A stretch of 64,000 nt of DNA from Beroe forskalii (taxonomy: Eukaryota > Ctenophora > Nuda > Beroida > Beroidae), in contig WFMF01000146.1 of NCBI GenBank assembly GCA_011033025.1, positions 248,001 through 312,000 on the forward strand, written 5' to 3'. Shown here one piece after another: positions 1 through 64,000 of the stretch. Position numbers and translations under genes: made by a program. The notes beneath the pieces were generated by a model. The model searched no databases. It worked only from the letters and a program-made list of their open reading frames with translations, and was not told where the DNA came from. Every line of letters starts with the position of its first letter. The stretch's first letter is position 1.

Positions 1-652
1 GGAAAGAGAATACAAAAGCAAAAGATTTTCGATAGGGGAGGAGGAAGAGCATTCCGTCCCGGAAGCATCGAGGAATTTTCAAATCTTTAGTTGGGGAGGG
101 GTCAGGATCACAAATTTGATGTTGGGGTTTGAAAGGGGAGATAATTATGAGATCATGAGTTTGTGGGGTAGGGCATGGGGGCATGAGGGCCGGTATACCC
201 GGTATGCCAGAGAATACAACCTGTGTGGGGATGGAAGAGTGGGGACGAAGCATTGATTGATTACGGGAGGGTGTCAGAGTTACCGCGTACACAATGATTA
301 GGAACAATCTAGGAAGTTTACGTCAATCCGCAATTAAACTTTAAGAGGATCGCTCTTGTAACTCCCTTATATGGTGTTATTCCCTGACTGTGAGGCGTGG
401 GGTATTAATAGCAGGAGAAATAGACAGTTGTCAGACTGTCACATACAGGGGAGAGCTAGACAGGAGATTTATGAAGGAGCAGCGCAAGGAATACTCCTGT
501 TCACTGCTATTTCCTTGACAAACATCGAGCATCTTACATAGGGGCAGGGTATTCTTAGCAGCAGAAATACTGGAGAACTAAAGCAAAAGTAAAACAGAAT
601 ACGTCATAATAATATGAAGAGGGGTTGCCGGGTTGGGTTAATCATAACATAC

Positions 653-788
653 CTTAATAATGGGTGTGAGGCAGGCCAGTCCACACTTGGTACACGAAGG
701 GCCACACTCCAAATGGTAGGGTCGGTTCTTGAAGTAGGACACACCATACATGTCTCGGTGTATCACTCCGTTACAGTCGTTACAAAAC
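653..788 (-). CDS. Exon encoding LIM-like zinc module
   Basis: The acceptor TTCAG|G completes an AGG codon with the AG left by the exon at 1899, and the donor is AAG|GTATGT. It encodes 45 residues with CNDC, then HLEC nineteen residues after the second Cys, then CTKC and a further Cys, a metal-ligand spacing close to LIM (C-x2-C-x16-23-H-x2-C-x2-C-x2-C) but with three residues rather than two before the third pair. The second half of the module would lie in an exon before position 1 of the window. Confidence 0.55.
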
Positions 789-3700
789 CTGAACGATGCA
801 GAAGGTTAGAGAACATAAAGTTCTTTAGTTCTTTAATTTAACCTAAAAAACGTCATCGGTTGAGAAAACCTAAACATCAATTAGTAAAACCTAAACAATG
901 TCATCAATAGATGAACCTAAACAATGTCATCAATGGATAAACCTATGTCACCAGAACAGAAAACCCTGAAGAACGTCAGTACCTGGCTGTAACAAGATCA
1001 AACAGTCCCATTCTGAAGACAATACTATCTAAATCAACATGCCAGAAGAAGATACGAGCTCAAAGCAGGACTGTAGACGAGCTTTGAGAGGAGTCGGCCG
1101 CCGCCTCCTCTCCATTGTAAAATATTCAGTGAAATAGTTTAGCAGTATTATGCTGATAATTATTACTGCACATCATAACATAATATTATTATTCCCTCCT
1201 GCTGCACACATTGTTCGATATACTGTCTAGCACAGCCCAGGAACGCAATTAAACGTCTGACTTGCGTTCTGGTGACAAGTAGCAAAATGAGGCTAATTAG
1301 CCCACTAATTAGCCTGCTAATTTACTCGCATTCCTGAGCTCTGTGTTGAAATATACGCCCCGTACGGACTTAGAGTCCCGCCCATAATACATGCCGATGT
1401 AAATAGCGAATCTCAAAGCTGGAACCATTCAAACATTTTAACTTCAAGTGGTCCAAACATTGCGTATCCACCTAACCCCAATTTAATCCATCAAGCTATG
1501 TAATCCAATCAGGTGAAACCCACCAAATCAGCTCATTTAATTCCCACTCAGACCCTTGTGAGTCGTGGCCCAAAAAACTAGTCAGTGCTTATATTCCAAC
1601 ACTCAACAGCTGCACGGCTTATAAAGGATCCAACTTTAACCAAACAAGTTTGATCGATTCCAACCCTTAGCAGGACTCTGAAATACCACCCTGACACCCC
1701 CCATAAGCTACCACCCCCTAAGTTACCACCCCATAGTTACCACCCCTAAGTTAACCCCTCGTACCACCCCTGGATCTGAGTAAGAGTTCAAGCCACCCTT
1801 TCCTGGTCCACCCCCTTAGTTACCACCCTAAGATAAAGGACTCTGGACTACCACCCTGACACCCCACATAAGCTACCACCCCCTAAGTTACCACCCACCT
1901 GAAGAATCCGTCTTCGTCTGGGTCGGAGTAAGAGAAGAGTTTCTCCTGGTCGGAGAGGGGTCCCCTGAAGATGAAGGGTGTCAGCTGCAGAGCCAGGCCC
2001 CGGGACCGGCCACCCTGTTTGTTGAGGAGGAGAGAGGGGATGCTGACAACCTCAGTCTCTTCTGGGTAGAGGGACCGGACCACGCCCTCCTTAGAGACGA
2101 CGTTAGAATCCCCTGAGAGCAAGGAGAAAGGTAGAACAAGAGTAAACAAGTGCAATATACTGACAGTAAACTAGTGGGATGTGAGCCAATATACATAAAC
2201 TCACAGAATATTGTTACCTAGTAACCACTTAACAAAAGTTAGATCCTGCAAATACTCAGTATCTGGCAGTGTACTGACTTCTAACTTACTAAGCACAGAA
2301 TACCCAGAAAACTCTACAACCTGGTTCCACTTATAAGAGCCGTATAACATAGTCTAACTGAACTATCGTAATGGCTGTGAACCTAGTCGAATTCAACCTA
2401 TAGTAGACTAATAGCCTAAATTAAAACTTACAGAATACATAGACACGTGCTTATTGGATCCATTTTGGGATACTTCCCGAGGGCGTAAGCCCGAGGAATG
2501 ACCCAAGGGTCTAAACCAATATGGAACCGATCAGGCAAGTGTCTATGCATTATAGATTCGCATGAAAACGTCAGAGGGTTGTATAGTAGCTTAAAACCAA
2601 CCATTGAGTTCGACTTGTTGCCGAGTAACCTAGGGAACCTAGAACCCTAGAGGACCTACCTGTTACCTAGGGAACCTACTGTTGTGTTCGACTTGTTGCC
2701 GAGTAACCTAGGGAACCTAGAACCCTAGAGGACCTACCTGTTACCTAGGGAACCTACTGTTGTGTTCGACTTGTTGCCGAGTAACCTAGGGAACCTAGAA
2801 CCCTAGAGGACCTACCTGTTACCTAGGGAACCTACTGTTGTGTTCGACTTGTTGCCGAGTAACCTAGGGAACCTAGAACCCTAGAGGACCTACCTGTTAC
2901 CTAGGGAACCTACTGTTGTGTTCGACTTGTTGCCGAGTAACCTAGGGAACCTAGAACCCTAGAGGACCTACCTGTTACCTAGGGAACCTACTGTTGTGTT
3001 CGACTTGTTGCCGAGTAACCTAGGGAACCTAGGACCCTAGAGGACCTACCTGTTGTCCTGTTACCTAGGGAACCTACTGTTGTGTTCGACTTGTTGCCGA
3101 GTAACCTAGGGAACCTAGAACCCTAGAGGACCTACCTGTTACCTAGGGAACCTACTGTTGTGTTCGACTTGTTGCCGAGTAACCTAGGGAACCTAGAACC
3201 CTAGAGGACCTACCTGTTACCTAGGGAACCTACTGTTGTGTTCGACTTGTTGCCGAGTAACCTAGGGAACCTAGAACCCTAGAGGACCTACCTGTTACCT
3301 AGGGAACCTACTGTTGTGTTCGACTTGTTGCCGAGTATTGAGTAACCTAGGGAACCTAGAACCCTAGAGGACCTACCTGTTACCTAGGGAACCTACTGTT
3401 GTGTTCGACTTGTTGCCGAGTAACCTAGGGAACCTAGAACCCTAGAGGACCTACCTGTTACCTAGGGAACCTACTGTTGTGTTCGACTTGTTGCCGAGTA
3501 ACCTAGGGAACCTAGAACCCTAGAGGACCTACCTGTTACCTAGGGAACCTACCATTGTGTTCGACTTGTTGCCAGACACACCCCTCTGGAATGACCACGT
3601 GGATCCTAACTTTGCTGATGTTCTTCATCGTTATCTTGACGTGCTCAGGTCGCTGACTGGCTGTCAACTTCACTCTGCCTCGCAAAACATGGGCAAACAG

Positions 3701-6700
3701 CTGCCTGTTTTCTGGGGTGGTATCTGGTATAGTGTTAGAAAAACTAAAATAACTGTTCTCTGGGTTGGTATCTGGCATAGTGTTAGAAAATAACTGGGGT
3801 GGTATCTGGTATAGTGTTAGAAAATAACTGGGGTGGTATCTGGTATAGTGTTAGAAAATAACTGGGATGGTATCTGGTATAGTGTTAGAAAATAACTGGG
3901 GTGGTATCTGGTATAGTGTAAGAAAATAACTGGGGTGGTATGTGGTATAGTGTTAGAAAATAACTGGGGTGGTATCTGGTATAGTGTTAGAAAATAACTG
4001 GGAATATGGGGTGGTATCTGGTATAGTGTTAGACAATAACTGGGATGTGGAATGGTATCTTGTATAGTGTTAGAAATACTAAAATGACTGGGAATGCGGG
4101 AGGGTTTGGGTATCAGAAATCATCACCGATAAGAGGCAAGAGAGACAGGCAAGTGAGATGCAAGGAACTCAAGGAATATTATACGCAGTTCAGGTAAAAG
4201 AACAAAGCAAGGTCAACTTGGACAACTGGCAACTGATTGACAAAACGGAGTTTAGTAAACTCCATCTTGCCAAATTCTACTTAGACAGAAGTAAATAGGA
4301 ATTACAAATTGCTCTGGTTAATTCAGATTGCGGCTATTATGAGCTGAGTGAACTCAAATGAGTAAATTACAAGCCATGATTATATTGATTTAAAGAAATA
4401 GGCATGTAGCCACCCCAGAGCTTCCTTTCTCTCTCGGGAATTGTAAATACTCGGGAATTGTAAATACTACCAACAGTGTAACGACTTCAATTCACCATTC
4501 CAAACCCTTATGATGACGTCATGAATCCACCATTCTAAACGTCACCACTTCACCATTCTAACCCCTGATAATGACGTCACCTACCAGCGATGTTGATGGT
4601 TTGCAGGCCCAGTAGGAAGGGTGAGTAGATTCCCACACTCTTAGTCCTTAGACTTCTGGTGTAGGAGCACGTTACCAACAGCTTTAGGTACCCTGTGGAG
4701 GAGGCGGGTTAGTACAAGACAAGGGGGAGAGGGGTTTAGTGGGGGAGGAGAGGAGGGTGAAGGGGGTTTAATGTCAACAAAAGTGGGGCTGAGGCATCGG
4801 TTACATTCACCATTCAGCCAAGATGGCAAGATGTATCAAGGTACATCTTTACGCGCATAGTGTATATAACCGTGGTTTCTCGACCTTTTGAGGCGTATTA
4901 CGCCGCGCGTGGGTGACTTTTTGCGACGCGTGACAGCGTGCAAATGTGCTTAACTATGTTATGCAGAGAAAGTGCATTTGCGCTTTGTCACGCGCTGCAA
5001 AAAAGTACCCAAGCGCGGCGTAATACGCCACGCCTCAAACAGTCAAGACACCACGGTATCTCAAGAGAGCAACTCACCGAGCCCGAGTGCATGCAGGTCC
5101 TTGTGAGGCACCTCACACCCAGCCAGCACGTAGTTCTTAGTGGCCTGCTTGAGGAAGGAGTCCCTGGCAGCTAGATCAGTCACCTGAAACAGGACGTTAG
5201 GTGTTAGATTGTTAGAGTTGTTAGATCTGTTAGATCTTTTAGATGTTAGATTTTATGTTGTTAAGAGGCTAGAGGCTAGATTGTTGGATCAGTGAACAGT
5301 AACAAGATTTTAGGTAAGGCAGGGAAGTACAGCAAAGATTTGTTGAGTCTGAGAGGGAAGTCTTCTTGGGTATAACGGAAGTCAAAGAAACTTTGACTTG
5401 AAAAACTGTAGATGTCAGGGTTACATCTTTACATAATTGCTGTCCCGTCAATCAATATAAATCATCGACTGTAGCGCAATAAATTCCTCGTTCGATGAGA
5501 CTCATAGGACCCATTTAGTGACACATTTGCAGTACTTTATAACGAGTATTTGGGTGTCATTTGAGAAGGTTCCGGACTGTGAAATCATTATCCAATATTC
5601 AACCCTCTCAAATCCCTCTCAAATATGCTTCAAAACCGGAAAATATTTCACAGCTCACACGACAATAACGGGCGTGAAGGGTAACGGGTCCGAAGGAGAG
5701 AGATTGAATTAAATATTCATTAAACCCATTAAATGTACATTACGCGAGGCTCCATTATTCGAGGAAGTAGGGCTCTACAAGAGTTATACCTCAAATTTGA
5801 ATGATTACCCGCAGCTGTTTATAGGGTAGTATTAGGAGCCAATGTGGTGCCATGCCGAGTCGTGACCATGGAGAAAACAAAAGAAAGATCATCAAAAACA
5901 AAAGTTAATTCTACAAGGTTATTATGCTCAAGGCGTGCTTGATAAATGACAGAACCGTGGTAGTACGGCAGCACATAAATTTATTATGCTCCTATTATCT
6001 CAATATCCCATAATACCAATCAATATAATACCGGGGCCTGGCCAGATGGGAAAGTCCCCTCTTCTTTACATTATAAGACCCATCCTCGACAGGGAATATT
6101 GGGGAGTAATAGCCCGAGTAAAACTGTCTGCCCCCCAAATACACATGGAATACTCACCTCATATTTCATTGAAATGGAGACGAAGACACATGCCCTCCTC
6201 TGAGACTCATGGGAGAGGATTATCTTCGAATCAGCTCTCACTAGCTTCTCATCAACCTGAAGGAGAGGGAGTCAAAAAGTCAGTCTAACTTCACAGAATA
6301 TCTATCCCATTCTCAACATCAAATATTTTTACCAAGCGTATCTTTCACCCTTAGCTCGGTGGGAATGGCAGGGAATCGAACCCCGGATCTTTCGATCACG
6401 AGCCAGACTAGAAACCAATACACCAACTGCCCATCCCCACCTCTATGAAGTCGATGGTCTCGTAGCTCTCATCCTGAGGTCTGGGGTCGGGTAGGATACC
6501 CCCACTCTTCCCGTTCTCCTCCTCCCCTCCACTCCCCAGACTGCTGGGCTCGATGAAGCCGGTGTCGTGGTCACTGTGGTCACTGCAGTCAGAGGGCGGC
6601 TTGTCTCGCATCAAACTGTCTGAGGAAGGAGAGAAAATAAAGGTATTATAGTGACATCACCAGCTCCTCCGTGCGCGGCTAACTGACTGTAAATAACTGG

Positions 6701-9133
6701 CATGAGGAACTGAGACACTCAGCCGCGCACGTCGCGCACGATTACGCCGTGCACGTAGGAGTTCGACATGCCCCTGGTTATTACTTTTTTAGTTGGGGAG
6801 GAGAGTATTCTGCATTGGTAGGCTGGGTCATAGTCACGTGAAACGGTCACGTGGAAGCTGCTTCCCACAGTGGATATTACTTTGGAAGATATTATTTTGG
6901 GGCAATGTCACCACAAAACCGGATATAGAGATATGGACGTTGTTCTTTTTACATTCCAGGATTCCTGATCATTAGTAAGGAATGGAAGTTGATTTTACAT
7001 CCAAAATGTTCCAGAACTAAACATTTCTCTCACATTCCACCTTATCTGATCGTGCCCCAAAATAAAGGCAAGGGCTTGGCACATTGCCAGAGCGCCTGGC
7101 TCCCGCACTGCGAGTTGTACTCATGATCATTGTGTCACTTTTTGATTTAAATTTGAAAAAAAACATCATGGGTACACAATTTTAATAAGCACTGCGCACT
7201 TTATTAATGGTGCGAGTTAATCACTAACGAAATGTTGCAGCTCGTTCTCTCACCTGTGTGCTCCACGACTGTGCGGGCCCAGTCCGTGATGATATCCTCC
7301 TTGGAGAGGGTAGAGGACCCCGTGATGATGTCCTGTTTCTGGGTGAGGGAGGGGGACCTGGATTCGTGGGAGATGTCGTACTTCTCTTTCAGGGTTTCCA
7401 GCACTGACAGGATCACATCCTTCTTACCCCTGAAGAGTGGGAGTGTTAGGGAAGGGGTGGGAGGGGGAGACTTAGGGAGGGTTATAAGAAGGGAATGAGG
7501 GTTGCTGTGGCGGACACAATTTTGTTTAAAATACTGCTTTCACTAAAGTTTTGCTAGTCAAATTTAAAATGCAAGAATTTAAAAATCACTGTGTTAGGGG
7601 TTGTCAGACGGTGGTGTGGAGAAAAGACTGCGGGGATGCAGAAAGAGCCAAGAATTTGATCGCCTAGCTTTGATAGGAGGAAAATGAGAGATGGCGATGC
7701 GATTATGCGAATACACTTTTTAAAGCTACCACTTTTGCTTGCTTAGCCCGAATTACCCAGAAATATTGAGGCATATGAAGAAATTGAAGAAAAATGAATG
7801 ACAGACCGAATCAAAATCACTTAGGAATTCGTGATATGAACACAAAATAAACTACCTGAATGGGGCAAGAAATGCATGCGAATATTGGAAAAGCACTGCA
7901 GAACAATCACTATCAGACAGGATAATTTAGTACTATAATTCAAGACAAAATATATGTCTATGGAAATTTCAGGGAATAGCTCTTTGTTACAAAGTAAAAA
8001 GAATTAATGGAATTTTATTATTGTAATCGTAAAAAGAAATAAAGTTTTTAAAAGTTTACAATTTATACAAAGGCGGAATGACAGACAAAAACAATGTGAA
8101 TATAATGGAGCCCCAAAGACTCCACTGGTCAGAGATCTGTCAATTTCCTCGAAATTAATGAATATTCGAAATCATAAAATCATTCATGATTAGCAGGGCT
8201 AAATGCACATATTATGCCGCCCTTTTCCTAACCCTGAGATATGCATGGTCCAAACTACAGCACTTCAATTCTGTACTGTAGTTTTTAGATTAAAATACGT
8301 TACATTTGCCCACCTGAAGATATCCACAGGGTTGGCGTGAACATGGCACCCATCCGCAGCCAGACAGGTAAGGACACTCCTGATGTTCTCCAGCGAGTGG
8401 GACATGGTGAGAGGGGTCTGGGTGAAGTTATCCAGTGCCTGGGACACCGCCCCCTCGTCCTCCATCAGCAGAACTACCAGCTCCATCAGAACAGTGCCTG
8501 GGAGGGGTGGGGATCAGGGGGTGTGAGGGGATCAGGGGGTGTAAGGTAAGGGGGTGTGAGGGGGAGTGGGACATGGTGAGGGGGGTCTGGGTGAAGTTAT
8601 CCAGCGCCTGGGACACCACCCCCTCGTCTTCCATCAGCAGAACAACCAGCTCCATCAGAACAGTGCCTGGGAGGGGTGGGGATCAGGGGTGTGAGGGGAT
8701 CAGGGGGGGGTGTGAGGGGGAGTGGGACATGGTGAGGGGGGTCTAGGTGAAGTTATCCAGTGCCTGGGACACCGCCCCCTCGTCCTCCATCAGCAGAACT
8801 ACCAGCTCCATCAGAACAGTGCCTGTGAGGAGTGGTTGGGGGATCAGGGGATACGGGGGATACGGGGGTGTGAAGAGATCAGGGGTGTGATGAGGGAAAG
8901 GAGTCGTTTGCTGGCTTTCCTGTTTTTGAGGCTTGTGAGGGAGAAAAGAGAGAAGGGTGAAGGGATGTTATAGGGTGATTTTATAGAGTACGAGGAGACT
9001 TTAGGGCGCTGGGATGTACGAAGGGGGAGGAGTCAAAGAGAAGTTATAAAAAAGAGGCAAACAAATGACTATAACCAAGTTCCTCACCGTCGCAGAAGTC
9101 TTTGGACACGTCGTTGATTACAGCCGACCGGAG
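653..9133 (-). CDS. CH-domain and LIM-like zinc-module protein, partial multi-exon gene
   Basis: Nine exons on the minus strand, in transcript order: 9133-9088, 8497-8314, 7429-7254, 6619-6441, 6256-6158, 5183-5078, 4692-4585, 2112-1899, 788-653. All internal splice sites are GT/AG and every exon joins its neighbour in phase, which is strong evidence for one gene. Exons 1-3 read like a calponin-homology fold (DFCDGTVLMELVVLL, then ENIRSVLTCLAADG and NPVDIFRGKKDVILSVLETL), a domain that usually binds actin or microtubules. Exon 4 is a low-complexity acidic/serine linker. The last exon seen has a CxxC-x19-HxxC-x3-CxxC pattern resembling the first half of a LIM domain. About 410 residues are visible; the start and the final exon(s) are not resolved. 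The middle exons (VDEKLVRADSKIIL, YSPFLLGLQTINIAG) match no family I can name. CH plus LIM would suggest a cytoskeletal adaptor, but this is inference. Confidence 0.65.
1681..1890. repeat. Low-complexity TACCACCC-type imperfect repeats
   Basis: Imperfect repetition of TACCACCCC and CTAAGTTACCACCC in the intron just 3' (in gene sense) of the exon at 2112-1899. It ends against that exon's donor. Confidence 0.7.
2605..3573. repeat. 78-bp satellite array, about 12.5 units
   Basis: Near-identical 78-bp units beginning GTTCGACTTGTTGCCGAGTA and rich in CCTAGG (AvrII) palindromes. Two units carry short insertions near 3050 and 3336. 78 is a multiple of three, but frames contain TAG within CCTAG contexts, so it is not protein repeat. 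It lies in an intron of the CH/LIM gene. Confidence 0.95.
3713..4066. repeat. 34-bp tandem repeat, about 10 units
   Basis: Units of the form GGGGTGGTATCTGGTATAGT followed by GTTAGAAAATAACT, mostly 34 bp apart, with small insertions at each end of the array. It directly follows the 78-bp satellite, separated by about 140 bp of unique sequence. Confidence 0.93.
4869..5058. mobile_element. Foldback MITE-like element, family 1 copy 1
   Basis: Long imperfect inverted repeat: the left arm has ACCGTGG, TCGACCTTTTGAGGCG, then ACGCCGCGCGTGGGT; the right arm carries the reverse complement near 5008-5057. It sits in an intron between exons 5183-5078 and 4692-4585. A second member is at 34963-35150. There is no coding capacity, consistent with a non-autonomous DNA transposon. 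Confidence 0.75.
5190..5285. repeat. Short GTTAGAT-type direct repeats
   Basis: Irregular runs of GTTAGA/TTAGATCT in intron sequence next to the exon at 5183. Confidence 0.6.
6364..6446 (-). other. tRNA-like sequence / tRNA-derived SINE head
   Basis: On the minus strand, a GGGGATG 5' acceptor-stem half can pair with CATTCCC at the other end (one G-U). Between them are an A-box-like GGTGTATTGG and a perfect-looking B box GGGGTTCGATTCC. I cannot fold a convincing D arm or anticodon loop, so a tRNA pseudogene or SINE head is likelier than a working tRNA. It overlaps the donor side of the exon at 6619-6441. Confidence 0.4.
6660..6765. mobile_element. Small GC-rich foldback element
   Basis: The arms GTGCGCGGCTAACTGACT and AGCCGCGCACGTCGCGCAC form an imperfect hairpin whose outer ends also pair (CTCCTCC / GTAGGAG). 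It stands out as CpG-rich in AT-rich intron and resembles other CG-rich foldbacks in this window. Confidence 0.5.
8314..8497 (-). CDS. Exon encoding most of the CH-like domain
   Basis: Sixty full codons with split codons at both ends; acceptor ends CCCAG and donor reads CAG|GTGGGC. It encodes the helix after the DG turn and the ENI..VLTCLAADG segment that corresponds to the ENI..FL..C...G signature of CH domains. The joining codons with the exon at 9088 (GAC G|GC) and with 7429 (AG|G) are in phase. This is the only complete one of three tandem copies of its first 101 bases. Confidence 0.65.
8566..8822 (-). pseudogene. Two truncated tandem copies of the CH exon
   Basis: Segments 8566-8666 and 8722-8822 repeat the first 101 transcript-sense bases of the CH exon (8397-8497) with a few substitutions, each keeping the same 3' splice acceptor context before GCACTGTTCTGATGG. 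Each copy is cut off at the same place (after the TMSHS codons) and runs into G-rich intron without a donor. The outermost copy carries an in-frame TAG. They are partial exon duplications, period 156-169 bp, probably not used, although they supply competing acceptors. Confidence 0.75.
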
Positions 9134-9710
9134 CTTTGAACTGACCCATGGCAATAGAGTCAACTCCATGTAACTGTAAAGATGAAGTGGGATGGAAAGA
9201 TTGGCAAAGCTTTGAGGTCAAATATACAATTATTTTAAATCTGTCAAACTGTGTGATTTATCAATCAGTACTGAAAATCAACTGCGAAATATACGGCAAG
9301 ATTTACAAGAAATGGCAATCTTGTCAGATTTTCCAGTAGCCAGTAGGTACTATAAGGGTATCGATTAGCTCATAAAGTTGTGTAATTTTGTAATAAATGT
9401 TTCGAATATGCAAACTTTAAATATTACAACCGTTAATCTAATTTCTGAATCGATAGCGAAATACTGAGTTACAACAACAAAATATACAACCTTTACAGTG
9501 GTTTCATGGCGGCAAGGAGATGCAGTTTGACAACAGTAATGGCTAATGTGGCTTATTACTAGGACACATTTTCACGAACATACTACATTGATTGAACACC
9601 AGATTCAAAATACAAAGGGAGAGATTAATCTTCAGATCTTGAATCGTGAGACAGGTTTTCCTACAGCAGAATTTGCAAACCACACCACTAACTCCTGTTG
9701 GGGCAGTGGG

Positions 9711-9941
9711 CTCCCTTCTAGGAAGTTCTGGACACCCAACTAGAATTAAATTATAACTCTACTACTCTAGCTTGGATTAGAATTCTAATTCTAGCTGGGT
9801 GTGCAGAACTTTAGAAGGGAGTAAACTCAAACAAAGAAACGAGAACAGAACCTCACTACTAACTTCTGCCAGCTTGGCCCCTTCTCAAATTCTGGATACA
9901 CATCTAGAATTAGAATTATAGCTCAGAACCTAAGAAGGGAG
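9711..9941. mobile_element. Foldback element with 38-bp arms plus a fragment
   Basis: 9711-9821 has inverted arms: CTCCCTTCTAGGAAGTTCTG at the left and the matching CAGAACTTTAGAAGGGAG at the right, with CTAGAATTA / TAATTCTAG inside. A further degenerate piece with the same end (TAAGAAGGGAG) follows at 9877-9941. It looks like a MITE with a partial second copy. Confidence 0.7.
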
Positions 9942-10235
9942 TATCCCTGGAAGCTGTTAAAAGAGTCTTAACCTCTTCCATATCAATAAGATATAGCAGA
10001 AGTCGAATCTTAATAAAAATCTGATAGCAGTCCACTAAACTGGATTTATTTAAAAGTTTTAACTTATAAAATAGCATGTGAAAAGTAGAATACAATTCCG
10101 TATTTTGACAATAATATCATCGTGCACTACACAAATTGTCAATCAACACCATTGACCACCCCAAATAGTGCAAAAGTAAGCAAATACACATGCGGTTTGA
10201 CGACAACACCTTATCAGAGCAGGACTATTTATAAC

Positions 10236-10303
10236 ACAGAGATATGAAGGGTCAAATCACAGCAGTTCTGTACTGTGCAGTTTGTAGATTAAAATACAAC
10301 ACA
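10236..10303 (-). repeat. Dispersed short repeat (ACAAACTGCACAGTACAGAA type)
   Basis: Related blocks occur at about 8235-8300 (-), here (-), 12503-12545 (-), 15238-15300 (+), 20715-20760 (+), 24171-24225 (+) and 34878-34920 (+). They share TATTTTAATCTACAAA followed by CAGTACA and GCAGTGATT blocks. Copies are in both orientations and about 50-70 bp recognisable, as in an old SINE or MITE family. Confidence 0.6.
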
Positions 10304-13300
10304 AGGAGTGAGCCCAGAGCAATGTGTTGGCAAGGATCCAAGTTCCGTGGGCAGCCATTATTCAAGTTTCATTTACTAAAGTTAGGTACTTATTAATGTA
10401 GTTTGTAACATACATTTGACTCGCATTTTTCAGTGAACATTATTGTACTAAAGGTAAGATTTTATTTTGATAACAAGATTACCTTGTTCTGTGGATATTA
10501 CTTGGATTATGGATCTATACTTGCAGAGCTGAACAAACACTCAGAAATCCCTAATTATAATCTGCATTCTCTACAAAGCTGCAGGAGAAATATTTACAGG
10601 AGAATTGTGGGAATATTTCTAAGTGAAATATGGAGAGGAGGATTTACTTCAACACATGGCTACGAGCCCGTCTGAAATCAATCTGGTTATAGTCGCAGAA
10701 CTGCAGAACAAGTGAAAACAGCGGTGTCTCCAGACAGAAAACAAGCCTTCAATTAGAACAGTTCAGCAGCTAAAACACTGACAACACGAACTGAATGAAA
10801 GGTCTGTAAAAGAGCGTACTGACTCTTGACACCTTCCTCAAAAATCCCTGCCCTATTTTCAACGGAAATCCGATAGGAGGGTTCTAATTATAGCAAAGAA
10901 TACTCGTATAATTCCGCAGGGTGGAGATTATTAGCTGCCCAATGCCCACACTTTCGGTAAATCCAACGGATTATTAGCATACTTTCGATCAATTCCGCAG
11001 GGTGCAAGGGGGAGATTATTAGCCTACTTTCGAGCAATGGTCCGCAGTGTAATAACGCACAAGTCAGTGTAATTACATATTATTACGGGCTATTCCGGGG
11101 TATTTCCACCTGCAGTCGGCATGGCACGGGTAAAATCCACTGATAACATTAAAGCATTAACATAGCGCACTATATCGGGAGCTCCAAGGGACCTAGGGTG
11201 TTTTCAGAGGGGCATCTTCCTGATATTTGGGGGGTTGCAGAATATAATGTGGATTAAGGACCTTGCCAAATATTCCATTATTCCTGGATATTAATAGATC
11301 TACTCTGAGAGATCCAGATCACTCACATACAGATTGCAGGACTCGACAATCACTCGACCTTCACACAACACAGATGGGTCCAGGTCCCAGGGTAGACAAA
11401 GTTGCAAGTTATCTCCGACACAATCCAATCAAGACATATTCAGCTAAAAATACCTGTTACAGCTGAAAAAACTGTTACAAACTGTAGCGCACTGAGAAAC
11501 AAATGAAAGGAGGGTTGATGAAGCGTCGACAAAGCCAGCGATTCGATGAGACAGGCAACGCCCAACCAGAAACAGCAGCCCTGCATTGCTACTGGTGGGG
11601 GCGGGGCAACCCTCTTACATCGCACAATTGCTACTGGTGGGGGTGGGGCAACCCCCTTACATCACACAAAGAGAGGGAGGAGGTTCATGCTTTTCTCGAG
11701 CTAAAGGGAACAATGCATGCTTTAATGGGGTTAAATGCTGTCATGAGGAGGGTGTGAAGTGCTTTAGTCTCAAAAGAGGGGGACTATATAGAAGAGACTT
11801 GAGGAGAGAAAACGTATTATAGCTGGCCGCATTGTTACGAGTAACAGCTCCTCCGAAAAGGGCCTGATTGCAAAGAATCACATTTAGCATACTCTGCACT
11901 CAAAAAACTATAGGTGGGTACACGTCATCAAGGTACCACCCTACAACTTGGTAAAAACGTCATACCCATAAAGCTACTGCGTAGCTGCAGGGGAGAGGGA
12001 GAGCTTTGACGAACTTTATATTAATTGGTCGAAGGAGACATGCATTTAAATTGGAGGAGCTATGGTATGCGAACCAGTATACATTTAGCACGATGACCCA
12101 GCTGTAATGGCTTCTCAATACTTGAGACTTTATCATTGTGGAGGCAAATTTCCTGAGATTGTGTTACGGAATATCAATTGGACGATTTATAAATATAGCG
12201 ATACAATTTAAGGAAAATTATTATGGAAGAAAGGAATTATAATATTTGCACGAAAGAAAACTTCATTCCATTCTCCGACAAGTCATTTCATGAAATATCA
12301 AATATCACTGTCATTGGAAGGGAGCCATTGGACACTTGCAACTAGAGGGGATGGTTGTTTGTTTGTTTATGGGGCTTCTGGTGTGATTAATGTCCTTCAT
12401 CTCCCATCATCTTATGTCTTCCCAAGTTCATATTGGCCAATGAATCTTACTAACAGAATGATCATTTCTATCTTATCACAAACATTACTGGCATGAGTTT
12501 ATCAGATTGCAGCACTGTACTGTGGTTTATGGATAAAATACTAATATCATCGGACGAATTTGGGGCAAATCATTCGCGAACAAACGCAGGTCAAAGATTC
12601 ACACACAAGCAAGTACTACTAGGACCAGAGGTATTTCACCATGATGACAAATTATTGGCATCCTAGTAGAATTAACGTGATGACATAAGTGCAGTGACTT
12701 GATAATGAATCTTCCTCAATGGCCCTTATTCAACCAGCCCTTTAGGACGACTTAGAAATTTTGCCTTAAGGACCGGTTAAAAGAAAGGCCAGTTAAAGGG
12801 GCCGGTTAAAAAGGCCATCTAAATGAAGGTTTCGAGGTGGGTGACAGGTTTGGGTTCGTGTTTTTGCAGAAAAAACGGCAGATTCTGAGATCGAGAATTC
12901 AGCGAACACAACTGAGAGGAAAAGTGAAGGAAAGATGAAATAAGAATACAATACTTTGGTAAGTTTATTGAAGTAAGTTTCAAGATGAGATCACAAATTG
13001 ACAAAGTGCTTTGTACACGTCTTATACAGACGGCAACGGGTGGTAGACACAAGGTAAATGCAAGAAAATATTTCTGCATAATCTCACATTATCAATATTA
13101 CATAAATTAAGTGATAAATACCACGCATATATCCGAAATGCCGAGAATTGATCGAAAACGCACTTTACTAGACAAATATTGCCCGTAAAAATCAAATTAT
13201 TGTAGTCTATTTATATAAAATAAAGTTGAGGAAAATAAGGCAGAAGGACCACAATCTTATTTCGGGACCCAATCTGATTCCCACAGAATTAGCAATAACA

Positions 13301-15584
13301 CAATTTCAGCGAATTCAGAAGAAATAGTGGGTAAATTAGGCTGCAGCTCTGATAACTTGAGAAACAGCAAAGGTAGACTGATACAAGAATTGCATGGCCC
13401 AACTCCAATGAAAAACTCAGACGTGCAGTTTAGTCAAAAATTAAATGTTTCGATCTACAAAATTCAACAAAGTTTTGTAAATAGAATTTTCCATTATAAT
13501 CTCCAAATTTATACAATTTAATATTTTGCAACGTGTTTTGATGGATTTTCGGACAAATATCGTATTCAGATACAAATTTCTGTTCATTTGTGATTTCTAC
13601 ACTCATAGCAAACGATGTTCGAAACAAGCAAGAAAAACAGCACTGTTTATAAGTGAGAAAGCAAAATAACCAAACATAACGATTCTTAAAACATCGAATT
13701 TTGTGATGATAAGAATCGATGTTAGATCACAAGACGCATTGTTCTCGCTATCATCTCACAGCTCATAGCAACAATAATAAAATATATAGAAGTAGTAAAA
13801 ACTACTACTTACTAAACGTACAATAAAAACCGGCAAACAACGACTTCTAATCTTCTTGTGAATTAACAAATGTGAAAAGTATATACCACACAATGGTGTG
13901 TTTATTAAAAGCTTTACAATTTCATGCATGGGCCCATGGGAAAGTTGGCAAATATCTCACGTTTCCTTCCGAATGTTGTATGACCGCGCGCAGTTTCATT
14001 TCAAATGACACAACAAAAATGTTTCATTTCGAATGACAATGTTCCTGAATGGTACAATAACAATGTTCCTGGCTAACTGCCCCAGCCACCACCTGGAATA
14101 TTAATAGCATATATTGGATCTGGCGTGTTATTTAGGTGGTATACACGGTTAGTTTATACACGGGTATGTGTTAAGACAATGAATCACGCTTGGTATAAAT
14201 ATAGAAATATACGGTATACACACCGCATAAAGTATAAATAAACAACACAAATATCTGAGGCCGGGGATTTGTAGGTTACTTTAATCTGGAAAAACTCAAG
14301 GAAAACACACAGAATGAGTACTTACCACAGTGCAAATGACACGGCAGGAACTATAAAATGACCGTTGTATGCATAATCACAAACCTACAAAAGTAAGACC
14401 GCTCAAAGACCAAAGTAGATACAGCCATATGGTAGTAAAACGCAGTTTATCAGCGACCAAAAGAAGTGTACAAACCATGCTTTACCTTTCACTAGAAGTG
14501 CTACAGAGCAAGTTTAGTACCTTAAACAAACTGAAACTTCCATGAGCGCTATACTAACTGCAGAGAGATATATTGGCATAACTCGATGTATTATGTACAT
14601 TGTACAATGTACTAAGTACCGTGTATACATTATACATTAGACATTGTACAGATAGTCAGATAAACGCTGGCTTCAAGTCCAAAAACCACGCACATTACGC
14701 CTAATATGTAGTTCTGGCGTTACAACGTGATTTTTGCAGCCCCAGACATCAAATACAAAGCATCACGGCACAATATGGATGTGATGATGCATGTTATACA
14801 ATCAGAGGAGGGAGAGTATACAATGTACATTAGACCTAATCTCGCGAATAGGCCTGTACTTTCCAAGTACATGAACTAGTGTCCCTATAGGTATATCGCA
14901 ATGGGGTACTAGTCGCAGGACGCAAAATCAAACGAAACTACTCAAATTTTGACTCCTTGAGTTGCTATAAACAAATTTGGTTATATCTACAAAACAGCCT
15001 GAGAAAATTCCACAAACTTAAACAACCGTTGATAAAATCACAAACAAGGAACTATATGACGAGGGAGAGTCAAAAGCGAGAAGAGAAAGTCATTAGTGGT
15101 GCCCACAAGATTATCTCACGGTCAGGCAATCCCACGGTAGAAAGGAAGAGGAGAGGAAGAGGAGACTGCATGTTGGGCTGGGTCGCACCTAGCCTGGAAG
15201 TGTGAGGTATCCTCCCCCCTCTAAGTGTATGTTGTGGTATTTTAATCTACAAAACAAAGCAGTACAAAGTTGCAGTGATTCCATCAACTCTTGTCTCTGT
15301 GGTATGTTATCACCCTCCCCTCACCACACTGGAATGCTTCCTGATCCTATATTTACCCAGTGGGATGTAGATTTACCCGTACAGCGGTATGTGCTGGAGG
15401 TGGAAAGTAGGCGGAGTGACGGGATGAGTTTCACGCTTTAATAAGCCCTGAACATATCACACTTTCAGATCCTGTAGGTAAGTATTTCCCGAGGACTCTG
15501 GAATTTGTACGCCAAGAACCTTCACTTCTCAAGTTACGTGGTGGTGGGTGGTGGTAAAAGATGCTCAAGAAGAAGATAAGATGA

Positions 15585-15660
15585 CGTCATTATTAGAGCT
15601 TAAAGTTGTGAGTTGATGACATTCCGCCTGCTGTTCGTGCAGGGAGCGATTAAGCAGGGC
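15585..15660. mobile_element. Degenerate member of the ATAGGCGG/TGACGTCA foldback family
   Basis: It contains GATGACGTCATTAT, GAGTTGATGA and CCGCCTG in the same order as the better copies at 37841-37930 and 43081-43180, but the arms are eroded. Confidence 0.4.
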
Positions 15661-18600
15661 TCGGATTCCTGATCAGAGATAACAACAGGGCGGCAAAAAG
15701 AGCGGTACAATAATTTCATTCAATGAGCACAACATGTTTTACCAAAGATTTAATCAAATAAAGGGAACTGAGATCTGTGGGACTTGATAAATCGAATTAT
15801 CGAATGAATATCGAATATTCTACCCCTATTCAACTGTAATTTGCGTATCAACGCCAGTAAAAGCATTTAATTACATAATCATTCATGTAAATGCTAGCTC
15901 TAAACACATTTACTCTTAACATAGAGTAAACATTGACAGCTGAAATAGCATGTTAATGAACCATCCTAAATTCAACGATGCGTTTTAAATGGCATTTCTG
16001 ACAAGTTTGCTGAAGAAAATAATATCAAACTGTTGAACTGTAACTCGTCGCTTTTAACTTTACTATGTCAATGGCAGTGCAAATAAATCTTGATTTACAA
16101 AAGTCAAAAGTAATGCTACTCCACATGACTTTCATCCACCTAAGTAAATCAAGACGCAGTGCATTTGCCTTATATGGCATAATACCGGACGGTAGTAGAT
16201 AAAGAACTAAAGTAGATCAGCTATCAGACCACTCTGAGCGATACAAAATCAAAGCTGTTTTGTGGGAGAAAAGCAGAGCAAATATCGCTGCGGTTGGTAG
16301 GAACCAAAGCTTGAAAGCAGCAATTTCAAGTGTGTTTGTAGCATAAAATGTTATAAAATGTAAGAATTTCACGGTTACACCAGGTGTTCCAGCTATAGGG
16401 ACTATTGCTGGTGCCTGGAGCAAGATACCTGGATCCCAGGTATGTCCTATACCACAGAGAGTAATTATCATCATTCATCAACAAGTAACAAGCATTATGC
16501 GAGCAGTATGCCAACACTATCATCACAAGTGCCAAGAGTATATTGTTGATCGAAAGATTCAAATTTGTTTGAAAACAATGGCAAATCATAACACATTGGA
16601 GTCAAATTGTCCGCTTTCTTAGGTCCATTTAAATGCATTGAAACCTTCAGTCTTGGCAGGAAGCCAGACTGCCGCATTACGCGCGAAGGGAGGTAGACTA
16701 TAAATATGAGTCCTATTTTTGTCAAATTGTTTGATACCCTCCCTAAAAATCAGCTGGATTTCTGCCAATTTCCGGATCACTTTCAGTAAATTTTTCCCAG
16801 TTTAATTATTAATTCAAACGTAATATTTGCTGAGTAGAGCATTATATCATCAATCTGTTCTGATTAGTAACAGACGTTAGTAAATCAAATCCCGGGGATT
16901 TTTATCCTTATAAATCATTTTGATACCTTCGTCAACTTGTCTACGGGATCAGAAATTTATTTGCGAAGCGAGTGTGATGCAAAATAAAGATCTTGACTTT
17001 ATATGCGATCTATGATGCTGGGTACAAAAAAGTGAATTTCATCGTGAGACAAACTGCATAAACGTGATCAAAGAAAATGTTTCCCGATTAAATTTTAGTA
17101 TTTATTAATCAGCGGAAGAACGTAAATTAGAATTTAATACAAATCTTTATTCTTTACGGCAAAAATAATTCATTTGTCGAAAAAACTACCCATTTCCTCG
17201 CAACATGGCGGGCGACTATAACTATTCAATTCAAACACTGCGTTAATCAAATAATCCTAATTGTCACTCCTGATAACGCCCGTTATTATTCGGAAATTAA
17301 AAGGAAATGCAGTTTTGCATGACAGGAATTAACCAAAATTTCATGGATATTTTCATTTTCGGAGATCGCTGCCTCCCGATGGGTATTTTGTAAAAGATCA
17401 AACACCCAAACAGTCAGATTCTCAGTACTATTCTCCCTGACTCCTTGATAATAAAACCATTAACCAAAGATAGAAAGATGGTACAAAACGCCTCCAGAAA
17501 CTAAACGAAACATGTGTCCATTACGCAGCAGCTGGTTGAGCCTAGCGCTACCAATTGAGTCAAGCATAAGCCTAACACGGTACGCCGTGTTAGCCTATAC
17601 TCGGTGCAACCTGTAGCCCAGTGTGATCCATGACCCTTGGCCCTTGGAGCCTAGTAGCGTAACTTACTGGTGATGCTCCACTTGGGCTGATGTCACGCAA
17701 TATTATGTCTTGTAACGTGTTCTAACACACGTGCCTAGGATACCAAACATTGTATTTTGCAAGATGGTAGATCTAAATTTTACAATCTATTGTCTGCAAA
17801 AAATGGGGCATTTGATTGTTCGAAAATTTACCATTTCATAAATCGCCTGATCACTGGACAGTTTATGAATTACCCGAACAAACTAATCCTACCTACTACT
17901 AAAGCCTAAAATTAAAACTAGCCCGTAGTGAACTGGAAAATACAAAAATTACCGATATGTGAATGTAAAGTGAATGCTTGCAAAAACCAAGATAATTATT
18001 CTGAAAGGCACTGCATAATGAGCTTAATCGAGCTCGATAACAGAAAATTCATATTTTCATCCTCAGTTTGGATTTATATTTATACTGGTCCGGCGGTTAC
18101 TTTTCCATATGTTAGTTTAAATCTCAATTAGATAATATGGTTCATGGAATGCTGAATGATGATTGATATTTTCTGTAAGATCATTTAATGGTAAACGACA
18201 ATGTCTTTGAATTTAATGATTAAATATTAAAATAATCGATTTTGCAAACAAAGTCATTTTCAAAATATGAAGGTATCATTTATAAATGTCTGCTCTCATC
18301 TTTGGTGAATTTAAAAGTTATTTGATTGAGAGTTAATTGTTTGAATTAACAGAAATGCTGGGAATGCTAAACTTATTTTAATCTAAAAGTTCAGAGAATA
18401 AATAGAACGTGGACAGTAAATATTGTGATTCTATAAAAAGCCACCGGATTGGTTTTGTACTAAGCATATGGCAGGGCATTCTGAGATTTTACTTTTTTAG
18501 TGCAATTATCGGGAAAAACGTTCCTAAATATAGGTAAGTACTCAGCCAGGAAAGTTCCTCGGTATGACATAAAGTTCGGTGAAGGAACCTGGTTCAACAT

Positions 18601-19140
18601 GGCACTCATTGTTACTTTTCAGCTTTTCAGAAGCTGTCCAAATAACAGATTAACAAATAACAAAAAACAAGTAACAGATTAAATACTGTGCAATCCAAAT
18701 AATAGAGACTCGGGTTGATTATAGTGCAGCACTTTCATATTGAGGTAGGTATGTGGATGAAAACACAAAATTTCAGGAGAAAATGTCCAGAATTCACATT
18801 GAAAGAAAATAGGTAATAATGCATGTGCGACTCTAATACGCCCCCCCCTGAACTGAATAGTTGAAAAGTTAAAAAGGCATTGGAGAATGTGCGAGTGTCA
18901 AAGAGGACGGAGCCCCAGGAGATCCCGGGGTCCTGTCCCGGTGGGGGACTGTGTGGGTGGGGATAAAGTCCCCACTCCCCAGTTACTGGCGCACCGAAGT
19001 AACGAAATAAACGATTCATTGAAAATACTCCAGTCGTATCAAGAGCAATGTCATGAAGGAAACTAAATAATTAAGGGCCTTAAGCTACTTTCGGTGCAAG
19101 GTCAATGTGATATCCGTAGCACAAGCTGACATAGCACAGT

Positions 19141-19180
19141 TGACACGGTATACCGTGTCAACTGTCACAATAGTGACAGT
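19141..19180. other. Two adjacent palindromes
   Basis: 19141-19160 is the perfect 20-bp palindrome TGACACGGTATACCGTGTCA; 19161-19180 is ACTGTCAC-AATA-GTGACAGT with 8-bp arms. A related short palindrome with TAACACGG / CCGTGTTA arms lies at 17573-17592. They could be binding sites or transposon relics. Confidence 0.7.
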
Positions 19181-19853
19181 ACAGTATCGACTGTACACAA
19201 CACACAAATGAGGAAGGACTTGGGTCGCTAATATACTCGGAGAATGATAACTAAATTAGAAACGATATAATACACCCTATGATCAGTTAATAACACGATT
19301 TGAGCAAAGTACCAACATACGCGGTATACATTATACATGTATACATACACACGTATAGTCGTATACACGCCCACACGAGTCTGCATCATCAGTTAGTCAC
19401 AATAAGCCATAATAATGACGTCACAAGAAGTCTGTGTCACCTGTTGTTCCAGCGACCCATGCCAATAGGCCATAGCACACAACTGGGAGTAACAACACAC
19501 GAGTATAGATTGGAAGGTGTCCAAGAGCTTGCAGATCTTGACGTGTGACAGTTGTATTTATTTCATAGACATCCAGAAGTTACATAGTCATGACTGTGTT
19601 ATGTCGAATTTCATTATCAGTCCTATTATATGATTATATCGTAATTGAATATATTGACAAATTCCTGCAACAGCTGATCTCAGATCTGTAAATGCATGTT
19701 ATCTTTTGAGGGAGTGTCAAAGCCATTGGAAATTTGCCGGAACCAGATTTTACCGCCATTTCTATATTTTCTACTTTCTATAATGCCAATTTTGCTGGAT
19801 GGCTTGATGTCGGTTCGTACAGTGGTAGTTCGAACTGCAGAATGCGCGTCTTT

Positions 19854-19938
19854 TGTGTGCGCGGCTTAATTTTGCGTGGCGTATAGACAGATAAATAAAA
19901 TATCTGTGCGCCGCGCAAACTTAAGCCGCGCACACAGT
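19854..19938. mobile_element. CG-rich foldback
   Basis: The arms TGTGTGCGCGGCTTAA and TTAAGCCGCGCACACA flank an inner pair (TGCGTGGCG / CGCCGCGCA). Confidence 0.65.
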
Positions 19939-20942
19939 AGACATGCACAGTGCACATTGAAGTTGGAACTATCACTGGTACCTAATGTAGTAAAAAAGCA
20001 AAACGATCGCAAGATTTCTTTTTTAACAGCCCTCAAGTGGCTGAGACCTGAGTGATGCATCCAATAATGAACAAATTGAACAGGCTTGAGGCTATTGCCA
20101 AGATGCCATTCTACCCATCCCAGAATTAAATCACGTCCTTTCAAATTTCTAATAGACAAGTAGACAAAATATTCAAATTTTCGAAATAGTGCAAATTCCT
20201 GAACGCAACATAAAAATACAGCTGTGTTTCAATAAAATGTCTTAATACTTCAATAAAATCATGATGACTGCATCGCAGCATCGTGATCTAATGCTGCCAA
20301 AAAGTCGAAAACCCGATGCCAATATGATTATAGTAAACGGAGATTCTATTTAAAGTCCTTTCTATTATTATTGTTACTAAATATACAAGAGACACTAGAC
20401 AAGGGCCGAGAAAAGTAGGAGGATTATGACTCACATAATACATGACCAGCAGACTCCCCCCTCATTTGATTCTGATCTGTCTATTTCTAACGCAGGTATA
20501 GAGAGAAAGCATCGCCATATTGGAGAAGTAAAACAAAATTCGAGGAGTTTGTCATCCTCTATACCTAGATAACAAGAATTGCGCCTGCAGGCACAACTCT
20601 TGTTTGTCCGTTTTTCCCGTATGCAGGCGCTTAATTTCCCTCCCCCGTGGTGCTTGAAATTGATGTTGAATTTGTATCATGATACAACACGTGCAGGCTA
20701 TCCTACTCCTAGTAAGAGTATTGTAATCTATAAAACACAGTACAAAGTTGCAGCGAATAGACCATGTCATGTCTTGGGGGTTTAAGGTAAATTTATAATT
20801 AAAATATAGGTATAAATATGCAAATTAAAATCATGCATTCAAGAGTAACAAAAAAACTAAGTTAATTTTTACATATAGGTCAATTTTTGTCATTCATACA
20901 TTCAACTAGCAAGTAATTTATATGAGTTTAATAATAATTTAA

Positions 20943-21046
20943 GGCCTGAAAAGGTATGAGATGCTCTGGGCTAAAAACGGGTCATCAGTTGGGCAGGGTG
21001 ATTGTGCAGTACAAAGTGTACCACACGCGGTTTTTCGGCCCCCTAG
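20943..21046. repeat. Dispersed repeat shared with 33732-33840
   Basis: Both loci share GATGCTCTGGG(C/A)TAAAA, ACGGGTCATCAGTTG and ACCACACGCGGTTTTTCGG in the same order and orientation. Function is unknown; it is probably a mobile-element fragment. Confidence 0.7.
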
Positions 21047-21050
21047 CCCA

Positions 21051-21220
21051 ATAAACCATACACCCCGGGGGCCATGGAAACAGACAATGAGTACACTGTA
21101 CTGTATAATCTAAGCCAATCTTGCGGTGCGTAGTAATAAACCATACACCCCGGGGGCCATGGAAACAGACAATGAGTACACTGTACTGTATAATCTAAGC
21201 CAATCTTGCGGTGCGTAGTA
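21051..21220. repeat. Perfect 85-bp tandem duplication
   Basis: 21051-21135 and 21136-21220 read identically, starting ATAAACCATACACCCCGGGG. The identity implies a very recent event or an assembly duplication. Confidence 0.95.
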
Positions 21221-21711
21221 ATACTGTTGCATTAATTGCAAAAAGGCTTAAGTGTAAAATATCCCAATATTTTCGTATCTGTATCACTATAAGTATAACG
21301 CTAAATATTAACATGGGTTGATGTATAACAGATTGACATTAGTCGAACAGTTAATTGATTTATTACCCTGTCAAACTTTTCAGACTGCCCTGCGCACGCT
21401 GCAAGGAGCTCGAGTGCACGGCGTTAGTGCAGAACCTTCGCACTTCAACTTGATTGAAGATAAAAACAATTATTTCAATTTGACGAAAACTTTGATGTTT
21501 GCCTTCTCAATGAACAGCTCTTGGAAAATGGACGCTCAACCTCATTCATTCCACTGTAACCGTTACTAGTTGCATACTGCGGCGCACTTTGGCATATTTG
21601 ATGAATGCTGCGCCGCGCACGAACATTCATCAACAATACATGATCTCCGCAAGCGTTTGCGCGCGCGTGTTGTGCGCGCGCAAATGTAAGAGTTGCTAGG
21701 AGACTCGTCTG

Positions 21712-21797
21712 TATGACGCTTTTACGCCACTTTTATGACGTTTTTACGCCACTTTTATGACGTTTTTACACCACTTTTATGACGTTTTTACACCACA
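21712..21797. repeat. 22-bp tandem repeat, 4 units
   Basis: Units of TGACGTTTTTACGCCACTTT-type sequence near the right end of the element at 20572-21951. Confidence 0.85.
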
Positions 21798-21951
21798 ACC
21801 ATTTTCCGGGCACTTTTCAGAAATTACAGTAGTTGTATTGCAAACCTGGACCTGCTATACACAGATCCTATTTATCACCTTCCCGAACCACGATCTCTGC
21901 TAACCCTCTTCAATGCCTTTTTGTAAGGCAAAAAGGCGTTGGGGAGGGAAA

Positions 21952-24900
21952 ATATACCGACTCTGTTACATGTCCAACATTTTATACCTGTCCTTAGCTA
22001 ATAACGACTATAAACGACCAATGGACAATGTGCAATGTTTTAGCTTCTGAGTAATGTTTCGCCTCTGGGTCCTTGGTACAGTAATACGATTTTAATCATC
22101 AGGGAAAATAAAAGACCCACACGGCTAGCTTTGCAGTATTAGCCCGACTGAGATTCTTGATTTTACCACCCCTAAGTCCGATGTCCATCAGCCTAAGTTA
22201 GGCTAAGTCTTAAATAGGGTCCATCAGCCACAATGTGGTGATTACAGATCACCACATTGTGAAGTTGTGAAGAGGGTTACAAGTTGTGAAGAGGATTACA
22301 GAAGAGTGTGAAGCACGTCACGGAGCGAGGAGAGGCCACGCTTTTTCTCATAAACCTAACGATGTGACAGTTAAACCCTCATTAAATGCTGGGAGAAGGA
22401 AAACAAACATCCACCTGGTTACGGAAGGATACTTGATACTCTCCCGTTCCAAATAGAAGGGGTTCGAAATAAACGTATTTGGCAAAAAAATCGCGCTGCA
22501 AATGGGGTCTCAAATAAGCGAGTGGTGCAGAAGAGCATCGAGTATTAAGCGGGAACACAAAACGTTTTTCTGGTAGCACGAAATGAAAAATATGAAATTT
22601 TCAGAATATTATGCAACAAGTCACGTTTACACTAATAGTTTAATACATTTAGAGGCCACCAAATTGCTTTTTCTCGAGAATCCTTTACAAGATGTTATCG
22701 TGCATTCAGCATTGCTTTGATCTCATATGAACTAGTAATATTCAGTTTGTCAGAAGAGAGTTTTAACTTTATTAGAATCCTGACGCCTTCAATCTTTGTT
22801 TTCTTCAGGCAAATTGATTGAGTTCCTGGGAAAAATGAACTACGGCGAGCTTTTTCCAGCAAAAACAACAAATCAAAACGTTTTCCTTCAATTAAAGTTC
22901 CCGAAAGACATTCCGTTCCAGATAACACTGACTCGCGCGCGCATATTAAGCACAACTTTTAACATGAATTAACGATATAGAATCAGATCTAAATTAATTT
23001 TAAGATGTTCGGAAATAAAAGTAAAATGATTTGTTGCTACGCGAGTGGGCAACACGCCCAGTAACTACGTGAGAGAGCTGCTGCGCTATAATGAAATTAG
23101 CGCTTGATATAGTGGATTAAATCACAGAGTTATGAGACTATGAATCATGATCAGCAACTGAGCAACAGAAGAAATCAAACCATTTCTCTGTCAATATATA
23201 ATCGACTGAAAACTGAAATTGAACATCTCATGGAGGTTCAATAATTGAAAACAAGGTATATATCCTCGAACTTAATACACATTTTGGATGGTTTTATGTT
23301 TCAGTACATAACATAATATTATTGATTTTAAATATGAGAAATCTTGATTCGTATACACTCTTATAAGCTGTTAGGATACATGGTATTGGAAAGTTTCCAA
23401 TGCCAATGACTATATTGTTAAATTGCGCCAAGTAGCGCGGATCCCATGTGCTCAGCGTGGGAAAGAAAGAGAGTATCTCTCTGGGTGTAGTATCTGGTGA
23501 TACCTCTCACTCGAACTTGATAGAAATGTTTACTTCCCATTTTAAAGCAAACGCCCTGGCACGGCTAAGGTGTTACCATCTCAAAGTTTGAAGGTTTTGT
23601 AGTAGTTAACAGCTTTGATTTATTGATCATGGTGTGTTGATATATCGTATCAGCTGTTGTTATTTAGTGAAGTAACAGTGATTGCCAAGAGGTTAAAAGC
23701 TGTGAGATAAATATAGATAAGATGGTCAGAATCAATTAGGTCTGCTTTCCCAAGTTCAGGAAAGTTCTGATTGCGCAAACAACCAGGAGGGTCAGGGTGG
23801 AGTTTGGGAGAGGCTGAAGACAAGGTGTTCAAGACAAGGTGTGGGCGACATTAGTACAGCCGACATAATCCACAGCAGAACGAACACACAACAGGCATAG
23901 GTCGCTTTAAGTAAGATACTAGGATAGGTCGATTCTAGGAGTATTCAGTGCCAGAACAACTCAATGCAATGAACTATCAGCTAACGTTCAAAATGCATCA
24001 ACCGTTACTCAAGATGGATCTTTAAATTATGAATAAAACTTAAAACCACATGTTTTCCACAGCGACAATTTTGAAAGTGAGATTTAAAAAAAGTCAAAAA
24101 CAGTGAAAAGAAAGTTCAACGGCCGGAAACTGCAGGAACTCTCGAAGGAAGGTTATGAGCCTATTCTAATCAAAACACAGTAAAAGTTGCAGTGATTCGA
24201 CCAACTCATGTCTCGGTGCATCACGCACCGTGTACTACGAAAATGACCACCAGGTAAACAACACACCGTAGAGGGATCGTCCCACAAAGTGGAGACGTGT
24301 ATGTTGGGTATGTAAGGACGCAAAGTGGAGACGGCCGTGAAATGGGCCGCTCCTACATTAGCACTCGTTATACATTAAGATGCTCCTTCAGACTCGCTTG
24401 GCGCCGGAAGATAAAGACAGGGACACAGCGTGTGCGGTGATGTCAGCCACATAGCTAAGATATTCGGCTTGGGGATGCAAGCCAAATTGTAAGGGATGCT
24501 GAGCAACCCAATTCGACTAATAGTCAAAGTAGACACTATTTTTCCAGGAGATGAAAGGCAAATTATGGGCCTGGTGAGGCCCAAAATACAGTGCAGTGAG
24601 AGAAGACAAAGCAATAGTCAACACTACAGGACTACAGGAGTAGTGAGTACAGTAGAAAGTGGAGATAGCTGGTACTCGTGATTCTAAGAAAGTAGAAATA
24701 AAAGAAAATAAAGATCCAATAGGGACTGAATTCAAATGTAAAAGTAGACGATGTCATACATGATTCAGACTCGAAAACTTCAAAAAAATCAAAAATTCGT
24801 TGGAAAATTAATCAGCTATTGGTTGATGAGAGAGTAAAAAGCAAGAGTCTGACTGAAGATAGAAGCATCAAGCATCAAGATCGCCAATCATAATGATACT

Positions 24901-25940
24901 AAGTCCAACTACACTAAGACACTACAGCATGTGAAGTGATATCATCTAAGATGGGGAATTATTCGCTCTACGACTGCGGCCATTTTCAATCAGAGTTTAA
25001 TCTAAATCTAATTCTCCTAATTGGAAAGATATTAGGTAAATTAGTTCACGGAGTAGCTCTATCAAGACGTTATCCTGAGGTGATCATAGACTCAATGCTT
25101 ATCCGTAAACAACGGAAATGATGCAAACTGTTCTTGAATGGAGATTGAAAAATGAAGAGGCTCAAGTTCATGGCACCATTAAGTTAGCAAGAAAATGGAT
25201 AAATGCGATTATCTAAGAGGCAAAATTGACTGAATCCATCAAAATGACGTATCCTGAGACCCAAAGATCGATTCAATATGAGAATATTATTGAGATAAAT
25301 ATGAGCCGTATTTATAGGGACACACGAATGCAAAAGCGGAAAACTGGGGATTCTCCAATATCCGGGCGCTGATCTAAACAAAAAAGATCCAAGAGTCCAG
25401 GAATAAGGGACCTGTCAGCATGGATCTGACGAGCATTACCCTTTGGAGGAAAGCCAGCTGGAAGGCATTCCAGCGTAACCGGAATCAAAGTCCGTGCTGC
25501 CTGTGGATTCCATGTCCGTGAAACTTTAGGAATCCGTGTTGTTCTAAGGAAACTTTAGATCAGTACTGATCTGCTCAAGGAAGCTTATTTCGTCAGATGT
25601 TGAAACCCCCTTCGTGCTATTTCAAGGAAATTTTAGCGAAGAGTTAGCGAAGAACTTTAGCCAGGGTCTTCAAGGAACCTGATGTCGTCAGAATGTCGTC
25701 AGAATGTCGTCAGAATGCAGATCTATGGCGAAACTTCCTCCTTTGGGTTTTAAACTTTTAGATGAGATTAAAAAAAAAAAGATGTCATGACCTGCACAAT
25801 ACGTCAATACATGATAATGAAATAACATTTCATGAACCAAGGTAACGCCGTATTGTCGCCAAACATACTTGATATCTAGATTTTGTTTATTCAGCGCGGT
25901 AAAGGGCAGAAGATTACGTGGCATTCAGCTCATTTTGAAT
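21952..25940. other. 4 kb with no gene recognised
   Basis: AT-rich, only short stop-bounded frames. Apart from the hairpin at 22229 and one dispersed repeat copy at about 24171-24225, I see nothing. Confidence 0.6.
22229..22261. other. Perfect 13-bp-arm hairpin
   Basis: CACAATGTGGTGA, a 7-nt loop, then TCACCACATTGTG. There is no adjacent gene; it may be a MITE relic. Confidence 0.75.
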
Positions 25941-25950
25941 TTTCAGGTCA

Positions 25951-26470
25951 TTCCCGCCCTGGCCAGGGCGGTAACCCCCCGCGGTAATAAAAAAGACTGG
26001 CCAGGGTATATATTAGAGATTTGAGTGTCACAGGGTGATATAATAATTCCCGCCCTGGCCAGGGCGGTAACCCCCCGCGGTAATAAAAAAGACTGGCCAG
26101 GGTATATATTAGACGAACGAGTGTCACAGGGTGATAGTAGCATTCCCGCCCTGGCCAGGGCGGTAACCCCCCGCGGTAATAGAAAAGACTGGCCAGGGTA
26201 TATATTAGAGGAACGAGTGTCACAGGGTGATATAATAATAATAAGATATTCCCGCCCTGGCCAGGGCGGTAACCCCCCGCGGTAATAAAAAAGACTGGCC
26301 AGGGTATATATTAGACGAACGAGTGTCACAGGGTGATATAAGAATTCCCGCCCTGGCCAGGGCGGTAACCCCCCGCGGTAAAAAGAAACTGGCCAGGGGT
26401 ATAAGTTAGAGATTTGAGTGTCACAGGGTGATAGATATAATTCCCGCCCTGGCCAGGGCGGTAACCCCCT
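25951..26470. repeat. ~98-bp tandem repeat with an 18-bp palindrome, 6 units
   Basis: Each unit opens with the perfect palindrome CCGCCCTGGCCAGGGCGG, then TAACCCCCCGCGG, ACTGGCCAGGGTATATATTA and GTGTCACAGGGTGATA. Spacing is 95-106 bp. A degenerate seventh piece is near 26595-26660. The long minus-strand frames through it are by-products of the repeat. Confidence 0.93.
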
Positions 26471-26659
26471 GCATATCAGAAAAATAAAAAGAAATAGAGA
26501 GTCAGGACCTATCTAGAACGATTCGTCGTAAAATTTTAGGTCTAGAACAACCGTTCTTATAGATACGCGTATACTTAAATCGCACGCTACAGTAACGTAA
26601 CTGGCCAGGGCTATATATGAGAGAATTCAGTGTCACAGGAGTTTATATAATAATAATAA

Positions 26660-27600
26660 GATAATTTGGGACCCAATTTAAATCGATGAGATCTCAAGTT
26701 CTACAAATGGTAGAGACATGATCGAGGTCACGTTTTGTAGATATAAGATGGGAAAATGCATTAGGCTATAAAAGAAGTTCTGGTGACGTCATTATGACGT
26801 CATTATGACGTCATCAACTTAGCGAAATTTACCTTTTTTTAGCGGGAAATAGGTCGTTTTCGAGCGCATTTTTCACCAAGAAGGAATGGAGATAGCTCAA
26901 AATTTTTGAAAAATCGTTGGTTGGAAATTTAAAGAGCTTTCAGAAAATCATACTGATCATTGGGCTATCTCGATTTTCATCGAGATATACGCGATTTTCT
27001 AAGGTGCGGTGAAAAATCGATGTCGAAAATTTAGGACAAAACTTAAATGAGTGAGATGTCAAGAACTGCGACTTATCTTGAGATGAGACCGGTCAAAGTA
27101 TGTTGTACTAAGGCAGAATTGCTTATAGGCTATATGGGAAGTTGGTTTGAGCCTATTTGGGTGCTGTGATGACGTCATCAAAATCGCGTAAAACCACTAA
27201 AATAGCGTATTTTGCGATAAAACGCTATTTTGCGCTACTTTGAACATCTCTAACGCAGAGAGTTTTCATCGGAATATGTTTTACTTCGATATTTTGCTTT
27301 TAGACCTCGAGATTTAGCTATAAAACGAGTTTCAAGGTGATCGGTCGAAATATGTCGTCATGCGAAGCCTCTAAAAATTGAGCTACAGAATGGTTGTAAT
27401 TACGTTTATGACGAAAAATTGTACTGTAGCCCTATTCTGTGATACGATGGTGAACTAATTTCTATTGGAGTTCATATTTAAGCACGTGACACACGGAAGT
27501 TTTGTAGAAATTAAGACATACATCAATTCTAGTAATTCCAAGTTAGAATAACGTAGTTTTGGACTTTGTCAGGGTAAGTTACGTGGGTTCGGCTTATGTG
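26660..27600. other. No gene; old repetitive sequence
   Basis: It contains triplicate TGACGTCATTA at about 26783-26812, paired AAATAGCGTATTTTGCG / CGCTATTTTGCGC motifs and no open frame of note. Probably a decayed mobile element. Confidence 0.5.
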
Positions 27601-27702
27601 TGGGCTAGTTACGTGGGTTCAGACTACGAGGGCAAGTAACATGGGTCCAAACTGCCTTTGGGGCAAGTAACATGGGTTCAAACTACATACATCTGTCAAG
27701 AT

Positions 27703-27851
27703 ATCACCACCAAAACCGTTGGACGGTTGGTCTAGTAACCCCCCGCGGGTTTGGATGTGACAACGGAACCTGAAAAGAGAGAAAATGGGCTGATCACATC
27801 CAAACCAGCGGGGGGTTACTAGACCAACCGTCCAACGGTTTTGGTGGTGAT
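27703..27851. mobile_element. Near-perfect foldback element, ~59-bp arms
   Basis: The left arm begins ATCACCACCAAAACCGTTGG and the right arm ends with its complement at 27851. The arms differ only around CCGCGGG versus CAGCGGGG. The loop is about 30 nt. The arm core TAACCCCCCGCGG is the same motif that follows the palindrome in the 98-bp repeat 1.3 kb upstream. Confidence 0.9.
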
Positions 27852-28858
27852 TAAAACTTGATAAACTTTTACTATTATTAATATTATTATTCTTCGTCAT
27901 TTATTGGAGTTTTTATTGATGTTATAGTTATAGTTACGAGGTGTTAAATTGGCTATCATAGTTGGTAAACTTTAACCATTAATCTCCATTCATTTGAGTT
28001 CGTATTACTGTATTACTGTAGTAAAGTAACAAAGTAATAATTATAAAGCTTACGTTTCTTGGCGGTCTCATTGATTAAAGTTGGTAAAATTCTACAAACA
28101 CTGGGCGATGATACTTCATCAATAACTGAACTGTAATTGGAAGCCTACCATTGGTTGATTCAAAGTGGTAGGTGGTTATGATTGGATTTAGAGCTGAGAC
28201 AAGGTACCAGAGAGAGAGGGTTATATTCAGGAGGTTTGTGTTCGTAGTTTAGTACTTGCTGACTTGCTAACAGATCCCGGTCTCAGATCCCGATCTCAGA
28301 ATACCTTAAACTCCAATACGTACTCACGATGTTTCCCCTTTAAACCATGCCATTAGCCATAACACACTTTTTGAGCTGGTGAGGGCCTAGAGCCCTTAGA
28401 TTTTCCGGGGGGGGGGGATGGGGTTGTACAACATTCTATAATCAAATTTTCATTTTTATTTCATAGTCCTAAATTTTTATAAAACTATAAAAATTCAAAT
28501 AAATCATGTTTTTTGTTTATCTTAATTCTGAAAAAAGTGAATTTCCTGGATTTTTTCAAAAATTTAATTTAAAATTACACGTCTCCTTTTTGATGTTTTA
28601 GAAAATGCTAGGTAACTGGTAAGACCTTGGCCCCCCATAGGATTTTTATAAAACTAGGGGTTCTCCCCTACTTTAAACAGAATCTCTGTACTTGTCCGAT
28701 TCAGAAAATTTTCTTATTATCAGTATCCTGCATAGAACACTCCTGCAGGGAAGAATCCGCCGCTTTTTGTTTCCATTAAAAAAATTTCTTTCTTTCCAAT
28801 TAAAAAAAAAACGCAAAATGACCTTTAACTCTCCTACTATAGATTCAAGTGGAGAACG

Positions 28859-31109
28859 ATGAAGAAATCAGACTGCCTCCTGTGGCTCGCAGTTTTGAGC
28901 CTCCAGATAGTGCAGCCTATCTCATCAATTCCCCCGAACTGCAAGATAGCCACCAGGACAGTCTCTGGTAGCTGCGCGGTTGGGCAGGCTGTAGCTGCAG
29001 GGTTCGCAGGCTTGACTTGCGTAGCCACTGCTGGAATAGGCTGCGCGGTGGCGATAACGGGAACAGCAGTAGCTGCGCTCTGCAACTCAGCTAGTGGCAG
29101 CATCGACTGTTCTAAACCCGACCTCACTGACAAGAATGTAATGGAGAAACTCGATGAAATCGCAGGGTTCTTGAAGGACATCAAAAGTACTGTCACAGAG
29201 GTACAAAAAATTGTTCGAGTTGGGTTTTTCGAGGCAAAATACCACGAATATATCCACAAGATCCAGTCTGCAGCCAATAGATTCGACGTTGATGTCAGAC
29301 AGAAGTCGAGCGATCCCGACCACCCAGGACTATACCGAGACACCCAGTGGGCCCGTCACTGGGCAAATGATGTCCTGGGAGACGGGGACTACAACTGCAG
29401 GGGGGCTCTGGACGCGCTGGACAGGATGGTGAGTGGCACACCCTGTGGGGAGACAAGTGCCTTCTGTCTACGCACTAGCCTTCCAACAAGGACTCTGCTC
29501 GCTCAGACTCTACGACCTGATCTCCTCCTACATTGTCCAGGGCTCCACTCTAGCCTTCACAGCCATGGAGATCAGGGGAGATGGGATTTCGAACACGGAC
29601 ACAGCTCAGCTACTGGAGAGACTGGTGACCAACAACGAGACATTCTACAGGGAGTGCAGCAAACTGGCACCCGGAGGAAAGGAGATGTGGACGGACTGGT
29701 CTAACGACAACCACAGGGGCTCCGTTATCAGGCGCCTGCAGCAAACTGACACCCGGAGGAAAGGAGAGGTGGACAGACTGGTCTAATGACAACCACAGGG
29801 GCTCCGTTATCAGGCGCCAGTGCCCGCCTCACACACAGGTGAATAGGAAACTACCGGTTAGCCGAACTGAATTCGAAATGCCGGTTAACTGAACCGAAAA
29901 CGAAGTACGGTTAACCGGGAGTTTTTAGCCAACCCAAGTTCGATTATTTTGATTTCGCTAATTAACCGTTTAGGGACTGGGAAACGGTCGGTTGACCGAA
30001 CCGAAAACAAAGTAACGGTTAACCGGGCGTTTTCAGCCAACCGAAACCGAAACCGAATATTTTGATTTTGCAATTTCTACCGTTTAGGGGAACGGTCGGT
30101 TAACCGAAACGGAAACGCAGTACCGGTTAACCGGGCGTTTTTAGCCAACCGAAACTCGAACCGGATATATTTAGAAATGGTAACTGTTCGTTTGCTACAG
30201 GTAACGGCACTGCAGTGGCGAGAGCAGGGTGAATATGGGCTGGTGGATGTTAAGATGGATTGCGGAGGTTACGAGGTGGACTTTACCGCAAACCCCAGAG
30301 GAGAAGACAATCAAAAGATAGACTGCGGGGACACAGGAAAACTCAATGCCTTGGTTGGTATCACAGGGCAATACCAAGCACGCCATGGTATAATCAACAC
30401 AGTGATGTATTGCTATGATTTGGGGCTGGAATATCAGAAGTCATCGAATGGCAACTATAACGGACATCACAACAAAGCAGTTCTGTGCGTGGATGATTTT
30501 AATCACAGCAGTGAACTTGAGCTAGTTATCACTGGCTTGGAGGTTCGCGAGCAAAGTCACTATGGAATAATCAATTTCAGGGCACGATGTCAAAGAATGG
30601 TTCCATCAAAAATACCAAGCGAACCTCCAGTTACCGATAAAATGACAACGTGGACCTCCTGGTCAAGTGGATTCACATATGGCCACACCATCCAGCACCT
30701 GTGCCCTAAGAACCACGCGGTTGAGGGGCTGCAGTGGCGCGAGCAATACAGATACGGACTGATAGAGGTGTATATGGACTGCGGGTTCGGGGAAGAAATA
30801 GCCTTCACTCGCAACGAGGACCCGTACTCATTCAGGAACGAGAAGAGAACATGCAAGTCACCAGAGAAGTACGGCTTCCGAATGGTACAGGGTCGTGAGC
30901 AAGATGGAACTGGAATAGTCAATGTGAAGATGTTATGCTCCAATAGCTATGACAACGAAAGTATGTACTCCAGTGGCAATCAGGAGGGTTTTTGGAACTT
31001 AGCCTTCCGTTGTCCGCGGGACTTTGTGGTAACAGGACTGGAAGTGAGGGAGCGACCCGGGCAAGGAATCGTAAACTTCAGGCAACACTGCACCCAGTGG
31101 AATTCTTAA
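28859..31109 (+). CDS. Secreted repeat protein, two exons, reading frame broken in exon 1
   Basis: The start at 28859 gives a clear signal peptide (KKSD, then LLWLAVLSLQIV). Residues about 38-80 form a glycine/alanine-rich hydrophobic, Cys-containing stretch, followed by charged predicted helices. Exon 1 ends at the CACAG|GTGAAT donor (29838), the intron is 29839-30200, and exon 2 (30201-31109) encodes 302 residues of repeats built as W-x2-W, CP, then WREQ..YG(L/I) and a closing Cys. That spacing recalls VMO-I/beta-prism repeats, an inference only. Exon 1 is not open throughout: the frame moves by one base within about 29429-29451 and again through an 82-bp tandem duplication (29655-29818). 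I do not recognise the family. A secreted matrix, lectin-like or defence protein is possible, and the hydrophobic N-terminal part leaves a membrane-active role open. Confidence 0.6.
29655..29818 (+). repeat. 82-bp tandem duplication inside exon 1
   Basis: 29655-29736 and 29737-29818 match except for about four substitutions. 82 is not a multiple of three, so the second copy is read in another frame and meets TAA/TAG. Removing either copy would keep one continuous frame into the donor at 29838, so the duplication is either a real inactivating change or two haplotypes placed in tandem by the assembler. Confidence 0.85.
29861..30175. repeat. ~110-bp intronic tandem repeat, 3 units
   Basis: Three diverged units containing CGGTTAACCG, AACCGAAAAC and TTTTAGCCAACCGAAA lie within the single intron of the secreted-protein gene. 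Confidence 0.85.
30201..31109 (+). CDS. Exon 2: cysteine-containing WREQ repeat domain
   Basis: Open from the CTACAG acceptor to TAA at 31107-31109. Repeat cores are LQWREQGEYGLVDV, ITGLEVREQSHYGIINF, LQWREQYRYGLIEV, MVQGREQDGTGIVNV and VTGLEVRERPGQGIVNF, each followed within a few residues by Cys; an upstream WTSWSSG segment before the third matches WTDWSND in exon 1. Alternating strand-like hydrophobics with regular Gly and Cys indicate an all-beta repeat fold stabilised by disulfides, suited to an extracellular protein. Confidence 0.75.
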   Translation, partial: VTALQWREQGEYGLVDVKMDCGGYEVDFTANPRGEDNQKIDCGDTGKLNALVGITGQYQARHGIINTVMYCYDLGLEYQKSSNGNYNGHHNKAVLCVDDFNHSSELELVITGLEVREQSHYGIINFRARCQRMVPSKIPSEPPVTDKMTTWTSWSSGFTYGHTIQHLCPKNHAVEGLQWREQYRYGLIEVYMDCGFGEEIAFTRNEDPYSFRNEKRTCKSPEKYGFRMVQGREQDGTGIVNVKMLCSNSYDNESMYSSGNQEGFWNLAFRCPRDFVVTGLEVRERPGQGIVNFRQHCTQWNS

Positions 31110-31289
31110 AATGGGGACACTTCTAAAGGTGGGGGACACTCCTAAGATGGGGGACACTTCTGAAAATGGGGGCACTTCTAAGTTGGGGGACACTTCTGAA
31201 GATGGGGGACACTTCTAAGATGGAGGACACTCCTAAGATGGGGACACTTCTAAGATGGGGGACACTTCTAAGATGGGGGACACTTCTGA
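31110..31289. repeat. 22-bp tandem repeat in 3' UTR
   Basis: About nine units of GGGGGACACTTCTAAGATG directly after the TAA stop. Confidence 0.9.
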
Positions 31290-31334
31290 TCGTATTTTCA
31301 TGGCATGTTCATAATCAAGTACTAGTATTTTGGG

Positions 31335-31340
31335 AATAAA
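31335..31340 (+). terminator. Candidate poly(A) signal
   Basis: AATAAA lies 226 bases after the stop codon of the secreted-protein gene and just beyond the 22-bp array. Confidence 0.45.
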
Positions 31341-32130
31341 ATTTAGTACTACATCTCTTTTTGAATCTAAGTTTTTCTCTTTCTTTAAATCTTATATTAT
31401 TACCACAGACGCTCACAAACTTTTAATGTGCTATTAATTTGGTATTGAAAGCTCTCGAATCGGAGTTTTTAAAATCACAGCTCAACAGAAAATAAATTTC
31501 AACACGTCTCATCACCAATTAGGAAAATCGAAAGTTTCACGAATTTTTCACTGAAAAACATACTTTCATCGTTAACGTAAAGCTAATATAATAAGTAGAA
31601 CTCAAAGCGTACTGCGGGGAACCATATAACAAGCTCTCGGAATACTAAACAAACATCTCCAACAGTAGATCGCAGCGGAGAATATACGGGGTGCCATAAT
31701 TTGCAGCGGAATAAGCCGCGAAATTATGCGATGGTATATTTAATAGGGCGATGAGAATAATTATGCGAATCCTAACCACTTCATAGAAAATAACTTCTAA
31801 AACTCATAAGGCACAGCTCAAATACTCCACAATTAATAATAAATATGTGACAAGGAGAGAAATGCGAAGAAGAGATCCCTAGCTGGAAAGTACCGGGGGG
31901 ATATGTACTCAACTTTATTATTTTTACCAAACAGGGTGGCCTCTACCGCTAATTCTATTCCGCGAGGCAGAGCACTTTGTTAAGCACAAGGTAATGTGAG
32001 TCTGTGTGTGCGTCTGTATGTCGTCCGGGCGTCGGCGAGTCGGCGTACGTGTGTCGGCGTTACTCTGATCCTTGTCTACCACATATACTTTGTAAACTGC
32101 GACACTTTATAACTGCGATTTGCATAAACC

Positions 32131-32590
32131 GCTACTACCAACTTTTGCCTGTTCGGTGGTAAGTCTGTCAGTTTACCAACTACTGCCTGCTCGGTTGTAA
32201 GTCTGTCAGTCTACCAACTACCGCCTGTTCGGTTGTAAGTCTGTCAGTTTACCAACTACCGCCTGCTCGGTTGTAAGTCTGTCAGTCTACCAACTACCTC
32301 CTGTTCGGTTGTAAGTCTGTCAGTCTACCAACTACCTCCTGTTCGGTTGTAAGTCTGTCAGTCTACCAACTACCTCCTGTTCGGTTGTAAGTCTGTCGAT
32401 TTACCAACTACCTCCTGTTCAGTTGTAAGTCTGTCAGTCTACCAACTACCTCCTGTTCGGTTGTAAGTCTGTCAGTCTACCTACTACCGCCTGTTCGGTT
32501 GTAAGTCAGTCAGTCTACCAATTACCACCTGTTCGGTTGTAAGTCTGTCAGTATACTACCAACTACCGCCAGTTCGGTTGTAAGTCTGTC
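32131..32590. repeat. 38-bp tandem repeat, ~12 units
   Basis: Units of GTTCGGTTGTAAGTCTGTCA plus GTCTACCAACTACC(G/T)CCT, well conserved, no coding frame. Confidence 0.95.
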
Positions 32591-33731
32591 ACTGTGAGAA
32601 AACACATGCACTATAATTATTATAGAGTACTTTACAGCGTGGGCGTGCTTGTACGTCAGCAAACGCATTTAAGTAAAAGCAACTATTTCAGGAGTCTGCC
32701 TCCAACCCTTGGCACGATATGAAAATTGACAATTTGACATTCATCATTTACAACCCCTGGCACAAAGAAAAACGATTAGAGCGCGATACATGCTCGTGAT
32801 ACATCATGTCATTCAGAGGTGATTCTGGCGGAATTTGCCGACAGCCCGTCATTAGTGACTAAAGAGAGAAAGAGGAATGTGAAAATTTTCATCTCACAAG
32901 ACGGCACGGCATAAAACTAAGATATTATGTATTCCCATATCTGGAGAAATACCAACTGGATACACCCAAACACTTTCCGAACGACGGCAAAGATGAGCCG
33001 CGACGAATCCACGAGAAAATCCCGCTGAGAAAAAGAGATGTTTGAGGGCGGACGAAACAAGAAATAAATTACCATCTTACCGTCCTGAAGCTAAAGGTAT
33101 TATGTAATTTGGTGAGAGCTTTAACTTTTAAACTCATATCGTATTTTACAAAATGTTATTTTTACAATGAAGACCGGAGTTGTATCTTGACTTTTGTTTA
33201 CGCTAGTATTTTTACCCAACGTTGGGATTTTCTGGAAATCTTTTTTATAACTTACTACTTAGGTACATCAAGAAAGATTAGGCTTACATAGCATAGACCA
33301 AATATTAACGAGTGGTTTTAAGCCGTTAAGTTGTAAATGCCACCATGATTTGGAAAATTATACGCCGACTTGATATCGTGCATTTTGACAACTTTATCTT
33401 TAATCATTCAATCAAAAGAAGAAAAAAAGAAAGAGTAGGGTGCAGGACCTAAAAGAAGATATTATTGAACAAGAAACTCAAACTAATATGAACTAATGCT
33501 ACAAACAGTGCATCCTACTTACTAACTTAAAGCATTTGAAGTAAACTTTTATGAGTTTGAAACCATGACAGACCCACTAGCATATTGTAAACTGTGCAAA
33601 AGAAGCAGGCTCTTGGTCCAGACATCATGTGATCCACAGTAGAACCAGCTTTCTTTTACGAAGCTTTGGGAGAGCAGTAGACAGGAAGACTGAAGAAAGA
33701 TGTGATTTTATGACTTAAGTTATAATTGATA

Positions 33732-33840
33732 GCCTTAAAAGGTAGAAGATGCTCTGGGATAAAACGGGTCATCAGTTGCAGGCAAGGTCATTGTGTAGCA
33801 CAAAGTGACAAAGTACACCACACGCGGTTTTTCGGCGGTT
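33732..33840. repeat. Dispersed repeat, second copy
   Basis: Partner of 20943-21046, in the same orientation, with a short insertion (GACAAAGTA) before the shared ACCACACGCGG block. Confidence 0.7.
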
Positions 33841-34962
33841 TTTGCGAAGCTGAGGGTAACCAGTAGACAGGAGATTGCGAGTTCCTAATGATATTATCAC
33901 CGACCTTTGAAGGGGGCCGGCACTTCTTTCAGTGGATTATTGTACTGGATACAACCACCAACATCCACAAGGGTTGGTAATTGAGTTAGTTTTTGAGGGG
34001 TTCCACGCTCCTTTTGATAGGGTTCATTATACGATTATTTTAATTTCATTTTCATGAGTATGATAAATGACATGAAGGAGAAATATCAAAATAGCAAATT
34101 CCCTTGCTAACACGGCTGAATTTGACCTTGGAAAGTTAGCCATGACCAAAACTCAATTCCTTACTGAGCTAATTTTTTAACAGCAAAGTGAGCAAAACGA
34201 TGGCAGCATTTCAAAAAACGTTTTAAAAATAAGGCTTAATAAATTAAAATAGATTATAATCTTTTAAGTATAAGTTTAAATATAATACGTCAGCCCATTC
34301 GCTTCATACTAGTTTTAAATGGTTTTGAAGTACTAAAACGTTTGAGCAGGTGCGATATAATATGAATTGCCGTTTATGAAAACGACAAACTCAACAAATA
34401 TTAAATATGAGTCGGTATATATGATAGGAACACAGACAGATAGGAACCAAAAAGAACGAAAAAAACACGAAAAACCGTTTTGAATGTCTTATCTCCGAAC
34501 ATGATGCCACACGATACATAAGTTCATTTCCTACTACTCCCATGAACTTATCTTTAAAACTTGTTTTGATTTGATTACATTATATCATTAGATTACGTGT
34601 GTCATAACGACACACACATAACATCGGGGAGGACTGATAAGAATCTAATAATATCTGAATTTCAGGTTTCTTTCTGGAGTCCGCCGCTAATGCAGTTTCG
34701 AAGGTCGCGTGGCCATGCGGTCATGGGAAGTTTCATTGAATTTCATCCCAATCATAAGAAAATGATCGGTACATCTTTACAGCATGGGGAAAAATGGGGA
34801 AATTTGAAGTGACGGGATCAAGCGTGATTATTAATGTCCGAGAATTTTTATGTCCGTAATAATTATGTCCGATTAAATGTATTTCAATCTACAAACTGTG
34901 TAGTGCTGTATTCAGATAGTGATACATCCATATCTTTTTGTTACAAAGGCAAACAAATAGCT

Positions 34963-35150
34963 GACCGTGTTGTCTCGACCTTTTGAATTTGAGGCACGGT
35001 TAATAACGCCGCGCTTGGGTTCTTTTTAAAGTTTCAAGACACGTTGCATTGAAAGTAATTTTCGCGCTTTTTTAACGCTCCACAAAAATACCCAAGCGCG
35101 GTGTAATAAGGTAGGGGTAATACGCCGCGCTTCAAAAGGTCGAGACAGCT
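34963..35150. mobile_element. Foldback MITE-like element, family 1 copy 2
   Basis: Ends TGTCTCGACCTTTTGA and TCAAAAGGTCGAGACA are perfect terminal inverted repeats; subterminal ACGCCGCGCTTGGGT pairs with ACCCAAGCGCGG. Same family as 4869-5058. Confidence 0.85.
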
Positions 35151-35601
35151 GGGTCATCGAGACACCTGGTCATCGTAGCAAACTCCACCAGCGTTCGCAG
35201 ACAGTTCGTCAAGTGTTGTCATGAGAACATTATGCAACTTCTAAGGAGGTTTACGCAGTGCTCCTTTATACCCATTATGCACGCTAAAACAGTTACACTT
35301 TTTAAAAAGTGCAACTACAGTGCCAAAAAAGTGGAACTACAGTTGATAATAAAACCATTTTGGCATTGTACTCTAGTGTTTTTCAAAACGTGACCTTACT
35401 ATAGGAGGGAGAGGTGTTAGAAATGAACACTGGGGTGACAGACCGCAGATTTCACACTGAAGGATACAGTAGCTGTACTTTTTACAATAGCTCAAATACT
35501 AGACAAGCCAATAACACTACATATTCTCATATTCTTGCTTGAATTATACATAATTACGAAATATATATTATATACCTTCATGTATTGTCGTTGCATAATT
35601 C

Positions 35602-35739
35602 GGTTTGTAACTCATAAAAACTGCAAACCTTCCATTAAAACCTCGGCCTTCGGCCTCGGTCTTAATGTGTTATTATGCCCTCGCGCTTCGCGCTCGGTGC
35701 ATAATATCGTGGTTTGCAATTTTTGCTAGTTACAAAACC
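35602..35739. mobile_element. Foldback element with two nested internal hairpins
   Basis: The outer arms GGTTTGTAACTCATAAAAAC and its near-complement (ending 35739) enclose two separate hairpins: CCTCGGCCTTCGGCCTCGG and CCTCGCGCTTCGCGCTCGG. The inner segments differ in sequence but have the same layout. Confidence 0.8.
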
Positions 35740-37840
35740 TCTCAATGGCGAATTATTGGCGAAGGCTGACAGGCTGGCCGATGACGAACCCGCAATCCGC
35801 ATGTGTTTCAGTTTGCAAGCGTGAGCTTAGCTCGAAGTAAACTACTGCTGCTACGCTAGATACCTGATAGCAGACGTAAAGTAGTAGTAGAAGTTAGAGA
35901 AGTTAAATAAAATATGGTCTGAGACTTTTTGCAAAGGTATGTGCCATTCATGTTCACCACTTAGTTGATGCCTCAAGTTACTATCTACTCTGCATCAACA
36001 TTGGAAGATAATTCTATAAATAAAACAACAAATAAATCAACTTTAAGTCTCTTCCCGCAACTCTACCACGGACCCCATTAACCAAGGTGGAATAATTATC
36101 ATGAAAAGCATCACCGGACAGCTCATGTGCTCCAGTTCCAAACAATCTCCAGTGGCATTCAGAGATGTGAGATACGTCACTCTAGAGTCGAGAAATAACC
36201 TAGAGTCTAGAAATAACCTTAAATAGTTATAGATACAGAAGATGCTATTAATCTATTAATACCTTGCCCACATATCCCTGCCATTTTACCACGCCCCCTC
36301 AATCACCACACACTACCTATTTAGGTATTAACGTCTACAGGATTCTTAATGACTTCTTTATCGTTCCTCTGCAATCTGCATTCGGTTGTCGGCTATTTAG
36401 CTATTTCATAAAGATGCCTACGGGGGTCGGATATTACCTAGACGAGGTCAAATCACAGGAAAGCACAAAACCTTGCAAACCTGTCTCCAATAGCAGACTT
36501 AGAGTTACCAGTTATCTTGGGTAGTTATTGTTCAATTGTTTCCGGGCCCCATCCCTACCTGCCATTCGCTCCCAGCTCCAACCATTTTCTGCTCTGGTTC
36601 GATCTAAAGTTTCCTTATTACCCCTACAAGTCATTTCTTCGTATCATTACCGCCATTGACCTCTATTATTCTGAATTCTCTTCTTAAACAGCACTCTGCA
36701 GATTATCTACTGGAACATAGGTTTTATATTCGACGAGAAATAGGATGTTTGATGAATTTCATTTTTTTACTTCTTCAAAATTACGAATTTCTGATTCAGC
36801 TGAATCCATTTTCATGATTTGCAGTTGAAGATCTCCATTCTCCAGCAATAGCATAGGCTAATCATACCATAACTCAATCTTACAGCTATCATATGAAAAG
36901 TTATGATATCTGCCAATACTTACCGAATTCAACCGTTTCCTTCTCTTTCCACAAGTCACAGTCGTGCCATTTCCCAATTATATATAGGATCGGAGAATCT
37001 CAGATCTACTGTGTTATATGTTGCCTCTGACCGTGTCAATGCACTAGACTCCAGTAAATTAGCGAATTATACCAAATCACAGTGAACATCAACATGTAAT
37101 TGCTCGGGTGTAGATAGAGCTGCAATGCCAGGAAATCACATATAGAGCAGGAAATCCGTCCAGTGGGTAACCCGAGTATACTTCCAGTATAATAGTTTCC
37201 GGATAATTACCAATTTCCCTGCGAGAGTGACTGGGAAAGGGAGCAGTTTGTGAGAGATTGTAATCGTGAAACTCTGAGATATTGTCGTATGCGAGGGAAT
37301 ACAAGCCGTTTTTTGCAGTGTGCCATGGGTTTGTTCGAGATGTTTTCTGGTTTCCTTGATTCGGGTTGCTGAGTAGGCTTGATATTCGACCTTTTCCTGC
37401 TTTTAGCATCAAAGAGAAACATGGCGTGTGTTGTCATATGGAAAGATCGCTCGTATTATATCCTGCTGCATCATCATCCAGAATCATGACTATATATAAT
37501 CCATGTGCAAGGCATAATAGAGTTGGCTTAGTAGTATATACTAGACTTGTACTACTCAACAATAGCTACCGTATATTATGAAATCTCTTTCATTGAATAG
37601 AACGTACTCTTGAATTGTCTGCCGCAGCAGTTGTGTAGCATTATATTATGACTCACATCTTTTCTTTTACTCATCGCGAAATTCAAATCTTGTGTGCTTC
37701 CTGTTGAGATGTACCCAATCTACAAGTCATATTGAGTTCTGTAGTTAATTTAGAAATATTTTATGGTGACGAAAATGAAAGACGAGAATACCTTCCTTTC
37801 GTGGCAAAACTAAAAACAGGTATACACCTCTGCCCTCTAA

Positions 37841-37930
37841 ACGCCGCGCATGAGAAATAGGCGGGTCATTATCATAGCTCAATGAAGTGAGTTGAAGATG
37901 TTGATCCGCCTATTTCTCTTACTCGTCGTT
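37841..37930. mobile_element. Foldback element, family 2 copy 1
   Basis: ACGCCGCGCATGAGAAATAG...CTATTTCTCTTACTCGTCGT arms with the inner TCATTATCATAGCTCAATGA shared with 43081-43180. Confidence 0.75.
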
Positions 37931-38212
37931 TAATTTTCTAGCAAACTTCCCGTTTTTGATTTTTTGAAGCCACAAGTTCTGACAGGCTTTTAAAAATTAG
38001 CTGCCCCTACTGACACCGTGCTCATGCTATCTGCACATAATATTGTACTCTGCTTCTCTAGTTTTAATTAGTTAGTACAATAAAAGCTGCTGCAGTACAA
38101 TATTCAAGTCATTAAATTTTAATTGAAATGTCTAATCATGGAAATAAAACTTTTATTTTGCTTGCCGTGTACCTGTCATACATATTGACAGAAAAGGAAG
38201 GAGACACGACCA

Positions 38213-38462
38213 AGGTTGTTAAATACGTGATTTTAAAAAGTACGGCAAAAAATACGAAACGTACTTTTTTTCCATGAAAATTACCATATTTTTGGGAGTG
38301 CAATAGTGAGTCAAAATGCATCGTTCAACTTTCATAAATATGATTATTTTGTATTGCCATATTGTGTGTAAAAACGTCGCGCGCGCACCATAAATGATGA
38401 CGACATCCAAATTTCATTCAGTAGCGCGCTGCGCGCGTACTTTTTCACGTATTAAACAACCC
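38213..38462. mobile_element. 250-bp element with inverted ends
   Basis: The left end GGTTGTTAAATACGTG pairs with the right end CACGTATTAAACAACC, followed inward by AAAGTAC / GTACTTTTT. The interior has GCGCGCGC runs. No frame of note. Confidence 0.7.
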
Positions 38463-38814
38463 CTATTCAGGCCTGCAGAGTGCAGGTGTTGCTATTTCTT
38501 GTCACGTATTTTAAGAAAAAATACGCGTATTTTCCTCTAGAAGCGTACATTTTCGAAGCGAACATGATCATGATGTCTTTTCCCACTTGCAGGATGACGA
38601 TCTTCACAGAGTCATCCTCTGAGAGAGAGAGAGAGACAGATGTTATGTTGACATGGTCCGGCAAGCAGATCTAACTTCAAAGTCTTTTAATTAAGAAATT
38701 AAAATCATCTGACAGATCTCATTATGCAACCTTTCAAATCTCTTTTCACGATTTTTGCACGTATTTAACAGCTCTGGACACGAGCACCCAATTTTAAGTG
38801 TCTGACCTCATGAG

Positions 38815-38960
38815 ATTTGCACCCGTTTGTGACTTGTCAGACTGAGACTTTAGATTTGCATCTGTTTGTGAGACTGAGACTTTATGATTTGCATTTGTTT
38901 GTGAGACTGAGACTTTAGAGTTCCATGGGTTTGTGAGGCTGAGATTTAAGAGTTGCATGA
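38815..38960. repeat. ~45-bp tandem repeat, 3-4 units
   Basis: Units share TTTGTGAGACTGAGACTTTA followed by GATTTGCAT-like sequence. Confidence 0.8.
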
Positions 38961-39892
38961 GCAGGAATGAAGCGTGCATACACCTACATAAACCTATTTT
39001 TAGGATCAAACATCCATTAGCCACTTAACCAGACAGAAGCTGGTGCAGCTTGGTGCCACTCTACCCATCTCTTCAGGATCTCTAATTATTCTCTGCAGTT
39101 GGAGTTGTTAATGATGCGAATTGCTGCAGCAATCTAACTCCATCAACTCCTGAGCCGGTTTATATATTGAATCATTACAAAACGTATATTTCAACGTCTA
39201 AAGGAGTTATATAAGCAGGGCTAGAGCGTGTTTAATTATATATATTCGACTACAGCAGAGTAATGGCAGCAGCTCGCAGCAGAGGATCAAATTAAAGTTC
39301 TCAAGTGATTATAACAAAGATGGGCATCAAATGTCAGTCTCCCAATATATTTCTCTAGCTCTCAAAGCTTTGATGTAGGGCAGGATCATAGTGCCCACAG
39401 TCGCATTCATACGCCCGGGGATGTGTGAATTGTTGCGGACATCCGGCAATGGGGTTCAGTTTAATCTTTGCTTTGTTGCATGGTATCTTTTTGTGATAAA
39501 TGTGCCTTATCGTTGCAGTGTGCTTTATCATAACTTTGTGCCTTATCATTGTTGTGGGCTTGTTAAATCGTGAAGATGTAGCTTTATATTAAATGCACAG
39601 AGTTCGATGATAAGATGTGGGCTTAAAGCAACTCAATACATGAGTTGCTGTACCCCTTGTTACATTAAATTGCTTTATATTGGGGCATTCGAGGACTCCG
39701 GGAACATATAATGTGCCCACTTGAATACATTAACACTTGAATACATTAGTTAAAAGCTTTTAAGCATTCCGTCATTTACTGAGAAACAGGGGGGCTTAAG
39801 ACCAGCTCTCACTCCTACGTTGCTGATCGTTTAATTTCATGTTCCTTGATTTGATAAGGTGTTTGAAGTAGGATGATGGTTTATTGCCACGC

Positions 39893-40262
39893 CATGACAC
39901 TTTCGTACCTTTTAACTGATACCATGCCACCTTGACACCATTTGCTCCGAGGCTCGGACAACATATCACTCTTATTTTTTCATTGAAACCATGTCCCAAT
40001 GACACCATTTGCTTTGAAACTCAGACACCATGTTACCTTGACACCATGCAACCTTGACACCATTTGATCTGAGCATCTGACACTATGTCACCTTGACACC
40101 ATTTTCTTCGATGCTCTTACACCATGTCACTTTTCATCTTTTCACTGACATCATGTAACCTTGACACCATTTGCTTTGAAACTCAGACACCATGTTACCT
40201 TGACACCATGCGACCTTGACACCAGTTATTGCTCGGAATCTCTGACACCATGTTACTTTCAT
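39893..40262. repeat. Irregular TTGACACCAT repeats
   Basis: Higher-order imperfect array built from ACCTTGACACCAT, TTTGCTTTGAAACTCAGACA and TTTTTCACTGACATCATG modules. Confidence 0.8.
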
Positions 40263-43080
40263 CTTTTTCACTGACATCATGCCAAATTATATTTGAAAAT
40301 TCCTTGAAAAATTCCTTGCCACTTTGAAAATCATTTGCTCACACACTGTGATATTTTGACACCATTTGCTACAATCCCTGAGCCATCTGACTCAAATATT
40401 ATTTGGAATCTCAACCCACGCAGATCGTGGTGGCAGGCAATGGAGGCCACCCACAGAGACTGGCAGCCCATTTGAGGGAAGGAAAAGAGGGACAAATAAG
40501 GAATTTCACGGGGATTATTAGGGGATTTACGGGGATTATTTTACGGGTATTTTACGTGGATCAATCCGAGAATAGAGCATTCCCACAGTAATTGACGCTT
40601 TGTGAAGGACCTTCCCAGCTGTGTAGTTTATTATAAAACTATAATAATGGCATTTCATTGTTGTTATATAAGTATATATGTACACGCACTTGTTGAGTTA
40701 TGTACTCGAGTTATGTGTTGAGTATCAGGCACCTTTGTCCTAGCAAAAAGTTGAGAATATATTACTGAGATCTTTAAATGCCTACACAAATTATTACAAT
40801 TCTGCTTGATCCACTCATAGAATTCTTTGCTTGTTCCCATCCTTTTTGTCACACCTTTTGATAAAGAAGCTAGGCACTTTTACCTAAGGAAAGGTATAGT
40901 TTTTCAATTCCAAAGTTATTGAATATGCAACAAAGTTCGTTGATAGCACCCTTTACTTTCTTACTTTTAATTGTTAAGTAGTTGAGTTATATTCGTAGAG
41001 TAGTGCTTTATCGCTCGCATTCCTTTCGAGGCATACGCATTTCTAACTTTATCAGGTGCTATTGAATTGCCAGATTTCAACTTTTTAAGTAAGTATTCTG
41101 AATAAAACAAAAGGCTATTTCGCATAATTTCTGCACTGCACCTATTTATAAATACTGAATATTTATAAATACTGAATATATACTAGAAATAATAAAAATT
41201 CATGTACAACACTTAAATTTGTTCCCCTGTGCTAAATTCCTTTGCGAAGGTGATTGCCAATTTTCGTTTGGCTGCAGAGCTTGACTCATGGTATACAGTG
41301 TAACTATACATAAACTGCATGTTTATTTGGTAAAATCGGACTTTTTGTTTGATAGGTGGAATGAAACTGGATTTAAATCAAAAATTAATCTCGATGTTTT
41401 TAGCATGTTGTGTAGACTCAATCCATGTTTTATTTAAATGTTTTAGGCATTACTGTATCAGCAATCAGCATTCTGACCTTCAGGTTTTTTTCTTTTTAAA
41501 AAATAAAATGCTCAACAGTTGCAGACACAGCACATAATAACAGATAGCATGTAATTTTATATCGTAATACACTGAGCTTTTTGCATCCAGTTAATATTAT
41601 CATCGCTTTATCATACAGTTTTATGTTGTATCAAGTTACAGAATGCTAATTAGTTTGCATTATTCTCGATTTATTTTTATAGGTCGACAGTTTTTTTGTC
41701 AGTTGTTCAACGGTGAATGAAAAATCATTTATCACAGGCCAATTCAATGCAGAGGTCGGAGATACGAATTCACCACAATATTTCGATTGATTCGTTTTCC
41801 GCAACTACACTATGTAAGATTTTGCCCTTAGACCAATTCCAATATCTTTAATGACCATGCTGTAAAGCTTATATCATGAGTTGCACAAGAGGTGAAAAGT
41901 CGTAAATCTCGCAAATATTTGCTTATTTGATGATAAAAACAACATTCTGTGAGGGTTGCTCAACAAATCAGTCCATGTTCGACGCCCTCGGGTTTGAGCA
42001 TCAAATAGCACCAGAGTGGGCTCATTATATTTTAAAGGTCGAAACATAACAACCCCCGCAACATGCCAACAACTCTGACATTTCATTGGCTGTTTATCAC
42101 AGATCTGTAATAACTTTTTAAATGAACGTGTTTTCATGTGACAGGAAGCTCCTTGGCGGTGAGAATTCAGTCAGTCTGCAACCTGAATTCATGCACCACT
42201 TAACATGAACATCACTACGTTCACTATATTTAAGAAGTGTTTAAAGTTTTAAAATATAGAATTCCGTCAAGAATTTTAGTACAAGTGAGTTCTTCTAACT
42301 GCTTTCCTGTACGGGGAATTTATGCTATTTAAAATTTTTGATTCCATTTGCAGGATTTCCTTTGCATACATTGTAAGATTCGTTTGCTCTGTGGCAACTA
42401 AGCCTTTTACTGCATATTAGGTAATTGAAATACGTGTATTGTACTCTACCAAGCTACTTAGTTAATCCTTGTTTCTTTGTCGCTGCTTTGCTTATTGAGT
42501 ACATAATGTTTGAAAAAACATGCTTAGTCTTCTGCCAATAAGTACAATGATACTAAATGTTTCTACTTAGGATATTAATGAAGTATGAAATAGTGTGAGT
42601 TGCTCGAAAACCACAATTTAACAACTCAATGGTTGAATCATTTAGGCTAAAACAAGCGTAAAGAGTTGAGGATGAACTTATGAAATATTTGACCGATGCG
42701 CATAGAATTATATTACCAACAATCGCTATACGATAGGTACTGTAGATGAATATACACTAAGACACTACAGGCTGTGTACTGAGCTCATGCACGGTATCGA
42801 TTGACACAATCGAAGGAATGACATCGTCTACATAACGAGTCTACGGCTGCAATCTGACTACTTAAATCAATTTAATTCTATAATTATTCCAATCTGTTGA
42901 TTTGGATCCTTCCCGATCATACTAGCATTTAGGGAATTGAAGTTGAATACGTTTAAATGATGCGAGGAGTTTTAAAAGCATGTTTCACGTCTAAAACTCA
43001 GTACATTCCACGCCGCATAGTACACGACGAAAAATAGTGGCAAAAATCGCATACTTTTTAACACTTCTTCTCAGTACTGA

Positions 43081-43180
43081 ACGCCGTGCGCGAGAAATAG
43101 GCGGACAGGATGACGTCATTATCATGGCTCAATGTAGTGAGTTGATGACGTCACACCGCCTATTTCTCGCACGCAGCGTA
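43081..43180. mobile_element. Foldback element, family 2 copy 2
   Basis: ACGCCGTGCGCGAGAAATAG with GGCGG pairs with CCGCCTATTTCTCGCACGCA; inside, TGACGTCA occurs on both arms. It lies 420 bp upstream of the AKAP-like gene's first exon, so its CRE-like TGACGTCA boxes could act on that promoter (inference). Confidence 0.8.
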
Positions 43181-43601
43181 TAATACACTCACACAGCTGG
43201 GGCATAGGCAGAAATCAGAATTTTCTCTGCGGTTCTTTGAAACTTTTGGCATCACCGATGTTTTTTCTCATGATCAAATAATAAAGAATATTATCCGTCT
43301 TTGCTAGGTTTCGTTTTGGTTGTTTCTGACTTATGGTTCGAATTCTATTTCTTTGACTACGACCTCGAAACAATGTTCTACCCCATAATGGGCTCGTTGT
43401 GCATTACTGTACAGTGTGTTTTTGAGTTCGGAAGCCAAGATAATATAGTCTCTTAAAGTTTATACCCCCACTCGGGTTTTTTGGTTGATCTAGAGCCTAT
43501 GAAATTCCAAAAAATGTTCTCAGACCTAGTGTACAATTCACTAAACACTCTGTCAAACATCCTGCCCTCATTATTTAGCATGGTAACGTAGCAGAAGCAA
43601 C

Positions 43602-45032
43602 ATGGAAGAAATTCACGAGATTCAAGACGAGATTCAGGAATTGGAGCCACCAATAATTGCTCCACTGGCAGGTATGACTCGACTGAGCACATATTATGCA
43701 CATCCAAATTGGATTTTCTAATCTCAAATCTGTATTGAAATGTCTATCAGCATTTTGATGAGCTTTGATCCTTCAAAACATGTACTAGATTTTTCATATA
43801 ACAAATCATAACAGCAAGCTGTGCAATGATTTATTGATTTTGTTTCGATTTCAGATGAAAGCTCACTCCCGGAAGAGGTAGCATCAGGAGACTCATACGA
43901 GGTGCTCACCAAGACCTTCACCTTCATCCTATCCTACCTGGTGTATCTGGTAGTGATGGGCGTAGTTCTGGAGTTCTGGGGTAAGCTAAAGGGCAGTACT
44001 AGGCAGTGCATAACGGAGGGTGTGAGTAAGTATTTGGTGGGGAGGGATACAGGGCAGAAGGAGGAAGATGATGTCTTCACAGACACAGAACCAGAACCTG
44101 CAACCCATCAAGACACAGAACAAGAACCAACAACCCATCAAGACACAGAACCAGAACCAAGCACAGAACCTGCAACTCTTGAAGACATGGAACCTGACAC
44201 AGAGCCTGACGTTTACACAGACATACAAACAGCTGACATACTGCTGCAATCTGATATCATGGAGGCTAGCATTCAGGAGGAAGTGTGGCCGGATACCCGT
44301 GCTGAGGCATACAAACAGCCAACCACTCAGGAAGAAGAAGATCCAATCACTCTGGAAGAAGAACAGGCATTCCCGATGGCTGAAGAACAAGCATTCCCAA
44401 TGGTTAAAGATGAGCCAGCCATTTTGTTTGAAGAAGAGCCAGTCCCAATGGTTGAAGAGGAGCTAGTCCCAATGGTTGAAGATCAGACAGTCACTTTGGT
44501 TGAACAAGAGCCAGTCATTTTGGTTGAAGCACAGCAGGCCACTCTGACCGAAAGAGAACCAGACTTACCAACTGACACAACCACACCAGCTTACATACAG
44601 GCAGGAGCGTCAGCAAGCACTGTAGACTTGGCCACAGAGACAAAGGAACAGTCGGAACCAGCAGCAGACAAACAGCCAGAAGCACAGAAAACTCCAGAGA
44701 TACAGGCAAACAGGCCAGCTGACGCAAAGGTGGACATACAAATAGACATACGGATTGGCACACAACGCGACATACAGGCAGACATACAGACCAACATTAG
44801 CACTGAGGACAAAACAGGGCAGCAAGCAGATGGTAAAGCTCCAGAGGGAGCAGGGGCAGATACAGGGAGTAATGCAGAGGACTCAGGACACGAATCAGGG
44901 AGTAATGATAGTGGAGATGTGAGGGAGTTCGACGATTTCTCCGTCTACGGTATCGCTGAGTCCTTCGTTCAGGATACGATTACCAAAGCTGTCGAACAGT
45001 GTCAGCAACTCGAACAGCAGATAATAGCGTGA
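43602..45032 (+). CDS. Single-pass membrane protein with AKAP-like C-terminal helix
   Basis: Exon 1 is 43602-43671 and exon 2 is 43855-45032; the intron has GTATGA and TTTCAG ends and splits a GAT codon, giving 415 residues. A short acidic N-terminus is followed by one membrane segment at about 45-62 (FTFILSYLVYLVVMGVVL) with no signal peptide, then a roughly 340-residue tail rich in Glu, Pro, Thr and Gln with tandem motifs (DTEPEP, EEEPVPMVEE, DIQ). The extreme C-terminus, residues 390-410, is an amphipathic helix (AESFVQDTITKAVEQC) that fits the A-xx-hh-xx-hh-xx-hh pattern of PKA RII-binding helices in A-kinase anchoring proteins. The role is therefore proposed as membrane anchoring of PKA; the tail is too low in complexity for a family call. 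It is convergent with the innexin locus downstream. Confidence 0.7.
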
Positions 45033-45059
45033 AGTGCTGATCAATCGGAATGCTCAAAG

Positions 45060-45800
45060 CTGCATGCTTTTATTCAAACCAATATTGTCATTACCCCAAA
45101 GTGGCGAAGTAGACTATTAATTTGTTTGTGAGTTGTGCCTTGTGACATGGACTTGCTTCGTTTTGTGTGATGGTTAGTGTGTATAATTGCTGCTTGAAAG
45201 AACTCGAAACGCAATGAATAAAACAAGAGCATCTTTCGTTCAGATTTCAGTAAGGCATCTCCTAGTTCATAATAGGAATGTGACAAATTGAATAGGAAAA
45301 TGCAATATACTGAAAATAGTTTCTTATACATAACATGTAATCCCATAAAAAGTGTTAATTTTGCAAGGGTTAAGATACTAAAATAAAAAAAGCGGACTGT
45401 TAATAGTTATATAGTGACATGAACTCTTAGGCAAGATTCAACGATATCTTGCGTCTAAACTTTCACAGTTATCATTGAGCTAAGAGCTATTCTGTGTGGA
45501 AAATTTAAAAATAATCGAATAAAACATATCATACAAAATATCATCGAGTATCAATCTATTATGTGTGTCAAATGTACAGTGTATGCAAAAATTGAAGATA
45601 TTTTATGATTTGAAATGGTGTTTTAAGTGGTGTCTCAATCATTGCTTCAAGATTATTATCTGTTTGACTTTTTTAAATTCAAATATGGCATAAAAATATT
45701 GTTAAACGAGTCTGTTAAAATGAGTCTGACTGCAAGGTCAGCAAGAATGGCACCATGCCATAACATTTTCCTACGTTATATGTAGCATCTACTACAGGGT
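45060..45800. repeat. Segmental-duplication flank, copy A
   Basis: Closely matches 52600-53560 in the same orientation, with scattered indels and substitutions (shared blocks include GCTGCTTGAAAGAACTCGAA and AATGGTGTTTTAAGTGGTGT). It separates the AKAP-like stop codon from the innexin C-terminal minisatellite. Confidence 0.9.
45217..45222 (+). terminator. Candidate poly(A) signal of the AKAP-like gene
   Basis: AATAAA lies 185 bases after the stop. The surrounding 3' flank, including this signal, is repeated at 52778-52783 by the segmental duplication. Confidence 0.45.
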
Positions 45801-45837
45801 AGTGCAGAGTACTACAGGGTTAGTGTTAATCCTGTGC

Positions 45838-48370
45838 TCACTACAGGGTATCCTCGAACTCGAGCTCATTGTCCGGGTGTATGAACTCCTCTTCTTCATC
45901 CTCTACTACAGGGTATCCTCGAACTCCAGCTCATTGTCCGGGTGTATAAACTCCTCCTCCTCCTCTACTACAGGGTATCCTCGAACTCCAGCTCATTGTC
46001 CGGGTGTATAAACTCCTCCTCCTCCTCTACTACAGGGTATCCTCGAACTCTAGCTCATTGTCCGGGTGTATAAACTCCTCCTCCTCCTCTACTACAGGGT
46101 ATCCTCGAACTCCAGCTCATTGTCCGGGTGTATAAACTCCTCCTCCTCCTCTACTACAGGGTATCCTCGAACTCCAGCTCATTGTCCGGGTGTATGAACT
46201 CCTCCTCCTCCTCTACTACAGGGTATCCTCGAACTCCAGCTCATTGTCCGGGTGTATAAACCTCCTCCTCCTCTACTACAGGGCATCCTCGAACTCCAGC
46301 TCATTGTCCGGGTGTATAAACTCCTCCTCCTCCTCTACTACAGGGTATCCTCGAACTCTAGCTCATTGTCCGGGTGTATGAACTCCTCCTCCTCCTCTAC
46401 TACAGGGTATCCTCGAACTCCAGCTCATTGTCCGGGTGTATGAACTCCTCCTCCTCCTCTACTACAGGGTATCCTCGAACTCCAGCTCATTGTCCGGGTG
46501 TATAAACTCCTCCTCTTCCTCTACTACAGGGTATCCTCGAACTCCAGCTCATTGTCCGGGTATAAACTCCTCCTCCTCCTCTACTACAGAGTATCCTCGA
46601 ACTCCAGCTCATTGTCCGGGTGTATAAACTCCTCCTCCTCTACTACAGGGTATCCTCGAACTCCAGCTCATTGTCCGGGTGTATGAACTCCTCCTCCTCC
46701 TCTACTACAGGGTATCCTCGAACTCCAGCTCATTGTCCGGGTGTATAAACTCCTCCTCCTCCTCTACTACAGAGTATCCTCGAACTCCAGCTCATTGTCC
46801 GGGTGTATGAACTCCTCCTCCTACTCTACTACAGGGTATCCTCGAACTCCAGCTCATTGTCCGGGTGTATAAACTCCTCCTCCTCCTCTACTACAGGGTA
46901 TCCTCGAACTCCAGCTCATTGTCCGGGTGTATAAACTCCTCCTCCTCCTCTACTACAGGGTATCCTCGAACTCCAGCTCATTGTCCGGGTGTATAAACTC
47001 CTCCTCCTCCTCTACTACAGGGTATCCTCGAACTCCAGCTCATTGTCCGGGTGTATAAACTCCTCCTCCTCTACTACAGGGTATCCTCGAACTCCAGCTC
47101 ATTGTCCGGGTGTATGAACTCCTCCTCCTCCTCTACTACAGGGTATCCTCGAAATCCAGCTCATTGTCCGGGTGTATAAACTCCTCCTCCTCCTCTACTA
47201 CAGGGTATCCTCGAACTCCAGCTCATTGTCCGGGTGTATAAACTCCTCCTCCTCCTCCTCTACAGGGTATCCTCGAACTCCAGCTCATTGTCCGGGTGTA
47301 TAAACTCCTCCACCTCCTCTACTACAGGGTATCCTCGAACTCCAGCTCATTGTCCGGGTGTATGAACTCCTCCTCCTCCTCTACTACAGGGTATCCTCGA
47401 ACTCCAGCTCATTGCCCGGGTGTATAAACTCCTCCTCCTCTACTACAGGGTATCCTCGAACTCCAGCTCATTGTCCGGGTGTATGAACTCCTCCTCCTCC
47501 TCTACTACAGGGTATCCTCGAACTCCAGCTCATTGTCCGGGTGTATAAACTCCTCCTCCTCCTCTACTACAGGGTATCCTCGAACTCCAGCTCATTGTCC
47601 GGGTGTATAAACTCCTCCTCCTCCTCTACTACAGGGTATCCTCGAACTCCAGCTCATTGTCCGGGTGTATAAACTCCTCCTCCTCCTCTACTACAGGGTA
47701 TCCTCGAACTCCAGCTCATTGTCCAGGTGTATAAACTCCTCCTCCTCCTCTACTACAGGGTATCCTCGAACTCCAGCTCATTGTCCGGGTATATAAACTC
47801 CTCCTCCTCCTCTACTACAGGGTATCCTCGAACTCCAGCTCATTGTCCGGGTGTATAAACTCCTCCTCCTCTACTACAGGGTATCCTCGAACTCCAGCTC
47901 ATTGTCCGGGTGTATGAACTCCTCCTCTTCCTCTACTACAGGGTATCCTCGAACTCCAGCTCATTGTCCGGGTGTATAAACTCCTCCTCCTCCTCTACTA
48001 CAGGGTATCCTCCAACTCCAGCTCATTGTCCGGGTGTATAAACTCCTCCTCCTCTACTACAGGGTATCCTCGAACTCCAGCTCATTGTCCGGGTGTATGA
48101 ACTCCTCCTCCTCCTCTACTATAGGGTATCCTCGAACTCCAGCTCATTGTCCGGGTGTATAAACTCCTCCTCCTCCTCCTCTACTACAGGGTATCCTCGA
48201 ACTCCAGCTCATTGTCCGGGTGTATAAACTCCTCCTCCTCCTCCTCCTCTACTACAGGGTATCCTCGAACTCCAGCTCATTGTCCGGGTGTATAAACTCC
48301 TCCTCCTCCTCTACTACAGGGTATCCTCGAACTCCAGCTCATTGTCCGGGTGTATAAACTCCTCCTCCTC
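45838..48370. repeat. 62-bp minisatellite derived from the innexin C-terminus, array A (~41 units)
   Basis: Very regular units, on the plus strand TACAGGGTATCCTCGAACTC, CAGCTCATTGTCCGGGTGTA, then TAAACTCCTCC and a variable CTC run. Read on the minus strand each unit can encode EFIHPDNELEFEDTL followed by TAG, that is, the last residues and stop of the innexin. The first unit (48314-48370) is the real coding end; the rest are downstream of the stop. 62 is not a multiple of three, so it is not a protein repeat. Confidence 0.95.
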
Positions 48371-51300
48371 CTCCTGACCCTGCTCCCTAAAGTCCTTCCT
48401 CTCCGACTCCCTCAACAGGTTCACCAGCTCGTTCAGCACATGCTCGAATATCTTGGGGTTCACGTTCTTTGCAATGAGTTGCAGGATCACCCTCCCTGAA
48501 GTGCCGGACTTCCTCCAGATCTCAGAGTAGGCGGGTTCGTCACGGAGGAAGGAGGTAGCGAGGAGGTTACGGTAGCTGCCCTGTGTGGAGCTGCTGCTTA
48601 GTTTTTATAACTATTCATATTCAAGTTTCTTCATAAGAAGTGTACATTATCTGGCATGAATTATCTTGAAATTATCTAGAATTTACTTCACCTGTATGAG
48701 GTCGAAGATGGAAAGTACCCGATAATTTCGGTACCTGAATCACCAGCTGGTTACTCTGAGTCACTGCAGAGTGACTAAGAGTCACTGCACCAAACCTGAA
48801 TGAAGTATGAGGATGTTTATGGATATCCCTGGAAATGGTGCTATGTCTATAACATCCCTACCTGGATGAAGCAGAGGTTGGAGATGGCGCAGAGGACGGA
48901 GATCACGTTGATGACAACAGTGACAACAAGTCCACCCCAGAAGATAAGGAAGAGGTACTGGTAGACAACATTAGCAGGCAGCACACACATCCCCTGCTCC
49001 TCCTCAATACCTGCACAGCTCAGGAGTCAGACAAGTCACGTGTTTTGAGAATTGTCATTGAGAGTGGACACCTCAGGGGTCAGATGTCATTTCAATTTGT
49101 GTCAGATGTCACATCTCATGGGTCAGGGGTTACGTGACTTTCAGAATTGAGAGTGTCTCTAGGTCAAATGTCAGAGGTCACGTGATTTTAGGAAATGAGA
49201 TGTCTCTATAGTGAACATGTGTCAGATGTGATTTTTGTGTGACATGAGATGTCTGGTGCAATGACAAACCACGTATGCTGCAAACTACACCATGTAAAGA
49301 GGCTGCACATAAACACACTGTCAGCTACACTGTTCAAACTCAAAGTCATTTGGATAAGTCATGCCGGATAAGGACATGGCAGCCAGGCAGCAGCTGTCCC
49401 TGCCAATGTCAATGCTTGACCGAGAAATGGCGTGGCTGGAGCCATGGTTTTCCGATGAAGTTGGGCCAGAGAATTCTGTCTGGCGCTTCGGTGGACCCAA
49501 AGGCGAAATATTATCGTGTGATTGGGCGAAGAACGGGATTTTGGGGAGGTACGGGATTCGTTCCGATCCACAGTAGCCCTGGCAACAGGGACCTCTCAGC
49601 GGGAGGTCCCGTGCCGGGGACTCTGTTTGGATCTCTTGTAGATCCATCCTCCGTTTAGTAGTAGATTAGGCGAAGAAAATGTTGTATGAACAAATGACAC
49701 AAGAGTTATCATAGAATTTCAACTGAGTCTGACAGAAGCAGCAAGCACACTGTTGGCATTGAATAAGGCTTTGATGACAATCACCCGCGCTGCTCCCGAT
49801 TTTAGCACTTGATTAAAGCTAAATTAGTTTGATCAGTAGATACGAAGAAATATGCTCTTAGAAACCTGGCCTAAAGGTATTGGTACATTCCAACCCGTTT
49901 TTCGGTACCCAAGTTCAATAATATGATGATAATCATTGGTCACAAAACAGGGGTTACACTTTGCACACTTTTACAAATACCACCAACACAACATCACATG
50001 TCACTTGAACATCGAGAACATGACATTCACATACCTGTAGCACCCCAGCGTTTTATCTCACAGGCAGCCATCTTAGGGAACAGCTTGTCTTGGATCTGAG
50101 TCTTGTAGTTCACACCAATCTGCAGAAGAAAACATGGCATAATCACGACTGTGCTTTTTAAGTCATTTGGGAAACTTTAGTTAAATGAATTTATTAATCA
50201 GACATCTATAGCCATCAAATTGAAGTTCAATGTTCCATAAGGGTGCGCTCCAAAGAAACATTATAATAAGGGCGAACTCTAGTGTTTTATTTGAAGTGAA
50301 ATGCCCTCATACCTCTTCCTCCTCCCGGGACCAGAGAATCCCGTACTCGAGGAAGCTGCCAATGTGGAACATCTGGGCAGTGAGCCAGAAGAGGAAGACA
50401 GAGAAGGCCAGGTAGCATGTCTTAGTGGACACGATGGTGAAGAAAAGAAGGTGTTTCTCCACTCTCTTACCGAAATACTGATCTGTGTGCATGTAGGCGT
50501 GTATCCTCACGAACAACCACCTGTGGGAGGTAGATTGGTAAAAAGTTGGTATTTTCAGTATAAAACCCGGGGGCATGTTTATCATATCTATTTCATGGAA
50601 TCTGGGACTTAAGAACAATATTAACAGGGTTAGTAAATGATTGTTGTAGGAAAAAGAGAAATTTATGTACGCTGGGTTGAACAAGAATTGCGCCTACCGG
50701 AGCATTTCTTGTACCTACGTTTGTTGATTGTTCCCGTATGCAGGCGCTTCATTTCCTGTTCCCCGGGGCTGGTATTACAATTAGAACACGCTGTCATTTG
50801 ACTGTTGTCCGTCTTATTTGCTGATATAGTGAGTTGACGATAAAGCACAAAAGTGACCTCACAAATCAAGATACAATCGCGGGCGTACACCTACGGGAAT
50901 TAAGAGCAAGAGTTGGTATTCAATAGATTTACGATTTATCTGAAATAATTTTCCGTGATAAAACGCTTCTTTTATCAAGTGTGACATCGCAATACTAACA
51001 TCATTGAATCAATTTTATAAATATTCCTCGTTATGCGGGCGCTATACATTTCTCTACTACAAGTTTGAATTAACGCGCGCAGATCTAAATATCACGTGGG
51101 CGAATTCGTTCCACGTGCCAAATGTTCGCGCGCGCGTTCCCGCCATTTCATAGAACTCTCTGAAGATTCGTTGCGCGCCGTTCAGAGTTTCATAACCATG
51201 ATCACCATTTTCGTTACGCGTTAAATTTTCTTTTGTGTTGCGTTGCAGATATCAAACCATTGCAATGTTCGCTAATATTGTACCCCGCCTTGATATTTTC

Positions 51301-52450
51301 AAGATTGAAATACACAATATAATTATTAATTACTGAACAAGATTAAAGCTTCAGATATATCATTGTTGTTATCAATCATGAACCGAGACAAACTCTCATG
51401 TTTATTTTCCTCTAGTCAATTCTTTAGATCATTCATAACTGATGGCACTAATACTGCCCATTGTAAATTGGCCGAGTTGCCCGCTGCTTAAAGAAGTCCA
51501 AATGGCTGTGTGATTGAAATCCAATCTGATTGATACCGTGAAAATCAATTAAGTTTTGATTTTATGATTGTTAAATTTTTGATATAGAACATCAGCATCA
51601 ACAGAGCATTGAACTCAAATACCTACAAAGTAGCCCAGTTAGCTAGTTGCAGCCCATAATGCGAAGGATGCCAATACACCAAGCTACTCTGACGCGAGTG
51701 ATATTATAAAGGAGCAGTTGATCAAAAAGGGACATACGACGACATACGATGACATACGACCAAATTTGGTCGCGCGCAGCACACCACCTATTTCAGATTT
51801 AACAGTACGCATAAAGGTAGTATACACACAACCCCCACAAAACACGATCTCTGCTAACCTTTTCTCAATGCCTTTTTGTAAAACAAAAACGCGATTGGGA
51901 ACAGGAAAAAATGATAATGACCATGGTTAAAACATCAAAGTGCCAGCCTCAAAGTTGCGATCGAATGATTCTACATCACAGTTATGGACGATAAGTATCA
52001 ATGCTCTGCTATAGACCTGGCAGCTTTGCTGGTTAACAATTCCAAGTCCTCTGCCGTCTCCACTGGGTTGTGGAGCATTGCTATAACTGGCTTTAGAGCG
52101 CCCATGCCTGGGGTAATACTTTGGGTTGAAAAGGGCTGCTTATGTAGACCCCATACAAGTTACATCTCAACTTCAGCCCACGAAATTTATGAATGATTCG
52201 TCCCAAATAACATTTTATGATGGTTACACACTGGTAGTAGTGTGGCAGTAGTGGTACTTGTTTGTTTTTAACACCTTACTATTGCAACTGAAGACGATTC
52301 TATTGGTTATTAAACAAACTTAAGCAAGCATGTATAATGATATCCTCAAGTTTATTACCGAAGAACTTGAACATCATGTAGGGCACGAAGAAGATGCAGG
52401 AGGCTGTCCAGAAGTAGAATGCAGTGAACTGGTACCAAGAGTGGTAAATC
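48314..52450 (-). CDS. Innexin, 3' six-exon cassette A (lacks first transmembrane exon)
   Basis: Exons: 52450-52359, 52107-52017, 50520-50313, 50119-50035, 49010-48862, 48580-48314; all GT/AG and in phase, 892 coding bases. They encode the second membrane segment (YQFTAFYFWTASCIFFVPYM), cytoplasmic loop, third segment (HLLFFTIVSTKTCYLAFSVF), second extracellular loop with its two conserved Cys (KMAACEIKRW and GMCVLPAN), fourth segment (FLIFWGGLVVTVVINVISVL) and a cytoplasmic tail ending EFEDTL. The Cys spacing and CVLPAN before TM4 are the innexin signature; innexins form gap junctions and hemichannels in the plasma membrane. No exon for TM1 or extracellular loop 1 lies upstream: 86 bases beyond the first exon the sequence changes to a fragment of the AKAP-like gene. 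Either these exons splice to a 5' exon shared with cassette B, or the copy is headless. Confidence 0.83.
48862..49010 (-). CDS. Innexin A exon: loop-2 cysteine and TM4
   Basis: Acceptor GTGCAG|GT, donor CAG|GTAGGG. Encodes IEEEQGMCVLPANVVYQY and the fourth membrane helix. It differs from its B counterpart by two silent changes. Confidence 0.85.
49430..49660. other. GC-rich segment present only in intron of cassette A
   Basis: A 71-codon plus frame (49361-49576) and a 108-codon minus frame cross this segment, which contains a GGGACCTC/GAGGTCCC hairpin at 49588-49610. The matching intron of cassette B diverges at about 61560. It may be an inserted mobile or gene fragment; I recognise no product. 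Confidence 0.4.
50313..50520 (-). CDS. Innexin A exon: TM3 region
   Basis: 208 bases, 69 codons plus one base; acceptor CCCACAG|GTGG, donor GAG|GTATGA. Encodes WLFVRIHAYMHTDQYFGKRV, the third membrane helix and the start of the second extracellular loop. Twelve bases differ from cassette B, all silent. Confidence 0.87.
50684..51910. mobile_element. Non-autonomous hairpin-ended element, copy 2
   Basis: It interrupts the intron between innexin A exons 52107-52017 and 50520-50313; cassette B lacks it (its intron is 267 bp against 1496), giving an empty site near 62915. The left end CAAGAATTGCGCC folds to TTTCTTG, then TTTCCTGTTCCC; the right end carries ATGCCTTTTTGTAAAACAAA then GGGAACAGGAAA. 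Same design as 20572-21951. Confidence 0.75.
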
Positions 52451-52535
52451 CTGGGGACATGATCAAAGTTAATCCTATCTCTAACAAATAGTAATTTATC
52501 TCTAACAAATAGTAATTTGTCGTGTTCTTCTCCGA

Positions 52536-52601
52536 TCGTTCAGGTCCAATTACCAAAGTTGTTAAAAGGTCAGCAACCCCGAACAGCAGATAATAGCGTG
52601 A
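52536..52601 (+). pseudogene. 3' fragment of the AKAP-like gene
   Basis: It matches 44966-45032, the last coding bases of the AKAP-like gene, from TCGTTCAGG through AACAGCAGATAATAGCGTGA, with small indels that destroy the frame. It marks the boundary of the tandem duplication: left of it is innexin intron, right of it is the duplicated 3' flank. Confidence 0.85.
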
Positions 52602-53600
52602 GGTGCTGACAATCGGAATGTCGGCTGCATGGAAATTATTCAAACCTATATTGTCATAACCCCAAAGGGCGAATAGACTTTTAAATTTTTTTTTGGGAGT
52701 TGTTTTAAAATGAACTTGTTTGTTTTGTGTGATGGTTAGGTGTATGGTTGCTGCTTGAAAGAACTCGAAACGCAATGAATAAAACAAGAGCATCTTTCGT
52801 TCAGATTTCAGTAAAGCATCTCCTAGCTTATAATTGGAATGTGACAAATTGAAAAATGCAATATACTGAAAATAGTTTCTTAAAATAGCATGTAATCCCA
52901 TGAAAAGTGTTAATTTTGCAAGGGTAAAGATACTCAAATAAAAAAGCGGGCTGTAGTTATATAGTGACATGAACTCTTAGGCAAGGTCCATTGAGTTCTT
53001 GCGTTTACACTTTTAGAGTTATCATTGAGCTTCAGTGTGGAAAAATTTAAAAATAATTAAATAAACATATTATACAAAATATCATCGAGTATCAATCAAT
53101 TATGTGTGTCAAAATTCAAATGTACAGTGTATGCAAAAACTGAAGATATTTTATGATTTGAAATGGTGTTTTAAGTGGTGTCTCAATTATTGCTACAAGA
53201 TTATTAACGATAGGCAATTGCCAATCTGTTTGACTTTTTAAATTCATATAATATGGCGTAAAAATATTGCTAAAATAATCTACTAAAGTATGGCTGACTC
53301 AAGGTCAGCAAGACTGAGGAAAAGGCGAATTTTCCATTGATAACATAAATATTTTTGAATATCACTCAAGGGGGCCCAAAAATTTCAGTTTTAATCATGA
53401 TGACATATATAATAAAATTGAAATTGGTTTTTTAATATTGAAGTATTTTCCCTTAAAAAATACGATTTAAATTTCGAATGCAATTCCACATTTTCAAAAT
53501 CTTGCGGGCATCATATCAACGTTAATTGTCTCATAAAGAATGGTACCAAGACCTTAATCCTAAGTTATGCAGCCTGTACAACTGGAGTACTTCTACAGGG
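52602..53600. repeat. Segmental-duplication flank, copy B
   Basis: Second copy of 45060-45800, extended by about 230 bp of additional AT-rich sequence at 53330-53560. It lies between innexin cassette A and the C-terminal minisatellite of cassette B. Confidence 0.9.
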
Positions 53601-53618
53601 TAAGGGTTAGTTCTTGTT

Positions 53619-56470
53619 ACAGGGTATCCTCGAACTCCAGCTCATTGTCCGGGTGTATAAACTCCTCCTCCTCCTCCTCTACTACAGGGTATCCTCGAAC
53701 TCCAGCTCATTGTCCGGGTGTATAAACCTCCTCCTCCCTCGAACTCCAGCTCATTATCCAGGTGTCCTCCTCCTCCTCCTCTACTGAACTCCTCCAGCTC
53801 ATTGTCGGGTATAAACTCCTCTCCTCCTCCTCACAGGGTATCCTCGAACTCCAGCTCATTGTCCGGGTGTATAAACTCTCCTCCTCCTCTACTACAGGGT
53901 ATCCTCGAACTCCAGCTCATTGTCCGGTGTATAAACTCCTCCTCCTCCTCTACTACAGGGTATCCTCGAACTCCAGCTCATTGTCCGGGTGTATGAACTC
54001 CTCCTCCTCCTCTACTACAGGGTATCCTCGAACTCCAGCTCATTGTCCGGGTGTATAAACTCCTCCTCCTCCTCTACAGGGTATCCTCACAGGGTATCCT
54101 CCTCCTCCTCCTCTACTACCGAACTCCAGCTCATTGTCCGGGTGTATAAACTCCTCCCCTCCTCCTACTACAGGGTATCCCTCCTCCTCCTCTCGAACTC
54201 CAGCTCATTGTCCGGGTGTATAAACTCCTCCTCCTCCTCTTACTACAGGGTATCCTCGAACTCCAGCTCATTGTCCGGGTGTATGAACTCCTCCTCCTCC
54301 TCTACTACAGGGTATCCTCGAACTCCAGCTCATTGTCCGGGTGTATAAACTCCTCCTCCTCCTCTCTACTACAGGGTATCCTCGAACTCCAGCTCATTGT
54401 CCGGGTGTATAAACTCCTCCCTCCTCCTCTACTACAGGGTATCCTCGAACTCCAGCTCATTGTCCGGGTGTATAAACTCCTCCTCCTCCTCTACTACAGG
54501 GTATCCTCGAACTCCAGCTCATTGTCCGGGTGTATAAACTCCTCCTCCTCCTCTACTACAGGGTATCCTCGAACTCCAGCTCATTGTCCGGGTGTATAAA
54601 CTCCTCCCTCCTCCTCTACTACAGGGTATCCCTCGAACTCAGCTCATTGTCCGGTGTGTATCCTCCGAACTCCACTCATTGTCAGTGTATAAACTCCTCC
54701 TCCTCCTCTACTACAGGGTATCCTCGAACTCCAGCTCATTGTCCGGGTGTATAAACTCCTCCTCCTCCTCTACTACACAGGGTATCTCCTCCTCCTCTAC
54801 ACAGAACTCCAGCTCATTGTCCGGGTGTATAAACTCCTCCTCCTCCTCTACTACAGGGGTATCCTCGAACTCCAGCTCATTGTCCGGGTGTATAAACCCT
54901 CCTCCTCCTCTCTACAGAACCTCCAGCTCATTGTCCGGGTGTCCTCCTCTACAGGGAGTATCCCTCGAACTCCATAAACTCCAGCCTTAGCTCATTGTCC
55001 GGGTGTATAAACTCCTCTTCCCTCCTCTACTACAGGGTATCCTCGAACTCCAGCTCATTGTCCGGGTGTATAAACTCCTCCTCCTCCTCTACTACAGGGT
55101 ATCCTCGAACTCCAGCTCATTGTCCGGTGTATAAACTCCTCCTCCCTCTACTACAGGTGGTCCTCCAGCTCATTGTCCGGGTGTATAAACTCCTCCTCCT
55201 CCTCTACTACAGGGTATCCTCGAACTCCAGCTCATTGTCCGGTGTATAAACTCCTCCTCCTCTACTACAGGGTCCTCGAACTCCAGCTCATTGTCCGGGT
55301 GTATTAAACTCCTCCTCCTCCTCTACTACAGGGTATCTCCAACCAGCAGGGGTATATCCTCGAACTCCAGCCAGCTCATTGTCCGGGTGTATCCTCCTCC
55401 TCCTCTAAGGGTATCCTCAGAACTCCTCCTTGTCTACTACAGGGTGTATCCTCGAACTCCAGCTCATTGTCCGGGTGTATAAACTCCTCCTCCTCCTCTA
55501 CTACAGGGTATCCTCGAACTCCAGCTCATTGTCCGGGTGTATAAACTCCTCCTCCTCCTCTACTACCTCGAACTCCAGCTCAGTGTATAAACTCCTCCTC
55601 CTCCTCTACTACTCCAGCTCATTGTCCGGGTGTATGAACTCCTCCTCCTCCTCTACTACAGGGCAGTCCTCGAACTCCAGCTCATTGTCCGGGTGTATAA
55701 ACTCCTCCTCCTCCTCTACTACACCGAACTCCAGCTCATTGTCCGGGTGTATAAACTCCTCCTCCTCCTCCTCCCTCTACTACAGGGTATCCTCGAACTC
55801 CAGCTCATTGTCCGGGTGTATGAACTCCTCCTCCTCCTCTACTACAGGGTATCCTCGAACTCCAGCTCATTGTCCGGGTGTATAAACTCCTCCCTCCTCT
55901 ACTACAGAGGTATCCTCGAACTCCAGCTCATTCGGGTGTATAAACTCCTCCTCCTCCTCCTCTACTGTCAGGGTATCCTCGAACTCCAGCTCATTGTCCG
56001 GGTGTACAAACTCCTCCCCTCCTCTACTACAGGGTATCCTCGAACTCCAGCTCATTGTCCGGGTGAACTCCTCCTCCTCTACTACAGGGTATCCTCGAAC
56101 TCCAGCTCATTGTGTGTATGAACCGGGTATAAACTCCTCCTCCTCCTCCCTCTACTACAGGGTATCCTCGAACTCCAGCTCATTGTCCGGGTGTATAAAC
56201 TCCTCCTCCTCTACTACAGGGTATCCTCGAACTCCAGCTCATTGTCCGGGTGTATAAACTCCTCCTCCTCCTCTACTACAGGGTATCCTCGAACTCCAGC
56301 TCATTGTCCGGGTGTATAAACTCCTCCTCCTCCTCTACTACAGGGTATCCTCGAACTCCAGCTCATTGTCCGGGTGTATAAACTCCTCCTCCTCCTCTAC
56401 TACAGGGTATCCTCGAACTCCAGCTCATTGTCCGGGTGTATAAACTCCTCCTCCTCCTCCTGACCCTGCT
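53619..56470. repeat. 62-bp innexin C-terminal minisatellite, array B (~45 units, irregular)
   Basis: Same unit as array A but with many truncated or fused units and single-base losses (GTCCGGTGTA for GTCCGGGTGTA, CTCCCTC for CTCCTC) between about 53710 and 56160; the units nearest the gene (56160-56470) are regular again. It ends with the real innexin coding end (56400 onwards). Confidence 0.93.
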
Positions 56471-59400
56471 CCCTAAAGTCCTTCCTCTCCGACTCCCTCA
56501 ACAGGTTCACCAGCTCGTTCAGCACATGCTCGAATATCTTGGGGTTCACGTTCTTTGCGATGAGTTGCAGGATCACCCTCCCTGAGGTTCCGGACTTCCT
56601 CCAGATCTCGGAGTAGGCGGGTTCGTCACGGAGGAAGGAGGTAGCCAGGAGGTTACGGTAGCTGCCCTGTGTGGGACTGCTGCTTAGTGGTAATAGTCTT
56701 TATAACGAAATTTCAGGTCTAACGATAAGAAGTATAATTATGTGATCTGTAATAAATAACCGTACAGAAAGTATATAGGACTTGTATTTCTTGTCGATTT
56801 CTGCCTGGATGATGGACAGATGTTGGCTTTAACCGAAGCGAAGCTGCCCGATAACTTTTCAAAATTACCCGATAATTTCGATACCTTATTCACCAGCTGG
56901 TGACTCAGATTTACTGCATAGTGACTGCACCAAACCTTGAAAGTATATAACCTGTATGAAGCAGAGGTTGGAGATGGCGCAGAGGACGGATATCACGTTG
57001 ATGACAACAGTGACAACAAGTCCACCCCAGAAGATAAGGAAGAGGTACTGGTAGACAACATTAGCAGGCAGCACACACATCCCCTGCTCCTCCTCAATAC
57101 CTGCACAGCTCAGGGGTCAGATGTGGTTTCAACTTGTGTCAGATGTCACATCTCATGTGTCAGATGTCAGAGGTCAGATGTCAGAGGTCACGTGATTTTA
57201 ATAAATGAGATGTCTCCAGTCTGTAGAGTGGACATGTAATGTGTCAGTATGATTTCAGGACATGGGATGTCTTTTGAGTGGACAATGGACATGTGTCAGA
57301 TGTGATTTTCGGAAATGGGCATGAGATGTCAGATGTGATGAGGTCGGGCTTTTCAAGATTTAACCACGTAGGTAGGTAGGTAAAATGCGCTTCCGCAGAG
57401 GCGCTGTGCCATACGACATGGCCCCTCATAGTCTGAGAGGCAACGGTCGCGGTTTGGCTGATATGTTGGCATAACTAATAGTCTATATAGTAGAGGACAG
57501 ATATCTATACAGAGTATTGTTCGCTTATCTATATTCTCCAATTGGGTAATAGACCCCAATGGCCCCAACTCAAGCAGTTATCTGTCTGTTCAACTTGAGC
57601 CGAAAAAATACGGTTTGCTTCTTTTTAAGGCGATGAAGCAACCAAATCTTCTCCTCCCATTCTTCTTTATTTCTTGGACAAGTAATGGGAAAGAATGTCC
57701 TGAGTCATGTTTCTCATTATTGGGCAAACAGAGTGAATCCCCCTTTTTTGGTTTGTTTATATTTCTTGTTTTTTGTGTATTCCTGCAAGTGAAGCTCCTG
57801 TCCTTGAGGCTCTTTTTGAAATCGAAAAAGTGTGTTTTGTTCAGGCTCAAGAATGAGGAAGTTTACTATGTTATTACTAAAGCGTCTCCGAGCAGTGTTC
57901 TCTGGTCGACTATCATTGGCATCAACGTACTTAGATTTTTTTTGCTTACTTTTCACATAATTTTGGTGGTTATATAATTTAGTTCTTTCTTGTTTCATTT
58001 TCGATGATCCATTGTTTACCTAATGAAGGAGGCATTTTCCATGATCAGTACTTCCATATTTTTAAGCTGATGTTTTAGTGCATACTGTAACTCATAATTA
58101 TGAGTTACCTTGCTTTTTTGTCAGTTAATTCATGATTTGTGCAGTTCGCCGATTACATTGACGGTAGGGTGTGCTTAATTGCATTTGATGTTATCCATGT
58201 TGTTATTACTACATGTGATGAGGTATCCACTATCAAAGTCCTTATTCATATCTTTTTTGGCGTGTATGCCGTAAGGCAGGCTTTTTGTGTTTTATTGATG
58301 AACTCTCAAGTAGGTTTCATCGCAATATTTATGTCTACTATTTATAAGAATGGTTTTTTGGTTGATTTAAATGCTGGGACAGCTTAATATTTTGTGTTTC
58401 TTCTATGAGTGATGGTGTGTTGTACGTTTCTATCATCCACTGGTTTCAGGGGAATGATTAGTTTAATACGTCCCAGTTTAAAGAAATTGGTGTGCAATGA
58501 TTTTTTGATATATCAATAAAGTTTGTCGAAAATTTTCATTGACAAAGTGGTTATAGTATTAATGTTGATTTGGTAAATTGTTAAATTTGGTAAATTTGTA
58601 AGGCCATTTTTAAAAGATTTGTACCAGGTTGGAAGCAAACTTTGGTGCATGCATTTTTTCTGTTTTTTTTTGTTTAATGTGCGAAGTTATCATGTTAATG
58701 TCATATGGTGTAACAATGCTGCGTTTTTCAGTACACATTATTCATGTGTTCACTGGAAACAGCTGGTTTTTTGGAGCAAAGGCTTCCAGGTCTTGGTTCT
58801 TGGGGCAGAGAACAACTCTGTTATTCTCCACCCACCCCACTTCGAGAAGAAAGTAGAGTGTTGCCAAAAACTGTGACCTGATATAGGTAGAATACCTTAG
58901 TACCAGAAATATAGGCGACTATTAATTAAGGCGCAAGATATTAAGGCGACAAGATATTAAGGCGATTTTTCCTGGAATTCAAATTGATTTTTTTTTTCGA
59001 AAATAAACGATTTTTTTTTCATTTAAAATAGCTATGATATGAATGTAAAATTGAACGAAAATGCAAAAAAATCTTGTTAAGTGGGCCTTCAAAATACATC
59101 ATATCCTGAGCTTTTCAAACGGGCAAATCCTCTCGTGTCCGTGAACTGCCGATTTCCGACATTTCGTTTAATCTTATCCCAGATGGGATGACAAGGGATG
59201 TTTCATTTTCTTAATTTGGCCTACGCGAGAGCTTGGACTGTGATTTTCTGTCTTGGCTTGGTTATGAAAGCTTTAGGATTGAAAAGTATTATTGTTAAAA
59301 AAAATTCAAACTACCACTCCTCATTCAAATTCTGTTGCCACCATCCCTGGCAAGTGGGAACTAATGGCTGGATTACGTCATTGTACTAATGTTCTCACGT

Positions 59401-62400
59401 TGTACTGTACAATGATGCACAATATTATTCCTTTTCCTTCAAACGGGTCAATCAACATTCTAGAGTCAATACCGGCATCGTTCCACAGTGCAGTGATACC
59501 AGAAGTTGCACTGATAACTGGCTATTAAGTTATTTATTAATTACTATGTTGCTAAATTGAAAAAGTCGATCGGGAGGAAAAAATAACTGAAAAATTAAGA
59601 CGACCAGATATTTAGATGACCAGATATTAAGGCGACAAGAAATTAAGGCGATTTTTACAAAATCGCCTTAATTTCTTGTCGCCTATATTTCTGGTACTAA
59701 GGTATAACTGGCAGCAGTTTTGTACTAGTGAGGAGTTATTGGTTTGTTGGGGAGATGCATGGATCTATTTGGTTGTTGAGCTCACTTCGAGCTGTTGGGT
59801 TGTTGGGCTAAATGCAGATATGGAGCTGTTTGGTTTGATGGAGCTAGGTATTAGGTTGTTGGGCTCTCATGGAGCTATTGAGATGTTGGGCTCCCATGTC
59901 ATGGTTCTTGGGGAGGAGGATAACACTGTTATTCTCCACCCACCCCATTTACAAAAGATAGTGGGGTGTTGCCAATAGCCAATGACCATGGTGATCTGTT
60001 TCGATTGAAACTGGAAGCAGTTTTGTAAATGGATGAGTTTGAGGGGTGTAGGGTACTTGTGAATCACACGAAGCTCTTGGGTAGTTGAGCTCAGCTGGGG
60101 CTCTTGGGTAATTTTGCTCAAATGTAGTTTTTGGGGTTAGATCAAGCAGTTGAGTTGTTGGGCTAACATAGAGCTTTTGCGTTGTTGGGCTCACCTGGAG
60201 CTAATTGGTTGTTGAGCTTACAAGTTGGAGCTATTGAGTTATGGAATGTGGGCTCACAATGAGCTATTGGGTTGAAGGGCTCACATGGAGCTATTGGGTT
60301 GTTAGGCTCACATGGAGCTATTTGGTTATTGGGCACACAAGGAGCTATTGAGTTTTTGGGCTCACATGGAGCTATTGAGTTGTTGTGCTCAGATGGAGCT
60401 ATTGGGTTGTTCGGCTCACATGGAGCTACTGGGTTGTTGGGCTCACATGGAGCTATTGGGTTGTTGGACTCACAAGCAGTTATTGGGTTGTTGGGCTCAC
60501 ATGGAGCAATTGGGTTGTTGGGCTCACAAGGAGCTATTGGGTTGTTGGGCTCACCTGGAGCTATTGGGTTGTTGGGCTCACCTGGAGCTATTGGGTTGTT
60601 GGGCTCACCTGGAGCTATTGGGTTGTTGGGCTTACAAGGAGCTATTGGCTTGTTGGGCTCACCTGGAGCTATTAGGTTGTGGGGCTCACAAGGAGCTATT
60701 GGGTTGTTGGGCTCACCTGGAGCTATTGGGTTGTTAGGCTCACATGTTCACATGGAGCTATTGGGTTGTTGGGCTCACCTGGAGCTATTGGGTTGTTGGG
60801 CTCGCATGGAGCTATTGGGTTGTTGGGCTCACCTGGAGCTATTGGGTTGTTGGGCTCACATGGAGCTATTGGGTTGTTGGGCTCACCTGGAGCTATTGGG
60901 TTGTTGGGCTCACCTGGAGCTATTGGGTTGTTGGGCTCACCTGGAGCTATTGGGTTGTTGGGCTCACCTGGAGCTATTGGGTTGTTGGGCTCACCTGGAG
61001 CTATTGGGTTGTTGGGCTCACCTGGAGCTATTGGGTTGTTGGGCTCACCTGGAGCTATTGGGTTGTTGGGCTCACAAGGAGCTATTGGGTTGTTGGGCTC
61101 ACCTGGAGCTATTGGGTTGTTGGGCTCATATGGAGCTATTGGGTTGTTGGGCTCACCTGGAGCTATTGGGTTGTTGGGCTCACCTGGAGCTATTGGGTTG
61201 TTGGGCTCACCTGGAGCTATTGGGTTGTTGGGCTCGCATGGAGCTATTGGGTTGTTGGGCTCACATGGAGTAGAGTCAGATGTGATTTTCGGAAATGGGC
61301 ATGAGATGTCAGATGTGATGAGGTCGGGCTTTTCAAGATTTAACCACGACAAACCACGTGTGCTGCAATCTACATCATGTAATGAGCTGCACACGATACG
61401 GCTATTTGAAGTTCTATAAAGTGGCTTCACATAAACACACTGTCAGCTACACTGTTTACACTCAAAGTTATTTAGATATCAACTAGAACTGTGGGATAAG
61501 GTCATGACAGCAGCTGTCCCTGCCAATATCGATGCATGATCGGAAAATAGGCATGGAGTCATGAAGTACACCCCCTCGTTTTGAAAACCCCCCTCCCTTA
61601 GAAAAATCTTAGGGGGGGGGGGGGCTTGGCCCTACCCAGTAAATTTGAACATTGAAATGAAGTTTAAAATCAAGTTCAGATAAACCGAAGTTTCCATGAA
61701 ATCCATCTTTTCAGAATCAAAGCAAACAGAAAACATGATTTCAGTTGTATTTTCATGCATAATTAGGGTTTTTAAATGTCAAAATTCCATTATGAAACTT
61801 TTACGCCCCCTTAGTTTTCAAAGCCCCCCTAGAAAATATCTAAGGGGGCCCACTAGATCAAAAAGGTGTGTAATGACATGCATCCCTGGTATTAATATAA
61901 AATGTGACACAAGGTTTAAGATACCTTAACCTTTTACTCTTTTACTGAATCTGACAGAAGCAGTAAGCAGTAAGCACACTGTTGGCTTTGAATAAGGCTT
62001 TGATGGCTAACACTCGCGCGGCTCCCGATTTTCGCATTTGATTGAAGTTAAATTAGCTTGATCAGTAGATACGAAGAAATATGCCTTTAAAATCCTGGCC
62101 TGAAGGTCTTCTTAAATTTCAATACGTTTTTGGTACTCAAGTTCAATAACACGATGATAATCAGTCATCACAAAACAGGAGTAGCACTTTGCACACCTTT
62201 ACAAATACCACCAACACAACATCACATGTCACTTGAACATCGAGAACATGACATTCACATACCTGTAGCACCCCAGCGTTTTATCTCACAGGCAGCCATC
62301 TTGGGAAACAGCTTGTCTTGGATCTGAGTCTTGTAGTTCACACCAATCTGTCGAAGAATTCATTGCATAATCACAACTTTGCTTTTGAAGGCTTTGGGGA

Positions 62401-63512
62401 AACTGGATGTTTAGTGAAATGAATTTATGAATCAGACATCTGTAGCCATCAAATTCAAGCTCAATGTTCCATAAGGGTGCGCTCCAAAGAAACATTAAAA
62501 AAGGTGCACCCCAGTGTTTAAGATGAAGTGAATTGCCTGCAGTCCATACCTCTTCCTCCTCCCGGGACCAGAGAATCCCGTACTCGAGGAAGCTGCCAAT
62601 GTGGAACATCTGGGCAGTGAGCCAGAAGAGGAAGACAGAGAAGGCCAGGTAGCAGGTCTTGGTTGACACGATGGTGAAGAAGAGCAGGTGCTTCTCCACC
62701 CTCTTCCCGAAATACTGGTCTGTGTGCATGTAGGCGTGTATCCTAACAAATAACCACCTGTGGGAGGTAGGTTGGTAAAAGTGGGATATCTTCATGGGGG
62801 CATGTTCAATGTTCATCATATCTTATTATGGGAGTTGCGACTTAAGAAAAATATTCAGGGTTATTGAATGATGGTCGTAGGAAAAAGGGAATTTTATGTA
62901 CGCTGGATTAATAAATACTAATGACTATGGTTAATAACGCATCAAAGTTTTGAGCCTCAAAGCTGAGATGGAATAATTCTACGTCTCAGTTTTGGACAAT
63001 TAGTATCACTATTTTGCAATAAACCTTGCAGCTTTGCTTGTTAACAGCTCCAGATCCTCTGCCGTCTCCACAGGGTTGTGTAGCATTGCTATAACTGGCT
63101 TTAGAGCGCCCATGCCTGCAATACTTGTGGTTAGAAATAGGTTAATGTCATGTGGACCCATGCCTGGGATAAAACTTGGGGTTGGTAATAGCTGCATATG
63201 CAGACCCCATGCAAATTATATCTCCACTTCAGCCCACGAAATTTATAAAATAGAAATAATTCGTCCCAAATAACATTTTATGAAGGTTACACACTGGTAG
63301 TATTACGCGTCTTTTTAGAGACCTTAGTATTACAACTGATCATGAATTTATTGCGAATTAAACAAAATTAATCAAACAGAATTATTGAGTATGTGATAAT
63401 AACACCCCCCAGTTTATTACCGAAGAACTTGAACATCATGTAGGGCACGAAGAAGATGCAGGAGGCCGTCCAGAAGTAGAAGGCAGTGAACTGGTACCAG
63501 GAGTGGTAGATC
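56400..63512 (-). CDS. Innexin, 3' six exons of cassette B (5' exons outside window)
   Basis: Exons: 63512-63421, 63115-63025, 62757-62550, 62347-62263, 57100-56952, 56666-56400; GT/AG sites, phases and exon lengths identical to cassette A, and the encoded 296 residues appear identical. This is the copy that keeps the ancestral upstream side, so the TM1 exon and promoter should lie beyond 64000. Its fourth intron is 5.2 kb against 1.0 kb in cassette A because of an insertion. The last exon encodes GSYRNLLATSFLRDEPAYSE, the VILQLIAKNVNPKIFEHVL helix typical of innexin C-termini, a Glu run and a terminal DTL that could act as a class III PDZ ligand (inference). Confidence 0.85.
56952..57100 (-). 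CDS. Innexin B exon: loop-2 cysteine and TM4
   Basis: Counterpart of 49010-48862; donor CAG|GTTATA. Confidence 0.85.
58895..59702. mobile_element. 808-bp DNA-transposon-like element with TIRs and TA target site
   Basis: Terminal inverted repeats begin CCTTAGTACCAGAAATATAG at both ends and are flanked by TA on each side (58893-58894, 59703-59704), as in Tc1/mariner-type insertions. Inner ends repeat ATTAAGGCGACAAGA. No transposase frame, hence non-autonomous. Confidence 0.85.
60190..61270. repeat. 27-bp minisatellite, ~38 units
   Basis: The unit is GGAGCTATTGGGTTGTTGGG plus CTCACCT. 27 is a multiple of three and the unit has no stop in several frames, so frames of up to 333 codons run through it on the plus strand (GAIGLLGSP, ELLGCWAHL, SYWVVGLTW) and on the minus strand (PNNPIAPGE). 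It sits in an intron of innexin cassette B, so these frames are most likely chance. Confidence 0.95.
61562..61862. mobile_element. Insertion with CCCCC-rich repeated ends in cassette B intron
   Basis: CCCCCTCGTTTTGAAAACCC and CCCCCTTAGTTTTCAAAGCC are direct, related blocks about 250 bp apart, each followed by TTAGAAAA / CTAGAAAA and TCTTAGGGGG / TCTAAGGGGG, so each block is itself a small hairpin. Absent from cassette A. Confidence 0.55.
62550..62757 (-). CDS. Innexin B exon: TM3 region
   Basis: Counterpart of 50520-50313; the same 69 codons, donor GAG|GTATGG, acceptor CCCACAG|GTGG. Confidence 0.87.
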
Positions 63513-64000
63513 CTGGGGAGTGGGGACATGATTAAAGTTAATCCTATCTTCAACAGATGGTTATTTATTTGTCGTGCTCTTTAGTAAGGGATGTATCTGC
63601 CCCAGGCTGTAACCCCCTGTGAACTAAATCCTCCCAAAGATGTTAGAACGTTTTTCGGTAGTTCATAGGTCATAGAAACCCCTAAGAAAGTTATCCAAAA
63701 ATTCCTTGGGGAACCTTGATTTTTACCCCTTTTTTACCCGCGTGTGGGTTAAAACTTTAAATGGCGATATCTCGGCTTCCTTTTGAGATACGGAGCTCAA
63801 CAACCACACTAAAATATGCGCAATGGACACATTTAGTTGGGCGGGTCATGGTCCCAGGTCGCTATTTTGAACCGTTTTCGAGATAATCGCCAAAAACCCC
63901 TTTTTAGCTATGCGCGAAGGGGGTAAAAAAAGTGGTCCCGGTAAATACAGCTGTACTGTGGGTAAATTGGCACTAATTATGCTCACAGACACTTCTATCA
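63513..64000. other. Intron upstream of innexin B, no exon recognised
   Basis: The first ~60 bases still match cassette A's upstream intron; from about 63580 the sequence is not in cassette A and shows no exon. The TM1 exon is expected further right. Confidence 0.6.

What the first reader, a model, noticed from the sequence alone, without database searches (positions are those of the whole stretch)
48314..63512. Two innexin cassettes with identical protein but about 33 silent differences
Comparing the six exon pairs by eye I count 4, 8, 12, 2, 2 and 5 base differences (33 in 892 bases) and no amino-acid change. Introns differ much more, including kilobase insertions in either copy, so wholesale recent copying is not the explanation. 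Zero replacement against 33 silent changes means both sets of exons are under strong constraint, although one copy has no 5' end of its own.
Basis: partly seen in the sequence, partly recalled or inferred. Interest (0 to 1): 0.85.

Follow-up and report, generated by a model that had tools for sequence, protein, structure and literature searches.

The report
Innexin gene with duplicated back part
In what is probably a comb-jelly genome, the last two-thirds of a gap-junction (innexin) gene exists twice in a row behind one shared front end, and although the two copies have drifted apart in DNA they still encode exactly the same protein, which suggests that both are used.

Summary
Confirmed. Two six-exon cassettes, minus strand (A 48314-52450, B 56400-63512), differ at 4, 8, 12, 2, 2 and 5 = 33 of 892 bases. 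None changes an amino acid; dS is 0.20 and dN 0. They are the last six exons of one innexin gene. Its three 5' exons lie outside the window (72.9-74.3 kb in window numbering), have one identical place each in the assembly and fit both cassettes in phase; joined, they match Pfam Innexin at 3.4e-41.

It is most likely a true, old tandem duplication. The junction (about 52.5 kb) joins innexin intron to the coding end of a convergent neighbour gene. That 66-bp scrap has decayed, whereas the innexin exons have not. Aligned introns differ by about 17%.

Best reading: the shared 5' exons are spliced to either cassette, giving one identical 422-aa subunit, so both stay under purifying selection. There is no RNA evidence. 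The main rival is a recent fusion of two long-diverged functional haplotypes. Silent changes are unevenly spread (24 of 33 in codons 1-95): patchy homogenisation of the 3' part is possible, but does not explain the absence of replacements in the 5' part.

The parts
48314..48580 (-). Cassette A exon c6 (last coding exon, stop TAG; 267 bp, 5 silent differences to B)
48862..49010 (-). Cassette A exon c5 (149 bp, 2 silent)
50035..50119 (-). Cassette A exon c4 (85 bp, 2 silent)
50313..50520 (-). Cassette A exon c3 (208 bp, 12 silent, all in its first 103 bases)
52017..52107 (-). Cassette A exon c2 (91 bp, 8 silent)
52359..52450 (-). Cassette A exon c1 (92 bp, 4 silent, all upstream of the first in-frame ATG)
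56400..56666 (-). Cassette B exon c6
56952..57100 (-). Cassette B exon c5
62263..62347 (-). Cassette B exon c4
62550..62757 (-). Cassette B exon c3
63025..63115 (-). Cassette B exon c2
63421..63512 (-). Cassette B exon c1
45840..48373 (.). Minisatellite A, 62-bp unit made of the end of exon c6 including its stop codon; overlaps the last bases of exon c6
53618..56459 (.). Minisatellite B, same 62-bp unit, with more length irregularities; overlaps the last bases of exon c6 of B
44965..45749 (.). Segment F: coding end and 3' flank of the convergent plus-strand neighbour gene; left limit of the duplicated block
52536..53316 (.). Segment F': duplicated copy of F, beginning with a frameshifted scrap of the neighbour's last codons
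52499..52536 (.). Duplication junction: innexin intron (copy A) joined to the neighbour gene's coding end; BLAST homology to B ends at 52499 (by eye about 52527), homology to F begins at 52536

Best explanation
An old tandem duplication copied the back of an innexin gene (end of the intron before c1, exons c1-c6, minisatellite, 3' flank) but not its three 5' exons. SHOWN: two intact cassettes behind one set of 5' exons on the same strand; the same reading phase at both entry points; zero replacement in 33 changes; a decayed neighbour-gene scrap at the junction. INFERRED: the primary transcript runs through B and A; exon 3 is joined to c1 of B or, skipping B, to c1 of A. Each choice, and each forward switch from ck of B to ck+1 of A, encodes the same 422-aa subunit, so splicing need not be regulated. 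Because innexins assemble as multimers (recalled), a damaged cassette would feed bad subunits into the channels, so selection keeps both cassettes identical at the protein level although one is redundant.
For: Exact counts, dS 0.199, dN 0. The 5' third alone: 24 silent, 0 replacement. 5' exons with one identical place each, matching phase, joined protein an innexin over nearly the whole profile. Exon c1 codons 1-24, before the first in-frame Met, carry 4 silent and 0 replacement changes (8.8 replacements expected if one copy were neutral), so c1 appears to be read as a continuation of upstream exons, not as a 5' leader. No ATG lies in the open frame between the nearest upstream stop and c1 in A. 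Control at the junction: of 8 changed codons in the scrap, 3 are replaced, 4 hit by indels and 1 silent, against 33 of 33 silent in the innexin exons.
Against: No transcript data. Use of A needs a splice of about 20 kb past a complete cassette. The poisoned-multimer idea is untested. Silent divergence is uneven, so some of the identity in codons 96-296 may come from sequence exchange. No outgroup was available, so changes cannot be assigned to A or B. With the 17% noncoding divergence as yardstick the pre-Met test weakens to 5.2 replacements expected (P 0.006).
Confidence: 0.6

Rival explanations
1. Recent fusion of diverged haplotypes: an unequal exchange between two long-separated functional alleles (or introgressed copies) created the tandem recently. 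The 33 silent changes built up while each copy was the only one in its lineage; A may now be unused.
For: The exons alone cannot exclude this. Hormiphora californensis, a ctenophore, is very heterozygous (3.2% combined, 2% SNP), and its authors say that the intron figure has an artificial ceiling (PMC8527503, passages read).
Against: Intron difference about 17% is far above the published heterozygosity. The neighbour-gene scrap, coding before the event, has frameshifts and replacements at 12.7% substitution (8 of 63), at least as diverged as the noncoding flank F (9.3%), so the event looks about as old as the A/B split. The neighbour looks like a low-complexity acidic protein, so this control is not perfect.
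Confidence: 0.17
2. Assembly artefact: two alleles of a single-copy gene laid end to end in one contig.
For: Array B is irregular with many small indels, which may reflect a poor consensus. Haplotigs were a problem in a ctenophore long-read assembly (PMC11184263, passages read).
Against: No N in the 113 kb examined. The junction joins non-homologous places, intron to neighbour's exon, which is hard to get by overlapping allelic reads. No copy on another contig close enough to be an allele was found with seven queries: two cassette exons gave only A and B; the three 5' exons, the neighbour gene and the nested receptor gave no near-identical second copy.
Confidence: 0.06
3. Exon-limited gene conversion, not selection on A, keeps the proteins identical.
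For: Codons 96-296 have 9 silent changes on 131 sites against 147 of 893 aligned positions in the neighbouring introns (P 0.004); identical runs of 105-159 bp in c3-c6; the commonest array unit is letter-identical in both arrays.
Against: Codons 1-95 have 24 changes on 57.7 silent sites and no replacement; conversion would erase silent changes too. It can contribute in the 3' part only.
Confidence: 0.1
4. A is a separate, N-truncated innexin with its own promoter or spliced-leader 5' end, starting at the Met of codon 25.
For: A sequence 37 of 44 identical to the H. californensis spliced leader, followed by GTAAG, is in this genome, so a 5' end could be supplied in trans.
Against: Codons 1-24 of c1 lie before that Met, yet have 4 silent and 0 replacement changes. 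The product would lack the part encoded by exons 1-3, which hold the N-terminus and the first-loop cysteines.
Confidence: 0.07

Closest known systems
Mutually exclusive tandem-duplicated exons (human survey PMC9741552: abstract and passages seen)
   Same: Homologous exons in tandem behind shared exons; only one set can end the protein.
   Different: There the isoforms differ in the duplicated region. Here six exons with the 3' end are duplicated and the protein is identical.
Genes with one constant 5' part and alternative 3' cassettes (Drosophila mod(mdg4), lola; recalled, nothing read here)
   Same: Shared 5' exons, several 3' sets.
   Different: Those 3' sets encode different domains; here they encode the same one.
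Ctenophore innexin genes (INXA-INXR) and the INXB-D cluster (PMC9949713: abstract, Results part 1 of 3, and found passages read)
   Same: Same protein family; the authors see tandem duplication as a source of ctenophore innexins.
   Different: There whole genes are clustered; what I read describes no partial duplicate. The family letter of this gene was not determined.

Membership tests
Innexin (PF00876) | Match to the family profile over nearly its whole length | tested here: met
   Joined 5' exons plus cassette: E 3.4e-41, profile 1-331 of 333; C. elegans innexin-6 structure E 6e-5
Innexin (PF00876) | Forms gap junctions or hemichannels | not testable with these tools
   needs electrophysiology
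Mutually exclusive tandem-duplicated exons | Homologous exons in tandem behind shared exons, same phase | tested here: met
Mutually exclusive tandem-duplicated exons | Isoforms differ in the duplicated region | tested here: not met
   0 of 296 residues differ
Mutually exclusive tandem-duplicated exons | Both versions found in mRNA, never together | not testable with these tools
   no RNA data
Pseudogene by partial duplication | Stops, frameshifts, broken splice sites or relaxed replacement rate | tested here: not met
Haplotype (false) duplication | Allele-like divergence and a junction at homologous positions or a gap | tested here: not met
   raw reads were not available

The most novel reading that the evidence does not exclude
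A gene with two interchangeable back parts: splicing picks either, even switching between them midway, without regulation, and selection against poisoned multimers keeps the redundant parts identical in protein for as long as it takes silent sites to drift by about 20% or more.
Probability: 0.33. Interest if true: 0.72.

Novelty: new variant of a known kind. Interest (0 to 1): 0.52.

Why it matters
Redundant duplicates are expected to decay or diverge. A partial gene copy that cannot make a whole innexin on its own, kept free of replacements over substantial silent divergence, is a natural test of why redundancy is retained: dosage, tolerance of splicing errors, or selection against dominant-negative subunits. 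I did not see such an innexin in what I read of PMC9949713 or among the papers listed (20 of 118 listed; 12 of 199 listed).

Tried and rejected
Haplotype or assembly duplication: rejected as main reading (junction, divergence, no allele-like copy elsewhere). Pseudogene A: rejected. Poly(A) signals as evidence for read-through from B into A: no AATAAA lies between the B stop and A c1, and the counterpart of the AATAAA at 45074 is changed in F', but only 1.6 are expected in 52451-53617, so I do not use it. Inverted repeats of 14 bp or more near A c1 (52300-53650) that could steer splicing: none. Species: probably a ctenophore. AATTTGAGGTAAG has 74 exact sites against 10 for the reversed control; of six loci taken, two (L033, L034, both on contig C229) match the published leader at 37 of 44, three at 16-21 of 44, and in one my script did not find the site. 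Literature searches (15 of 28 listed; 4 of 4; 5 of 5) showed in titles and abstract openings no case of protein-identical duplicated cassettes. PMC3236188 (Dscam), PMC9013439 and PMC6092874 were seen in search listings only.

Full report
OBSERVATION. With GT-AG boundaries the six exon pairs are 92, 91, 208, 85, 149 and 267 bp and differ at 4, 8, 12, 2, 2 and 5 positions: 33 of 892, no amino-acid change, equal lengths (one search had one boundary off by one base and is superseded). dS is 0.199, dN 0; the upper 95% bound on dN/dS is about 0.02. A run of 33 silent changes has probability 3.6e-21 without constraint. If only one of the two copies were neutral, about 61 replacements would be expected.

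WHAT IT IS. The cassettes are the last six exons of an innexin gene on the minus strand. The window is G000:C188:248001-312000. Reading the contig beyond the window gave three 5' exons at 74104-74283, 73178-73274 and 72854-72953 in window numbering. They end in the phase that c1 of both cassettes needs. The joined 422-aa protein matches Innexin over profile positions 1-331 of 333 at E 3.4e-41 and C. elegans innexin-6 at 6e-5. In the assembly, the exon 1 query matches one place plus its own repeat units, exon 3 one place, and exon 2 one place at 100% with two weaker matches at 80-81% elsewhere. Two cassette exons searched (c3 and most of c6) are found only as A and B. So no 5' end for cassette A was found apart from the shared one.

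HOW IT AROSE. The duplicated unit runs from the coding end of a convergent plus-strand neighbour gene (44965) through its 3' flank (F), the minisatellite and c6-c1 into the intron before c1. Copy A keeps the original left neighbour, copy B keeps the original 5' exons, and the junction near 52.5 kb joins the innexin intron (BLAST homology to B ends at 52499, by eye about 52527) to a 66-bp scrap of the neighbour's last codons (from 52536). This is the layout of a tandem duplication and not of a join of alleles: there are no N, the joined places are non-homologous, and seven queries show no allele-like copy on another contig (the nearest other match of the receptor gene is 71% identical). Aligned introns plus the 5' flank differ at 241 of 1402 positions (my sum) and F at 70 of 750. 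The intron figures are probably lower bounds, because large parts of introns 4 and 5 no longer align.

INTERNAL CONTROL. The neighbour-gene scrap was coding DNA that lost its gene in the event. Of its 8 changed codons, 3 are replaced, 4 hit by indels and 1 is silent (8 substitutions in 63 columns, 3 indels). The innexin exons have 33 changed codons, all silent (Fisher P about 5e-7, computed with 31 in place of 33 silent codons). This is the main argument that the duplication is old and that the innexin exons were kept under selection after it. Its weakness is that the neighbour looks like a low-complexity acidic protein that may always have been loosely constrained, and that the scrap is short.

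UNEVEN SILENT DIVERGENCE. Codons 1-95 carry 24 silent changes on 57.7 silent sites, codons 96-296 only 9 on 131.2. The best split lies inside exon c3; 1 of 2000 random placements was as extreme over all split points. On the 3' side silent sites are less diverged than introns (P 0.004), on the 5' side more (P 0.0002). The longest identical runs, 105 to 159 bp, lie in c3-c6, and three of the four extend into intron. The commonest 62-bp array unit is identical in both arrays (10 copies in A, 8 in B). Patchy conversion or constraint on silent sites may therefore act in the 3' part. It does not explain zero replacements in codons 1-95, where about 47 would be expected if one copy were neutral.

MECHANISM. 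Three ways could give A a 5' end. Splicing from the shared exon 3 past B fits the phases and the constraint on c1 codons 1-24, which precede the first in-frame Met (4 silent, 0 replacement; 8.8 expected with local silent divergence, P 1.5e-4; 5.2 expected with the 17% noncoding yardstick, P 0.006). A truncated protein starting at that Met would leave those codons free. A start by spliced leader is possible in principle, since a sequence 37 of 44 identical to the Hormiphora leader is in this genome, but it meets the same objection. Splicing of the shared exons to either cassette is therefore preferred. Forward switches from ck of B to ck+1 of A keep frame and give the same protein. Why a redundant part is kept is inference: damaged subunits would poison multimeric channels.

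CONTEXT. A 7TM receptor with LDLa repeats (67903-70002 in window numbering, minus strand) lies inside the intron between exon 3 and B c1. Nested genes parallel with their host are reported as many in Hormiphora (PMC8527503, section 38 read). Heterozygosity there is 2% SNP and 3.2% combined, with a stated ceiling on the intron figure (passages); the 17% seen here is well above that.

VERDICT. Real, probably not an artefact, and more unusual than a plain duplicate gene, but without RNA the use of cassette A is inferred. It is filed as a variant of tandem exon duplication, not as a member of the mutually exclusive exon class, because a defining feature (different isoforms) was tested and not met.

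Noticed in passing
L010:837-1130 (window numbering 73837-74130), minus strand: The end of innexin exon 1 is a 33-bp, in-frame tandem repeat of 8.9 copies with nine AAG-GT splice-donor-like sites, one per unit; each unit encodes VSVIECDGFIK with the first-loop cysteine, so donor choice could lengthen the docking loop by 11 residues per step.
   Followed up: partly
45840-48373 and 53618-56459: Both 62-bp minisatellites are copies of the last coding bases of exon c6 including the stop codon; the commonest unit is identical in the two arrays although the introns differ by about 17%.
   Followed up: partly
L009:4903-7002 (window numbering 67903-70002), minus strand: A same-strand LDLa-7TM receptor gene is nested in the innexin intron between exon 3 and B c1; its full extent was not worked out.
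   Followed up: partly
63609-64410 and window numbering 66349-67151: An 800-bp inverted repeat, 98% identical, lies just 5' of cassette B: a foldback or transposon-like element.
   Followed up: no
57285-57368 and 61265-61348: An 84-bp direct repeat (95%) brackets the 3.9-kb extra segment in B intron 4, which also holds a 27-bp minisatellite of about 41 copies (60150-61270).
   Followed up: no
G000:C1036:377738-390856: Sixteen AATTTGAGGTAAG sites on one strand, mostly about 0.73 kb apart, look like a possible tandem array of spliced-leader genes; the array itself was not read.
   Followed up: no
30177-31109: Open frame of 310 aa with a match to vitelline membrane outer layer protein I (E 1.6e-9).
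   Followed up: no
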